Origin: Labilithrix sp.
Lineage (GTDB): Bacteria; Myxococcota_A; Polyangia; Polyangiales; Polyangiaceae
Assembly: GCA_019637105.1 (NCBI GenBank)
Contig: JAHBWF010000040.1
Coordinates: forward strand, 1 to 50,901
DNA length: 50,901 bases
Direction of reading: 5' to 3'
Notes under the pieces: generated by a model
Databases searched by the model: none
What the model saw: only the letters and a program-made list of their open reading frames with translations
What the model was told of the DNA's origin: nothing
Position numbers and translations under genes: made by a program
Shown: piece after piece, positions 1 through 50,901 of the stretch
How the letters are laid out: each line of letters opens with the position of its first letter
How positions within the stretch are numbered: position 1 is the stretch's first letter

Positions 1-1317
1 GGTGGCCCCGCTGCTCCGGGCGTAGAGCGAGAGGCCGCCGAGGATCGTCCCGACGAGCGCGAGCGCGCCGAGGAAGCTCACGAGCGCGACGGTCGGGACG
101 GGATCGCGCCGCGGCGCGGGCGGAGTCGCCGGGAGCTCGGTGCCGAGCGGCGTGCCTCCGCTCGAGGAGCCCGTCTCCGAGCCGTGCGCGCTCGAGGGGA
201 TGCCCGCGTCGCTCGGCGACGACGGGCGGTACGCGCCGTGCCCGCCGGTCCCCGGCGCCGGCGTCCACGGCTCGGACGCGGCGGAGCCTCGCTCGTCCGT
301 CGGCGGCGGGACCGACTCGAGCGGCGCGAGCGTGCTCGACGCCATCTCCATCGCGGCGATCCTCTCGGCGCGCTGATGCAGGGCGTCGCTCGCGAGGCGC
401 TCGGTCCACTCGCCGATCGCGCTCGGGTTGGCGAGGCCGATCTTGCGCTCGAGATCGATCGCCATCGATCGCGCGTCCTGGTACCGCGCGTCGACGTCGA
501 TCTCGAGCCCCCTCATGACGATGGCGTCGAGCTCCGGCGGGATGTCGGGCCGCACCTCGCTCGGCTTCGGGAACTGGCCCTGGACGACGCGGGTGACGAT
601 CTCGACGTCCTTCGAGCCCTCGTGGAAGCGCCGTCCCGCGAGCGCCTCCCAGAGGACGACGGCCGCCGCGAAGACGTCCGCGCGGCGGTCGACCTTCCCC
701 CGGATCTGCTCCGGCGACATGTACGTGAGCTTGCCCTTGATCTGCCCTTCGCGCGTGACCTGGGCGCGTCCCGCGGCCTTGGCGACGCCGAAATCGAGGA
801 CCCGCGCGACGCCGTCGGCGCCCACGATGATGTTCTGCGGGGAGACGTCGCGGTGGACGACGTCGAGCAGCTCTCCGCTCGCTCCCTTGGTCTCGTGGGC
901 CGCGTGGAGGCCGAAGAGCACGCCGTGCATGATCGCGCTCGCGATCTTGATCGGGACGGCCTCTTGCGTCGCGCGGCACGTGCGGAGGAGCTTCGAGAAC
1001 GACTCGCCGTGGACGTACTCCATGACGAGGAAGAGCCCCTTGCTCGACTCGATGACGTCCACCATCGGGACGACGTTCGGGTGACGGATGCGCGCGACGA
1101 TGCGCGCCTCGTCCATGAACATCGTCACGAAGTCCGGATCGGTCGTGTAGTGCGTGTGCAGCCGCTTTACGGCGACCGTACGCCCGAAGCCGACCGGGCC
1201 GAGCAGGCGCCCGAGATGGACCGTCGCCATCCCGCCCGACGCCAGCGCGTCGAACAGGGCGTAACGACCGATGATGAGCGGCTCATGCTCCGCCTTCGCC
1301 AGGGCGGCTTCCGACAC
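1..1317 (-). CDS. Membrane-anchored Ser/Thr protein kinase (3' end outside window)
   Basis: A eukaryote-like Hanks-type kinase of which 439 codons are visible; the gene continues past the left edge. From a GTG start at 1317 the protein has a glycine-rich loop (LASGGMATVHLGR), the catalytic Lys in VAVKRL, the catalytic loop HRDVSPQNI (HRDV rather than the usual HRDL, as in many myxobacterial kinases), the DFGVAKA magnesium loop and the TYMSPEQIRG activation segment. A Ser/Pro/Gly-rich linker follows, then one hydrophobic span (about residues 416-434), so the kinase domain is cytoplasmic and anchored by a C-terminal membrane segment. GTG 1317 is chosen because an in-frame TAG lies just upstream (1330-1332) and the kinase domain begins about 15 residues in. 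The substrate cannot be read from the sequence. The kinase assignment is firm; what lies beyond the membrane is unknown. Confidence 0.93.
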   Translation of the reverse strand, partial: MSEAALAKAEHEPLIIGRYALFDALASGGMATVHLGRLLGPVGFGRTVAVKRLHTHYTTDPDFVTMFMDEARIVARIRHPNVVPMVDVIESSKGLFLVMEYVHGESFSKLLRTCRATQEAVPIKIASAIMHGVLFGLHAAHETKGASGELLDVVHRDVSPQNIIVGADGVARVLDFGVAKAAGRAQVTREGQIKGKLTYMSPEQIRGKVDRRADVFAAAVVLWEALAGRRFHEGSKDVEIVTRVVQGQFPKPSEVRPDIPPELDAIVMRGLEIDVDARYQDARSMAIDLERKIGLANPSAIGEWTERLASDALHQRAERIAAMEMASSTLAPLESVPPPTDERGSAASEPWTPAPGTGGHGAYRPSSPSDAGIPSSAHGSETGSSSGGTPLGTELPATPPAPRRDPVPTVALVSFLGALALVGTILGGLSLYARSSGAT

Positions 1318-1445
1318 GACGTGACAAGCCTAACAGGAGCGCGCGCATCCGGACAAAGCGAGGGCGGCGCCGGCCGGGCGCCCACACCTTCCTACGGTGG
1401 GCTCCCGACCCGCGCCGCCGCGAGTGGAGTGCGCGACGCCCGTTC

Positions 1446-2405
1446 TTACGGGCTGTTCGCGATGTCGTTCAGATCGGCCGCGTACGCGTACAGGAAGAAG
1501 AAGAAGTAGACCACGAAGCCGCGCGGCGGCTTCTGGATCCCTCGCATCTGCTTCGCCTTCGCCATCTCGGCGGGGACCATGACCCACATCCAGTAGTACT
1601 GGTAGAACGGGATGATCGCCGGCCACCACGCGAACGACGCGTTGCCCGTGACGGTCTTCAGCTCGTTCGTCATCTTGATGATCGAGAGGATCGCCACGAT
1701 GCCGCCCGCGAGAGCGAACAGGTTGCCGATCAGGCCGAGCGCGCCGACCTCGGTCACCATCACGAGGATCGTCGCGAGGATGTTCCCGACGACGATGATG
1801 CCGAACGGCAGGAGCAGCGTCATGACGGGGTTGCGGACCGTGGGCTTGGCGCCACCGGGCGCCGCGCCGAAGCCCATCTGCCCCATCTGGCCGAAGGCGC
1901 CCTGCATCGCGCCACCGAAGCCGCCGCCGGGCTGCGGCTGACCGTAGCCCCCGGGCTGCTGCGGCTGACCGTAGCCCCCGGGCTGCTGCGGCTGACCGTA
2001 GCCCCCGGGTTGACCGCTCGGCGGCTGGCCGTAGCCGCCGGGCTGGGGCTGCTGCGGCTGACCGTAACCACCCTGCATCGGCTGCTGCTGCGGCTGACCG
2101 TAGCCGGGCTGCGCGCCGGGCTGCTGCGGCTGACCGTAGCCGCCGGGCTGCTGCGGCTGGCCGTAGCCACCCTGCTGAGGCTGTTGCGGCTGGCCATAGC
2201 CGCCCTGCTGGGGCTGTTGCGGCTGGCCGTAGCCACCGGGCTGCGGCTGGCCGTAGCCACCTTGCTGAGGCTGCGGGCCGGGTTGACCGTAGCCGGGCTG
2301 CTGCGGCTGGCCATAGCCGCCCTGCTGGGGCTGTTGCGGCTGACCAGGATAACCGCCGGCGGGCGGATAGCCGGGGGGGTAGTTGCCACCGGGGGGTTGG
2401 TTCAT
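1446..2405 (-). CDS. Membrane protein with N-terminal GYGQPQQP repeats
   Basis: 319 residues. The first half (about residues 1-165) is low complexity: tandem variants of GGYGQPQQP, very rich in Gly, Gln, Pro and Tyr. The second half is hydrophobic with three to four membrane spans (the span after [20 protein letters not shown], one near [18 protein letters not shown], then [20 protein letters not shown] and [13 protein letters not shown]). The C-terminal part resembles small DUF4234-like membrane proteins, but I cannot assign a family with certainty. ATG 2405 begins [12 protein letters not shown]. No Shine-Dalgarno sequence is visible. A -10-like TAAGAT (2418-2413 on the minus strand) sits about 7 nt before the ATG, so the mRNA may be leaderless; the -35 is poor. 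It lies downstream of the second kinase gene, separated by a strong hairpin. Function unknown. Confidence 0.8.
1922..2397 (-). repeat. In-frame tandem repeat coding for GYGQPQQP variants
   Basis: Imperfect repeats of 21-33 nt built on the core ggctgctgcggctgaccgta (plus-strand view) encode the Gly/Gln/Pro/Tyr-rich N-terminus of the membrane protein. At least 13 GYGQP units are present. Copies differ mainly at third positions and in the number of QP steps, a pattern expected from repeated slippage or recombination under selection on the protein. Confidence 0.9.
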
Positions 2406-2599
2406 GGCGGATATCTTACGCTCGGTTCGCGCCCGGGATCACGTTTTGTTCGCGCGGCGCGCGGAGCGTCGAAATGACCACAAAACGGCCCAATCCAGCG
2501 CTTCTTCGGGGCCGCGGACGCGTCGTGGAGCGGCCGCGGGAGGTCGGAAAGCGCGCGCGAAACGGTCGTGCTCGGGCCGCCCGCGACCAGCGTCCCGAG

Positions 2600-2650
2600 T
2601 CGGACCATCGCGAGGCCCTCACGGGCGAAGCGGGCCTCGCGATGGTCCGA
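2600..2650 (-). terminator. Perfect 19-bp inverted repeat after kinase gene
   Basis: The arms 2600-2618 and 2632-2650 are perfectly complementary over 19 bp around a 13-nt loop. The repeat begins 21 nt beyond the stop codon of the kinase gene at 2671, which suits a transcription terminator or mRNA-stabilising hairpin. No run of T follows on the minus strand, so it is not a textbook intrinsic terminator. Confidence 0.6.
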
Positions 2651-2670
2651 CGAACCATGGACTCAGGACA

Positions 2671-4245
2671 CTAGCGGCGCGGCGCCTTCGACCGAGGCGT
2701 GCGCGCAGGGCGCGCGGAGCTCGATGCAGGATGCACGGAAATGGCTGCAGACTGCACGACCGTCGCCGCGGCGCTCGCCGGGGGCGCGGCCGCCGCCGGC
2801 GCGAGCGCCGTGGCCTCGGGCGGCGGCGCGTGGGGGCCCGGCGCGAGCTCCTGGAAGCTCGACGCGACCGGCTGCCCCTCGACGCGCGACGCGCGCGGGC
2901 GCGCGACGCGGTGCACGAGGACCGCGACGGCCCCGGCGAGGAGGAGCGCGGAGGACATCACGAGGAGCGCCGCGCGCGCGCGCCGCCGGCGCGTCTGCAG
3001 CGCCGTCCAGCCCTGGACCACGAACTGCCGGCGGCTCAGCTCGCCGAGGTCGGGCTGCGTCTGGCGCTCACGAGGCAGGCTCGACGTCACGGCGTCCACG
3101 CTCGGCGGCGGCCCGTACGCCGGGTACTGACCGGTGGCCGTCGCTCCGCGCTGCGGCGCCGTCATCGCCGGCCCGAGGGCGGCGTAAGGCCCCGAGCTCA
3201 TCGCCGGGGCCGTCATCCCCGCGTACGCCGCGTACGCCCCCGAGCCCACGGCGCCCACGGGCGGCGCCATCATCGCCGCGGCCTCCGGAGGCGAAGCGCG
3301 GAGCGCGGAGATCGACGAGAGCGATCCCACCTCGCGCTGGATGCTCGCGAGGCCGCTGAGCACGCCGATCGAGCCGAAGGGCGCGAGCGCCCGCGCGAAC
3401 GTCGCCGCCGTCGGCCAGCGGGCGTCGCGATCGCGCGCGAGCGCCCGGTTGACGATGGCGGTCAGCTCGGGAGGGACGTCGCGCCGGAGCGCCGGCATCG
3501 GACACGGGTCCTCCGCGAGGACGCGGTCGAGCACCTCCTTGATGTTCGCGCCGACGAACGCCATCTGCCCGGTGAGGACCTCGTAGAGGATCGCGCCGAG
3601 CGCCCAGATGTCGGCGCGGTGATCCACGTTCATCGGATCTCGCACCTGCTCCGGCGGCATGTACGCCGGCGTGCCGAGGCTCCGCGTCTCCCGGGTGAAC
3701 CGTTGCTTGCCGGTCGTCGCCTTCGAGATCCCGAAGTCGAGCACCTTCACGCGACGCGAGCCGTCGGGGCGCCGCGCGAGGAAGAGGTTCGCCGGCTTGA
3801 GGTCACGATGGACGATGCCGAGCTGATGGGCGGCGGCGATGGCGTCGCACGCCTGGAGCACGTAGTCGACGGCCTCGACGAGATCGAGCTGACCGCGCGC
3901 GACGATCTCGTCCTCGAGGTCGTTGCCCTCGAGGTGCTCCATGATCATGAACGGCACGCCGCTCGGGAGCATCCCGACGTCCGAGACGCGGCAGACGTGA
4001 TCCGACTGGATGCGCGCGGCCGCGCGCGCCTCGGCGAGGAAGCGCGCGATCGACTCGTCGCGCGAGCCGAAGCAGTGCTCGACGAGGAACTTGATGGCGA
4101 CGATCTGGTCGAGCGTCGTGTGCCGCGCCGCCACGACGAGCCCCATCGCTCCGACGCCGACCACGTGCTCGACGCGGTACTTGTCGACGATGTCACCGAT
4201 GTTGACCGGTGCGGGCAGAGGGGACCGGGCGTCCTGGGCCACCAT
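2671..4245 (-). CDS. Membrane-anchored Ser/Thr protein kinase
   Basis: 524 residues. The kinase domain occupies about residues 20-285: Gly-rich loop GVGAMGLVVAARH, catalytic Lys in VAIKFLVEH, catalytic loop HRDLKPANLFL, DFGISKA, and activation segment LGTPAYMPPEQVRD. A linker of about 100 residues rich in Ala, Gly, Pro and Tyr follows, then Arg-rich residues and one membrane span (LLVMSSALLLAGAVAVLV, about residues 437-456). The last 70 residues, Ala/Pro/Ser-rich, would face the periplasm. All catalytic motifs are intact, so it is probably active. ATG 4245 begins MVAQDARSPLP. It is one of two kinases in the first 4.3 kb; the two share architecture but differ in sequence (HRDL here, HRDV in the other). 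The substrate is unknown. Confidence 0.93.
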   Translation of the reverse strand: MVAQDARSPLPAPVNIGDIVDKYRVEHVVGVGAMGLVVAARHTTLDQIVAIKFLVEHCFGSRDESIARFLAEARAAARIQSDHVCRVSDVGMLPSGVPFMIMEHLEGNDLEDEIVARGQLDLVEAVDYVLQACDAIAAAHQLGIVHRDLKPANLFLARRPDGSRRVKVLDFGISKATTGKQRFTRETRSLGTPAYMPPEQVRDPMNVDHRADIWALGAILYEVLTGQMAFVGANIKEVLDRVLAEDPCPMPALRRDVPPELTAIVNRALARDRDARWPTAATFARALAPFGSIGVLSGLASIQREVGSLSSISALRASPPEAAAMMAPPVGAVGSGAYAAYAGMTAPAMSSGPYAALGPAMTAPQRGATATGQYPAYGPPPSVDAVTSSLPRERQTQPDLGELSRRQFVVQGWTALQTRRRRARAALLVMSSALLLAGAVAVLVHRVARPRASRVEGQPVASSFQELAPGPHAPPPEATALAPAAAAPPASAAATVVQSAAISVHPASSSARPARTPRSKAPRR

Positions 4246-4569
4246 CGAAAAGCATAGCGGAGCGGACCTCGGAAGGAAGGCGGCGGGCGCCGAATTGAAC
4301 TGAAATTACGTGGTCTCGCCGCGCTCGCCGCGGACGCCCGCGCGTCTCGCGCCGCGCGTCCCTGGGCCATCGCCCACGCTCGCGGGGCGTCGGCGTGGCT
4401 CGGCGCCCCCAAGCGACGCGGGGTGGATCGGCGCAAGAGGCCGACGTTGCTCACGACGCACAGCGCGCGAGGATCGCCTACCCGACGCGCTCGCCTTCAC
4501 CGAACGCGCGGTCGATCCCCCGCGCGCGGCTCACTCCCCGCGCGGCGCTCACTCACGCCCGCGCGCGGC
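4246..4569. other. Intergenic region, no gene seen
   Basis: 324 nt upstream of the kinase gene and downstream of the M2 peptidase gene. It holds a relatively AT-rich patch near 4294-4312 that could contain the kinase promoter, and a cluster of GCGCGCGGCTCAC-like motifs at 4525-4573. No convincing protein or RNA gene is visible. Confidence 0.5.
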
Positions 4570-6540
4570 TCACCATCCGCACTGCTCGCCCTTGTTCTGA
4601 TCCTTGAGCCACGCGCGGAGCGGGGCGAAGTACTCGACCAGCGCGGAGGCGTCCGCCTTCGTCTCGCCCGAGAGGACGGCGAGCGCCTCCGGCCACGGCT
4701 TGCTCTGTCCGAGCTCGAGCATCGCGCGGAGCTTCGCGCCCGCGTCCTTGTTGCCGTAGATGCTGCACGTGTCGAGCGAGCCGGTGTGCCCCGCCGCCTT
4801 GCAGAGCGCGCGGTGGAACTGAAACTGATAGATGCGCGCGAGGAAGTAGCGGATGTACGGCGTCGACGCGGGGATGTGGTACTTCGCGCCCGGGTCGAAG
4901 TCGGCCTCGCTGCGCGGCGCGCCGGGCGCGACGCCCTGGTACCTCGTGCGGAGCGCCCACCAGGCCTCGTTGTACTTCGCCTTCGGCGTCTTGCCGGCGA
5001 ACACGTCCCAGCGCCACTTGTCGATCATCAGGCCGAACGGGAGGAAGGCGACCTTGTCGAGCGCCATCTTCATCTGGAAGTTGATGCGCCCCTTGTCGCC
5101 CTTCGGCACCGCGTCGAGCAGCCCGAGGTTCTTCAGGTAGTCGGGCGTGACCGAGAGCGCGAGCGTGTCTCCGATGCCCTCGTGGAAGCCGTCGTTCGCG
5201 CCCTGCTGAAAGAGGATCGGCAGCTTGTAGTAGTGGTGGAAGTAGTAGTCGTGCCCGAGCTCGTGGTGGATCGTGATGAGGTCGTCCTCGGTCGGCTCGA
5301 TGCACATCTTGATGCGCAGGTCGTCGTTCCACGAGACGTCCCACGCGCTGGCGTGGCACACGACCTCGCGGTCCTTCGGGCGCGTGAAGAGCGAGCGCTC
5401 CCAGAACGAGGCCGGCAGCGGGTCGAGGCCGAGCGACGTGAAGAAGCGCTCGCCGAGCTGCACCATCTTCTTCGGGTCGTACTTCTTCGCGACGAGCTTC
5501 TTGTCGACGTCGAGCGAGCCCTGCCCCGGGAACGGCTCGACGAGGTCGTAGATCGCGTCCCACTGCTGCGCCCACATGTTGCCGAGGAGGTGCACGGGGA
5601 TCGGCGACTTCTCGGGGACGCGCTCCTTGCCGTACCTCGCGCGGAGCTTCTTCCGCGTGTAGCAGTGGAGGTCGTCGTAGAGCGGCTTGACGTCCTGCCA
5701 GAGGCGCTCGATGTCCGCCTCGAACGCGTCGGGCGTCATGTCGTAGCCGGAGCGCCAGAGCGCGCCCATGTCGGCGAACCCGATCTCCTTCGCGCCCTTG
5801 TTGCCGAGCTCGGCGTAGCGCGTGTAGCGGTCCTTCATCACGGGCGCGATCGAGTGCCAGCCCTTCCACGCCTCGAGCAGCTCGTCGTAGCTCCGGCTCT
5901 TCTTGAGCACGCGCGAGAGGTCGTCGAGCTTGAGCGGCGTCGTCGCGCACTTCTTCGCGCCCGCGGGCGCCGTCGGATCCGTCTTCGGCGCGGGCGCCGG
6001 CTTCGCGCTCTTCGCGAGGGCCGAGCCCGGCGGCGGGCAGTACTCGCCCTTGCCGTAGACCGCCGTCATGCCGCTCTGGATCTCGGCGAGCTCGCGACGC
6101 TCGTCGGCGTTCGACGGCGCCGGGACGATCTGCGCGAGCTTGAGGAGGAGGAGCTGCCGGCTCACGGCCGGATCGATCCCCTTCACGCCGTCGAAGCGAC
6201 GCGCCTTCTGGATCGCGTCCGTGACGTACGCCGCCGTCGCCTCCTCGCCCGCCGCGGCGAGCGCCTCGGTGTCGTCGGTGATGAAGCTCTGGTTCACCCA
6301 GCCGGCGCGATCGCGCGCGGTCCACAGCCGGCGCAGGTCCTTGTCGACCTGCTCGATGAACCTCTTGGCCTCCTCGGGCGAGGCGGCGGACGCGACGGCG
6401 GGCGCGGTGGTCGGCGGCGTCGTCCCCGGGTCGGGGCACGTCGGGCAGGGCGCGGCGGGAGGCGGGGTCTCACCGCCGCACGCGGCGGCGAGGGCGACGG
6501 AGAGGACGGGCGCGAGCGAGAGGAGGAGCCGGCGACTCAT
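4570..6540 (-). CDS. Peptidase M2 (ACE-like dipeptidyl carboxypeptidase) lipoprotein
   Basis: 656 residues. The protein starts with a lipoprotein signal (MSRRLLLSLAPVLSVALAAAC), so the mature protein is predicted to be lipid-anchored in the periplasm or outer membrane. A Pro/Thr/Ala linker with a PCPTC motif follows. The rest matches angiotensin-converting-enzyme-like M2 metallopeptidases: the zinc motif HHELGHDYYFHHYY (about residues 422-435) gives the two His ligands and catalytic Glu, and GFHEGIGDTLALSV about 25 residues later supplies the third ligand, Glu. Family members remove C-terminal dipeptides from peptides. An upstream in-frame ATG at 6579 would put 13 charged residues before the signal peptide, so ATG 6540 is preferred. 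It is transcribed away from the gspC-like gene. Family assignment is secure; the substrate is not known. Confidence 0.92.
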   Translation of the reverse strand: MSRRLLLSLAPVLSVALAAACGGETPPPAAPCPTCPDPGTTPPTTAPAVASAASPEEAKRFIEQVDKDLRRLWTARDRAGWVNQSFITDDTEALAAAGEEATAAYVTDAIQKARRFDGVKGIDPAVSRQLLLLKLAQIVPAPSNADERRELAEIQSGMTAVYGKGEYCPPPGSALAKSAKPAPAPKTDPTAPAGAKKCATTPLKLDDLSRVLKKSRSYDELLEAWKGWHSIAPVMKDRYTRYAELGNKGAKEIGFADMGALWRSGYDMTPDAFEADIERLWQDVKPLYDDLHCYTRKKLRARYGKERVPEKSPIPVHLLGNMWAQQWDAIYDLVEPFPGQGSLDVDKKLVAKKYDPKKMVQLGERFFTSLGLDPLPASFWERSLFTRPKDREVVCHASAWDVSWNDDLRIKMCIEPTEDDLITIHHELGHDYYFHHYYKLPILFQQGANDGFHEGIGDTLALSVTPDYLKNLGLLDAVPKGDKGRINFQMKMALDKVAFLPFGLMIDKWRWDVFAGKTPKAKYNEAWWALRTRYQGVAPGAPRSEADFDPGAKYHIPASTPYIRYFLARIYQFQFHRALCKAAGHTGSLDTCSIYGNKDAGAKLRAMLELGQSKPWPEALAVLSGETKADASALVEYFAPLRAWLKDQNKGEQCGW

Positions 6541-6819
6541 GAGGGCCGCGCTTCTACCGCGATGGGCCTTCGAAGCCAACGGCGGGTGTCCGGCGGGCGG
6601 CGCGGGTCGTTTGTCACGTTGTCATCGGCTGCGTTCGTGAGCCCCGCTCGCGCCGCCAAGTTGTCGGGCGCGGCGCGCGCGGGGCCGTCGAAGCGCGCGG
6701 GCGCCCCGCCGCGAGGAGCGCGGAGGCGCCGGAGATCGCGGCGGTTTCGCGCGAGCGCGAGCGACGTCTCCCGCGCGCGGACGGCCGGCGGCACGACCAT
6801 CGCAACCGCGGCAGGTGCC

Positions 6820-7296
6820 ATGTTGCTGCGCAAGCTCGCCTCGCTCGCCGTCCCGACGTCGGTCGCGCTCGCGGCCTTCTCGCTGGTGCACGCGACCGGA
6901 TCGCTGGTGGACGCCGCCGCCGCGCCCTCGTCGATCGCGCCGTTCGCCGAGGCGCGGGCCGCGACGGACGCGAGCGGCTCCGTCGCGCCGCGCTCGGCGG
7001 GGCCGCTCCTCGAGCGGAACCCGTTCGAGCACGCCACCGGCTCGCTCCGCCGCGACGAGCGCGCGGCGGACGCCGAGGTCGATCCTCGCGCGGCGCCGCC
7101 GTGCGAGGGCGTCCGCGCGGTGGCGGCGGTGCGCGGGGAGGAGCCGGAGGCGTCGTTCGCGGCGCTCGACGTCGCGGGCGAGGGCGTGCTCCGGAGGCGC
7201 GGGGGCTCCGTCGCCGACCTGCGCGTCGTCTACATCGGCGCCGATCGCGTATGGCTCGAGCAGAACGGCGCCCTCTGCCAGGCGCGCGTGCTCTGA
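6820..7296 (+). CDS. Orphan GspC-like type II secretion protein (short)
   Basis: 158 residues from ATG 6820. It has an N-terminal membrane anchor (about residues 8-28, SVALAAFSLVHATGSL), then RNPFEHATGSL and an Ala/Asp/Arg-rich stretch. It ends in a domain resembling the GspC homology region: a beta-rich segment with LRVVYIGADRVWLEQNGALCQARVL-type spacing, close to the 'xxVxxIxxxRVxLxxxGxxxxL' pattern of GspC. In type II secretion GspC bridges the inner-membrane platform and the secretin. Typical GspC proteins (250-300 aa) also carry a PDZ or coiled-coil domain, absent here, and no other gsp gene is nearby, so it is an orphan or a regulatory relative. A longer start upstream in the same frame is possible but has no support. 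The call rests on the C-terminal motif and topology. Confidence 0.6.
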   Translation: MLLRKLASLAVPTSVALAAFSLVHATGSLVDAAAAPSSIAPFAEARAATDASGSVAPRSAGPLLERNPFEHATGSLRRDERAADAEVDPRAAPPCEGVRAVAAVRGEEPEASFAALDVAGEGVLRRRGGSVADLRVVYIGADRVWLEQNGALCQARVL

Positions 7297-7315
7297 CGCG
7301 CGCGGGCGGGCGTCA
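7294..7315. terminator. Short hairpin shared by convergent stop codons
   Basis: The 16-bp gap between two convergent genes holds the inverted repeat TGACGC (7294-7299) and GCGTCA (7310-7315) around a 10-nt loop. Each arm contains one of the two TGA stop codons. It may act as a small bidirectional terminator, but the stem is only 6 bp and there is no T tract. Confidence 0.3.
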
Positions 7316-8536
7316 CGGCCGATCGGCGAGGTACGCGTCGACGGCGTCGCGGAGGCGCTCGATCCCGCTGGCGACGCGCTCCGGCGGGACGCTCGTGTAG
7401 CAGAGGCGCGCGAACGAGCCCGCGTAGGCCGCGCCGAAGGCGTCGCCGGGAGCGAGGAGCACGCCGCGATCGACCGCGCGCTCGAGGATGGCGTAGAGCG
7501 CGCGCTCGCCGCCGCGCTCCAGGATGGCGGGGCCGAAATCGAGGAACAAATACGTCGCCCCCTCGGCGGCGAAGAAGCGGACGGGGGCTCCCGCCAGCGC
7601 GGCGACCGCCGCGTCGCGCGCGGCCCGGTAGACGTCGCGCGCGCTCGTCGGGAAGGACTCGTCCGCGAGCGCGGCGACGGCGGCGCGCTGCATCGCGACG
7701 GCGACGTTGAACGCCGTGTGCGTCGAGACGCGGCGGGCCGCGGCGATCACGCGCTCCGGCGCGGTGACGAAGCCGACGCGCAGCCCGGCGAGGGCGTGGC
7801 TCTTCGAGAGGGAGTGGAGCGTGATCGTCCGCTCGCGCATCCCGGGCAGCGCCGCGATCGACGGCGCGAACGCGGCGCCGGTGAAGACGACGTCGGCGTA
7901 GACCTCGTCGGCGAAGACCCAGAGGTCGTGCTCGCGCGCGAAGGCGGCGACGCGCTCGATCTGCGCCGGCGAGAGCACCTTGCCGTCGGGGTTGTTCGGC
8001 GAGATGAAGTAGACGGCCTTGGTGCGCGGGCCGAGCGCGGCGGCGAGGAGCGCCGCGGGATCGAGCGACGGGTCCTCGTAGAGGCGCTGCGAGAGGGCCA
8101 CCTCGACCGGCAGCGCGCCGCACGCGCTGAAGATGCCCGGCGCGAGCGGCCAGTAGGGCGCGGCGAGGATCACCTCGTCGCCCGGATCGAGCACGACGCG
8201 CGCCGCGCAGAAGAGCGCGTGGGTCCCGCCGTTGCCGACGAGGACCTCGGACGCCGGATCCACGTCGATCCCGCGCCGCGCGAGGACGCGGGCGATGGCC
8301 TCGCGCAGCAGGGCGAGCCCCGCGGTCGGCCCGTAGCGGTGGAGCGAAGCGTCGTCGGGATCGAAGCCGCCGAGCGCGCGCCGCGCCTCGGCCGGCGGCG
8401 CGACGTGCGTGTCGCCGATGTGCAGCGGGATGAGCTCTTCGCCGCGCGCAGCGAGGCGATCGATCCGCGCCTGGAGCTCGGCGAAGACGGCCGGCCTGAT
8501 CCGCCGCGCGGCGTCCGAGAGCCCTCGCTTCGTCAT
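7313..8536 (-). CDS. PLP-dependent aminotransferase, class I/II
   Basis: 407 residues with the fold type I aminotransferase pattern. The substrate-binding region GDTHVAPP is near the N-terminus. GNGGTHALF is the cofactor phosphate region, SPNNPDGKVLS carries the conserved Asn-Pro, FADEVYADVVF carries the pyridine-ring Asp and Tyr, and LSKSHALAGLRVGF holds the Schiff-base Lys. A second arginine (ARLCYTSV region) near the C-terminus fits the substrate-carboxylate Arg. Such enzymes move an amino group between an amino acid and a 2-oxo acid in the cytoplasm; the exact substrate is not readable. ATG 8536 begins MTKRGLSDAARR. It converges with the gspC-like gene and lies 22 nt downstream of the beta-barrel-like gene's stop, so it may be co-transcribed with the genes upstream of it on the minus strand. 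Confidence 0.9.
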   Translation of the reverse strand: MTKRGLSDAARRIRPAVFAELQARIDRLAARGEELIPLHIGDTHVAPPAEARRALGGFDPDDASLHRYGPTAGLALLREAIARVLARRGIDVDPASEVLVGNGGTHALFCAARVVLDPGDEVILAAPYWPLAPGIFSACGALPVEVALSQRLYEDPSLDPAALLAAALGPRTKAVYFISPNNPDGKVLSPAQIERVAAFAREHDLWVFADEVYADVVFTGAAFAPSIAALPGMRERTITLHSLSKSHALAGLRVGFVTAPERVIAAARRVSTHTAFNVAVAMQRAAVAALADESFPTSARDVYRAARDAAVAALAGAPVRFFAAEGATYLFLDFGPAILERGGERALYAILERAVDRGVLLAPGDAFGAAYAGSFARLCYTSVPPERVASGIERLRDAVDAYLADRP

Positions 8537-8558
8537 CGCCCTCGCGCGAGGCCCGCCG

Positions 8559-10283
8559 TCAGAAGCCGATCTGTCCGCCGACCTCGGGGCCGACGCTCGG
8601 CGCGAACGCGTTGAGGAAGGCGAAGTTCGCCCGCAAGCCGAACATCAGGGCGAACCGCGGGTTCACCGTGTAGCGGCCGCCGCCGCCGAGCGCGATGAAC
8701 GCCGGACCCGCGATGTGCCAGGCGTCGACGTCCCTCTTCGTGGGCGTCCCGCCCGGCGGGGCCTCAATGACCTGCACCGGGATGCGCGTCTCGAACTGGC
8801 CGATGCCCGCGCCGCCGAAGACGTAGGGGGCGAGGCCCTTCTTGAAGAGCGCGTCCTGTCCGTGGACGTAGGTGGCGCGCAGCTCGAGGTGGATCGGCAC
8901 CGCGAAGCGCTTGCCGTCGACCTCCGCCTCGCTGCCCGTGTAGCTGTTGAGGACGAGCCCCAGGCGCCCGCCGAGGAGGACGTTGGGGGTGACCGCGTAG
9001 TCGAGCGTGAGCAAGAGGCGGATGTTGCCGAGCGCGCCCCCGCCCGTGACCTTGTCGGAGCCGCGATCCTGCGACAGGACGATCGCGTTGTTCTCCCCGG
9101 CCTGCGCCGGATCACGCGAGGGGTAGTCGCTGCCGTCGCTCCGCGTGCAGTAGTAGTTCGAGTCGTTGAGGGGCGTGGCCTGCGGGGTGAGCTTGCAGAC
9201 GTCGTCCGCGCTCGGGACGAAGGTGTAGTCGAGCGCGCCCGAGATGCCGACCCAGAGCTTCGGGCCCTTCTTCGTGCCCTCGTACTCCGTGCACTTGTTG
9301 TCGGCCGTGCACTGGTTGCTCTTGCACTCGCTGTCCTCTTCGCAGAACTCGCCGCCGTCCTTGCCGACGGGCTCGACCTTCTCCGGGCCGACCGTCGCCT
9401 TCTTGCAGCCGGGGAAGTTCGGCGGGCAGTCGCCCGTGTCGGCGCACTGCGTGGGCGGCGACGCGTTGGGGAGGTGCGGAGGCTCCTCGACCGCCTCGCT
9501 CTTCACCGGGACCTTGTACGGGTTGTTGCGGTCACCGCCGGTCGCGACCGGGTCGTTGTTCGCGTCGAAGCCCTGGATGTAATATTGCGTCGTGCCCTGC
9601 TGCACGTCGGCGCAAGGGAGGAGGCCGCCCCAGCCCTGCTCGCCCATCTTCTTCAGCTCGACGGTCTTCCACTCCGTCATGCCGAAGCCCTTGTAGCGGG
9701 CGATGACCTTGGTGAGCTGCTCCTCGCCGCCGTACTCGACGTACACGGGGATCGCCGTGCGGACCTGCTGCTCCGCGGCGGGCGTGTGCGCGAAGTCGCC
9801 CTCGGGCTGCCCCGCCGGGGCCGCGCCGCCGTTGGTCGGGGCCGCGGCCCCGCCGCCCGCCGCGCGCTTCTTCGCGTCCGCGAACGCCTGCTCGAGATCC
9901 TTCGTCTTGATGTCGGGATCGAGCGTGACGGCCGGATCGAGCTTGATCGCCTCGACGAAGTTGGCGATGCCCTTGTCCTTGTCGATGCCGCCGCCGATCT
10001 GCACGACGCCGAGGTCACGCTTCAGGCGCGAGCGGAGCTGGGCGCTGCACTTGTCCGTGCCGCACTGGCCGATGGCCTTCTCGAGCTTCTCCGCGGCCTT
10101 CGTGAATTCGGTCGCGAGGTAGTCCTCCTCCATGGCCTTCTTCTGAAGTGCCTTGGCGGGACCCTCGGCTTTTCCCTGCGCGACGGCGGCGGGCGACGCG
10201 AAGAGGAGCGCGAGGCCGACGGCCAGCGGGACGAGGAAGGAGCGCAACGTCGACGCTTTGAAGGAGCTCACAGGCCGCTCCAT
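8559..10283 (-). CDS. Secreted outer-membrane beta-barrel-like protein with Cys-rich centre
   Basis: 574 residues. A signal peptide (MERPVSSFKASTLRSFLVPL to SPAAVAQG) supports ATG 10283; a start 20 codons earlier would bury it. Residues of about 35-150 form a charged helical segment with TPR-like character, relating EAIKLDPAVTLDPDIKTKDL to an expected tail-length pattern. The middle (about residues 270-350) has cysteine pairs in CADTGDCPPNFPGC, CEEDSECKSNQCTADNKC and later pairs, like the short Cys modules common in myxobacterial secreted proteins. The last 220 residues alternate polar and hydrophobic residues (VGISGALDYTFVP, LLLTLDYAVTPNVLLGGRLG, YVFGGAGIGQFETRI, FALMFGLRANFAFL) and end in Phe (GGQIGF), as outer-membrane barrels do. 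The function is not known. The barrel call is inference from the strand pattern and terminal Phe. Confidence 0.75.
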   Translation of the reverse strand: MERPVSSFKASTLRSFLVPLAVGLALLFASPAAVAQGKAEGPAKALQKKAMEEDYLATEFTKAAEKLEKAIGQCGTDKCSAQLRSRLKRDLGVVQIGGGIDKDKGIANFVEAIKLDPAVTLDPDIKTKDLEQAFADAKKRAAGGGAAAPTNGGAAPAGQPEGDFAHTPAAEQQVRTAIPVYVEYGGEEQLTKVIARYKGFGMTEWKTVELKKMGEQGWGGLLPCADVQQGTTQYYIQGFDANNDPVATGGDRNNPYKVPVKSEAVEEPPHLPNASPPTQCADTGDCPPNFPGCKKATVGPEKVEPVGKDGGEFCEEDSECKSNQCTADNKCTEYEGTKKGPKLWVGISGALDYTFVPSADDVCKLTPQATPLNDSNYYCTRSDGSDYPSRDPAQAGENNAIVLSQDRGSDKVTGGGALGNIRLLLTLDYAVTPNVLLGGRLGLVLNSYTGSEAEVDGKRFAVPIHLELRATYVHGQDALFKKGLAPYVFGGAGIGQFETRIPVQVIEAPPGGTPTKRDVDAWHIAGPAFIALGGGGRYTVNPRFALMFGLRANFAFLNAFAPSVGPEVGGQIGF

Positions 10284-10539
10284 TACACCGGTTTCGGATT
10301 TTTGGGGGTAGAAAGCGATTGCGCCACGCGTCGTTGCCGTCACGCTAACGTCTCGCGCATGGACGCGCGGCTGTCGGCGTCCGCGGACGCCCCACCTCGT
10401 TCGTTCGTCCGCCGGCTCCCGGACGAGCGCGCCGAGCGCCCCTCGAGCGACGGCGAAAAGGAATCGGACCGAAATCCGAGGCTTGCCGTCCCCGGTGACG
10501 CGACGTCCGAGCCCGCCTCGAGCGCGCTCGGGGCCCGCG

Positions 10540-11699
<1,160 letters not shown>

Positions 11700-11703
<4 letters not shown>

Positions 11704-12005
11704 TGGTCGCCCTCGCCTCGCTTCGAGGCCTGGACGAGATCGATGGCCTTCTGCGCGTACGTCTCGGCGGTCTCCGCGTACGTCGCGGCGTCGCCGTAGC
11801 TCGCCTCGGCCGCGTGCAGGTGCGCCTCGCGGAGGTGCTCCTTCGCGTAGTAGTACTCGTACGGCGCCGCGGACTCGGCCCCCATCGCCCGCGCTTGCTC
11901 GAGGCGGGCCTCCGCCGCGTTCACGGAGACGGCGTAGTAGACGCCTCCGCAGCCCGCCTGCATCCCCCCCACGCAGACCATCGCCGCCAGCAGATAGCCC
12001 CGCAT
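11700..12005 (-). CDS. Small DUF4398-like lipoprotein
   Basis: 101 residues. MRGYLLAAMVCVGGMQAGC is a lipoprotein signal with a Cys at the cleavage site, which fixes ATG 12005 over an in-frame start 28 codons earlier. The mature part is helical and Ala/Glu/Tyr-rich (NAAEARLEQARAMGAESAAP, YEYYYAKEHLREAHLHAAEA), as in DUF4398 proteins found with OmpA-type proteins. Its stop overlaps the start of the OmpA/TSP3 gene by 4 nt, and that protein carries a similar helical segment at its N-terminus, so the two probably interact. Residues from about 40 on look like one long helix or coiled coil. Role in envelope attachment is inferred from the partner. Confidence 0.8.
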
Positions 12006-12073
12006 CGACGTTACGAGACGTACCAGCGCCGGACGCACGGACACAAGGACAAACCTCGAGCCGAGGGCGAGCG

Positions 12074-12118
12074 AGCCCGGAGGGTCCACGCGCTTCGGAG
12101 CGAGGCGGGACCCGGGCT
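12074..12118 (-). terminator. Stacked hairpin after lexA
   Basis: Arms 12074-12078 with 12114-12118 and 12082-12087 with 12108-12113 pair around a 3-nt bulge, and an inner stem 12091-12094/12099-12102 closes a 4-nt loop (TCGG on the plus strand). It lies 13 nt past the lexA stop (12131) and before the small lipoprotein gene, so it may end lexA transcription. No T tract follows. Confidence 0.5.
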
Positions 12119-12130
12119 ACGGAATCCGGG

Positions 12131-12808
12131 CTAGAGGCGGCGGAAGACGCCGACCACGACGCCGAGGAGCATCGTCGGCTTGAAGTCGACCGCCCGGACG
12201 AGGATGGGCGCCATGGCCTTGTTGGCCGGCTGGAAGCGCACGTAGTCCTTCTCCGGGTAGTAGTACTTCACCGTCGCCTCGTCGCCGATCAGCGCGACGA
12301 CGATGTCTCCGCGGTTCGCCGTGAGCTGCTTGCGGACGAAGATGTAGTCGCCGTTGAGGATCCCGGCTTCGATCATCGAGTCGCCGTGGACGCGGAGGCC
12401 GAAGACCTCGCGCCCGCCCTTCAGCAGACCGCGGTCGACGCGCACCGTGTCGATGACGTGCTCTTCCGCGAAGAGCGGCAGGCCGGCGGCGACGCGCCCG
12501 AGCACCTGGACGTCGATGACGTCGTCGTCGTCGCTCAGCGGAGGCAGGCCGGAGAGGCCGTTCGACGCCTCCGCCGGATCGGCATTACTGTTCGCGTGTG
12601 CGGTGGGGCGAAGCGCGCGCGACTTCATGTCCTCGCGCGTGAGGTAGCCCTTGCGCTCGAGCGCGCGCAGGTGATCGTTGACGCCGTTGGTCGAGCGGAT
12701 CCCCATTCGCGCGCCGATCTCGCGCAGCGTCGGCGGGTAGCCGCGGTCGGCAATCGACTGGCGGATGAAGTCGAGCACCATCTGCTGACGCTGCGTGAGT
12801 CCTTGCAC
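12131..12808 (-). CDS. lexA: LexA SOS repressor
   Basis: 225 residues from GTG 12808 ([17 protein letters not shown]), which aligns exactly with the usual LexA start MxxLTxRQxxVLDxI. The N-terminal winged helix-turn-helix ([32 protein letters not shown]) binds the operator. The linker is acidic (SDDDDVIDV). The C-terminal peptidase has the Ala-Gly cleavage site in [13 protein letters not shown], the nucleophile Ser in [15 protein letters not shown] and the general-base Lys in DEATVKYYY. Self-cleavage, stimulated by RecA filaments, would derepress the SOS genes. Frame-open codons upstream (a TTG at 12844 and a GTG at 12829) would add 12 or 7 residues, but those codons fall inside the promoter and operator. 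ruvB, an SOS gene in many bacteria, lies about 19 kb away. Confidence 0.95.
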
Positions 12809-12811
12809 GTT

Positions 12812-12844
12812 GTTCAGCGTACTGAACACGCGTACCCGAGTCAA
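12812..12844 (-). promoter_or_regulatory. lexA: lexA promoter with overlapping GTTCAG-N4-CTGAAC operator
   Basis: On the minus strand a -35 TTGACT (12844-12839) and a -10 TACGCT (12821-12816) are 17 bp apart. A palindrome with perfect 6-bp arms, GTTCAG (12827-12822) and CTGAAC (12817-12812), spans the -10 box. A GTTCAG half-site is the known LexA-box core of Myxococcus. Start-site prediction puts +1 about 7 nt after the -10, at or next to the GTG start, so the mRNA would be leaderless. No Shine-Dalgarno sequence is visible upstream of the GTG. Confidence 0.75.
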
Positions 12845-12974
12845 GGAACGGGGGGCGTTTCCCGTTTTTCCTCATGCTTTCCGCCTATTGCGAAGAGCCT
12901 ATCCGCAGCTTTTCAACAAGAGGATGAGGGTTGCCTCCCCCCGTCTCCGAGCCCGGCCGGCGACCTCGGAGGGC

Positions 12975-13454
12975 TCACTTCCAGAGCTTGGTCAGGATCT
13001 TCCCCTCGAACGGATCGCCGTGACACGTCTCGCAGCCGTGGTCCTTCTTGTCGGCGCGGCGCATCGTGTCGACGTAGCTCTCCTGCATCCACGCGCCGAG
13101 GGCGCGGAGATCCCGCCGGTCGAGGATCTCGGCGCGCCCACCGTGACAGCTATCGCAGTAGAGGACGCCGCCGCCCTCGAGGGCGAGCCCGCGCGTGAAG
13201 TCGTTCCACATGTGGGTGGCGATCTTCTTGTTCGCGGTCGGCGCGCGGAAGTCCTTGTCGTGGCAGTGGCTGCACGTGACGCCGAGCGCCTTCGTGAACG
13301 TGTTCATCACGTCGCGGAGCGTCTTGGCGTCGAGCTTGTTCAGCGGCGGCAGCGCGGTCGGATCGACGCCGATCTCGCGGAGCTTGTCCGCCATCGCCGA
13401 CGGCGCGACCGGCTTCATCGACGGGGCCGGCGGCACGGGAGGCGGCGGCGTCAT
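12975..13454 (-). CDS. Triheme c-type cytochrome (N-terminus uncertain)
   Basis: 159 residues from the first in-frame ATG, 13454. It contains three heme-attachment motifs: CSHCH (near 13265), CDSCH (near 13150) and CETCH (near 13025). The region around the first heme (LNKLDAKTLRDVMNTFTKAL, FRAPTANKKIATHMW) resembles photosynthetic-reaction-centre-type cytochrome c subunits found in non-phototrophs, though that family link is only suggestive. A cytochrome c must be exported, yet this start has only a Pro/Ala-rich N-terminus (MTPPPPVPPAPSMKPVAP) and no signal peptide. A signal-peptide-like reading frame begins at 13704, overlapping the upstream stop, but in another frame, which suggests a frameshift between 13454 and 13704. 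If the start at 13704 is right, the true gene is 12975-13704. Confidence 0.8.
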   Translation of the reverse strand: MTPPPPVPPAPSMKPVAPSAMADKLREIGVDPTALPPLNKLDAKTLRDVMNTFTKALGVTCSHCHDKDFRAPTANKKIATHMWNDFTRGLALEGGGVLYCDSCHGGRAEILDRRDLRALGAWMQESYVDTMRRADKKDHGCETCHGDPFEGKILTKLWK

Positions 13455-13704
13455 CGCCGTTTCGCGGGGCCCGGCCGTGACCCGCCCGTGGAGCCGACGT
13501 CGCGGGCGGTGACGTCGCTCGGCGGATCGTGGTCGGCGGCGTCTGCGGTCGGGTCCGGTCGACCCCTCGCCGGGTCCGCACGCCGTCGCTCGCGGCGAGC
13601 GCGGCGCCGGCGACCGCGCCGGCGAGCACGCCGCTCCGGACGACCGGCGTGGCGACCGTCGATCGGGCTCGCCCGATCACCCGCACGAGCGGCGCGAAGG
13701 TCAT
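13455..13704 (-). other. Likely signal-peptide segment of the cytochrome gene, out of frame
   Basis: ATG 13704 overlaps the stop of the cNMP-binding gene (TGATG), typical of translational coupling. The first 45 codons (MTFAPLVRVIGRARSTVATP, then a hydrophobic GVLAGAVAGAALAAS run) have a high fraction of G or C at third positions and read as a signal peptide. Downstream the same frame becomes Arg/Pro/Ser-rich, whereas another frame reads ADHDPPSDVTARDVGS-like acidic linker before the cytochrome begins in yet another frame. This fits one or more frameshifts in a gene reaching from 13704 to 12975, by assembly error or mutation. Confidence 0.5.
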
Positions 13705-14225
13705 CAGAAGCGCCCGCTCGTCGACAGGAACGTGAGCTTGTCGTTCGTCTCGCGGAGCCGCGCCGCGAGCATGCGGACGCAGCTCCAGAGGACCTCGTAG
13801 GCGAGGTCCTTGTGCAAGAAGAGGAGGTCGTCGAAGGCGTCCTTCGTGATGACGAGCAGGCGGCAGCGCTCGTGCGCGAGCGCGCCCGCCGAGCGCGGCG
13901 ACTCGTCGAGGAGCGCCATCTCGCCGAAGACCTCGCCCGGACCGAGGACGGCGAGGGCCTCTTCGCCCATGCCGCCGACCTCGCGCGAGATCCGGACCTT
14001 GCCCTCGAGGATGATGTAGAGCTTGTCGCCGGGATCGCCGTACTGAAAGAGACGCGTCCCGTAGGCGAGCGTCTCCTCCGTCGTGACGTTGGCGATCATC
14101 GTGAGCGCCTCGGGGGTCAGCCCGTCGAAGAACGGCACCTTCGCGAGCTGCGCCTCGCGCTCGGCGCCCGACGCGTCGCCGCGGTTCTGCTCCTGCACGG
14201 CCGGAGCGGCCGAGTCATTCGCCAC
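13704..14225 (-). CDS. Cyclic-nucleotide-binding domain protein
   Basis: 173 residues from GTG 14225. Residues of about 30-150 form one cNMP-binding domain: FFDGLTPEALTMIANV, the barrel GTRLFQYGDPGDKLYIILEG, and the phosphate-binding cassette FGEMALLDESPRSAGA, which retains the Glu and Arg that bind cAMP or cGMP. No DNA-binding helix-turn-helix follows, so it is not a Crp-type regulator. The C-terminus (VRMLAARLRETNDKL) is a helix that may contact a partner. It sits 43 nt downstream of trxB, and its stop overlaps the ATG at 13704 of the following cytochrome region, so the three may form a redox operon. Ligand binding is inferred from the intact cassette. Confidence 0.88.
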   Translation of the reverse strand: MANDSAAPAVQEQNRGDASGAEREAQLAKVPFFDGLTPEALTMIANVTTEETLAYGTRLFQYGDPGDKLYIILEGKVRISREVGGMGEEALAVLGPGEVFGEMALLDESPRSAGALAHERCRLLVITKDAFDDLLFLHKDLAYEVLWSCVRMLAARLRETNDKLTFLSTSGRF

Positions 14226-14268
14226 GGTCGCAGCGTAGCCCTCCGACGATGCGGCCGTCCAGATGCGA

Positions 14269-15231
14269 TCAGTGCGACGAGTTCGCCGCGAGCCAGCGCT
14301 CGGCCTCGAGCGCGGCCATGCAGCCCGTCCCCGCGGCGGTGACCGCCTGGCGGTAGACGAAGTCCTGGACGTCGCCCGCGGCGAAGACGCCCTCCACCGA
14401 GGTCTGCGTCGTGCCGGGCTTGGTCCGGATGTAGCCGTTGTCGTGGAGCTCGAGCCAGTCCCTGAACAGGTCCGTGTTCGGGGTGTGGCCGATGGCGACG
14501 AAGAAGCCGGTCACGTCGACCACCATCTTCTCGTTCGTCTTGTTGTTGCGGACGCGCACGCCGGTGACCTCGCCCTTCGACACGTCGAGGATCTCGTCGA
14601 CCTCGGTGTTGTAGAGGACCTCGATCTTCGGGTTGGCGAGGACGCGGTCCTGCATCGCCTTGCTGGCGCGGAACTCGTCGCGGCGGTGCACGAGCGTGAC
14701 CTTCGAGCAGAGACCCGAGAGGTACATCGACTCTTCCATCGCGGTGTCGCCGCCGCCGATGACCATGACCGGCTGCTTGCGGAAGAACGCGCCGTCGCAC
14801 ACGGCGCAGGCGCTGACGCCCTTGCCCTGGAGCGCGGTCTCGCTCGGGATGCCGAGCCACTTCGCCTGGGCTCCCGTCGCGATGATGACCGTCTCGGCGG
14901 TCCACTCCTTGTCGTCGTCGCCCGCCCAGACCTTGAACGCGCCCTTCTTCGAGAAGTCGACCTTGTTGACGTCCTCCGTGCGGATCTCGACGCCCTGGTG
15001 GACGCCCTGATCGCGGAAGTGCTTCATCAGCGTCGGCCCGGCGATCTTCTCGGGGAAGCCCGGGTAGTTCTCGACGTCGTTCGTGATCATCAGCTGGCCG
15101 CCGGGGATGCCGCCGCGCGCGAGCCCCTCGAACATGAGAGGCTTGAGGTTCGCACGAGCCGCGTAGATGCCGGCGGTGTGGCCCGCGGGGCCGGACCCGA
15201 TGATGATGACCTTACGAGGCGCTTCGCTCAT
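14269..15231 (-). CDS. trxB: Thioredoxin reductase
   Basis: 320 residues. The FAD site IIGSGPAGHTAGIYAARA lies near the N-terminus; CAVCDGAFF supplies the redox-active CxxC; VIGGGDTAMEESMYL is the NADPH-binding Rossmann motif; and GVFAAGDVQDFVYRQAV is the second FAD-binding motif. Length and motif order are normal for low-molecular-weight bacterial TrxB. The enzyme uses NADPH to reduce thioredoxin in the cytoplasm. ATG 15231 (MSEAPRKVIIIG) is preferred over an in-frame start seven codons earlier because the Rossmann strand begins at once. No thioredoxin gene is adjacent. It is followed by the cNMP-binding gene at 43 nt. Confidence 0.93.
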   Translation of the reverse strand: MSEAPRKVIIIGSGPAGHTAGIYAARANLKPLMFEGLARGGIPGGQLMITNDVENYPGFPEKIAGPTLMKHFRDQGVHQGVEIRTEDVNKVDFSKKGAFKVWAGDDDKEWTAETVIIATGAQAKWLGIPSETALQGKGVSACAVCDGAFFRKQPVMVIGGGDTAMEESMYLSGLCSKVTLVHRRDEFRASKAMQDRVLANPKIEVLYNTEVDEILDVSKGEVTGVRVRNNKTNEKMVVDVTGFFVAIGHTPNTDLFRDWLELHDNGYIRTKPGTTQTSVEGVFAAGDVQDFVYRQAVTAAGTGCMAALEAERWLAANSSH

Positions 15232-15295
15232 GGCACCGGAGCATAACACCAAGACGAGGCGCCGCTACGGTCGCGCGTCGACGAAGCTCAGGCGG

Positions 15296-16972
15296 TCAGA
15301 AGCGGTACGCGAGGCCGACGTTGATGACGTTGAGCGCGTTGGTGATCGTGCCGAGGTTGACCGGCCAGCTCGTACGGTACCGCTGGGTGCCGTCGCTGCA
15401 GCGGTTCGGCCCCGTGACGGTGGCGTCCCCCGGGCACGGCGCCCCGGCGAGCGCCCCGATGCCCGTCGCGCTCCGATCCGTGCGCGTCTGGTCGGCGAAG
15501 AACGTGTGGCCGTAGCCGGCCATGATCTCGATCGCGTCCGTCCGCGCCGGATCTTTCCCGAGGCGGATGCGGTACGTCCCGCCGAGCGCGAAGCCGATCC
15601 GCTGCGACGCCGCGAAGTCGATGTGCTGGAACTGGTCCCGCCCGGCGCCGGTCTCGATGTAGGCGCCCGCGCGGAGCGCGAGGCGATCGGGCAGGACGTT
15701 GAAGTCGCCGCCGAGGCGGATGCCGAACACGTCGCGGTACTGGCGCGGCTGATCGGCGTTCGGCGGGATCTCGGAGTTGATCCCGGAGACCGGCAGCCGC
15801 CCGGCCCCGCTCGGATCGCTCGGGAAGCGCACCTCGAGCGCGTCGATCGCGGAGTTGTTCGCCCAGGTGAGATCGAGCTCGACGTCGAACAGGTCGTTCG
15901 CGAGCGGATCGCGCCGGTAGGTCTTGCCGGTCGACGCCTGGGTCTGCGCCTCCTCGAGCGAGACGCGCGGGCGGTGGTAGCGGAGGCCCACCTTCGCCTC
16001 CATCGGGACGGCGAGCTTCACCTTCGCGTTGTCGCCCTTCCCGCACTTGCCCTCGTCCTGGGGACGGCCGGTGCCGCAGTCGCTGAAGATGGTGTCGCCG
16101 TAGCCGACGCCGCTCTCGTCGCCGCGCGCGTTGGCGGCGGTGTAGAAGCTCGTCGCGGTGCCGACGTCGCCCACCGCCTTGATCGCGTCGGTCCACTGGT
16201 ACCAGCCGGCGACGTCGATCTCCGGCGACACGCTCCAGAGCCCGCCGGCGCTGACGCGCGGGATGAAGTAGTCGCGGACCTGGAGGTTCGCGCGGACGTC
16301 GTTGTCGCTGGTCTGGCCGCCGCTGTTCAGCGCGACCGTGGCCGCCGCGTTCTTGATCTTCGCGAAGCCCCAGCCGAAGCTCACGCCGAGGCGCAGGTTG
16401 GAGACGACCTCGTACCCGACGCCGACCGTGGGGAACAGGATGATCCCGGCCTGCCGCGCGAGCAGGTAGCGCTGCGGGGCCGCGCGGAGCGTGCCGCCGC
16501 CGTCCTCGACGAAGTCCGGCCAGTTCTTCTCGCCCGCCGACGACGGCCCGATGACGAGCGCGCCGATCCCGAGGCGATCGTTGATGCGCAGCGTCCCGCC
16601 GATCTGCGGGTTGAACGCCGGCTCGACGTCGTTGCACACCCGCGGGAAGCGACCGTCGCCGCCGGCGAGGAGGTCCACGCTCGTGTCGCCCGCGGCTTTG
16701 ACGCGGGAGAAGCACGTGTGGTGAAAGATGAGGCTGTTCTGGATGGTCACGCGCGAGGGCTGACCGGCGAGCCCCGCGGGGTTGAAGGTCGTCGCGAGCG
16801 GATCGCTCGCGCGCGCGACCCACGCCCCGCCGCGCCCCATCTGCTCCGACCCGTTGTCCGGCACCTCGGTGACGTTCGACGCGCGAGCTTCGCGAGGAGA
16901 ACAGACGAGGGCCGCGAACGTCGGGACGACGAGCGAGGCGGCCCACAGCGCGTGGCGGGTCCGGCGGTGCAC
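15296..16972 (-). CDS. FadL/OmpP1/TodX-family outer-membrane transporter
   Basis: 558 residues from GTG 16972. The N-terminus (HRRTRHALWAASLVVPTFAA to EARASN) is a signal peptide. The mature start NGSEQMGRGGAWVARASDPL followed by FNPAGLAGQPSR is the signature of the FadL family, whose hatch and N-terminal region take part in hydrophobic-substrate passage. The rest is a 14-strand-like pattern with several loops and ends in LAYRF, the terminal-Phe signal of outer-membrane barrels. It would import hydrophobic compounds across the outer membrane; the substrate is unknown. A TTG start 12 codons earlier is open but adds residues before the signal peptide. The gene lies alone between trxB and the sensor-like gene and is transcribed leftward. 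Confidence 0.88.
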   Translation of the reverse strand: MHRRTRHALWAASLVVPTFAALVCSPREARASNVTEVPDNGSEQMGRGGAWVARASDPLATTFNPAGLAGQPSRVTIQNSLIFHHTCFSRVKAAGDTSVDLLAGGDGRFPRVCNDVEPAFNPQIGGTLRINDRLGIGALVIGPSSAGEKNWPDFVEDGGGTLRAAPQRYLLARQAGIILFPTVGVGYEVVSNLRLGVSFGWGFAKIKNAAATVALNSGGQTSDNDVRANLQVRDYFIPRVSAGGLWSVSPEIDVAGWYQWTDAIKAVGDVGTATSFYTAANARGDESGVGYGDTIFSDCGTGRPQDEGKCGKGDNAKVKLAVPMEAKVGLRYHRPRVSLEEAQTQASTGKTYRRDPLANDLFDVELDLTWANNSAIDALEVRFPSDPSGAGRLPVSGINSEIPPNADQPRQYRDVFGIRLGGDFNVLPDRLALRAGAYIETGAGRDQFQHIDFAASQRIGFALGGTYRIRLGKDPARTDAIEIMAGYGHTFFADQTRTDRSATGIGALAGAPCPGDATVTGPNRCSDGTQRYRTSWPVNLGTITNALNVINVGLAYRF

Positions 16973-17077
16973 GGCGGCAACGCTAAACCGTAGGCTCAGC
17001 TCGCACAATTCAGAACGGCGCGGCGGGCGCGATCGATCCGCCGCGCCCGCACCCCGCGGCGAGGATGGCGCCGCGCG

Positions 17078-18982
17078 TCAGTCGCGGACGGGCGTGGCCT
17101 TGAGCGACGCGCGTCCTTCCTTCACGTAGACCGAGAACTTCACGCGCTTGCAGCCGTGCCGCTGCATGAGGGCGTCGCGGTTCTTCTTGAGGGTCTGCTG
17201 GAACTTCTCGAACGTCAGGCCGTCGGTGGGCTCGCCGCACTCACGCTTGGTGCGGATGAAGTCCTCGTAGACCTGCTGCCACTCGGCGGCGGGGTCGAGC
17301 GCCGGGTTCGCGCCGCTCGCCGCGCTGATCAGATCGGCGGAGGGCTGGGCCACCATCGTCTGCTCGTCCTCGTCCTTGCCCGCCTTCTTGGGCGGCGCGG
17401 CTCCGCCCGTCGGGAACGGGGCCGGCGCGTTGTGCGCGCCGATCTTCGCGGCCTGCGGCGACGCGGCCACCGTGGCGCTGTGCGCGCCCGCGGCCGGCGG
17501 AGGCGCCCCGGGGTAGCCCCCCGTGGGCGGCGGCGCCCCGGGCATGGCCATCGTGCGATCGGGCTGGCCGAACGCGCCCGGCGCCGACGGCGCCGCGTTC
17601 ACGGGCGGCGGCGGACCCGGCCGCGAGTTCGGCGGCGGCGGCGCGCCGGGGAAGCGCCCGTTGTTGCCGGTGGCGGCCGGGCTCGCGGGGTTCGATCCCG
17701 CGAAGCTCCCCGGGCTCGACGGCACCGGCTGCGGCGGCGCCGAGCCGTCGGGCAGCGGGAACGAGAACGCGCTCATGTTCGGCTGCGCCGGGACGGGGCC
17801 CAGGATCGACTCGAGGTCCGCCGGCTTCCGCGCCGTGCCGCCCCCCTTCTCGACGACGCGCTGGATGCCGGCGTTGATGTCGGTCGCGATCGGCCGGTAG
17901 CCGCCGCGGAACCGCGGGAGGTTCAGCGTGTCGATCTGGCCGCTCTTCAGCTTGTCCGCCTGCACCTTCATCTCGCGCATCGGCATCGAGTGCTCGAGGA
18001 ACGAGAAGAGGAAGCCGAGGACGGCCGCGGCGCCGAAGATGACGCCGACCAGCCAGAGCTTGACGTTGCCCTTGTCGGTGTCGTCGGCGCCGGCGATGAA
18101 GCCGGTGGGCGAGCTGATCGCCACCTTCGGGCGCGCGACCGCGAAGCCGCCGCCGAGCTCCCACGCGTCCCCCGGCAGGCGCACGAAGAGGACGCCGCCC
18201 TTGTCGTCGCCGAGCGGCCGGACGTCAGTGCGCCCGTTCTCCTTGAAGCCCTTGTCCTCGCCGACGGCCTTGAGGTCGCTCCCGAGCGCCTCGAGCGAGG
18301 CCTCGTCGAAGCCGTCGGTGCTCGCCGCCGACGCGACGCGCTGGCCGAGCGCGAAGAACGCGAGGTTCGTGCGCGTGCGCTTGCCGATCTCCTTGGCGAA
18401 GGAGTTGTCGACCCACCTGAGCCCGACGACGGCGCCGATCGGAGGCTGCCCGACCTCGTCCTCGACCGGGCGCGTGACCACGCGCGCGATCTTCCCGCCC
18501 CACACCCACGTGTCGTCGCGGAGGAAGCCGTGGAGCGCGTCGAACACGGCCGGGTAACCGCCGAGCTCGAACTCGGCGAAGCCGTTGACCGCGTCGTACC
18601 CGACCTGCGAGACCAGGCGGCCCTCGCGATCGGCGATGAAGAGGACGTCGTTCTTGTACTCGGGGGGGAGCTTGTCGTTGAACGCGGCGAGCGCCTTGAT
18701 CCCCTCCTCCTTCGAGGAGGCGGGGATCGCGTCCTTGCCGTTCGCGCCGCGGATCGCCTTGGCGATGTTCGGGTCGACCGCGGGCAGGAGCAGGACGTCG
18801 AGGCGGCGGCGCGCGTCGACCTGGAGCGCCCAGCTCACGACCTGGCTGTCGGCCTTGAGCGTCTCCTCCATCGCCGCCTGGTTGCGGCGGTTGTACTGAC
18901 CGACGGCGAGCGCGACGATGTAGTACGCCGCGGCCAGCAAGAGGGCCAGGATGACGTACCAGATGCGCGACAGGATCATCAT
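17078..18982 (-). CDS. Two-TM sensor-like protein with C-terminal MXAN_5187-type domain
   Basis: 634 residues. Membrane span 1 is at about residues 5-27 (WYVILALLLAAAYYIVALAV) and span 2 at about 307-327 (LWLVGVIFGAAAVLGFLFSF). Between them lies a periplasmic domain of about 270 residues that looks Cache-like (KNDVLFIADREGRLVSQVGY). After span 2 comes a HAMP-like segment (EMKVQADKLKSGQIDTLNLP), then about 180 residues of Pro/Ala/Gly-rich linker and a C-terminal charged domain of about 70 residues (YEDFIRTKRECGEPTDGLTF ... LMQRHGCKRVKFSVYVKEG). I recall a myxobacterial family named after MXAN_5187 that ends like this; that link is tentative. TMAMPG and TMVAQPS in the linker are possible Thr phosphorylation sites. 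It has no kinase domain. Its start overlaps the upstream stop (ATGA). Confidence 0.8.
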   Translation of the reverse strand: MMILSRIWYVILALLLAAAYYIVALAVGQYNRRNQAAMEETLKADSQVVSWALQVDARRRLDVLLLPAVDPNIAKAIRGANGKDAIPASSKEEGIKALAAFNDKLPPEYKNDVLFIADREGRLVSQVGYDAVNGFAEFELGGYPAVFDALHGFLRDDTWVWGGKIARVVTRPVEDEVGQPPIGAVVGLRWVDNSFAKEIGKRTRTNLAFFALGQRVASAASTDGFDEASLEALGSDLKAVGEDKGFKENGRTDVRPLGDDKGGVLFVRLPGDAWELGGGFAVARPKVAISSPTGFIAGADDTDKGNVKLWLVGVIFGAAAVLGFLFSFLEHSMPMREMKVQADKLKSGQIDTLNLPRFRGGYRPIATDINAGIQRVVEKGGGTARKPADLESILGPVPAQPNMSAFSFPLPDGSAPPQPVPSSPGSFAGSNPASPAATGNNGRFPGAPPPPNSRPGPPPPVNAAPSAPGAFGQPDRTMAMPGAPPPTGGYPGAPPPAAGAHSATVAASPQAAKIGAHNAPAPFPTGGAAPPKKAGKDEDEQTMVAQPSADLISAASGANPALDPAAEWQQVYEDFIRTKRECGEPTDGLTFEKFQQTLKKNRDALMQRHGCKRVKFSVYVKEGRASLKATPVRD

Positions 18983-19707
18983 TTGGCGTCTGTCCCTTCG
19001 TCGAGCTTCAGCGGCTCCTTGAGCTCGACGACGCCGCGATCCTTCGCGGTGAAGTTGATCTGCTTGCCCACTTCACGACCGTTGAAGAAGGCCTTGAGGA
19101 CGTAGTCCGACGGCGGCAGCGAGAAGACGAACGCTCCGTCGCGACCGGGGTACGCGACGCCGACGACCTGCGGGTCGACGACGACGAACGTGCGGACGCT
19201 GGGGTAGAGCTCGTCGCGGACCTCGTAGCGGCCCGGCCCCTGCGCCGCCCAGGTGCGGACCGCGTTCGGCTGGAGATCGTCCGGCTGGAGGAGCACCTGG
19301 CCGGTCGCGCTCATCACGTAGATGCGGTGCTTGAACGGGTCGAAGTTCTTGAAGGCGAGCTGCGTGTTCGGCGTGACGACGATGGTGGTCGGGAAGACGC
19401 GCCCCCCCGTCACGGTCATCCGGAACTCCTGCTTCTCCTGGTTCGCGCCGGTGGTGGCCGCGATGCAGATGTCGCGCGAGGGGTTCGCCGACAGGACACG
19501 GTACTGCGCGGCGACGGACGGCGACGGCTCACGCCACGTCCACCGCCGCGCCTCGGGCTTCGCGGCCTCGGCGTAGACCTCGGGAATGAGCTTCTCGTAG
19601 CCGCTGATCCGCCCCTTGACGTTCGGGGTGCCCGCCTGGCCGGAGGCCGTGAGCAACGCGAACGCAGCGAGCGCGGCGAACGTGAGTGGAGCGACGTTTC
19701 TTCGCAT
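18979..19707 (-). CDS. Secreted cupredoxin-like protein
   Basis: 242 residues. ATG 19707 gives MRRNVAPLTFAALAAFALLT, a signal peptide ending near ASGQAG. The mature protein has a plastocyanin-like part with beta strands (FRMTVTGGRVFPTTIVVTPN, TQLAFKNFDPFKHRIYVMSA) and a His after KNFDPF. The end (VFSLPPSDYVLKAFFNGREV, KDRGVVELKEPL) resembles a carboxypeptidase-regulatory-like beta domain. The usual Cys, His and Met copper ligands cannot be assigned with confidence, so metal binding is uncertain. The stop overlaps the start of the two-TM sensor-like gene by 4 nt. The pair is translationally coupled and the secreted protein may be bound by the sensor's periplasmic domain, which is inference. 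Confidence 0.7.
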   Translation of the reverse strand: MRRNVAPLTFAALAAFALLTASGQAGTPNVKGRISGYEKLIPEVYAEAAKPEARRWTWREPSPSVAAQYRVLSANPSRDICIAATTGANQEKQEFRMTVTGGRVFPTTIVVTPNTQLAFKNFDPFKHRIYVMSATGQVLLQPDDLQPNAVRTWAAQGPGRYEVRDELYPSVRTFVVVDPQVVGVAYPGRDGAFVFSLPPSDYVLKAFFNGREVGKQINFTAKDRGVVELKEPLKLDEGTDAK

Positions 19708-19749
19708 GGGCGCCAGCGAGGGTAACCCAAAAACGCTATCCTCTTCCAT

Positions 19750-21795
19750 GTGCTGCTCGACGACGACGCGGCGAAGCCCCCGGACGGAGACGGGGGGCGA
19801 GCCCCCGACGACGGCGGCGACGCCGAGCGCCGCGACGCGGTCGAGCCTGGGGGCCCGTCCCCCGGCGCGCGGCGCCGCCCGGCGCCCGCGCGCGGCGACG
19901 ATCCCGGCGCGGCGCAGCGCGAAGACGACGACGAGCCGCCGCCGAGCTCGACCCTGGCGCGCCCGCCGATCGTGCTCGCGCCGCGCGGCGACCGGCCCGA
20001 CCCCCTCGTCTTCCGCCAGGGCGCACATCCCCCCTTCGGCATCCGGTGGTACGGCGTCACTTCACTCTTCGGCCACCTTCGTAATTTCGCCTCCCGCGCG
20101 ATCGCCGCCGAGTCGGTCGACGCGCGCGACTGGATGCGCCCCAACCCTCCGGACGAGCTCCTCGCCGCGGCCGGCCGGGTGCTCCAGGCGCGTGGCCGCC
20201 TCGGCCGCGCGCCGGCCGACGCGCGCACCCTCACCGAGGCCCTCGGCCGGCCGATCTGGATCGACTTCGCCGCCGACACGGGCGACGATCGCGACGTCAG
20301 CGCGCGCGTCGGCGCGATGCTCGCGTCGACGTACGACGCCGACGACGGCGACGGCGCGCGGATGCTCCTGCCGCGCGGCGACGTGCTCGTCTTCGGCGGC
20401 GACGTGTCGTATCCGGTCGCGACCGCCGACGAGATCTACAGGCGCCTCGTCTTGCCGTGGAACGAGGAGCTCCGCAAGGTGGGGGCGAGCTCGAGGAAGC
20501 GCGTCCTGCTCGGGGCGCCGGGCAACCACGACTGGTACGACGGCCTCGACGGCTTCGGCCGCTTGTTTCGCCGGCGCGTGGACGAGCCGTTCCGCGCCGA
20601 CGATCACGACACGACGCCGCGCCTCGACAAGCGGCTGCAGAAGCGACCGGGCCGCAAGGTCGGCCTGGTCGCGCGGACGATCCACCTCGACGAGGTCGGC
20701 GGCCTCTACGGGCTCGCGATCGGCGCGTTCAAGTCGGTGCGCGCGTTCTTCCGCGGCACGGCCGTCAAGCGCCGGCGACGCCTCGTGCTCCGCGGCTACG
20801 AGCCGATCCAGGAGGCGAGCTACTTCGCGCTCCCGCTGGCGCCGGGGCTCGATCTATGGGGCGCGGACCGACAGCTCGGCCGCGTCGACTTCCGCCAGCG
20901 CGCGTACTTCACCAAGCTGCGCAAGCGCGATCCGGAGCGCGCGGTGCTCTTCGTCGCGGGCGATCCGGCGATGGCGTACGGCCACCGCAACGATCCGGGC
21001 GCCAAGATGCTCGCGGCGTGTCGCCTGAGCCTCGAGCGCGATCGCGTGCTCTTCCTCGCCGGCGACTTCCACCACTACGAGCGGCGCGCCGTCGGCCGGT
21101 CGCTCCACGTGATCGCCGGCGGCGGCGGGGCGTTCCTCCACGGGACGCGCATCGCGCCTTACCCCGAGCCCGCCGGGCCGCCGGACGCCGTCTACCCGGA
21201 CGGGCCGGCGACGCGGAAGCTCGCGCTGCAGGTGCCGGTGAAGCTGATGATCGGCCGCGCGGGGCTGCTCGTGCACCTCGCGCTCGGCCTCCTCGCGTCG
21301 ATCGAGCTCGGCGCGGCGCACCGGGGCACGGGCGCGCTCGTGACGGCCTCGGTCGTCGTCTCGACCGTCCTGACGCTCCTCCTCTACTTCATCGCGATGC
21401 AGGGGCACGGCACGCGGGCGGAGCGCGCGGCGGTCGCGGTCCCGTTCGGCGTCGCGCTCGGGCTCCTGCCGGTCCTGCTCCGGACGGCGGTGCCCCACCT
21501 CCCCTTCCACGCCGAGGAAGGCGCCGTGCTCGTCGCGTGCGCGTTCGCCGGCTCGTTCCTCTTCGGCGTCTACCTCACGGCGCTGACGCTCCTCGGGCTC
21601 GAGCACCAGCAAGCGTTCACCGTCCTCGGGCACCCCGGCTACAAGCATTTCGTCCGCCTGTGCGTGCACCGCGACGGGAAGATCGACGCGTGGGTGATCG
21701 GCAAGGACGACGTCCTCGCCGAGGGCGATCCCGTGCTCGTCGACCGCTTCTCCTGGGACCCGGCCGCGCCGCCGAAGACGGACGCGTCTCCCTGA
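19750..21795 (+). CDS. Membrane-bound metallophosphoesterase
   Basis: 681 residues from GTG 19750; a downstream start is possible because the first 90 residues are a disordered acidic and Pro-rich stretch. The calcineurin-like core has GDVSYPVA (metal-binding Asp), APGNHDWYDG (the Gly-Asn-His-Asp motif) and LFLAGDFHHYERR (second Asp-x-His His). Residues of about 505-630 contain about four membrane spans (LLVHLALGLLASIELGA, ALVTASVVVSTVLTLLLYFI, AVAVPFGVALGLLPVLL, VLVACAFAGSFLFGVYLTAL), so the enzyme faces the cytoplasm or periplasm from a membrane base. A cytoplasmic C-terminal tail of about 50 residues ends in PPKTDASP. The substrate could be phosphoesters or nucleotides; it cannot be read. 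The start lies 42 bp from the divergent start at 19707. Confidence 0.88.
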   Translation: MLLDDDAAKPPDGDGGRAPDDGGDAERRDAVEPGGPSPGARRRPAPARGDDPGAAQREDDDEPPPSSTLARPPIVLAPRGDRPDPLVFRQGAHPPFGIRWYGVTSLFGHLRNFASRAIAAESVDARDWMRPNPPDELLAAAGRVLQARGRLGRAPADARTLTEALGRPIWIDFAADTGDDRDVSARVGAMLASTYDADDGDGARMLLPRGDVLVFGGDVSYPVATADEIYRRLVLPWNEELRKVGASSRKRVLLGAPGNHDWYDGLDGFGRLFRRRVDEPFRADDHDTTPRLDKRLQKRPGRKVGLVARTIHLDEVGGLYGLAIGAFKSVRAFFRGTAVKRRRRLVLRGYEPIQEASYFALPLAPGLDLWGADRQLGRVDFRQRAYFTKLRKRDPERAVLFVAGDPAMAYGHRNDPGAKMLAACRLSLERDRVLFLAGDFHHYERRAVGRSLHVIAGGGGAFLHGTRIAPYPEPAGPPDAVYPDGPATRKLALQVPVKLMIGRAGLLVHLALGLLASIELGAAHRGTGALVTASVVVSTVLTLLLYFIAMQGHGTRAERAAVAVPFGVALGLLPVLLRTAVPHLPFHAEEGAVLVACAFAGSFLFGVYLTALTLLGLEHQQAFTVLGHPGYKHFVRLCVHRDGKIDAWVIGKDDVLAEGDPVLVDRFSWDPAAPPKTDASP

Positions 21796-21800
21796 GCGCC

Positions 21801-21838
21801 CGAGCCGCGCCGCGGCCCGAGCGCGACGGCGCGGCTCG
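21801..21838 (+). terminator. 12-bp hairpin after phosphoesterase gene
   Basis: Arms 21801-21812 and 21827-21838 pair perfectly over 12 bp around a 14-nt loop, five bases past the stop codon of the metallophosphoesterase gene. No T-run follows, so it is a hairpin-type terminator candidate only. Confidence 0.5.
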
Positions 21839-21951
21839 CGAGCCGGGGCCGGAGCTCCGCCGCGCGCGCATTTTGCCTGCGGGCCGTCTTTTCGGCAGTA
21901 TCGGGGCGCCGCGCTCCGGACCCCGTCCGCGGCGCCGTCAGGGAGGCCATC

Positions 21952-23514
21952 GTGAGACTCGGCATCGATTTCGGAACGACGCGCACGGTGGTGGCCGCGG
22001 CCGATCGCGGCAACTACCCCGTGCTCGGCTTCGTCGACGACGCCGGCGACTCGCACGACTGGATCCCTTCGGTCGTCGCCGAGCGCGACGGCGAGCTCCT
22101 CTTCGGCTTCGACGCGCTCGCGGCGCGCGCCGGCCGCTCCGGCGAGGTGAGCGTCGTCCGCTCCTTCAAGCGCCTGCTCGCGGGCGCCGACGCGGCCTCC
22201 GCGGCCCCGGTGAGGATCGGCGCGGTCGAGATCGCCGCCGGCGAGCTCGTCACGCGGTTCCTCTCCGCCGTACGCGACGCGGTGCTCGAGCGCTCGACCG
22301 TCTCGGAGCAGGCGAAGAGCGAGGGGATCCGCTCCGTGGTCGCCGTCCCGGCCAACGCGTCGGGCGCCCAGCGCCTCCTCACGCTCGACGCGTTCCGCCG
22401 CGCCGAGCTGAACCCGACGGCGATCCTCAACGAGCCGTCGGCCGCCGGCTTCGAGTACACCCACCGCCACCGCGACACGCTCACGACGAAGCGCGATCAC
22501 GTCGTCGTCTACGACCTCGGCGGCGGCACGTTCGACGCGTCGCTCGTGCGCATGCGCGGCGCGAGCCACGAGGTGCTCGCCACCGCCGGCGTGAACCGGC
22601 TCGGCGGCGACGACTTCGATCAGGTCATCGTCGACCTCGTGCTCGCGAAGGTGAAGCTCACGGCGTCCGACGTCGACCCGATCGCCCTCCTTCGACTCCG
22701 CGAGCAGTGCCGCGAGGCGAAGGAGCGCCTCCACCCGAGCTCGCGCAAGCTGAGCGTGGACCTCGAGGCCGCGCTCGGCGGCGCCGCCCCCGAGGCGGAG
22801 GTCACGATCCCGGTCGCCGAGGTCTACGAGGCGTGCGCGCCGCTCGTCGAGGCGTCGATCGAGGCGATGTCGCCCGTGATGACGAGGCTCGCGGGGGCCG
22901 AGGGCGACGGCGGAGGCCCGTCGGAGCGCGACGACATCGCCGGCGTCTACGTCGTCGGCGGCGCCAGCGAGCTGCCGATCGTCGGCCGAGCGCTCCGCGC
23001 GCGCTTCGGGCGGCGCGTCCACCGGTCCCCCTACGCCTCGGGCGCGATCGCGATCGGCCTCGCCATCGCCGGCGCCGACGCGGGCTTCGAGCTCGTCGAC
23101 CGCTTCTCGCGCACCTTCGGCGTCTTCCGCGAAGGCCACGCCGGCTCGGAGATCACGTTCGACCCCATCTTCACGCGGGACACGGTCGTCCCGGCCGCGG
23201 GCGCGGGGCCCGTCACCTTCCGGCGGCGCTACCGCGCGGCGCACAACGTCGGGCACTTCCGCTTCCTCGAGTGCAGCTCGGTGAGCGACGACGGGCGGCC
23301 GCGCGGGGACATGGTGCTCTCCGGTGACGTCCTCTTCCCGTTCGAGCCGCGCCTCGGCGACCGCGAGCTCGAGGGTGTCCGCGTCGAGCGGATGCCCGAC
23401 GCGGCCGGACCTCGCATCGAGGAGGAGTACGCCCTCGACGAGCACGGGCTCGTCGCGGTCACGATCAAGAACCTCGACGCCGGCTTCGAGCGCGTCTTCC
23501 AGCTCGGCGCCTAG
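21952..23514 (+). CDS. Hsp70-like ATPase without the C-terminal lid
   Basis: 520 residues. The GTG start 21952 has GGGAGG 6-7 nt upstream, a good Shine-Dalgarno match. The Hsp70/actin ATPase motifs are intact: phosphate-1 RLGIDFGTTRTVV, connect-1 NEPSAAGFEY, phosphate-2 VVVYDLGGGTFDASLV and adenosine YVVGGASELPIV. After the ATPase domain (about residue 375) there are about 145 residues with beta-rich character similar to a substrate-binding beta domain (FEPRLGDRELEGVRVERMPD). The helical lid and the C-terminal EEVD-type tail of DnaK are absent. Such short Hsp70-like proteins are frequent in myxobacteria; clients are unknown. It follows the membrane phosphoesterase gene after 156 bp, with no shared operon evidence. 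No DnaJ or GrpE gene is nearby. Confidence 0.88.
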   Translation: MRLGIDFGTTRTVVAAADRGNYPVLGFVDDAGDSHDWIPSVVAERDGELLFGFDALAARAGRSGEVSVVRSFKRLLAGADAASAAPVRIGAVEIAAGELVTRFLSAVRDAVLERSTVSEQAKSEGIRSVVAVPANASGAQRLLTLDAFRRAELNPTAILNEPSAAGFEYTHRHRDTLTTKRDHVVVYDLGGGTFDASLVRMRGASHEVLATAGVNRLGGDDFDQVIVDLVLAKVKLTASDVDPIALLRLREQCREAKERLHPSSRKLSVDLEAALGGAAPEAEVTIPVAEVYEACAPLVEASIEAMSPVMTRLAGAEGDGGGPSERDDIAGVYVVGGASELPIVGRALRARFGRRVHRSPYASGAIAIGLAIAGADAGFELVDRFSRTFGVFREGHAGSEITFDPIFTRDTVVPAAGAGPVTFRRRYRAAHNVGHFRFLECSSVSDDGRPRGDMVLSGDVLFPFEPRLGDRELEGVRVERMPDAAGPRIEEEYALDEHGLVAVTIKNLDAGFERVFQLGA

Positions 23515-23533
23515 CGTCCTGGCGCGGAGCGCG

Positions 23534-23980
23534 TCACGTCGGCCGTCGCCGCGGACGAGGCCGCGTCACGACCGGGCGCTTGACCGGAGCGCCGCGGCGC
23601 GCCTTCGCGTAGCAGACGACCTCGATGTTGTTGCGCTCCGCGTCCTTCACGAACGCCGCGAAGTAGTTCGGCCCGTAGCTCGGTCGCGGCCCCGGCGGCC
23701 CGTTGTCGATCGCGCCGGCGTCCATCGCGGCGTCGTAGAACGCCTGCACCTGCTCGCGGCTCGCGACGCGGAGCGCGTAGTGCCCGCCGCCGGACGCCTT
23801 GCGATCGCGCACCAGCCAGAAGATCTTCTCGCCGTTCGCGCCCATGCCGCACGCGTCGGCGAGCTCCATGTTGACGGTCATCCCGATCGCGCCGAGCGCG
23901 GCCTCGTAGAACCTCCGCGCCTCGCGGAAGCGGCGTACGGGCACGGAGATGTGATCGAGCTCGACGGCGCCCTTCTTCAC
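23534..23980 (-). CDS. VOC-family (glyoxalase/dioxygenase superfamily) protein
   Basis: 148 residues from GTG 23980, preceded by GGGAGG about 8 nt away. It has one VOC (betaalphabetabetabeta) module: AVELDHISVPVRRFREARRF (N-terminal strand and metal-ligand His), then YEAALGAIGMTV and KIFWLVRDR, and a second half HYALRVASREQVQAFYDAAM with a His. The end ERNNIEVVCYAK supplies the Glu typical of the last metal ligand. These proteins bind a divalent metal and act on glyoxals, antibiotics or dioxygen; the substrate is not readable. A longer in-frame start at 24046 is less likely because no ribosome site precedes it. It converges with the Hsp70-like gene across 19 bp. Confidence 0.85.
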   Translation of the reverse strand: MKKGAVELDHISVPVRRFREARRFYEAALGAIGMTVNMELADACGMGANGEKIFWLVRDRKASGGGHYALRVASREQVQAFYDAAMDAGAIDNGPPGPRPSYGPNYFAAFVKDAERNNIEVVCYAKARRGAPVKRPVVTRPRPRRRPT

Positions 23981-24281
23981 GGGTGACCTCCCGGCCGAGG
24001 GGATGCGAGCGCGATGCCGCTCGATCCGCGCGACCTCCGGCGGCACGCGCCGCCGCGCGAGGCCCGCGATCGACGATCGTGCGCGCGCGCCCCGTACCGC
24101 GCGCGGCCTGGCACGGCGTCCGCATCGCGAGGTCGTCGCACATGCACGATCGCAGGATCTCCGCTGGGACGCGCGACGCAGCTCTGTAGCAGAGGTCTAC
24201 ACGTGCGACGTGCTCGCGGCGTCGTCCACGCGCCCCGCGATCGCAGCGCCGACCACCACGAAGCCGCCCGACGAGGACGAA
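23981..24281. other. Intergenic region between divergent genes
   Basis: About 300 nt between the starts of the VOC gene and the dehydrogenase-cytochrome gene. An open reading frame continuing the latter gene extends through it, so the exact start of that gene is uncertain. I see no other gene. A 5-bp inverted repeat (24185-24189/24197-24201, TGTAG and CTACA) is the only structure noted. Confidence 0.4.
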
Positions 24282-26579
24282 TTGAAGCTCGACCGACGAT
24301 CCCGGAGCCGCGCGTCGCGCGCGCTCTCGACGCTGACGCTCCCGCTGACGCTGCTCGCCTGCGCGGGCCTCGCCTCCCGCGGGGACGACCGAGACGAGGC
24401 GCCCGGCGGCGGCCCGGGGTCGACGCCGCCGGGCTCGTGGGACGCGAGCCGCCCGGTCGAACGACGGCCCTTCCCGCGGACGACGCCGTCGCTCGGCGGA
24501 TACGCGCTCGTCGACGCGTTCCCGTCGTCGGTCTCGCTCACGCTCCCGAGCGCGATCGTCTGGCCCGACGTCGACGGCGCCGCCCCCTTCGTGCTCGAGC
24601 GGACCGGCACGATCGTGGCGATCGAAGGCGGGGCGGCGCGACGCGTGCTCGACATCGCGTCGAACGTCGCGCTGGTGAGCGAGAGCGGCGCGCTCGGGAT
24701 GGCGCTTCACCCGGCGTTCGGCGACGGCTCGGGGCCGAGCCCGTACGTCTACCTCTGGTACAACGCGCGCGGGACGCCGAAGAACAAGCAGCGGCTCTCG
24801 CGCTTCACCTGGAGCGCGGCGAGCGGCGCGTTCGATCCCGCGTCCGAGGCCGTGCTCGTCGAGCAGGAGGAGGAGCGGCCCGAGCACAACGCGGGCCGGC
24901 TCCAGTTCGGGCCGGACGGCTTCCTCTACTTCGGCAACGGCGACGACCTCGTCTCCGACAACCACCAGCGGATCGATCGCGGCCTGTTCGCGGGGATCTT
25001 CCGGATCGACGTGGACTCGCGCGGAGGGGCGGTCAGCCACCCGCCTCCTCGGCAGCCCGCCGCCGGCACGACCGGCGGGTACTTCATCCCGAACGACAAC
25101 CCGTTCGTCGGGACGCCCGGCGCGCTCGAGGAGTACTTCGCCCTCGGCCTGCGCAACCCCTTCGGCTTCTCGTTCGATCGCGCGACGGGCGCGCTCTGGG
25201 CCGCGGACGTCGGCGACACCTGGCGCGAGGAGATCGACCTGATCGTCGCGGGCGGCAACTACGAGTGGCCGCACCGCGAGGGCGACGTCCTGCGCGGCGG
25301 TCCGCCGACGACCATCGGCGCGCCGCGCGCGCCCGCGTACGTGTACACGCACGCGGAGATGGGCGACCTCAGCGCCGTGCTCGGCGGCTTCGTCTACCGC
25401 GGTCAGGACCTCCCGGAGCTCGCCGGCAAGTACGTCTTCTCGGACTGGCCCTCGAACCGCGTCTGGGCGCTCGACCCGACCAAGACGCCGCCGACGCGGG
25501 CGACGTTGATCGACGACCAGTGGCGCCGGGTGCCGGCGGCGCTCGGCGAGGACAACCGCGGGGAGATCTACGTCATGCACGGAGACTCGATCGCCAGGCT
25601 GGCGCGCGCCCCGAAACCCGCGGACGTCCCGCGGCGCCTCTCGGAGACGATCCTCTTCGAGGACGTCGCGACGCTCACGCCCGACGCGAGCCTCGTGCCC
25701 TACGAGATCAACGCGCCGCTCTGGTCCGACGCGGCCGCGAAGCGGCGCTGGATCCGCGTCCCCGCCGGCGAGCACGTCGCGCTCTCCGCCGACGGCTCTC
25801 TGACGGTCCCCGTCGGGACGATCTTCGTCAAACACTTCGAGCTGCCGGCGTCCGTCGCGCCGAAGGCGCGCACGCGCCGGCTCGAGACGCGGGTCCTCGT
25901 CGTCGGCGACGAGACGACCTACGGGCTCACGTACCGCTGGGACGCCGAAGGCACCGACGCCGAGCTGCTCCACGAGAGCGTCGACGAGGTCATCGAGGAC
26001 GCCGCGTCGGGCGAGCCATTGACCTGGAGCTACCCCAGCTTCGGGCAGTGCTGGTCGTGCCACCGCGCCGAGAACCGCGTGCTCGGCTTCACCGCGCGCC
26101 AGATCCGGTGGGCGACGGAGACCGGGGAGAGCCAGCTCTCCGCGCTCGCGGCGCGCGGCGTGCTGTCGGAGGGCGACGTCGCGGCGTGGCCGCCGGCGCT
26201 CGCCGCTCCGTCGGACGCCGCCGCGTCGCTCGAGGAGCGCGCCACCGCCTACCTCGCCGCGAACTGCTCGGGCTGTCACCACGCCGGCGCGAGCTACCTC
26301 GGCGGCGGCGAGACCTGGAACGCCTCCCCCGGCGTCGCGCTCGCCGATCGCGGGCTCGTCGGCGCGCCTCACCACAACTACCCGACCGCGAACGCGCTCG
26401 GCCTCGGCGCGGCGCCGCTCGTCGCTCCCGGCGACCCCGACGGCTCGTTCCTGCTGGCGCGCATGAAGAGCACCGACCCCGACCTGCGGATGCCGCCGCT
26501 CGGCCGGAGCGTGGTCGACCCCGAGGGCGTACTCCTCGTCGAGCGGTGGATCCGATCGCTGCCGGCGAGCGATCCCTGA
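24282..26579 (+). CDS. Secreted sugar-dehydrogenase/diheme cytochrome c fusion lipoprotein
   Basis: 765 residues from the proposed TTG 24282, which is preceded by AGGA. It starts with charged residues and a lipoprotein signal ending in LTLPLTLLACAG; a GTG at 24210 would add 24 residues. The N-terminal domain (about 60-440) resembles soluble aldose sugar (glucose/sorbosone) dehydrogenase: GALGMALHPAFGDG, YFIPNDNPF, GLRNPFGFSFDRATGALWAA, VGDTWREEIDLIVAGGNYEW and GGFVYRGQDLPELAGKYVFS. The C-terminal 320 residues are a cytochrome-like part with CWSCHRAENRVLGFT and CSGCHHAG heme-binding motifs. This arrangement resembles the SO2930/HNE_0200-type diheme proteins, from memory. The enzyme would oxidise a sugar using PQQ-like cofactor and pass electrons to hemes in one chain; cofactor use is inference. 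Confidence 0.85.
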   Translation: MKLDRRSRSRASRALSTLTLPLTLLACAGLASRGDDRDEAPGGGPGSTPPGSWDASRPVERRPFPRTTPSLGGYALVDAFPSSVSLTLPSAIVWPDVDGAAPFVLERTGTIVAIEGGAARRVLDIASNVALVSESGALGMALHPAFGDGSGPSPYVYLWYNARGTPKNKQRLSRFTWSAASGAFDPASEAVLVEQEEERPEHNAGRLQFGPDGFLYFGNGDDLVSDNHQRIDRGLFAGIFRIDVDSRGGAVSHPPPRQPAAGTTGGYFIPNDNPFVGTPGALEEYFALGLRNPFGFSFDRATGALWAADVGDTWREEIDLIVAGGNYEWPHREGDVLRGGPPTTIGAPRAPAYVYTHAEMGDLSAVLGGFVYRGQDLPELAGKYVFSDWPSNRVWALDPTKTPPTRATLIDDQWRRVPAALGEDNRGEIYVMHGDSIARLARAPKPADVPRRLSETILFEDVATLTPDASLVPYEINAPLWSDAAAKRRWIRVPAGEHVALSADGSLTVPVGTIFVKHFELPASVAPKARTRRLETRVLVVGDETTYGLTYRWDAEGTDAELLHESVDEVIEDAASGEPLTWSYPSFGQCWSCHRAENRVLGFTARQIRWATETGESQLSALAARGVLSEGDVAAWPPALAAPSDAAASLEERATAYLAANCSGCHHAGASYLGGGETWNASPGVALADRGLVGAPHHNYPTANALGLGAAPLVAPGDPDGSFLLARMKSTDPDLRMPPLGRSVVDPEGVLLVERWIRSLPASDP

Positions 26580-26603
26580 GCCCGCCCGGGCGCCGCGCGC
26601 GCC

Positions 26604-27980
26604 TCAGGCGCCGGACGGGAAGAAGAGGACGAAGCGCGCGCCGCCCTGGGGGGAGCGCTCCGCGCGGATCTCGGCGCTGTGGTTGTCCATGATGTTGCGC
26701 ACGATCGAGAGGCCGAGCCCGGTGCCGCGGCCTTCGCCCTTCGTGGTGAAGAACGGCGTGAAGATGGAGGTGAGGTGCTCCCCGGCGATGCCGTGGCCGT
26801 TGTCCTCGACGGCGACGACGATGCGCCCGTCGGGCGCGAGCGTGCTCGAGACCGCGAGGCGCCCGCCGATCGCGGGCATCGCGTGGCACGCGTTCGTGAA
26901 GAGGTTGACGAAGACCTGCGCGAGCTGCTCCGGCATGCCGCGCACCGGCGGCAGGTGATCGGCGAAGACGCGCTCGACGTTCGCGCCGTGCTCGGCGATC
27001 ACGTGCTCGCAGAACGCGAGCGCCTGCTCGATGACGTTGTGGATCGCGACGAGGACGGGGACCTCGCTCGACGGACGCGCGTAGGCGACGAGGTCCCGGG
27101 TGAAGCGGAGGATGCGGGTCGACGACTCGCCGATGCGGCGGAGCCGCTCCAGGCTGTCGGGGTCGCCGTTCGGCCCCTGCTTGCGGATGAGCCAGTCGGT
27201 GTACGCGACGATCGACGTCAGCGGGTTGTTCAGCTCGTGGACGACGCCGGCGGCGAGCTGGCCGAGGCTCGCGAGCTTCTCGGCCTGCATCATGTGCGAG
27301 CTGAGCGCGCGGAGCTCGCGCGCGTCCGCGGTGGCGCGGGCGTGAACGCGCGCGAACGCCAGGCCGCTGCTCATCGCCAGCACGCCGCGGCGGACGACGT
27401 GCATCATCGGCGAGCCGTCGACCTCGAGCTGCGGATCGTCCGACGCGAGGTGCAGCGTGGTCGCGGCGCCCTCGACCTCGAGGACGCGCTCGAACTGGTA
27501 GCCCGGGAAGAGGCGCGTCGGATCCATCCCGACGGCGCGTCCCTCCTCTCCCTCCGGCACGTACTTGAAGAGGCGCTGCTCGGGCGGGTAGAGGTCCGGC
27601 GTCGACGCCGACGCCGGCGGCTGCGGGACGAAGCAGGCTCCGACGCCGCACTCGGGGAAGATCTCGCTGAGCGCGCCGACCAGAAACTCCACGACCGCCG
27701 CTTCGCCCGACGCGACGGGCATCTCGCACACGGCGACGACGAGGCGATCGAGCCAGGCGGCCTCGACGCGGAGCGAGGCCGCCGCCACGCGCGACTGACG
27801 GCTGATCGGAACCGACGAGACGGTCACGCGTTCTTCGGGGCTGAAGGCTCCCTCGGCCCCCTCGGCGCTGAAGGCTCCCTCGGGGCTGAAGGCCCCCTCG
27901 GGGCTGAAGGCTCCTTCGGCGCTGAAGGCTCCTTCGGCGCTGAAGGCCCCTTCGGGCTCGTCTTTGTTGGACTGGGCCAT
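26604..27980 (-). CDS. Sensor histidine kinase with GAFS(A/P)E repeats
   Basis: 458 residues from ATG 27980. After MAQSNKDEP come six repeats of the hexapeptide EGAFS(A/P). A GAF-like soluble sensor region follows (about residues 65-240) with no membrane span. The kinase core has the H box ASLGQLAAGVVHELNNPLTS, the N box NLFTNACHAMP, VEDNGHGIAG (G1) and GEGRGTGLGLSI (G2), all intact. It should autophosphorylate on the His of HELNNP. The gene starts 3 nt after the stop of the hybrid protein at 27984, a clear operon, and that partner has a receiver domain and an H box but no ATPase domain. This kinase could therefore phosphorylate its partner's receiver or His. The signal is unknown. Confidence 0.92.
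   Translation of the reverse strand: MAQSNKDEPEGAFSAEGAFSAEGAFSPEGAFSPEGAFSAEGAEGAFSPEERVTVSSVPISRQSRVAAASLRVEAAWLDRLVVAVCEMPVASGEAAVVEFLVGALSEIFPECGVGACFVPQPPASASTPDLYPPEQRLFKYVPEGEEGRAVGMDPTRLFPGYQFERVLEVEGAATTLHLASDDPQLEVDGSPMMHVVRRGVLAMSSGLAFARVHARATADARELRALSSHMMQAEKLASLGQLAAGVVHELNNPLTSIVAYTDWLIRKQGPNGDPDSLERLRRIGESSTRILRFTRDLVAYARPSSEVPVLVAIHNVIEQALAFCEHVIAEHGANVERVFADHLPPVRGMPEQLAQVFVNLFTNACHAMPAIGGRLAVSSTLAPDGRIVVAVEDNGHGIAGEHLTSIFTPFFTTKGEGRGTGLGLSIVRNIMDNHSAEIRAERSPQGGARFVLFFPSGA
27838..27955 (-). repeat. 18-bp tandem repeat coding GAFS(A/P)E
   Basis: Six near-identical 18-bp units on the plus strand (consensus ggcgctgaaggctccttc) encode the hexapeptide repeats near the N-terminus of the histidine kinase; one partial EGA unit interrupts them. 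The repeats are almost identical at the DNA level, including third positions, so they look recently expanded. Confidence 0.9.
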
Positions 27981-27983
27981 TCG

Positions 27984-30161
27984 CTACTCCCGCTCTTTCT
28001 CTGTCGGCTTGGCCACGCGCTCCGACCGTTGAGGCGCCCTCTCGGACCGCGGCCCCGCCGGAGCGGGGCGCGAGCCCGGATGAACCTCGGTCCAGTCCCC
28101 CGAAGCGCGCCGCGACTCGGACCGCGGCGCCTCCTCCTCCCCCACGTCCACCGGCACCGCCACCGGCACTCCCTCCTCGCTCGCGCGATCGAGATCGAGG
28201 ATCTTCTGCTTCCCGACGTAGCTCTTCGTCTCGTACTTCGTGATCTTCCCGATCTTGCGGACGATCTCGGCCATCCGCTCCGACTCGCCCTCGATCACCT
28301 CGGCCGCGCCGAACGCCGGCGTCCCGGCGTCGAGCAGCCGGCGGAGCAACGTGGCGTAGTTGCGGACGCTCGTGAGCGGCTGGTTCAGCTCGTGCGCGGC
28401 CGCGCCCGCGAGCTCCGCGACGATCGCCTGGCGCTCCTGCGCGAGGAGCTGCTCCTGCGCCTGCTGGAGCCGCTGCTCCATGCGCATCTTCTCGCGGAGA
28501 TCGGTGAAGATGCCGACGCTGCCGACCGCCGTATCGCCCTCCATGATCAGCGCGCCGGCGAAGGAGACGGGGACGGCGACGCCGTCGCCGTCGATGATCT
28601 CGATCTTGAGGTCCTCGATCCGCCCTCCCCCGGCGCGGATCGCCTTCATGATCTTCTTCGCCGTCCCCTCCGGGTAGAGCGAGCGCACGTCGGTGCCGAC
28701 GACCTCCTGCGAGCTCCTCCCGTAGATGCGCTCGGCGGCGCGGTTGAAGAGGATGACCCTCCCGCGCATGTCGCAGCTGATGATCGCGTCGAAGGACGAG
28801 TCGATCACGCGCTGGAGGAAGTCCTTCGTGTTGACGAGCTCCGCCTCGACGGCGCGCTGCTGCGTGACGTCCCGGAACGACGCGAGGACGGCGCCCTCCT
28901 CGCGCAGCACGCTGGCGGTGTTGACGTTGACGATGACGCTCTTGCCGTCCTTCGTCTTGAGGCGCACGTCGATGTCCTTCGGGAACGTCCCCTTGAGGAA
29001 CGCCGCGCGGAGATCGTGCGCGAGGCTCTCCTCCTCGGACGCGAAGATGTCGCCGAGGCGCCGCCCGCGGAGATCGCCCTCGTCGTAGCCGGTGATCTCG
29101 CGCGCCTTCGGGTTCGAGAAGAGGAGCCGGCCCTCGGGGTCGAGGACGACGATGCCGTCGGCGGAGCTCTCGAAGAAGTCGGCGTAGCGCTGGAGCGAGC
29201 GCATCCGGCGCTCGGCCTCGAAGCGCGCGACGGTGACCTGCTGCGTCTGGTCGCGCAAGGACTGCAGGACGCGCGCGTTCCGGAGCGCGATCGCCATGGC
29301 GCTCGCGATCGTCTGGCAGAGCGCGAGCTCGCGGCCGCCGAACTCCCCCGGCTGCTTGGACCGGAGGAAGAGGACGCCCATCGGCTTCGCCTCGTAGAGG
29401 ATGGGCAGGATGCAGAGCGAGGAGAAGGTCGCGCCCTGCTTCGACGTGCGGACGATCTCCATGAGCGGGTGGGTCGCCGCGTCCTCCACGACCAGGGGCG
29501 CGTTGCTCGCGAGCACCTGCTGGATCTCGGGGTACTTCACGAGGTCGATCGGCAGATCGCGGAGCTGCTCGTCGTCCGAGGCCGCGACGACGTAGCCGAC
29601 GTTCTCCTGATCGCGGACGAGGACGATCGACACGCGGTCGACCTTCGCCACCTCGGCGAGGCGCTGGACGACGGTGAAGAGGATGCCGCGGAAGTCGAGG
29701 TTCGACGCGAGCGCCTGCGTCAGCTCGAGCACGACCTGCGCGTCCTTCTCCTTCTTGCCGAGCTGCTCCATCGCGGTGCGGAGCCTGAGCTGGCCGCGCA
29801 CGCGGGCGACGAGCTCGACCGGCTTGAAGGGCTTCCTGACGAAGTCGTCGGCGCCGGCCTCGAACGCCCTCGCGATCTCGTCGTCCGCGTCGAGGGCCGT
29901 GAGGACCACGACCGGGAGGTCCCGCGTCTCGGGCCGCGCGCGGAGGATGCGGAGGATCTGGTAGCCGTCCGGCTGAGGCATCACGAGGTCGAGCAGGACG
30001 ATCGCCGGGTGCACCCGATCGATCTGCGCGAGCGCCTCCGCGCCGGAGCCCACGGCGACGTACTCGAGCTTGGCCTTTGCGAGCGCCTGGCCGAGGACAT
30101 GGCGGCTGACCATGTCGTCGTCGACGACCAACACCGGCCCGGTCACCGCAGTGTGGGGCAC
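27984..30161 (-). CDS. Receiver-GAF-PAS-PAS-HisKA hybrid protein lacking an ATPase domain
   Basis: 725 residues from ATG 30161. Domains in order: receiver (about 9-125) with VVDDD acidic pocket, phospho-acceptor Asp in IVLLDLVMPQPDGYQ and the Lys in FVRKPFKP; GAF (about 150-315; LASNLDFRGILFTVVQRLAE); PAS (about 345-455, FFESSADGIVVLDPEGRLLF); second PAS (about 470-580, VIDSSFDAIISCDMRGRVIL); then the dimerisation/H-box helix LAGAAAHELNQPLTSVRNYA. After that come about 60 residues of helix, then a disordered Glu/Arg/Pro tail ending EKERE. No N, G1 or G2 boxes of a catalytic ATPase domain appear. The gene is followed after 3 nt by a complete histidine kinase, so the ATPase role may be supplied in trans. 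Whether its His is used is not known. Confidence 0.9.
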   Translation of the reverse strand: MPHTAVTGPVLVVDDDMVSRHVLGQALAKAKLEYVAVGSGAEALAQIDRVHPAIVLLDLVMPQPDGYQILRILRARPETRDLPVVVLTALDADDEIARAFEAGADDFVRKPFKPVELVARVRGQLRLRTAMEQLGKKEKDAQVVLELTQALASNLDFRGILFTVVQRLAEVAKVDRVSIVLVRDQENVGYVVAASDDEQLRDLPIDLVKYPEIQQVLASNAPLVVEDAATHPLMEIVRTSKQGATFSSLCILPILYEAKPMGVLFLRSKQPGEFGGRELALCQTIASAMAIALRNARVLQSLRDQTQQVTVARFEAERRMRSLQRYADFFESSADGIVVLDPEGRLLFSNPKAREITGYDEGDLRGRRLGDIFASEEESLAHDLRAAFLKGTFPKDIDVRLKTKDGKSVIVNVNTASVLREEGAVLASFRDVTQQRAVEAELVNTKDFLQRVIDSSFDAIISCDMRGRVILFNRAAERIYGRSSQEVVGTDVRSLYPEGTAKKIMKAIRAGGGRIEDLKIEIIDGDGVAVPVSFAGALIMEGDTAVGSVGIFTDLREKMRMEQRLQQAQEQLLAQERQAIVAELAGAAAHELNQPLTSVRNYATLLRRLLDAGTPAFGAAEVIEGESERMAEIVRKIGKITKYETKSYVGKQKILDLDRASEEGVPVAVPVDVGEEEAPRSESRRASGDWTEVHPGSRPAPAGPRSERAPQRSERVAKPTEKERE

Positions 30162-30367
30162 ATGGGAAGTCTATCGGTCCGGAAGAGCCGACGGCAATGG
30201 AATGGCGAGGGTGTGGGTAGAAGGCGCATCCGGCAGCTCGACCGCACCGCGGAACCGCGTGACGGCGGAGCTCCGCCGCGGCTCGGCGGCCGCGGGCGCG
30301 CCGCGAGCCTCGTCACCGAGCGACACGGCCCGCCGGCCGCGGCTCGGACGAGCCGGCGGCGGCGCGG

Positions 30368-31432
30368 CTACTCGTCGAAGAGCTGCTTCTGCTTCGCGGA
30401 GGGCGGCGGCGTGACGAACGGGACCTTCAGGTGCTCGTAGGCGCGGCGGGTCGCGACCCGGCCGCGCGGGGTCCGGCCGAGGTAGCCCTGCTGCAGGAGG
30501 TAGGGCTCGTAGACGTCCTCGACGGTGTCGCGCGGCTCGCCGAGCGCGGCGGCGAGCGTCTCCACGCCGACCGGGCCGCCGTCGTAGTCCTCGATGATGA
30601 TCCGCAGGAGCCGCCGGTCCATCTCGTCGAAGCCGGCCGGATCGATGTCGAGGCGCTCGCACGCCCGCGCGACGATGGCGTCGTCGATGGCCCCCGAGCC
30701 GAGCACCTCGGCGAAGTCGCGGACGCGCCGGAGGAGGCGGTTGGCGACGCGCGGCGTCCCGCGCGAGCGCCGCGCGATGCCGAGCGCGGAGCCCGGCTGG
30801 ATCGCCACGCCGAGGAGCGCCGCGCTCCGCTCCACGATCTTCGCGAGGTCCTCCTCCGGGTAGAAGTCGAGGCGGATGATGTGCCCGAAGCGCGAGAAGA
30901 GCGGCGCCGTGAGGAGCCCCGTGCGCGTGGTCGCGCCGATGAGCGTGAACGGCTGCACCGGGATCTGGATCGACGAGGCGAAGGCGCCGTCGCCGGTCAT
31001 GACGTCGATGTGGAAGTCCTCCATCGCCGGATAGAGGCTCTCCTCGACCACGGGGTTCAGGCGGTGGATCTCGTCGATGAAGAGGATGTCGTTCTTCCCG
31101 AGCTTCGTGAGCAGGCCCGCGAGGGCGCCCTTGTGCTCGACGACGGGGCCGTTCGTCACGTGCAGCTCGACGCCCATCTCGTGCGCGAGGATCTGCGCGA
31201 GCGTCGTCTTGCCGAGGCCCGGCGGCCCGGAGAGCAAGAGGTGGTCGAGCGGCTCGCCGCGCCGGCGCGACGCCTCGACGAACACCCGGAGGTTCTCCTT
31301 GTGCTTCGTCTGTCCGATGTAGTCGTCGAGCGTGCGCGGCCGGAGCGAGCGCTCGAAGGGCGCGTCGTCGTGCTGCGCGCCGGGGTCGATCACCTCTCTC
31401 GGCGCGTTCTCGCGTGCCTCGCGCTTTGCCAT
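30368..31432 (-). CDS. ruvB: Holliday junction branch-migration helicase RuvB
   Basis: 354 residues from ATG 31432 ([12 protein letters not shown]). The core has [20 protein letters not shown], Walker [14 protein letters not shown], Walker [14 protein letters not shown], sensor-1 [12 protein letters not shown], the arginine finger in [14 protein letters not shown], sensor-2 [20 protein letters not shown], and the C-terminal winged helix [21 protein letters not shown]. RuvB hexamers drive migration of Holliday junctions with RuvA. Length and motifs are standard. ruvA and ruvC are not adjacent. No operator matching the lexA GTTCAG-N4-CTGAAC motif was noticed just before it, but I looked by eye only. 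A longer start at 31465 would add 11 residues before the conserved part. Confidence 0.96.
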
Positions 31433-31605
31433 CGCGACCGAGTTATCGGCGAGCCGGGCGCGCAAGTAAAGGCGCGCCGCGGCGCGGAGCTCCGCCGGGC
31501 GCGGTCGGCGGGATCGCGCGGCGACCGAGGGGCGCGATACGCGCTCCTCGGCCCGAGGGGGAGCACCTCCCTATCGTCGAGCGTCGCAGCCGGGGCCGCG
31601 CTACG

Positions 31606-32415
31606 ATGACGACGATGGACGAAGAGCACCCGGCGACCCGCTTGGAACCGTCCGTCGCGACCCTCCGCCGGCGGGCCAACTTCGCTATCGGCGCGCTCGC
31701 GATCACCATGCTCGTGCGTGGATGGGACTTCGTCGCGCTAGCCTGGTCGGTCGGCCTCGTCGAGGCGGTCCCGGACACGGGCGAAGGCGCAGGGCCGGAG
31801 CTCATGGCCAGCCTCGAGACGGCCGACAAGCTGGTCGACGCGGGCAACGTCGCGATCCCGATCACGTTCGTCGTCACCGCGATCCTCTTCTTACGGTGGG
31901 CGCACCGGCTCGTCGCGTTGACGCGCGACCTCGGCGCCGTGCTGATGTGGCGCCCGGCCCAGGCGGTGTGGGCGTTCTTCGTTCCCTTCGTCAGCTTCGT
32001 CCGCCCCTACCAGATCTTCTCGTCCGTACACGCGGCGCTCGATCCGGAGAAGGTCGCTGCACCCGCGCCACGCGTCGATCCGTCGGCGCAGGTCGATTAC
32101 CGGAGCGTGGCCTTCGTCGAGCCCTCGCGCGCGCGGAGCCTCCCGGCCGCGCTCATCGGCGTCTGGTGGGGTGCGTTCCTCGTGATGAGCCTCGGCGCGC
32201 GCCTGCTCGGCATGGACAAGACGCCGGCGGAGAGCGTCGCCGCCGTGGTCTCGGCGTACCACCGGGCGATGTTCGTGAGCTTCGTGGCGGTGGTGGCCGC
32301 CGCCCTCGCGACGAGCGTCGTGCGCGGGCTGACGGCCCGCGTCGAGGAGCGGTTCCGCCGCGTCCGCTGGTCGTCGCCCGAGGCGCTCGCCGCGCAGCGG
32401 ATCCGCCTCGGCTGA
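31606..32415 (+). CDS. DUF4328-type multi-span membrane protein
   Basis: 269 residues from ATG 31606 (MTTMDEEHPATRLEPS). It has about four to five membrane spans: FAIGALAITMLVRGWDFVALA, VAIPITFVVTAILFLRWAH, VWAFFVPFVSFVRPYQI (a short hydrophobic stretch), SLPAALIGVWWGAFLVMSLG and FVSFVAVVAAALATSVVRG. The sequence FLRWAHRLVALTRDLGAV followed by FFVPFVSFVRPYQIFSSVHAALDP matches the DUF4328 family seen in actinobacteria and myxobacteria. Function unknown. It diverges from ruvB over 173 bp and converges with the following gene. A frame-open extension upstream is less likely; it lacks the same codon pattern. Confidence 0.85.
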   Translation: MTTMDEEHPATRLEPSVATLRRRANFAIGALAITMLVRGWDFVALAWSVGLVEAVPDTGEGAGPELMASLETADKLVDAGNVAIPITFVVTAILFLRWAHRLVALTRDLGAVLMWRPAQAVWAFFVPFVSFVRPYQIFSSVHAALDPEKVAAPAPRVDPSAQVDYRSVAFVEPSRARSLPAALIGVWWGAFLVMSLGARLLGMDKTPAESVAAVVSAYHRAMFVSFVAVVAAALATSVVRGLTARVEERFRRVRWSSPEALAAQRIRLG

Positions 32416-32548
32416 GATCGCGAAGGGGAAGCGGCGGCGATGTCCGCGGGCGAGCTCGCTCGGCGGCTCGAGCTCCTCGAGCCGGTCCCGCGACGTCGCC
32501 GCGGCTCGCGGGCGCTCGCCCTGTTGCGAGCGCGGCGCCGGGTTCGAG

Positions 32549-33619
32549 TCACTTGACGGTGACGACCTTCACGGCCCACTTGATGGCGTCGTCGCGGTTG
32601 TTGTCCTGGAACGCGACGAACTCGTTCGCGGGCACGCCCGACGCGGTGCGCGTCGCGGCGCCGGGCAGCGGCGGCATGACGCCGATCTCCTTGAGGTTGT
32701 GATCGCCTTTGCTGTCGTAGCGGAACTCGAAGCCCTGGATGCCCGAGCGCGCCGGGAACGTCACGCCGGAGTCCGGCGCCCGCTGGCTCCCGGTCAGGAC
32801 CAGATCGCCCGCGACCACGTCGTTGGGGATCCATGCGTACTGGATTCGGACCGCCGCCTGCGGAGCGCTCTTCGTCCAGGAATCCGGCTCCAACACCCAT
32901 CCGTCAGGCGTGCTATCGGTGGATAGACTGCCAGAGAGCCGGTCGAGGTCCAACGACGGCTGGATCTTCGCTTCCTGCTTCGGATTGAATGCTGGCCCCG
33001 CCGGTCCGAGCGCCGGGCTGTAGTCGCCGTCGATGAACGACACGCGCGCCATGTTCGTCGCCTCGTCGAGCCAGATCCCGATCATCCGAACTTTGTAGTC
33101 GTTCCTGTCGGGGAAGCGGAGCTCGAAGCCCGTGAGCACCAAGCGGCTGTTCGCCGGACGCTGGGTCGGGAGCTTGATGAAGCTCTGTTGCCACATCTTC
33201 GCGGCCACCTCACCTCTCACGCCGCCGCCGGTCAGCGTGATCCACGTCGCCGCGGCCTTGTAGCGGTCGTCGGCCTTGCGATCGCGGTACGTGACGTAGG
33301 CCGTCTGAGCCCCCGTCGGCCGAAGCCCGATACGCTGGAACTTGTGGTCGCCGTTGCCGAAGCGGAAGTGGAAGCCATTCAGGATCGGAGTGCCCGCGAG
33401 CGAGCCGTTGGTCCCGACGTTCACGGTTCCGCCCCCCGTCACGTCCGTGCTCAGGTTCGCGATGTTGGTCCGCAGCGAGGGCGGCGCCAGCGGAGGCGTC
33501 GTGGGCCTGTCGCCGAGCGGTGCCTTCCGGAAGCTCTGAGCGTCGGCGTGGGAGCTGACGAGCGCCGCGCCGCCGAGGAGAGCGAGGAAGACGAAGGACG
33601 TGCAGCAAGCTGATTTCAT
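32549..33619 (-). CDS. Secreted protein with three related internal repeats (function unknown)
   Basis: 356 residues. ATG 33619 follows AGAGAGG by 5 nt, an excellent ribosome site. MKSACCTSFVFLALLGGAAL to SSHADAQSF is a signal peptide. The mature part contains three copies of one module: GFHFRFGNGDHKFQRIGLRP then AYVTYRDRKADDRYKAAATW; GFELRFPDRNDYKVRMIGIW then MARVSFIDGDYSPALG; and GFEFRYDSKGDHNLKEIGVM then VAFQDNNRDDAIKWAVKVVT. Each has GFxFR, D-H/Y-x-hydrophobic, IG and a later D-rich loop. This suggests a beta-structured, possibly lectin-like or carbohydrate-binding fold, but I cannot match it to a named family. It converges with the DUF4328 gene across 133 bp. The 443-nt upstream region up to 34062 is without any gene that I can support. 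Confidence 0.85.
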   Translation of the reverse strand: MKSACCTSFVFLALLGGAALVSSHADAQSFRKAPLGDRPTTPPLAPPSLRTNIANLSTDVTGGGTVNVGTNGSLAGTPILNGFHFRFGNGDHKFQRIGLRPTGAQTAYVTYRDRKADDRYKAAATWITLTGGGVRGEVAAKMWQQSFIKLPTQRPANSRLVLTGFELRFPDRNDYKVRMIGIWLDEATNMARVSFIDGDYSPALGPAGPAFNPKQEAKIQPSLDLDRLSGSLSTDSTPDGWVLEPDSWTKSAPQAAVRIQYAWIPNDVVAGDLVLTGSQRAPDSGVTFPARSGIQGFEFRYDSKGDHNLKEIGVMPPLPGAATRTASGVPANEFVAFQDNNRDDAIKWAVKVVTVK

Positions 33620-34062
33620 TGGGCCTCTCTCGTAGCGATGTCCGCCATCGCGCGCGCGGAAGGCCCGTCCATTCGAGCTCCGCCCGAGTCGGACGCAATG
33701 GTGGCGCGCTCCATTCATCGATCGAAATAGGTGATTGGATGACAGGCTCGTCGCTCCGCTCATGTCCCTTCGTCGCCAGGTTGCATGTCCAGCGCGCGCA
33801 CGATCGCGCGACGACGGCTGCCGTGCGGACTGCATCGGGCTGGCGGAGGAACCTGTCGGACCTTCCCTGCCTCGACGGCCCAACGGTCCGCCGGCGCGCG
33901 TCATTCGACGTTGCCCAGCGGAAGCGGACGCGATCAGCGGAGCGAGCGTTCCACCGCCGCAACGACGTCCGGCGGACGGCGGGCGCGAGGGCTCGACCAC
34001 GGCCGTCGCGGTCGAGCGCGGGCTCGCGCACGTCCGACCGCTCGCGCCATCGGAAGACGACC
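33620..34062. other. Intergenic region with no supported gene
   Basis: 443 nt upstream of the secreted repeat-protein gene and downstream of the ferritin-like gene. Open frames exist on both strands, but none has a ribosome site, a recognisable protein or the high third-position GC of the real genes around it. An AT-richer patch at 33715-33745 could hold the promoter for the gene at 33619. Confidence 0.5.
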
Positions 34063-34803
34063 TCAGGCGAGCCCGACGCGGGCGAGGCCGGGGAGGACGA
34101 CGTCGCGGACGGCGGCGTCGATCACCTCGCCGTTCTCCGCCGCGGAGAGGTGACCGTGCGCCGGGATGCCTTCGGGCGGGAGATGCTCGTCCGGCTTCAT
34201 CCACTCCGCCCGGTTGACGGCCACGACCCTCGGCGCCCACGCGCGGAGCGCGCGGCGCACCGACGCCGAGATCGCGTCCGAGCCGAGGTGGGCCCAGCCG
34301 AGGCGCGCGTGATCGATCTCGTCGCGTAAGTGATGGCGGTTGGCGACTCTCGCCGTCGGCGTCGTCGCGGCCTCCCAGCACGACCGTATCCACTCCGACG
34401 CGATCGACTCGTTGACGCAGCACATCCCGAGGCAGACGAGCGCGACCTCCGTCGGCTCGTCGCCCGTACCGAAATCGGGTAGCGCGCCGTCGCGCGGCCC
34501 CGGCACGTCGACGTCGACGCCGAGGTAGCGCGCCGCGAGACGTACGCAGAGCTCGCCGTGCCGCCGCTCGTCGTCGATCGCCTTCTCGGCCAGCGCGACG
34601 ACGGCGTCCGCGGCGCCGACGTCCCGAAGGCGCGGGAGGAGCGCAGCGAACGCGACGGCGACGCCGAGCTCGGCGGACGCGCGGTGCCTCCAGTGTCCGG
34701 CGATCGCGAGGCGGAGGGGCTCCGGCAGCTCGTCCACGCTCCGATCGTCCGGCAGCCGCAAACGCGACATCGATTCGGCGCTCACTATCGATTCGGCGCT
34801 CAC
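34063..34803 (-). CDS. Ferritin-like diiron protein
   Basis: 246 residues from GTG 34803, whose GTGA overlaps the stop of the upstream lipoprotein gene; ATG 34770 is a good alternative that skips 11 residues. It looks like a four-helix diiron fold: SAELGVAVAFAAL (first Glu), AEKAIDDERRHGELC (E-x-x-H), CCVNESIASEWIRS (third Glu) and HHLRDEIDHARLGWAHL (second E-x-x-H). This Glu/ExxH/Glu/ExxH pattern would hold two iron ions for oxygenation or iron handling. The named subfamily is not recognised. A C-terminal part has RAWAPRVVAVNRAEWMKPDE and HGHLSAAENGEVIDAAV. The gene is coupled to the small lipoprotein gene before it, but the partner gives no functional clue. Confidence 0.75.
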   Translation of the reverse strand: MSAESIVSAESMSRLRLPDDRSVDELPEPLRLAIAGHWRHRASAELGVAVAFAALLPRLRDVGAADAVVALAEKAIDDERRHGELCVRLAARYLGVDVDVPGPRDGALPDFGTGDEPTEVALVCLGMCCVNESIASEWIRSCWEAATTPTARVANRHHLRDEIDHARLGWAHLGSDAISASVRRALRAWAPRVVAVNRAEWMKPDEHLPPEGIPAHGHLSAAENGEVIDAAVRDVVLPGLARVGLA

Positions 34804-34804
34804 T
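34769..34804 (-). repeat. Exact 18-bp tandem duplication at gene junction
   Basis: Two identical 18-bp copies (34769-34786 and 34787-34804, plus-strand atcgattcggcgctcact) sit at the stop of the small lipoprotein gene and the start of the ferritin-like gene. The copy creates two in-frame GTG starts (34803 and 34785) and an ATG (34770) for the latter. Confidence 0.9.
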
Positions 34805-35060
34805 TGATGAGAGCGCAGGGAGGTGTCGGGCGGTCGGAGCCGTCCGGACACGTCCCTGCGTCCGTCGGCTCGGCGTCCCTCGGTGGGCCAGCCTCGGCCG
34901 GAGTGAACCCCGAGCTCGACGAGCGAGCGTCGGATTCCGTCGAAGCGTCACCGCTGCGCGGCGGGTCGCTCCGCTCCTCCTGACCGCCGCACGCGGCGAG
35001 CCCCTGCGTGAGCGAAACCCCCGCCAGGACGACGGCAGAAAAGAGGGGTGAGCTTCGCAT
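34800..35060 (-). CDS. Small lipoprotein with acidic linker
   Basis: 86 residues. MRSSPLFSAVVLAGVSLTQG to LAACGG is a lipoprotein signal with a clear Cys. The rest is low complexity, with Asp, Ser, Pro and Glu (DPPRSGDASTESDARSSS) and two further Cys residues near the end (DAGTCPDGSDRPTPPCALIK). It has no recognisable domain. The stop overlaps the next gene. Many myxobacterial lipoproteins begin with such acidic linkers; here it is nearly the whole protein, so it may be a short surface peptide or a truncated gene. Function unknown. Confidence 0.65.
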   Translation of the reverse strand: MRSSPLFSAVVLAGVSLTQGLAACGGQEERSDPPRSGDASTESDARSSSSGFTPAEAGPPRDAEPTDAGTCPDGSDRPTPPCALIK

Positions 35061-35121
35061 CCGTCTTCCTTATCTCCGCCGTCTCGACGTCTTCGTCTCG
35101 AAGTCTACAGCGCGCCCTCGC

Positions 35122-35745
35122 TCACTGCGAGGCGCAGTTTTCGAAGCGGAACTGGGCGATCGCCTGGCACGACGAGCCCGCGCTCGTCGCGCTCGGGCAG
35201 GTGATCTCGCCCCAGACGCGTCCAGGGCCCACGCCTTGAATCGCCGAGGCGTAGCGGACGACGCAGCCGTCCTGCTGCTCGTAGGTCGTCCCACCTTCGC
35301 CGCGCGAGAACGCGCCGTCGATCCCGGACTGCTCACCCGACGGCCCCATCTTGCCCACGACGCGGAAGCGGCCTCCCGCCGCGCCCGCCAGGAAGATCGC
35401 CCCGTCGACGTCGAACGCGCCGGCGCCGTCCGACGCGACCGCGCAGGTCACGCGGAGCGTGTTCCCGTCGATCACCTCCCCATCCCGGACCGGCGTCGCC
35501 GGCGTGAAGCTGCCGATCGCGAAGAGGGGCCCCGCCTCGTCGCAGTCGTCGTCGGTGCCCGCCTCGAGGCGACCCTCGAAGATGACCTGCGAGGTGGCCG
35601 CGGGCGGATCGTCGGCCACCGATCCGTCGAGCGCGGTCGGCCCGCCCTCCCCCGAGTCCGACGAGCCGCCTCCCTTGCACGCGGTCCCCGCCGTCGCGCC
35701 CAGGACCAAGAGGCCGACCGCGACGCGCATGGGCGAAGAGTTCAT
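35122..35745 (-). CDS. Lipoprotein with single Cys-rich domain, function unknown
   Basis: 207 residues. ATG 35745 gives MNSSPMRVAVGLLVLGATAG to TACKGG, a lipoprotein signal. After a Gly/Ser linker the protein forms a small beta-rich domain (VIFEGRLEAGTDDDCDEAGP, LFAIGSFTPATPVRDGEVI, TLRVTCAVASDGAGAFDVDG, CVVRYASAIQGVGPGRVWGE) with paired Cys residues and ends in FRFENCASQ. It resembles no family that I can name. The AT-poor region 35746-35880 separates it from the next upstream gene. It is the third lipoprotein in a row here and may be under one promoter with its neighbours; no direct sign. Confidence 0.75.
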   Translation of the reverse strand: MNSSPMRVAVGLLVLGATAGTACKGGGSSDSGEGGPTALDGSVADDPPAATSQVIFEGRLEAGTDDDCDEAGPLFAIGSFTPATPVRDGEVIDGNTLRVTCAVASDGAGAFDVDGAIFLAGAAGGRFRVVGKMGPSGEQSGIDGAFSRGEGGTTYEQQDGCVVRYASAIQGVGPGRVWGEITCPSATSAGSSCQAIAQFRFENCASQ

Positions 35746-35880
35746 GGGAAAGAAGTAGAGCACATGCGGCTTCGTCGAACTGGGCACTTCGGCGACGTCG
35801 ACGAGCGTAAAAGGCTGTCTTTCGAAGTAGCGGCTGTCACCCGATTCTGGAGAGGACATGCGGCGCCGCCGTGCTCCGCC

Positions 35881-37317
35881 TCAGTCCGGGGCGATACCTT
35901 CGCCGAGCGAGTCGAGCCGGATGCGAACGGCCTCGGTGTTGGCGTAGCTGGACCAGGCGTGGAGGTACACGTGCTCGCACGTGATGCCGAGCGGCTCGGC
36001 GAAGTGGAGCTCCCCTTGTTGCGCCTCGGAGTCGTCGAGGATGGGCCACGACCTGCCGTCGGACAGGCGGATCAGACGAAAGCCGCTCTGCCCCCACCCC
36101 GTCGGGATCTCGGGGTAGCTCTGGATGGCCGCGTATCCGCAGCCGACCGCGTACCGGTGTCCCCATGCGGCGCGCGGCTCCGACCGAACTCGCCGTTTGG
36201 TGGCGTTCACGGTGGCCGGGTCGAGCGAGTACTTCGCCGTCCAGTGCTCGTAGGCATCGAAGACGAGCGAATCGAAGTTCGTTCGGCCACGTCCCTCCAG
36301 CCACACCATGTCGATCCCGTCCGTCGTGAAGCTCTCGACGCCGCGCGTGACGTCCCTTCCGTCATCGAGCAGCGTGAAGATGCCGCGCTCCTTCGTCCAG
36401 ACCTTCACCGCCGAGCGACGCGTCGTCGCTCCGACCCAGTACAGCGTGTCTTCCTGAAATCGGTACCTCGAATAGTAGAGATCCTTGTCTTCGCCCTTTG
36501 GCGAGATCGTGGCGACGAGCTCGCCGGTCGCGAACGAGTAAACCCGATCCGGAATCGCGGCCTCGATGAACAGCGAGCGGCCAACAGCATACTCGTGCGA
36601 GTAGAAACTGCTCGGCTGATGGCCTTTGGGAAAGTAGACGCGAGGCTTCAGGCCTTCAAAGGAGCCTCCGATCGCCCCTCCGATCCTGGTCTCCGTACCT
36701 GGCGAGTCGTAGACGCGCAGCAGGATGTGTCCAAAGCGAGCCACGTCGGAACCGCTCGTCCGACAACTTCCGGAATCGTAGAGCGCCGTATGCACCGGCC
36801 CGTCAGCCTCGGCGACCATCGTGAACCCGGCACCGGTCGGGAGCACACGATCGAGAAGCAGATACGCCTGGGCATCCTCGACGTGGACCGACCTGAGATA
36901 GACAGCACCCCCCGCTTGTCCGCTCGCCGCCCACGGCGTCGCCATCCGTTCGCAGACCATCCCGGGCGGCCCCGACGTTCCCGCGTCGGTCAGGTTCGCA
37001 GCGTCCGTGATCACGCTGCACGGCTCCCACTCGACCGGTGGCGGCAAGTACTTCCGCTCCGTCGCGTAGTAGAAGCCGCACGAGATGTCGTACTCGCTGA
37101 GGATCTTCCAGCCCTCGAGCGGACTCGGCGGCTCCTCCGGTTTCCACTCCGGCTGCGTGCTCGGACGCCCCCGATCGGCGCCCGCGTCGGCAGGCGCCGC
37201 GTCGGTCACCTGCCCGCCGCCGCCGTCGCTCCCGCACCCACCGGCGGACGCGAGAAGGACCGACACGGTGCCCGCGGACACCGCCGCCGCCGTCCGAGTC
37301 GCCGTCGAACGCTTCAC
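35881..37317 (-). CDS. Lipoprotein with beta-propeller-like repeats
   Basis: 478 residues from GTG 37317, which begins VKRSTATRTAAAVSAGTVSV and reaches the lipobox ASAGGCG; this fits a lipoprotein signal. A linker with Asp/Ala/Pro precedes about 400 residues containing repeated strands with Trp, Tyr and Arg (YYATERKYLPPPVEWEPC, GDKDLYY-type segments, WVGATTRRSAVKVWTKERG, GIDMVWLEGRGRTNF). The pattern suggests a propeller, with cysteines that may form disulfides (CGFYY, GSCRTSG, GCGYAA, ITCEHVY). No catalytic motif or named family is visible. A longer frame-open extension upstream covers a tandem repeat and is not used. Function unknown. Confidence 0.75.
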   Translation of the reverse strand: MKRSTATRTAAAVSAGTVSVLLASAGGCGSDGGGGQVTDAAPADAGADRGRPSTQPEWKPEEPPSPLEGWKILSEYDISCGFYYATERKYLPPPVEWEPCSVITDAANLTDAGTSGPPGMVCERMATPWAASGQAGGAVYLRSVHVEDAQAYLLLDRVLPTGAGFTMVAEADGPVHTALYDSGSCRTSGSDVARFGHILLRVYDSPGTETRIGGAIGGSFEGLKPRVYFPKGHQPSSFYSHEYAVGRSLFIEAAIPDRVYSFATGELVATISPKGEDKDLYYSRYRFQEDTLYWVGATTRRSAVKVWTKERGIFTLLDDGRDVTRGVESFTTDGIDMVWLEGRGRTNFDSLVFDAYEHWTAKYSLDPATVNATKRRVRSEPRAAWGHRYAVGCGYAAIQSYPEIPTGWGQSGFRLIRLSDGRSWPILDDSEAQQGELHFAEPLGITCEHVYLHAWSSYANTEAVRIRLDSLGEGIAPD

Positions 37318-37335
37318 GGCAGGTACCCACCCTGG

Positions 37336-37407
37336 CACGAGCGGCTCAATTCGCACGAGCGGCTCAATTCGCACGAGCAGCTCGATTCGCACGAGCGGCT
37401 CGCCCCG
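37336..37407 (-). repeat. 18-bp tandem repeat before the lipoprotein gene
   Basis: Copies 37336-37353 and 37354-37371 are identical, 37372-37389 differs at two positions, and 37390-37407 is a partial, diverged fourth copy. The unit is cacgagcggctcaattcg. It lies 19 nt upstream of the GTG of the lipoprotein gene, inside the likely 5' region, and could affect expression. It is too short and spacerless for a CRISPR. Confidence 0.85.
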
Positions 37408-37584
37408 TCGACGAGGCGCGGCGTGGTCGTCCTCCGCCGCTCGAGCGCTGGGCGGGAGACGGAGCCGGCGGTCGCCGAGGACGGTGTGCGCGTCGTACAC
37501 GACATCATGATCCCCCTCCGAACGAAGACGCCGCCGATCCTATACGCCCCTCGGAGAGGGGCGCGCGCTCGAAGCGGAAGCTCG

Positions 37585-40362
37585 TCAGGGCACGATCGTC
37601 ACGTCGAGCGTCGCGACGCCGCTCGCCCCGTCGAGGCCGTCCATGAAGAGGAAGTACTCCTTGTTGGCGGTGACGGGGAACGTGACGACGTCGTGGACGA
37701 CGGACGGACACGTCGAGAGGTTGGACTTCTTCAGCTCCGACGTCGGGTCGGCGCAGACGGTCCGCGCGTGGACGAGCCCGCCCACGAGGCCGTTGATCCG
37801 GGCGGTGAGGAGGCCGTTCGTGTTGGGGACGACACGGACGACGCCGTCACGCGCGTTGCCGCCGCACGCGCTCACGTAGCTGGGGTTCAGCTTGCTCGTG
37901 TCCAGGGTGAGGACCCCGCGGCGCGGCTGGTTCCCCGCCCCGGTCAGCGTCATCGGGACGCCGGGGCACGTGTCGGCGGCGGCGAGCGGCTCGAGCTTGC
38001 ACGTCGCCGAGCAGCCGTCTCCGGAGACCGTGTTGCCGTCGTCGCACTCCTCGGTCGCGCTCGGGACGAAGAAGCCGTCGCCGCAGCCCGAGGGCGTGAG
38101 CTCGAGGTCGAGCGTGAAGCGGCCGAAGTCGTCGGCGCTCGCCGTGTCGACGACGACCCAGAGCGTCTCGCCCGCGGCGATCGGCATGGCGAGCGACTCC
38201 GTCGCGCCCTTGGGAGCGTCGTTGCCGCACGCGAGCGGCGTCCCGCTCGTCGCGCATGGCTTGCGGAAGCCGAGGACCGCGTCGAACGCCGCGCTGTCGA
38301 CGCGCGCGCGGAGGACGCCGCCCTCGGGCGCGGTCACGGCGAAGTACGCCTCGCGGCCGGGCGCCTGACAGACGTGATTCGTCGTGGTCGTGAAATTGTG
38401 GGTCGCGTTGTAGCCGGTGGTGCCGCGCGCGAGCGTCGCGGCGTAGGCGCCGGCGACGCCCGTAGGCGTGAGGGTGACCGCCTCGGCGGCCGCGCACGTA
38501 CGCGGGCCGTGCGTCTCGAGCTGGCACGTGGACGAGCAGCCGTCGTCGTCGTCCGTCCCGCCGTCGTCGCACTGCTCGCCACCGTCGACGATGCCGTTGC
38601 CGCAGACCGCAGGCGAGACCTTCAGGTCGAGCTTGAAGGGACCGCTCGACGGGGTGCCGCTGCCGACCGCGCTGTCGACGAAGACGTAGTACGTCGTCCC
38701 GGCGACGACAGGCGCCGTGACACGCTTGGGGACGCTGCCGAGCCCGTCGAGGATGAACGGATTCGTCGACGCGTTGGCGTTGTAGCTGCAGGCGAGCCGG
38801 CTCGCGCTGTCGGCGCAGGTGCCGTGCACGTAGACGATCGAGTTGAACGGCCCCTTCACGTCCGCCGTGAGGATGCCGTCGATGTCCGGGGTGACCGCGT
38901 ACACCACGTCGGGCGCCGCGGCCGAGGCGGTGCCGCAGCCCGAGAAGCTGTTCGTCGCGCCCGCCGTCGAGTTCGCGATGGTCGCGGTCCGCGAGCCGTC
39001 CCCTTGCGTCACCAGCGTGAGCGGGTGTCCGGGGCAGCTCCCCGCCGCCGGACGCGCCTCGAGCTGACACGCCGCCGAGCAGCCGTCACCGTCGACGGTG
39101 TTGCCGTCGTCACACTGCTCGTCTCCGTCGAGCGTGCCGTTCCCGCACGCGCTCGGCGTCACCGCGACGTCCAGCGTGAAGGGGCCCGCGTAGTCGACGT
39201 TGCTCGCGCGATGTCCCTCGACGAACAGATAAAACCACTGGTTTGCGCTCACCGGGAACTCGAGATCGAGACCTCCGGGCTCCTCGCGCTGCGTGCAGCC
39301 GAGCTGATACGTGCTCGCCCCACAATCGGAGCGCGCGTGGAGGTTCGCCTTGGTGTAGCCCGCGTTGAGGTGCGCCTTCGCCGATCCGGCGACGTCCGAC
39401 TTGAGGGCGTAGACCATGTTCGGGCCTTGCCAGTAAAAGCACCCGATCGACTGCTGCGTGGCCGCGCCCTGCGTGGCGGTGTTGCCGGCGAAGCTCATCT
39501 TGCGCACCGCGCCCGGGGCGCCCGTGAGGACGAACGGCTGGCCCGGGCAGTTGTCCACGACGCCGCCGGCCTCGAGCGTGCACTCGCCGGAGCAGCCGTC
39601 CCCGTTCTGCGTATTCCCGTCGTCGCACTGCTCGGGGAGCTCGGCGACGCCGTTGCCGCAGACCGCGCTCGAGACCTCGACGTCGAGCGTGAACTCGCCG
39701 CCCGTCCCGCCGTAGCCGTCGACGACGAGGAACGTCGGCGCGCCGGCGAACACCGCCACCTCGAGCGTCGTCGTGCCTCCGGCCGTCGACTGGATCCCCT
39801 TGCAGCCGGTCTCGCTCTGCGCGTTGGCGCACGTGGTACGGGCGGAGACGATCGCCGGGAACTCCGCGGTGATCGTCACCGTGGCCTTGCCCGACGACGG
39901 CGGTGTGATCGCGTAGACGACGTCCCGACCGGATCCGCCCCCGCAGGCGCTGCCGAAGTGGTTGTAGGCTCCGTTCGTCGTACCGACCACCGAGCCGCGG
40001 AGGAGCTGCGGCTGACCGGGCTCCGGGGTGAGCGCGAGCGTCTCGCCCGGGCAGTAGTCCGCGGGAGAGGTCGACTCGATCTTGCAGGTCGAGCTGCAGC
40101 CGTCGTCGTCGACGAGGTTGCCGTCGTCGCACTCCTCGGCGCCCTCCTGCTTTCCGTTCCCGCACACGTTGGCAGGCTTGACCGAGCCGTCGCCGCTGTC
40201 GCTCTCCGTCCAAGCGTCGGCGGCGCCCGTGTCGGCGAGCCCGGCGTCCCCCCCGCCGTCGACGTCGTCGGAGAAGGTCGGATCGCTGTCGGCGGCGCAC
40301 GCCGCGAGCGCGAGTCCCGAGGTGACGAGGATCGACGTGAGGAAGCTGGAGAGACGGCTCAT
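37585..40362 (-). CDS. Lipoprotein with five DUF4215 Cys-rich modules and PPC-like domains (paralog 3)
   Basis: 925 residues from ATG 40362. MSRLSSFLTSILVTSGLALA to AACAAD is a lipoprotein signal, followed by an acidic linker. Five DUF4215 modules (form CGNG-x-EECDDGN-x-GDGCS-x-C) start at VCGNGKQEGAEECDDGN, VCGNGVAELPEQCDDGN, ACGNGTLDGDEQCDDGN, VCGNGIVDGGEQCDDGG and GCGDGFFVPSATEECDDGN. Each module is followed by about 140 residues of a beta domain resembling PPC-type domains, with a CPG start, an 'xCG...DVVYxVTP' strand and a 'YYVFVDxxxxxGxFTLDLxV' end. The last domain ends the chain in VTIVP. It shares its layout with the two upstream paralogs. Its start overlaps the stop of paralog 2 (ATGA). 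Likely surface-exposed; partner and ligand unknown. Confidence 0.9.
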   Translation of the reverse strand: MSRLSSFLTSILVTSGLALAACAADSDPTFSDDVDGGGDAGLADTGAADAWTESDSGDGSVKPANVCGNGKQEGAEECDDGNLVDDDGCSSTCKIESTSPADYCPGETLALTPEPGQPQLLRGSVVGTTNGAYNHFGSACGGGSGRDVVYAITPPSSGKATVTITAEFPAIVSARTTCANAQSETGCKGIQSTAGGTTTLEVAVFAGAPTFLVVDGYGGTGGEFTLDVEVSSAVCGNGVAELPEQCDDGNTQNGDGCSGECTLEAGGVVDNCPGQPFVLTGAPGAVRKMSFAGNTATQGAATQQSIGCFYWQGPNMVYALKSDVAGSAKAHLNAGYTKANLHARSDCGASTYQLGCTQREEPGGLDLEFPVSANQWFYLFVEGHRASNVDYAGPFTLDVAVTPSACGNGTLDGDEQCDDGNTVDGDGCSAACQLEARPAAGSCPGHPLTLVTQGDGSRTATIANSTAGATNSFSGCGTASAAAPDVVYAVTPDIDGILTADVKGPFNSIVYVHGTCADSASRLACSYNANASTNPFILDGLGSVPKRVTAPVVAGTTYYVFVDSAVGSGTPSSGPFKLDLKVSPAVCGNGIVDGGEQCDDGGTDDDDGCSSTCQLETHGPRTCAAAEAVTLTPTGVAGAYAATLARGTTGYNATHNFTTTTNHVCQAPGREAYFAVTAPEGGVLRARVDSAAFDAVLGFRKPCATSGTPLACGNDAPKGATESLAMPIAAGETLWVVVDTASADDFGRFTLDLELTPSGCGDGFFVPSATEECDDGNTVSGDGCSATCKLEPLAAADTCPGVPMTLTGAGNQPRRGVLTLDTSKLNPSYVSACGGNARDGVVRVVPNTNGLLTARINGLVGGLVHARTVCADPTSELKKSNLSTCPSVVHDVVTFPVTANKEYFLFMDGLDGASGVATLDVTIVP

Positions 40363-43115
40363 GGCGTCACCGTGAACTGGATCTTGGCAGCGCCCGAGGC
40401 GCCGTTGATGCCATCGACGTAGAGGTAGACGGGGACGTCCTTCTGGACGGCCGTGGTGAAGACACCGAGGTTCGACGTGCAGCTCGCGCGCGGGATCTCG
40501 GTGGTGACGTCCGCGCACTGGTTGCGGCCGTAGAGCAGGATGTTGAAGTTCGCGGTCGCGCGAGCCTCGAGGACGCCGGAGACGTCGGAGACGACCCGGA
40601 CGACGCCCTCCGGCCCGCTCCCGCCGCAGGCGCTCGACACGTTGCTCGCGAGGCCCGTCGTCTGCACGGTCGCGACTCCGCGCCGGGTCGCCGCGCCCGC
40701 TCCGGTGAGCGAGACGGTGTGACCGGGGCAGGCGGCGAGCGCGGGGAGCGTCTCGAGGGTGCACGTCGACGAACAACCGTCTCCGTTGACCGTGTTGCCG
40801 TCGTCGCACTCCTCGGCGCCGGCGACGAAGGTGTCTCCGCAGCCGGATGGAGCGATGTGGAGCTCGAGCGTGAAGCGCCCGCGCTGGACGGTGCCGGTGA
40901 CGTTCTGACCGTCGACGACGACGCGGTACGGCTGCCCCGCGTTGACGGGGACGATGACCTGCTGGCCGCCGTTCGAGACCGCGGCGTCGCAAGCGAGCTG
41001 CGGGCCAGAGCCGGAGCCGCAGCCGTTGCGGACGCCGACGGCCGAACGGAACGTGGCCTCCGTGATGGTCGCGGTGAGCACCCCGCTGATGGGGGGCGCC
41101 ACGTCGAACCAGGCGTCGGGGCCGTTGCTCGAACACGGCGAGAGCGTGTGCGTCGTCGTCGTGCCCGTCGTGGCGTGCGCGAGGTTGGTCGTACCGGAGA
41201 CGATCTTCGCGGAGTAGGTCCCGTCGGGATTCGCGACGTACGTGACCGGCGGGGCGGTCGAGCAAAGGTCGCGCGCCTTCTCGGTCTCGAGCTGGCACGT
41301 CGCCGAGCAGCCGTCGCCGTCGTCGGTCGCGCCGTCGTCGCAGGTCTCGCCGCCTTCGATCACGCCGTTGCCGCAAACCGAAGGCTTGATCTCGAGATCG
41401 AGGACGAACGGTCCCTCGACGCCGGTGGTGTTGCCGTCGACCACGAGGTAGTACGGCGTCTCCTTGTTGACGGCCGCGAAGAACGTCTTGGGACCGTTCC
41501 CCGTCGCGGCCTTGGAGCACGCGCCCTCGATGGGCGCGGTCGCCTCGGGAGTGACGCACGCGGCTCGGAGGGAGGCGAAGAGGTTCGCCTGCCCCCCACC
41601 GACCGTGACCTCGAGGTAGCCGTCGATGTCGCTCGTGAGCTGGTAGACGACGTCGCGCGCGGCGCTCTGGCAATGCGCGGCCGTGGTCGACGACCACTTG
41701 CTCGCCGGCAGCGTCCCCCCGGCCTCGGGGACCGTCGTGCCGTGCACGCGCAGCGCCCGCGGCCCGGGCGCGGGCGCCTCGAGGCGGATCGGCTTGCCGG
41801 GACAGGTGTACGACTCGGGGCTGCGCTCGACCTCGCAGCTCGCCGAGCAGCCGTCGCCGTCGACGACGTTGCCGTCGTCGCACTCCTCGCCTCCGTCCAC
41901 CAAGCCGTTGCCGCACGCCGCCGCCGTGAGGGTCGCGTTGAGGCTGTACAGCCCGGCGTTGGAGGTCGCGCTGCTGTCGACGAAGACGTAGACGGTCTGC
42001 TCGGCGAACACCGGCACGGTGCTCGAGAGCGGCGTCAGCGCGTCCGTCGCTCCTGCGCAGTCGAACTGGGAGTCGTTCGTCGTCCCCGCGCACTCGCGAC
42101 GGATGTGGAGCAGCGCGTTCGGGTAGTTCGCGAGGAGATCGAGCTTGAGCGCTCCCGTGACGGTCGGCGTGATGGCGTGGATCGCGTTCGGCCCGGCGCC
42201 CGTCGACGCGCACCCCGTCGCGTTCCCGCCGCCGTGCGCGAGCGTGCTCGTGTCCCCGGCGAAGCTCGCGGTGGTCGTGACGCGGTAAGGCATGCCAGGG
42301 CACGCCGACGCGGTCGACGTGTCCTCGAGCGCACACGTCGACGAGCAGCCGTCGCCGTCGACGGTGTTGCCGTCGTCGCACGTCTCGGGGTACTCGGCCT
42401 GTCCGTTCCCGCAGAACGCCGTCTGCACCTCGATGTCGAGGAGGAAGTCGCCCTTGCTCCCGCCGAAGCCGTCGACCATGAAGTACACGGGCGCGTTCGG
42501 GAAGATCGGGAACGCGATCTCCGTCGCGGCTTCGGGCGTCGAGGTGTTCTTGCACGCGAGCTCGGTCTTGATGTCCTCGCAGCCGCTCCGCGCCGAGAGC
42601 ACGGCCGCGAACGGCGAGACCAGGCGCGCGACCGCGCGGCCGACGGCGGGCGACGTCACCTTGTAGACCGCCTCGGGCCCCGAGCCGCCGCCGCACGTGG
42701 CGCCGTAGTGGTTGAAGAGGTCCGCGGTGCTCCCCGAGACGCTGGCCGTGTAGAGGGTGCCGCCGCCTTGCTGGGTGAGCGGGACCTCGACCGCGTTCGA
42801 GCAGAGGTCGCCGGGCCCGGCGGACTCGCGGCGGCACGTGGCGGAGCAGCCGTCGCCGTTCGACGGGTTGCCATCGTCGCACTCCTCGCCCTCCTCGAGC
42901 TTGCCGTTCCCGCAGCGGCTCCCCGGCGGACCGGTGTCGGGCGCGTCGGCGTCCGGCGTGGGATCGACGCTCCCGCCGTCGACGGACGCGTCGTCGGCCC
43001 CGGCGTCGGTGTCGAACGAGATGGGACCGTCGTTGGCCGCGCAGCCGACCGCGACGGGCGAGAGGATCAGCGCGGCGGCGAGCGCGCGCAACAGGAGCTT
43101 CTTCGGCAGGGACAT
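40359..43115 (-). CDS. Lipoprotein with five DUF4215 Cys-rich modules and PPC-like domains (paralog 2)
   Basis: 918 residues from ATG 43115. MSLPKKLLLRALAAALILSP to VAVGCAAN is a lipoprotein signal, then an Asp/Pro/Ser linker. The five modules start at RCGNGKLEEGEECDDGN, FCGNGQAEYPETCDDGN, ACGNGLVDGGEECDDGN, VCGNGVIEGGETCDDGA and GCGDTFVAGAEECDDGN, with PPC-like beta domains between them and a final one ending in QFTVTP. Aspartates inside the CDDGN...DGDGCS segment make calcium binding plausible but it is not proven. It is encoded 14 nt after the vWA gene and overlaps paralog 3 by 4 nt, so the row is one operon. Sequence divergence between the three paralogs is high outside the Cys modules, pointing to old duplications. 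Confidence 0.9.
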   Translation of the reverse strand: MSLPKKLLLRALAAALILSPVAVGCAANDGPISFDTDAGADDASVDGGSVDPTPDADAPDTGPPGSRCGNGKLEEGEECDDGNPSNGDGCSATCRRESAGPGDLCSNAVEVPLTQQGGGTLYTASVSGSTADLFNHYGATCGGGSGPEAVYKVTSPAVGRAVARLVSPFAAVLSARSGCEDIKTELACKNTSTPEAATEIAFPIFPNAPVYFMVDGFGGSKGDFLLDIEVQTAFCGNGQAEYPETCDDGNTVDGDGCSSTCALEDTSTASACPGMPYRVTTTASFAGDTSTLAHGGGNATGCASTGAGPNAIHAITPTVTGALKLDLLANYPNALLHIRRECAGTTNDSQFDCAGATDALTPLSSTVPVFAEQTVYVFVDSSATSNAGLYSLNATLTAAACGNGLVDGGEECDDGNVVDGDGCSASCEVERSPESYTCPGKPIRLEAPAPGPRALRVHGTTVPEAGGTLPASKWSSTTAAHCQSAARDVVYQLTSDIDGYLEVTVGGGQANLFASLRAACVTPEATAPIEGACSKAATGNGPKTFFAAVNKETPYYLVVDGNTTGVEGPFVLDLEIKPSVCGNGVIEGGETCDDGATDDGDGCSATCQLETEKARDLCSTAPPVTYVANPDGTYSAKIVSGTTNLAHATTGTTTTHTLSPCSSNGPDAWFDVAPPISGVLTATITEATFRSAVGVRNGCGSGSGPQLACDAAVSNGGQQVIVPVNAGQPYRVVVDGQNVTGTVQRGRFTLELHIAPSGCGDTFVAGAEECDDGNTVNGDGCSSTCTLETLPALAACPGHTVSLTGAGAATRRGVATVQTTGLASNVSSACGGSGPEGVVRVVSDVSGVLEARATANFNILLYGRNQCADVTTEIPRASCTSNLGVFTTAVQKDVPVYLYVDGINGASGAAKIQFTVTP

Positions 43116-43129
43116 CGCGCGTATCTCCG

Positions 43130-44263
43130 TCAGTTGGGGCGCCGGATGCAGCCGAGGACGACGTCGAGCTTCGGCTGGGCCTCGGCGGGCGCTCCGCGCA
43201 CCATCTCGCAGGAGGCCGGGCAGAGGATGACCCGCTCGGGCGTCTTCGGATCGTCGTAGTAGAAGCCGCCGGTGGTCGCGCCGCACGCCGCCTTGTTCGC
43301 GACGCGGCGGACGTTGACCGTCGGATCGTTGTCGCCCGGCGTGAAGTTGAGCTCGACGGAGTCGAGATCCAGCACGCCCTTGTCCGGCGGGGGTGTCGGC
43401 AGGACGTACTCGCAGCCGATGGCGCTCGTGCGGATCGTCTCGAGCGCGTCGAGCAGCGCCTGCTGGGCCGCGGCGCCCCCGCCGACGTTGAACGCCGTCG
43501 GCGCGCCGCCGCCCGCGGCCGCGACCTTGTTCAGGTTCGAGAACGTCGCGCCCTGCATGCCGACCGCGAAGGTGCGGACCGACGGCTCGTTGCCGCCGGG
43601 CTTCGCCCCGCTCGCCGCGATGCCCGCGACCGCGTCGATCCCACCGCCGCAGCCCGCCGGATCCCCGTCGGTGACGAGGATGACCGCGCCCGCGTGCGGC
43701 TCGCTCTCGGCGAGCCACGTACGCATCGCGAGGATCCCGCCCTCGAGCGCGGCGCCCATCGGGGTGCCGCCGCCCGGAGTCGTCCCCGCCAGGCGCTGCT
43801 GGATGGGGAGCACGTTGTCCGGCAAGGGACCGATGGGCACCGAGAGGTTGGCGTACGTGCTCGGCTGGCACTGATCGCCCGCGACGGGCGGGAAGAACTG
43901 GAGCCCGACCTGCATCCCGACGACCTCGGAGCGATCGACGAACGAGCGGATGGCGTTCGTCGCGCTCGCCCACATCTCGGTCGACATCGAGCCCGAGCGA
44001 TCGAGGAGCACGACCAGCGCGAGCGGCACGGCCTGTCCCGTCACGGCCTCGCTGACGCACTTGCCGCCATCCTCGGGCTCACCGGCGTCGAGCTCGGAGT
44101 CGAAGCCGGGCGCCGGCTCCTCCTTCGGCGGCTCCACGAAGGCGTCGCGCGAGCTCGAGGAGCACGCGACGGAGAAGATCCCCGCCGCGAGCAGCGCCGC
44201 TCCGACGATACCTACGAAGGAAGAGCGCCGCGCGCCGAGTCCGCTGTACATGTCGATCCTCAT
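43130..44263 (-). CDS. von Willebrand factor A-domain lipoprotein
   Basis: 377 residues from ATG 44263. The signal ends in IFSVACSSSS, a lipobox. After an acidic linker the vWA domain (about residues 78-285) has an intact metal-ion-dependent adhesion site: LVVLLDRSGSMSTEMW (Asp-x-Ser-x-Ser), TTPGGGTPMGAALEG (Thr) and VILVTDGDPAGCGGG (Asp). The C-terminal 90 residues have Cys pairs (GCEYVLPTPPP, KAACGATTGGF, CPASCEM, LGCIRRPN) that may form disulfides. vWA MIDAS domains bind a divalent metal and a partner's acidic residue. It is encoded between paralogs 1 and 2, its start overlapping the stop of paralog 1 by 4 nt, so it is probably co-made with them and may bind them. Confidence 0.93.
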   Translation of the reverse strand: MRIDMYSGLGARRSSFVGIVGAALLAAGIFSVACSSSSRDAFVEPPKEEPAPGFDSELDAGEPEDGGKCVSEAVTGQAVPLALVVLLDRSGSMSTEMWASATNAIRSFVDRSEVVGMQVGLQFFPPVAGDQCQPSTYANLSVPIGPLPDNVLPIQQRLAGTTPGGGTPMGAALEGGILAMRTWLAESEPHAGAVILVTDGDPAGCGGGIDAVAGIAASGAKPGGNEPSVRTFAVGMQGATFSNLNKVAAAGGGAPTAFNVGGGAAAQQALLDALETIRTSAIGCEYVLPTPPPDKGVLDLDSVELNFTPGDNDPTVNVRRVANKAACGATTGGFYYDDPKTPERVILCPASCEMVRGAPAEAQPKLDVVLGCIRRPN

Positions 44264-46995
44264 GGCGTCACCGTGACGGAGAGCGTGCCCGGGCCGGTCG
44301 CGCCGCCGAGGCCGTCGATGAAGAGGTAAGTAGGCACCCCGGCGAAGGCAGGGAACGTCAGCTCACGCTCGATCCTGTTCGGCGACGCCGGCGCGTAGGC
44401 GCTGCAGCCGAGCTCGCTCGAGCCGTCCGTACAGGACTCACGCGCGTAGAGGACGGTCGGCCAGATGCCCTTGAGCTCGACCCGCATCGTGCCGGTGATG
44501 TCGGACGTGACCGCGATGACGCCGTCTCGCGCGCTCCCGCCGCACGTGCCGGAGTAGTTGGCCGTGAGGTTCGCGGTCGACAGCGTCACCACCGCGCTCC
44601 GGACCTCGTTCCCCACGCCGGCGAGCGTCACGGCGTGGCCGGGACAGGTGTTCGCTCCTGCCAGGGGCTCGAGCTTGCACGCCGCGCTGCAGCCGTCGCC
44701 GCTCGTCGTGTTGCCGTCGTCGCACTCCTCGACGCCGCCGACCACGCCGTCGCCGCAGTCCTCCGCCTTGACCGTGACATCGAGGGTGAAAGCGCCGCGA
44801 TCGTTGTTGAGGTTCGGCGAGTCGATGATGATCCAGTACGGCGTGCCCTGCGTGACGGGGTAGGCGAAGTGTTCGCCGCCGGGGCCGGCGGTGCGGTTCG
44901 AGCAGACGAGGAAGGCACCGCCGGTGCTCGGAGGACACGCCGAGCGGAGGGCGGGCGTCACGTTGTAGGTCGCGTCGACGTTGACGGCGAGCACGCCGTC
45001 GATGGGCGGTACGACCTTGAAGAAGGCATCGCGTCCCACGGTGGCGCCACAAGGCGCGGCCAGCGAGCCGGCGCTCGTGAGGTTCCAGTTGCCGCCGGTC
45101 AGGCGGGCGCTGTACCGATCCGTGGCGGCGTCATGAACGAGCGTGATGTCCTCGGCCCCCGCGCAGTCGTTGCGCGAGGGCGTGCCGAGCGGCTCGATCA
45201 CGCAGGTGGCGCCGCAGGTGTCGCCGTCGACGTTGTTCCCGTCGTCGCACTCCTCGCCGCCCTCGATCCGGCCGTTGCCGCAGACCGATTTCTCGATTTC
45301 GACGTCGAGCGTGAAGGGCCCCTCGAAGTTCGTCGCAAACGTCGGCCCGTCGACGATGAGGTAGTACGTCTCGCCGGCGTTGACCGGTCCTTGGACCCTC
45401 TCCTCGCCGTTGCCACCGTTCGCGTTCCCGCACGAGATGCTTCCGGTGGTGGTCGTACTGTTCTGCGGAAGGCAATTCGACCGGAGATCGAGCGTCAGGT
45501 TGAACGCGCCCTTCGCGCGCGCGGTCAGGTAGCCGTTGAACGGCGGGACGAACTGGTAGATGGCGTCCTTGCGCGCCGTCGTGCCCGAAGCGCACGTCCG
45601 CGCCGCCGCGGTGAGCGGCGTCGTGCTCGCCGACGTACGGAACGTCAGCGGCCCGTCGGTCGCGTCGCCGGCGAAGGCGATCGTCGCTCCGGGACACGTG
45701 TCGATGCCGGCCGGCATCGGCTCGAGCGTGCAGGTCGCGCTGCAGCCGTCGCCGTCGGCCGTATTGTCGTCGTCGCACTCCTCCGGCGCCTCGAGCACGC
45801 CGTTGCCGCAGGTCGCAGGCGCGAGCGTCAGCTCCATCGAGTAGAGGCCCCCGTTGGGGAAGCTCGCCGTCGACTTGCTGTCGACGAAGAGGGTGTACGT
45901 CTGGTTGGCCGTGACCGGGAACGTGACGCGCACCGGCCCCGTCGGCTCCATCCGGCACTCGACCTCGGTGCCGCTGCTGAAGCACTCGCGGCGGACGTGG
46001 ATCGCCGCCTCGGGCCACGCCGCGTGGAGCACCGCCGTGAGCACGCCGTCCATCGTCGGGGTGATCGCGTACGCCTGGTCCTTTCCGCCGGCGATGCTCC
46101 CGCAGCCGAACGCGCCCATCGTGTTCGACAGGAGGCTCACGTCACCCGCGAAGGACACGGTGCGCGGCGCGGCCGGATCGCCGACGAAGGTGTAGGCCAT
46201 GCCGGGGCACGCGCCGACGCCCGGGTTTCCACCCTCCAACTGGCAGCTCGCCGAGCAGCCGTCGCCCGAGACCGTGTTGCCGTCCTCGCACTGCTCCGGG
46301 TACGTGGCGACGCCGTCGCCGCAGAACGCCGTGGAGATCGACACGTCGAGCTTGAACTCGCCGCTCTGGCCGGCGGCGCCGTCGACGATCACGTAGAAGC
46401 TGTCGCCGGGCGTGACGGGCAGCGCGATCTCCGTCGAGCCGCCGCCCGCCGGCATCGATTTGCAGCTCGTCTCGGTCGTCGGGCTCGTGCAGTCCTTGCG
46501 CACGTAGAGGAGCGCGGCCCACTGCGCGCTCAGCCGCACCACCGCGCGCCCCGCGACGTCGGCCTTCACGAAGTAGACGCGATCCTTGCCATTTCCGCCT
46601 CCGCACGTCGGGCTGTCGAGCGTCGCCTGCGCGGTCGACGTGTTGCCCGTCACGCTGCCGACGCGCGCGTCTCCGCTGGCGGTCATCGGGAGCGGCGTGC
46701 CGGGGCAGGCGCTCGCCGGCGCGGTCTCCTCCGTGCAGGTCGCGCTGCAGCCGTCGCCGCTCCGCGTGTTGCCGTCGTCGCACTCCTCGCCTGGATCTTG
46801 GTTGCCGTCCCCGCACGCGGGGCCCGCCGGCCCCGCCTCGGGCAGGACCAGACCGCCGTCGGCGCCGGCCTCGTCGGGCAGCAGCTCGAAGCCGACGACC
46901 TGGTCGGAAGCGCACGCGGCGAGCGTCACGCCCACGAGGGCGACGACGAGCGAGAGCTTCATGGAGAGCGTGCGAAGGGAAGAGGGTTGCTTCAT
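44260..46995 (-). CDS. Lipoprotein with five DUF4215 Cys-rich modules and PPC-like domains (paralog 1)
   Basis: 911 residues from ATG 46995 (MKQPSSLRTLSMKLSLVVAL), signal to TLAACASD with a lipobox; ATG 46962 is a possible later start, neither with a clear ribosome site. Modules start at ACGDGNQDPGEECDDGN, FCGDGVATYPEQCEDGN, TCGNGVLEAPEECDDDN, VCGNGRIEGGEECDDGN and DCGDGVVGGVEECDDGN, separated by PPC-like beta domains. The last domain ends TLSVTVTP. It is the first gene of the four-gene operon, with an AT-rich region upstream (47093-47150) that could hold the promoter. The stop overlaps the vWA gene start by 4 nt. Confidence 0.9.
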   Translation of the reverse strand: MKQPSSLRTLSMKLSLVVALVGVTLAACASDQVVGFELLPDEAGADGGLVLPEAGPAGPACGDGNQDPGEECDDGNTRSGDGCSATCTEETAPASACPGTPLPMTASGDARVGSVTGNTSTAQATLDSPTCGGGNGKDRVYFVKADVAGRAVVRLSAQWAALLYVRKDCTSPTTETSCKSMPAGGGSTEIALPVTPGDSFYVIVDGAAGQSGEFKLDVSISTAFCGDGVATYPEQCEDGNTVSGDGCSASCQLEGGNPGVGACPGMAYTFVGDPAAPRTVSFAGDVSLLSNTMGAFGCGSIAGGKDQAYAITPTMDGVLTAVLHAAWPEAAIHVRRECFSSGTEVECRMEPTGPVRVTFPVTANQTYTLFVDSKSTASFPNGGLYSMELTLAPATCGNGVLEAPEECDDDNTADGDGCSATCTLEPMPAGIDTCPGATIAFAGDATDGPLTFRTSASTTPLTAAARTCASGTTARKDAIYQFVPPFNGYLTARAKGAFNLTLDLRSNCLPQNSTTTTGSISCGNANGGNGEERVQGPVNAGETYYLIVDGPTFATNFEGPFTLDVEIEKSVCGNGRIEGGEECDDGNNVDGDTCGATCVIEPLGTPSRNDCAGAEDITLVHDAATDRYSARLTGGNWNLTSAGSLAAPCGATVGRDAFFKVVPPIDGVLAVNVDATYNVTPALRSACPPSTGGAFLVCSNRTAGPGGEHFAYPVTQGTPYWIIIDSPNLNNDRGAFTLDVTVKAEDCGDGVVGGVEECDDGNTTSGDGCSAACKLEPLAGANTCPGHAVTLAGVGNEVRSAVVTLSTANLTANYSGTCGGSARDGVIAVTSDITGTMRVELKGIWPTVLYARESCTDGSSELGCSAYAPASPNRIERELTFPAFAGVPTYLFIDGLGGATGPGTLSVTVTP

Positions 46996-47329
46996 CGTGT
47001 TTGGCCCGCAGCTCGACGGTGCCCCCCTGAAGGGGAGCTCGACACCGCCCTGCCTTCCTGTCGTCGCCCCGCCGACGCCCGGGTCACGGCGCGAAAATTT
47101 TGCGTGATCGATTTTGATAAAACCCTATCGACCCTAAAATTCCGCAGCGAGCGCGAGCTTGGCGATCGGTGCGCGGATCCCGCACCTCGGTCCAGACCTC
47201 CCCCGTACGTCCTGCGTCGTGACCGGCCAAGGACTTCGAAACGGTACGCGAGCACGCCGCAATCTCCGTCGAGCGGCCGGGGCGCGAGGTCAAATTGCTT
47301 CGACATTCCTACCATGGTAGGAATGTGCG
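46996..47329. promoter_or_regulatory. Divergent regulatory region between the lipoprotein operon and vapBC
   Basis: 334 nt between divergent starts. The AT-rich patch 47093-47150, unusual in this window, contains TTTT/AAAA runs and probably holds the promoter of the lipoprotein operon; I could not assign a clean -35/-10 pair on the minus strand. On the plus strand, TTGCTT (47295-47300), 17 nt and TAGGAA (47318-47323) form a weak promoter that would place +1 near the antitoxin ATG. Confidence 0.45.
47303..47326 (+). promoter_or_regulatory. Perfect 24-bp palindromic operator of the toxin-antitoxin pair
   Basis: The 24-bp run 47303-47326 equals its own reverse complement (central CCATGG), ends 3 nt before the antitoxin ATG (47330), and covers the likely -10 and the ribosome site AGGA (47319-47322). 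Ribbon-helix-helix antitoxins bind such palindromes to repress their own operon. Confidence 0.8.
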
Positions 47330-47557
47330 ATGAGCAAGCCGGCGGCGAAGCTGTCCGTGAGCGTCCCCAGCGACCTCGCGCGGTCGGTGCGCCGACGGGT
47401 GGGACCGCGCGGGCTCTCCGGCTTCGTCGCTCGGGCCCTGGTGCACGAGCTCGAGCGTGAGCAGCTCGGAGCGTTCCTCGAGGAGCTCGAGCGCGAGATC
47501 GGGCCCGTCCCCGACCGCGCCCTCACGCGAGCACGACGAGCATGGCGAGGACGCTGA
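47330..47557 (+). CDS. vapB: Ribbon-helix-helix antitoxin (VapB-type)
   Basis: 75 residues. LSVSVPSDLARSVRRRVGPR has the N-terminal strand and helix of ribbon-helix-helix repressors (KLSVSVP as the DNA-contact strand), and LSGFVARALVHELEREQLGA is the second helix. The acidic C-terminal half would wrap the toxin. It overlaps the toxin gene by 16 nt (ATG of the toxin at 47542), standard in type II toxin-antitoxin operons. The perfect palindrome just upstream is the expected autoregulatory site. Antitoxin function is inferred from the small size, fold and the partner. Confidence 0.82.
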   Translation: MSKPAAKLSVSVPSDLARSVRRRVGPRGLSGFVARALVHELEREQLGAFLEELEREIGPVPDRALTRARRAWRGR

Positions 47558-47958
47558 TCCTCGACTCCGAGGCGCTCAACGCGCTCGCGCGTGCCAAAGA
47601 GCGCCCGACTCTTGCCCTCCGAGCTCGCGCCATCCTGACCGTGGCCCACGAAGAACGCGCGCTCGTGCGCGTCCCTTCGCCGGTGCTCGCGGAGGTGTAC
47701 CGCGGCGGCGCTCGCGACGCGCCGATCGATCACGTCTTGAACGACCGCGGGATCATCGTCACGCCGCTGACCGCGTCCATCGCGCGGCGAGGGGGCGCGC
47801 TCCTCGCGCGAGCGAAGCTGTCCAGCGCGCACGCCGTCGACGCGTTCGTGGTGGCCACGGCGATCGAGCTCGGGCCGGCGATCGTGGCGACCCACGATCC
47901 CGATGACATGAAGAAGCTCTCGGCGGGCATCCGGGAAGTCCGCGTCGTGTCGATCTAA
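47542..47958 (+). CDS. vapC: PIN-domain ribonuclease toxin (VapC-type)
   Basis: 138 residues. PIN-domain hallmarks: MARTLILDSEALNALARA with the first Asp (and Ser/Glu), SPVLAEVYRGGARDAP with a conserved Glu, SSAHAVDAFVVATAIELG with Asp, and VATHDPDDMKKLS with the last Asp. These acidic residues coordinate magnesium or manganese in RNA-cleaving VapC toxins. It overlaps the antitoxin by 16 nt. The end of the gene is followed by a tandem duplication of its own 3' portion. Whether the toxin is active or degraded cannot be told; all the acidic residues are present. Confidence 0.88.
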   Translation: MARTLILDSEALNALARAKERPTLALRARAILTVAHEERALVRVPSPVLAEVYRGGARDAPIDHVLNDRGIIVTPLTASIARRGGALLARAKLSSAHAVDAFVVATAIELGPAIVATHDPDDMKKLSAGIREVRVVSI

Positions 47959-48040
47959 AGATGACCTGAGGTCCCGATTGACATGAGGAAGCTCTCGACG
48001 GGCATCTCCGGGAAGGCTGCATCGTGTCGATCCGAAGATG
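47901..48040 (+). repeat. Imperfect duplication of the vapC 3' end
   Basis: The 63-nt sequence 47901-47963, which includes the last codons and stop of vapC, is repeated at 47975-48040 with about 83 percent identity (one 3-nt length difference). The copy has no start and its frame is broken, so it is a decaying remnant. Confidence 0.85.
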
Positions 48041-48382
48041 GCCGAGCTCTCCGTCGAGCTCCGGCCCCCCTGCGCTCGACTCGCTTCACCTCACCTCTCA
48101 CGAATCCTTCCGCCAGCCGAACGCCGGTAGGCGACTCTTAGGTAGGCGACAGGTAGGCGACTCCTCAACTCGGTCGTGAGACTCGGCCGTAGAGGCGCCG
48201 AGGGCTCGACCGCGTGTGCCTGCGCCGCGACGCTCGTGCCTACGCCGCCGCGGGTCCGGCGGCGCGCAGCTTTTGCATCGCGACGCAGACCTTGCCCGCC
48301 GATGCGCTCTTTGCGCCGGATTTTCCCGTCGATCGCGTCGGCACGAGCGGTGCTCTAAAGGAGGTGAGAACGGAGAGCTCTG
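48041..48382. other. Intergenic region with short repeats, no gene seen
   Basis: About 340 nt between vapC and the stress-protein gene. It contains three copies of GGTAGGCGAC at 48126-48135, 48141-48150 and 48152-48161, and a T-rich patch near 48271-48277. The ribosome site of the next gene, CGGAGAG, is at 48371-48377. No other gene is supported. Confidence 0.5.
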
Positions 48383-48997
48383 ATGAAGCCCGAAACCACC
48401 CCCCGCACCGTCATCGTCGCTGCGCTCGACGGCTCGGCCGCCACCGAGCAGGTCATCCTCACCACCCTTCGTATGGCGCGAGCGCTCCGCGCCGACGTTC
48501 ATCTCGCGCACGTCGTCGACATCGGCGCCTCGGGGAGCGGCGCCGTCGCTGCGATGGAGGCGATGCGCGAAGGGCAGGCCCTCCTCGAGGAGGCGAAGGC
48601 GCGGATGTCCGAGGAGCTCACGTCGCGGATCACCGTGCACATCGCGCTCGACACCCCGTCGCGTTACGTCATCCAGCTCGCGAACGACCTGGGGGCGGAC
48701 CTCGTCATCGTCGGGACGCACCGCAAGGGCATGCTCGATCGCCTGTTCCTCGGCTCGGTCTCGCAAGCGGTCGTCCGGGGCGCGCCCTGCCCGACGCTCG
48801 TGGCGCGCGCGAAGGAGCACGCCTCCACGCCCGAGATCGAGCCACCTTGCCCGGCGTGCCGCGCGGCACAAGAGGCGAGCGGCGGCGAGACGCTGTGGTG
48901 CGCGCAGCATTCGGAGAAGCACGCCCGCGCCCGCCTGCACTACGAGGTGCCGGCCTCGTTCGGCACTGGCGCGATGTTCCTCCGCCCCAACCCGTGA
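48383..48997 (+). CDS. Universal stress protein with C-terminal Cys/His tail
   Basis: 204 residues from ATG 48383, which follows CGGAGAG. The Usp fold (about residues 8-147) has TVIVAALDGSAATEQVILTT at the start and the ATP-binding signature GTHRKGMLDRLFLGSVSQAV (G-2X-G-9X-G-S). The tail of about 55 residues has paired cysteines and histidines (PPCPACRAAQEASGG, LWCAQHSEKHARARLHYEVP), a metal-binding-like pattern that typical Usp proteins lack. The last 18 codons are part of a tandem repeat that continues past the stop. Usp proteins raise survival under stress; the tail may bind zinc or a partner, which is inference. Confidence 0.9.
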   Translation: MKPETTPRTVIVAALDGSAATEQVILTTLRMARALRADVHLAHVVDIGASGSGAVAAMEAMREGQALLEEAKARMSEELTSRITVHIALDTPSRYVIQLANDLGADLVIVGTHRKGMLDRLFLGSVSQAVVRGAPCPTLVARAKEHASTPEIEPPCPACRAAQEASGGETLWCAQHSEKHARARLHYEVPASFGTGAMFLRPNP

Positions 48998-49148
48998 CGG
49001 TGCGGCTCGCGCCCGCCTGCACGGACGAGGTGCCGGCGTCGTTCGGCACCGGCGCGAGGATCCTCCGCCCCAACCGTGACGGTGCGGCTCGATGACGAGG
49101 TGCCGTGTCGTTCGCACCGGCGCGAGGATCCTCCGCCCATCCGTGACG
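48927..49148 (+). repeat. Imperfect tandem triplication at the stress-protein 3' end
   Basis: Copy 1 starts at 48927 (inside the coding end), copy 2 at 49009 (82 bp later) with the same gcgcccgcctgcac start, and a shorter copy 3 begins with gacgagg at 49094. The first copy encodes the last residues of the protein and its stop; the later copies are noncoding and diverged. Confidence 0.85.
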
Positions 49149-49290
49149 AAGTGCCTGTAGGTTCGGTCGGAACGCGCGCTACACACGCCGTGCAGCTGTG
49201 TACGTCGCCCCGGAAGAGCGGGGTCTTCCGGGGCACGAGCCTCACGCTCGCGGGTCTCCGCTCGAGCTTCGCGCTCGCGGGGTCAGCCCG

Positions 49291-50499
49291 TCAGCGGACT
49301 CCCGCGCAGCGAGTCGTGTACTTGAAGATGCCGTCCTCGGCGGTGATGAAGACCGTCTTGTCGTCCGCGCCGCCGAACGCAACGCCCGTCGGGCGCTGGT
49401 CCGCGAAGACGATCTGACCGAGGAGCTGACCGGCCTTGTCGTAGACCTCGACGCGCCCGGAGTTCGCATCGCCCGCAGAGGCCTCGGCGACCCAGATGTT
49501 GCCCGCCTTGTCGACCGCGAGGCCGTCCGGCGGAGCCAGCGTCGTGATGAAGTTGGCGGTCGTGAGCGTCACCGTCCCGGCGGCCGCGACGGCGTACTTG
49601 CGGATGCGGAGCGCGTCGGTGTTCGAGACGTAGAGCGTCGAATCGTCGTCCGTGAGCGCGATGCCGTTGAGGCGGTTGACCGCGTTCGCGTTGAAGGTCT
49701 CGATGCTCGTGACCACGCCCGCCGGCGAGACGCGGTAGAGGCCGGTCACGCCCGCGGGATCGCTCTGGTACTGCGGGTCCGTGAAGTAGATGTTGTTCGT
49801 GCCGCTGACGACGAGGTCGTTCGGGTTCGTCGAGCCCCCGATCGCCTGCGTCGTGCCCGCGGCGCCCGTCGCGAGGGTGGTCTTCGCGATCCCCGGCGCG
49901 GCACCCGCGAACGTCGTGAGCAGGTCCGTGGCCGTCGCCGCGTTGCCGATCGCGAGGGTATTCGTCGACGCCGAGCGAACGACCGTGGCCGCGCCGCCCG
50001 CCGCAGGCACGCGGTAGACCGCCGGCGGAGCCGAGTAGAGCTGCGAGAAGATGAGCGCACCGCCGTAGGCGTCGACCCACTGCGGTCCGTCGAAGAACGA
50101 CGTCGCGAGGTTGAGGCCGTTGATCGGGAGCTCCGTCACCTCTGCGGCCGGCACGTCGTAGCCGCCGGCTGGCGTCTGACCGTCCGCGGTCAGCGGGTTG
50201 CCGACGCAGCTCGGGTCGACGCCCGCGTCTCCGGCGTCGCCCGCGTCTCCGGCGTCGCCCGCATCTCCGGCGCCCGCGTCTCCGGCGTCGCCTGCATCTC
50301 CGGCGTCCGGCGTCGCCCCGTCACCGCCGGTGTCCTCGTTAGCGTCGGTCGTCGACGCCTCGTTCGCCGCGTCTTGACCGTCTCCCGCGTCCTCGTCGAT
50401 GACGTTGGGGTCGTCCGAAGAGTCGCTGCTCGAGCACGCGTACGCATAGAGAGCCAACGGAAGGATGGCGAAGGCGAGGGAGAGTCGACGGGTTCTCAT
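49291..50499 (-). CDS. SMP-30/gluconolactonase-like lipoprotein
   Basis: 402 residues from ATG 50499. MRTRRLSLAFAILPLALYAY to ACSSSD is a lipoprotein signal. Residues of about 30-100 are an Asp/Gly/Ala linker with repeats of GDA. The rest matches the SMP-30/gluconolactonase/LRE-like propeller: SFFDGPQWVDAYGGALIFSQ, NPNDLVVSGTNNIYFTDP, NGIALTDDDSTLYVSNT, DGLAVDKAGNIWVAEA and PTGVAFGGADDKTVFITAED. The Glu of the family's first metal ligand (normally in EGP) is not obvious here, and Asp/Asn ligands of the later strands (PNDL, DGLA) are present, so activity as a lactonase is uncertain. It is alone at the right end of the window, transcribed leftward, with a G-poor repeat tract upstream. Confidence 0.88.
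   Translation of the reverse strand: MRTRRLSLAFAILPLALYAYACSSSDSSDDPNVIDEDAGDGQDAANEASTTDANEDTGGDGATPDAGDAGDAGDAGAGDAGDAGDAGDAGDAGVDPSCVGNPLTADGQTPAGGYDVPAAEVTELPINGLNLATSFFDGPQWVDAYGGALIFSQLYSAPPAVYRVPAAGGAATVVRSASTNTLAIGNAATATDLLTTFAGAAPGIAKTTLATGAAGTTQAIGGSTNPNDLVVSGTNNIYFTDPQYQSDPAGVTGLYRVSPAGVVTSIETFNANAVNRLNGIALTDDDSTLYVSNTDALRIRKYAVAAAGTVTLTTANFITTLAPPDGLAVDKAGNIWVAEASAGDANSGRVEVYDKAGQLLGQIVFADQRPTGVAFGGADDKTVFITAEDGIFKYTTRCAGVR
50219..50310 (-). repeat. 9-bp tandem repeat coding GDA linker
   Basis: Repeats of about gcgtctccggc units (period 9, plus-strand view) encode the (Gly-Asp-Ala)n linker of the SMP-30-like lipoprotein. At least eight units are present and are nearly identical, so the array may vary in length between isolates. 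Confidence 0.85.
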
Positions 50500-50901
50500 T
50501 TAAGGGACCTCCGAGTCGACCACGTAGGCTAGCGGCGCGGTCCCTCTTCGAGAAGATCGAACACACCTCGCGCATCGATTTTCCGACCCGCAGGCTCTTC
50601 GACGTGTCGGCGCGTACGGCAGGCCCCCGCATTTCCGCGGCCCGCCACGGCTTCGCAGCCGCTACGACTCGCAGCCGCCACCACGGACGGCCGCCGCCAC
50701 CACGGACGGCCGCCGCCACCATCGACGGCTGGGTACGGAGCGCATGGACCAAGCCGACGGGACGCTCACGCTCCAAGCCACCTGAACACCCGCACCCCAA
50801 GCCGACTAAACGGCCCCCTCGCACCCGACCGCCCCCCAAGCTCCAACCCGACGGAACCACCCGCGCCCCCCCCCGACGCAACCCCCGCCCCCCCACCCCA
50901 C
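50500..50901. other. G-poor, C-rich region with short tandem repeats, no gene seen
   Basis: About 400 nt to the window edge. It holds a 19-bp unit (gccgccaccacggacggcc) three times at 50674-50730, then four degenerate copies starting ccaagc(cgac) at 50749, 50773, 50797 and 50836, the first three with period 24. The last 60 nt are almost free of A/T and strongly C-biased on the plus strand. Open frames here are not supported as genes. Confidence 0.6.

What the first reader, a model, noticed from the sequence alone, without database searches (positions are those of the whole stretch)
37585..46995. Four-gene surface-lipoprotein operon: three five-module DUF4215 paralogs and a vWA-MIDAS protein
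Seen: four lipoprotein genes with ATGA overlaps at 44260-44263 and 40359-40362 and a 14-nt gap at 43116-43129. Each of three paralogs (911, 918 and 925 aa) has exactly five CGNG-EECDDGN-DGDGCS-C modules alternating with PPC-like beta domains. The vWA protein has an intact MIDAS. Known: vWA MIDAS binds a divalent metal and a partner; DUF4215 modules have no firmly assigned role. Inferred: a dedicated multi-component surface system (adhesion, prey contact or matrix), possibly the most novel item here.
Basis: partly seen in the sequence, partly recalled or inferred. Interest (0 to 1): 0.85.

Follow-up and report, generated by a model that had tools for sequence, protein, structure and literature searches.

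The report
Four-gene surface lipoprotein rod-and-head operon
A bacterium of the myxobacterial group carries a four-gene set that appears to build an unusual surface attachment device: three long rods, each made of five distinct, probably calcium-stiffened links, plus one metal-dependent binding head; it gives a much-seen but unexplained protein domain a testable job.

Summary
Four minus-strand genes (A, V, B, C; 46995-37585) overlap or nearly touch as stated. A, B and C each have five DUF4215 modules, eight cysteines per module; V is a vWA protein with an intact MIDAS. A-V-B-C with 5/5/5 modules recurs in three other genomes of the genus (4 of 13, own included), named as Labilithrix/Polyangiaceae MAGs; two more keep remnants. 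Another genus has a five-module gene + V pair twice, again with 4-nt overlaps. V and rod trees agree. 75 modules from 15 proteins group by position 1-5 in the fewest possible changes (positions 3 and 4 weakly supported), so the five links look distinct and older than three genera. The beta domain between DUF4215 motifs folds like PPC/collagen-binding domains. The DUF4215 profile matches pappalysin inside M3, a small domain reported to hold two Ca2+. Best reading: an outer-membrane lipoprotein complex of calcium-stapled five-link rods with a MIDAS head, for contact or adhesion. Complex, surface exposure, calcium and ligand are inferred. vWA-DUF4215 pairing is not general (1 of 40 other vWA loci), and most genus members lack the operon. 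New variant of a known kind.

The parts
44260..46995 (-). gene A: 911 aa putative lipoprotein, five DUF4215+PPC-like modules
43130..44263 (-). gene V: 377 aa vWA protein with MIDAS, eight conserved Cys besides the putative lipid-site Cys
40359..43115 (-). gene B: 918 aa, five DUF4215+PPC-like modules
37585..40362 (-). gene C: 925 aa, five DUF4215+PPC-like modules
44260..44263 (-). ATGA overlap, stop of A / start of V
   Evidence: 4-nt overlap in all 4 genus operons and both G121 pairs
43116..43129 (-). 14-nt gap between V and B
   Evidence: 14 nt in G004 and G010, 1-nt overlap in G012
40359..40362 (-). ATGA overlap, stop of B / start of C
43988..44002 (-). MIDAS DxSxS of V (D88-S92); T167 at 43763-43765, D199 at 43667-43669
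46735..46821 (-). DUF4215 module A1
46240..46356 (-). DUF4215 module A2
45730..45813 (-). DUF4215 module A3
45202..45291 (-). DUF4215 module A4
44674..44757 (-). DUF4215 module A5
42834..42920 (-). DUF4215 module B1
42333..42416 (-). DUF4215 module B2
41835..41915 (-). DUF4215 module B3
41292..41381 (-). DUF4215 module B4
40761..40841 (-). DUF4215 module B5
40081..40170 (-). DUF4215 module C1
39580..39663 (-). DUF4215 module C2
39064..39153 (-). DUF4215 module C3
38521..38607 (-). DUF4215 module C4
37996..38085 (-). DUF4215 module C5
45721..46335 (-). stretch of A (module 2 plus the next DUF4215) that was modelled; PPC-like beta-sandwich between the two DUF4215 motifs

Best explanation
The four genes encode one outer-membrane lipoprotein complex for contact or adhesion. 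A, B and C are rods: a lipid-anchored N-terminus, a variable spacer, then five non-interchangeable links, each a disulfide-stapled acidic DUF4215 linker followed by a PPC-like beta-sandwich. The DUF4215 linkers bind Ca2+ and stiffen the joints between beta-sandwiches. V, whose start overlaps the stop of A, is a MIDAS vWA head that binds a metal and a ligand or partner. V and A form the core pair; B and C, further copies, make the rod set heteromeric. Shown by computation: operon structure, module count, Cys pattern, position identity, agreement of V and rod trees, MIDAS residues, beta-domain fold (predicted), sequence match of DUF4215 to the pappalysin M3 domain. Inferred: lipidation and surface exposure, Ca2+ binding, physical association of V with A/B/C, rod shape, ligand and biological role.
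Against: vWA and DUF4215 do not generally travel together: DUF4215 lay in 1 of 40 other vWA stretches read, and a vWA neighbour was found at 3 of 13 DUF4215+beta loci outside the genus (one of the three, G053, is not in the V clade; one of the ten without is a 5-kb contig). The operon is dispensable: 4 of 13 genus genomes intact, 2 reduced, 7 without a match at E 1e-30. The DUF4215 parts of the model had low confidence (block means 33-53), so their fold rests on sequence only. No PDB chain matched V by sequence at E 0.01 and no complex was modelled. Lipoboxes of V and B are unusual here. Absence of terminator-like sites inside the block is weak evidence: no promoter-like site was found either.
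Confidence: 0.45

Rival explanations
1. Four co-expressed surface lipoproteins that act separately: A, B and C each bind different polymers through PPC-like domains, V is an unrelated vWA lipoprotein. No complex.
For: Top fold matches of the beta-domain are polymer (collagen)-binding domains. vWA proteins of the wider family occur in 35 of 39 genomes, and 39 of 40 such stretches read hold no DUF4215.
Against: Conserved 4-nt overlap of A with V in two genera, same tree shape for V and rods, and a private V clade.
Confidence: 0.22
2. Substrate-docking scaffold: the rods hold secreted hydrolases or polymer substrate near the cell, V being the docking or regulatory part.
For: The beta-domain fold resembles domains of secreted proteases and collagenases; the pappalysin match is to a protease scaffold.
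Against: None of the four proteins has a hydrolase match. No partner gene is conserved next to the block: of 11 neighbouring window ORFs tested, some match beside the operon in G004 (48098, 35881 and 32549 ORFs), none in the stretches held of G010 and G012 (the G012 contig ends about 1.7 kb upstream of A).
Confidence: 0.15
3. Gliding-motility focal adhesin of CglB type.
For: CglB is a vWA surface protein that mediates substrate binding in gliding (PMC13104615, passages); V has a weak local match to the CglB model, E 0.0053.
Against: 15.8 bits against a cut-off of 200; no stretch of the genome reaches the CglB cut-off (best 76.4 bits). The patchy presence (4 of 13 genus genomes) is not what I would expect of a core motility part; Glt genes were not searched.
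Confidence: 0.07
4. Polymorphic self-recognition receptor, like TraA.
For: TraA has a lectin-like PA14 domain and a cysteine-rich repeat region proposed as a rigid stalk (PMC3325183, passages). The first beta-domain of A is the least conserved (55% to G010, 41% to G012).
Against: No module stands out as hypervariable: beta-domain identities are 55-73% to G010 and 41-67% to G012. No PA14 match in Pfam and no MYXO-CTERM match in NCBIfam. Within-species variation was not available.
Confidence: 0.04

Closest known systems
DUF4215 (PF13948) / TIGR02232 myxo_disulf_rpt proteins
   Same: Same cysteine-rich acidic repeat, above both curated cut-offs; other DUF4215 genes lie on five further contigs of this genome.
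   Different: On four of those contigs the hits are DUF4215 without the PPC-like domain, by my own HMMs; one (C325) has one or two DUF4215-beta units. Here each DUF4215 alternates with a PPC-like domain, five times, with position identity.
CglB and CglD, vWA lipoproteins of Myxococcus xanthus gliding
   Same: vWA domain on a (predicted) outer-membrane lipoprotein (PMC4488436 and PMC13104615, passages).
   Different: V is far below the CglB model cut-off and is coupled to DUF4215 rod genes. V was not compared with CglD.
PilY1 pilus-tip proteins with a vWA domain
   Same: vWA with MIDAS thought to serve adherence; some myxobacterial PilY1 are cysteine-rich (PMC9109919, PMC13190605, passages).
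   Different: No PilY1 beta-propeller match in V, A, B or C; V is a separate 377-aa protein.
TraA outer-membrane exchange receptor
   Same: Binding domain plus a cysteine-rich repeat region proposed as a rigid stalk.
   Different: Different repeat family (TIGR04201), PA14 head, MYXO-CTERM; one rod protein, not three plus a vWA.
Pappalysin-1/-2 M3 domain
   Same: Sequence match of the DUF4215 profile; small domain with two reported Ca2+, between large beta-sandwich domains.
   Different: One copy in a metalloprotease; not an adhesin rod.
Clostridial collagenase ColG/ColH collagen-binding domains (PPC-type fold)
   Different: 9-12% identity; binding residues not compared; no claim of collagen binding.

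Membership tests
DUF4215 (PF13948) / TIGR02232 | score above curated cut-off | tested here: met
   104.9, 101.7, 111.8 bits against 27; 195, 195.3, 190 against 20.8
vWA (PF00092) | score above gathering cut-off | tested here: met
   32.3 against 23.8 bits
vWA (PF00092) | complete MIDAS DxSxS...T...D | tested here: met
   D88, S90, S92, T167, D199 in 7 of 7 V proteins found beside DUF4215 genes of this type; binding of metal not testable
PPC / collagen-binding domain | beta-sandwich fold | tested here: met
PPC / collagen-binding domain | Pfam PPC model hit | tested here: not met
   no PPC model listed at E up to 0.1; best galactose-binding-like hit 21.7 bits against cut-off 27; hence called PPC-like only
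CglB (NF033757) | score above equivalog cut-off 200 | tested here: not met
   15.8 bits
TraA-type receptor | PA14 domain and MYXO-CTERM | tested here: not met
   neither listed for A, B, C or V at E up to 0.1
Bacterial lipoprotein | signal peptide with lipobox [LVI][ASTVI][GAS]C (pattern recalled) | tested here: inconclusive
   A and C fit; V and B deviate at -3 in this genome; the putative lipid-site Cys of V aligns in the six clade members (the G053 row was a part sequence and says nothing here)
Calcium-binding module | bound Ca2+ | not testable with these tools
   inferred from pappalysin M3
Surface complex | physical association and surface exposure | not testable with these tools
   no complex model could be run

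The most novel reading that the evidence does not exclude
A heteromeric, integrin-like bacterial adhesin in which the ligand-binding MIDAS domain and the long legs are separate lipoproteins: one vWA head shared by three different calcium-stiffened rods, whose five links each have their own conserved identity. DUF4215 would then be a calcium-locking hinge domain shared with animal pappalysins.
Probability: 0.25. Interest if true: 0.8.

Novelty: new variant of a known kind. Interest (0 to 1): 0.55.

Why it matters
DUF4215 repeats are numerous in this genome (41 hits; none in 14 control genomes), and I found no role for them in the papers searched. The pappalysin M3 link gives a direct test: does a DUF4215-PPC module bind Ca2+ and become rigid? 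The conserved V-rod pairing gives a concrete candidate complex for how little-studied Polyangiales touch surfaces, kin or prey, and the fixed five-position architecture argues for a structure of defined length rather than a loose repeat.

Tried and rejected
CglB equivalence: rejected by score. A general vWA-DUF4215 linkage: rejected (1 of 40 stretches; the 40 were taken from the top of the non-operon vWA matches, whose list is itself truncated; flanks were about 6 kb or less and some end at contig edges). Literature: 'DUF4215' in 0 papers; TIGR02232, PF13948 and related names in 2 papers, neither on this system (passages seen). No paper on a DUF4215-vWA operon was found; most subscription papers are not held and preprints hardly. 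The CglB paper in Sci Adv was not held and is known here only through passages of other papers. One search listed 14 papers with CglD and 'gliding'; I saw passages of two of them. What I recall of later CglD work (integrin-like adhesin) is not used as evidence. Searches (Labilithrix; PPC in myxobacteria) were listings only.

The order search scored at most 4 candidates per genome and the phylum search 2, so copies can have been missed; the phylum sample is thin for near relatives. Prediction of full-length A and of complexes was not obtained. A PDB sequence search with V gave nothing at E 0.01. One search read the G003 and G007 remnants in the wrong frame and is superseded. In one search the counts at the cysteines, at E of column 12, at D of columns 15-16 and at E of column 32 are wholly or partly forced by the search pattern; the unforced evidence is D25 and E34 of alignment A2, invariant in 60 of 60 rows. 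The truncated G082_g2 was dropped from the module tree (15 of 16 proteins used). In one search the G053 V row was a part sequence, so its agreement at the first two cysteines is not evidence.

Full report
WHAT IS THERE. A, B and C each have five DUF4215 stretches by Pfam and five by TIGR02232. V is a vWA domain protein. A long antisense frame, 35008-40422 on the plus strand, is taken as a by-product of GC-rich coding DNA: against the G004 orthologues, 195, 65, 214 and 218 of the differences in A, V, B and C fall in third codon positions of the minus-strand frames, against 50/38, 14/8, 60/35 and 83/43 in first/second positions. dN/dS against G004 is 0.147 (A), 0.115 (V), 0.142 (B) and 0.179 (C) by NG86; against G010 and G012 it is 0.40-0.65, where saturation of dS in GC-rich DNA is likely (my reading).

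CONSERVATION. Among 39 genomes searched, the window's own included, three others, G004, G010 and G012, carry the complete order A-V-B-C. The 12 rod proteins of the four operons have five modules each, with exactly eight cysteines in each of 60 modules. A-V and B-C overlap by 4 nt in 4 of 4; between V and B there are 14, 14 and 14 nt, and a 1-nt overlap in G012 (starts chosen by me as the ATG that fits). Of 11 neighbouring window ORFs tested, matches beside the operon occur in G004 and none in the stretches held of G010 and G012 (the G012 contig ends about 1.7 kb upstream of A), so the block itself is the conserved unit.

LOSS. Of the 13 genus genomes, two hold remnants. In G003 a 254-aa protein corresponds to the start of A through the second DUF4215 and then stops. 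In G007 a 221-aa protein has the A N-terminus (60% over 42 aa) and the fifth beta-domain of C (77% over 134 aa), beside genes matching window genes at 26604-31609. The G007 gene looks like the product of recombination between DUF4215 modules that removed V, B and most of A and C; that reading is inference, and since these are metagenome-type assemblies an assembly fault is not excluded. The other seven had no match at E 1e-30; one of them is only 72% complete.

THE CORE PAIR. In another genus of the family, G121 has two separate five-module genes, each followed by a V gene with a 4-nt overlap. G082 has two such genes overlapping like B and C, the second cut by the contig end, with no V on its 5-kb contig. 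In the order (184 genomes, at most 4 candidates scored each) full-length matches occur in G000, G004, G010, G012, G121 and G082; 17 of 184 genomes have any match at E 1e-40. In the phylum sample (377 genomes, 2 candidates scored each) 3 had a match, of which only the window's own was full length.

TREES. A, B and C are each one clade (100/100) over the four genomes, each in the order G012, G010, (G000, G004). The G121 proteins group together apart from the rest; the order of G082, A, B and C is unresolved. Among 49 V-type proteins, the six beside five-module genes form one clade (100/100, branch 0.48) with the same order: G121 pair, then G012, G010, (G000, G004). A seventh, G053, beside a four-module gene, is a long branch elsewhere. 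Modules: 75 modules of 15 proteins fall into the five position groups with 4 changes, the minimum; shuffles average 46.2 and none of 200 was as low. Support is strong for positions 1, 2 and 5 and weak for 3 (54/23) and 4 (61/90). The five-link arrangement thus most likely predates the three genera, and the links are not interchangeable. In the window alone, 14 of 15 modules have their best match in another rod at the same position; C3 matches A5 best.

V. MIDAS residues D88, S90, S92, T167 and D199 are present in 7 of 7; eight cysteines beside the putative lipid-site one are present in the six clade members. The broader family is large (35 of 39 genomes). Of 40 other vWA stretches read, one (L087) has DUF4215 genes nearby. 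Of 13 DUF4215+beta loci outside the genus, three (two in G121, one in G053) have a V neighbour.

MECHANISM. Rods: anchor, variable N-terminal part (21-51% identical to G010/G012), then five links with DUF4215 at 67-96% and beta-domains at 41-73%. Apart from the first beta-domain of A, which is the least conserved (55% and 41%), no module stands out, which argues against a hypervariable recognition module. V would be the metal-dependent head. That V binds A is inferred from the overlap and the matching trees. The scan found no sigma-70-type promoter-like site, and no terminator-like site inside the block (one on the plus strand at 47089-47105, outside it; 2.9 expected by chance), which says little.

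VERDICT. Observation confirmed; interpretation partly supported. New variant of a known kind (bacterial surface lipoprotein/vWA systems), with a specific and testable reading for DUF4215.

Noticed in passing
window 47330-47557 + and 47542-47958 +: Small gene pair upstream of A on the opposite strand, overlapping by 16 nt; the second is a PIN-domain protein (E 1.8e-7), the first has no Pfam match. Probably a VapBC-like toxin-antitoxin pair.
   Followed up: partly
window 35881-37353 -: Putative lipoprotein gene downstream of C with no Pfam or NCBIfam match, 79% identical over 474 aa in G004 next to the operon, not seen in the stretches held of G010 and G012.
   Followed up: partly
L063 8120-8785: One-module chimera of the A N-terminus and the fifth module of C in G007, possibly a natural recombination product between DUF4215 modules.
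   Followed up: yes
L062 7145-7909: Remnant of A in G003 that ends right after the second DUF4215.
   Followed up: partly
L139 1606-6154: In G053 a vWA gene outside the V clade precedes a four-module beta-DUF4215 gene with a 22-nt gap; possibly an independent pairing.
   Followed up: partly
L087 5985-12101 -: In G034 a vWA gene has two neighbouring genes with one DUF4215 match each, on the same strand.
   Followed up: no
window 26604-30161 -: Two histidine-kinase-type genes, one with receiver, GAF and PAS domains, 87% and 92% identical in G007 beside the chimera.
   Followed up: no
G000 contigs C246, C271, C113, C283: Other DUF4215 genes of this genome have DUF4215 repeats without a PPC-like domain by my HMMs.
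   Followed up: no
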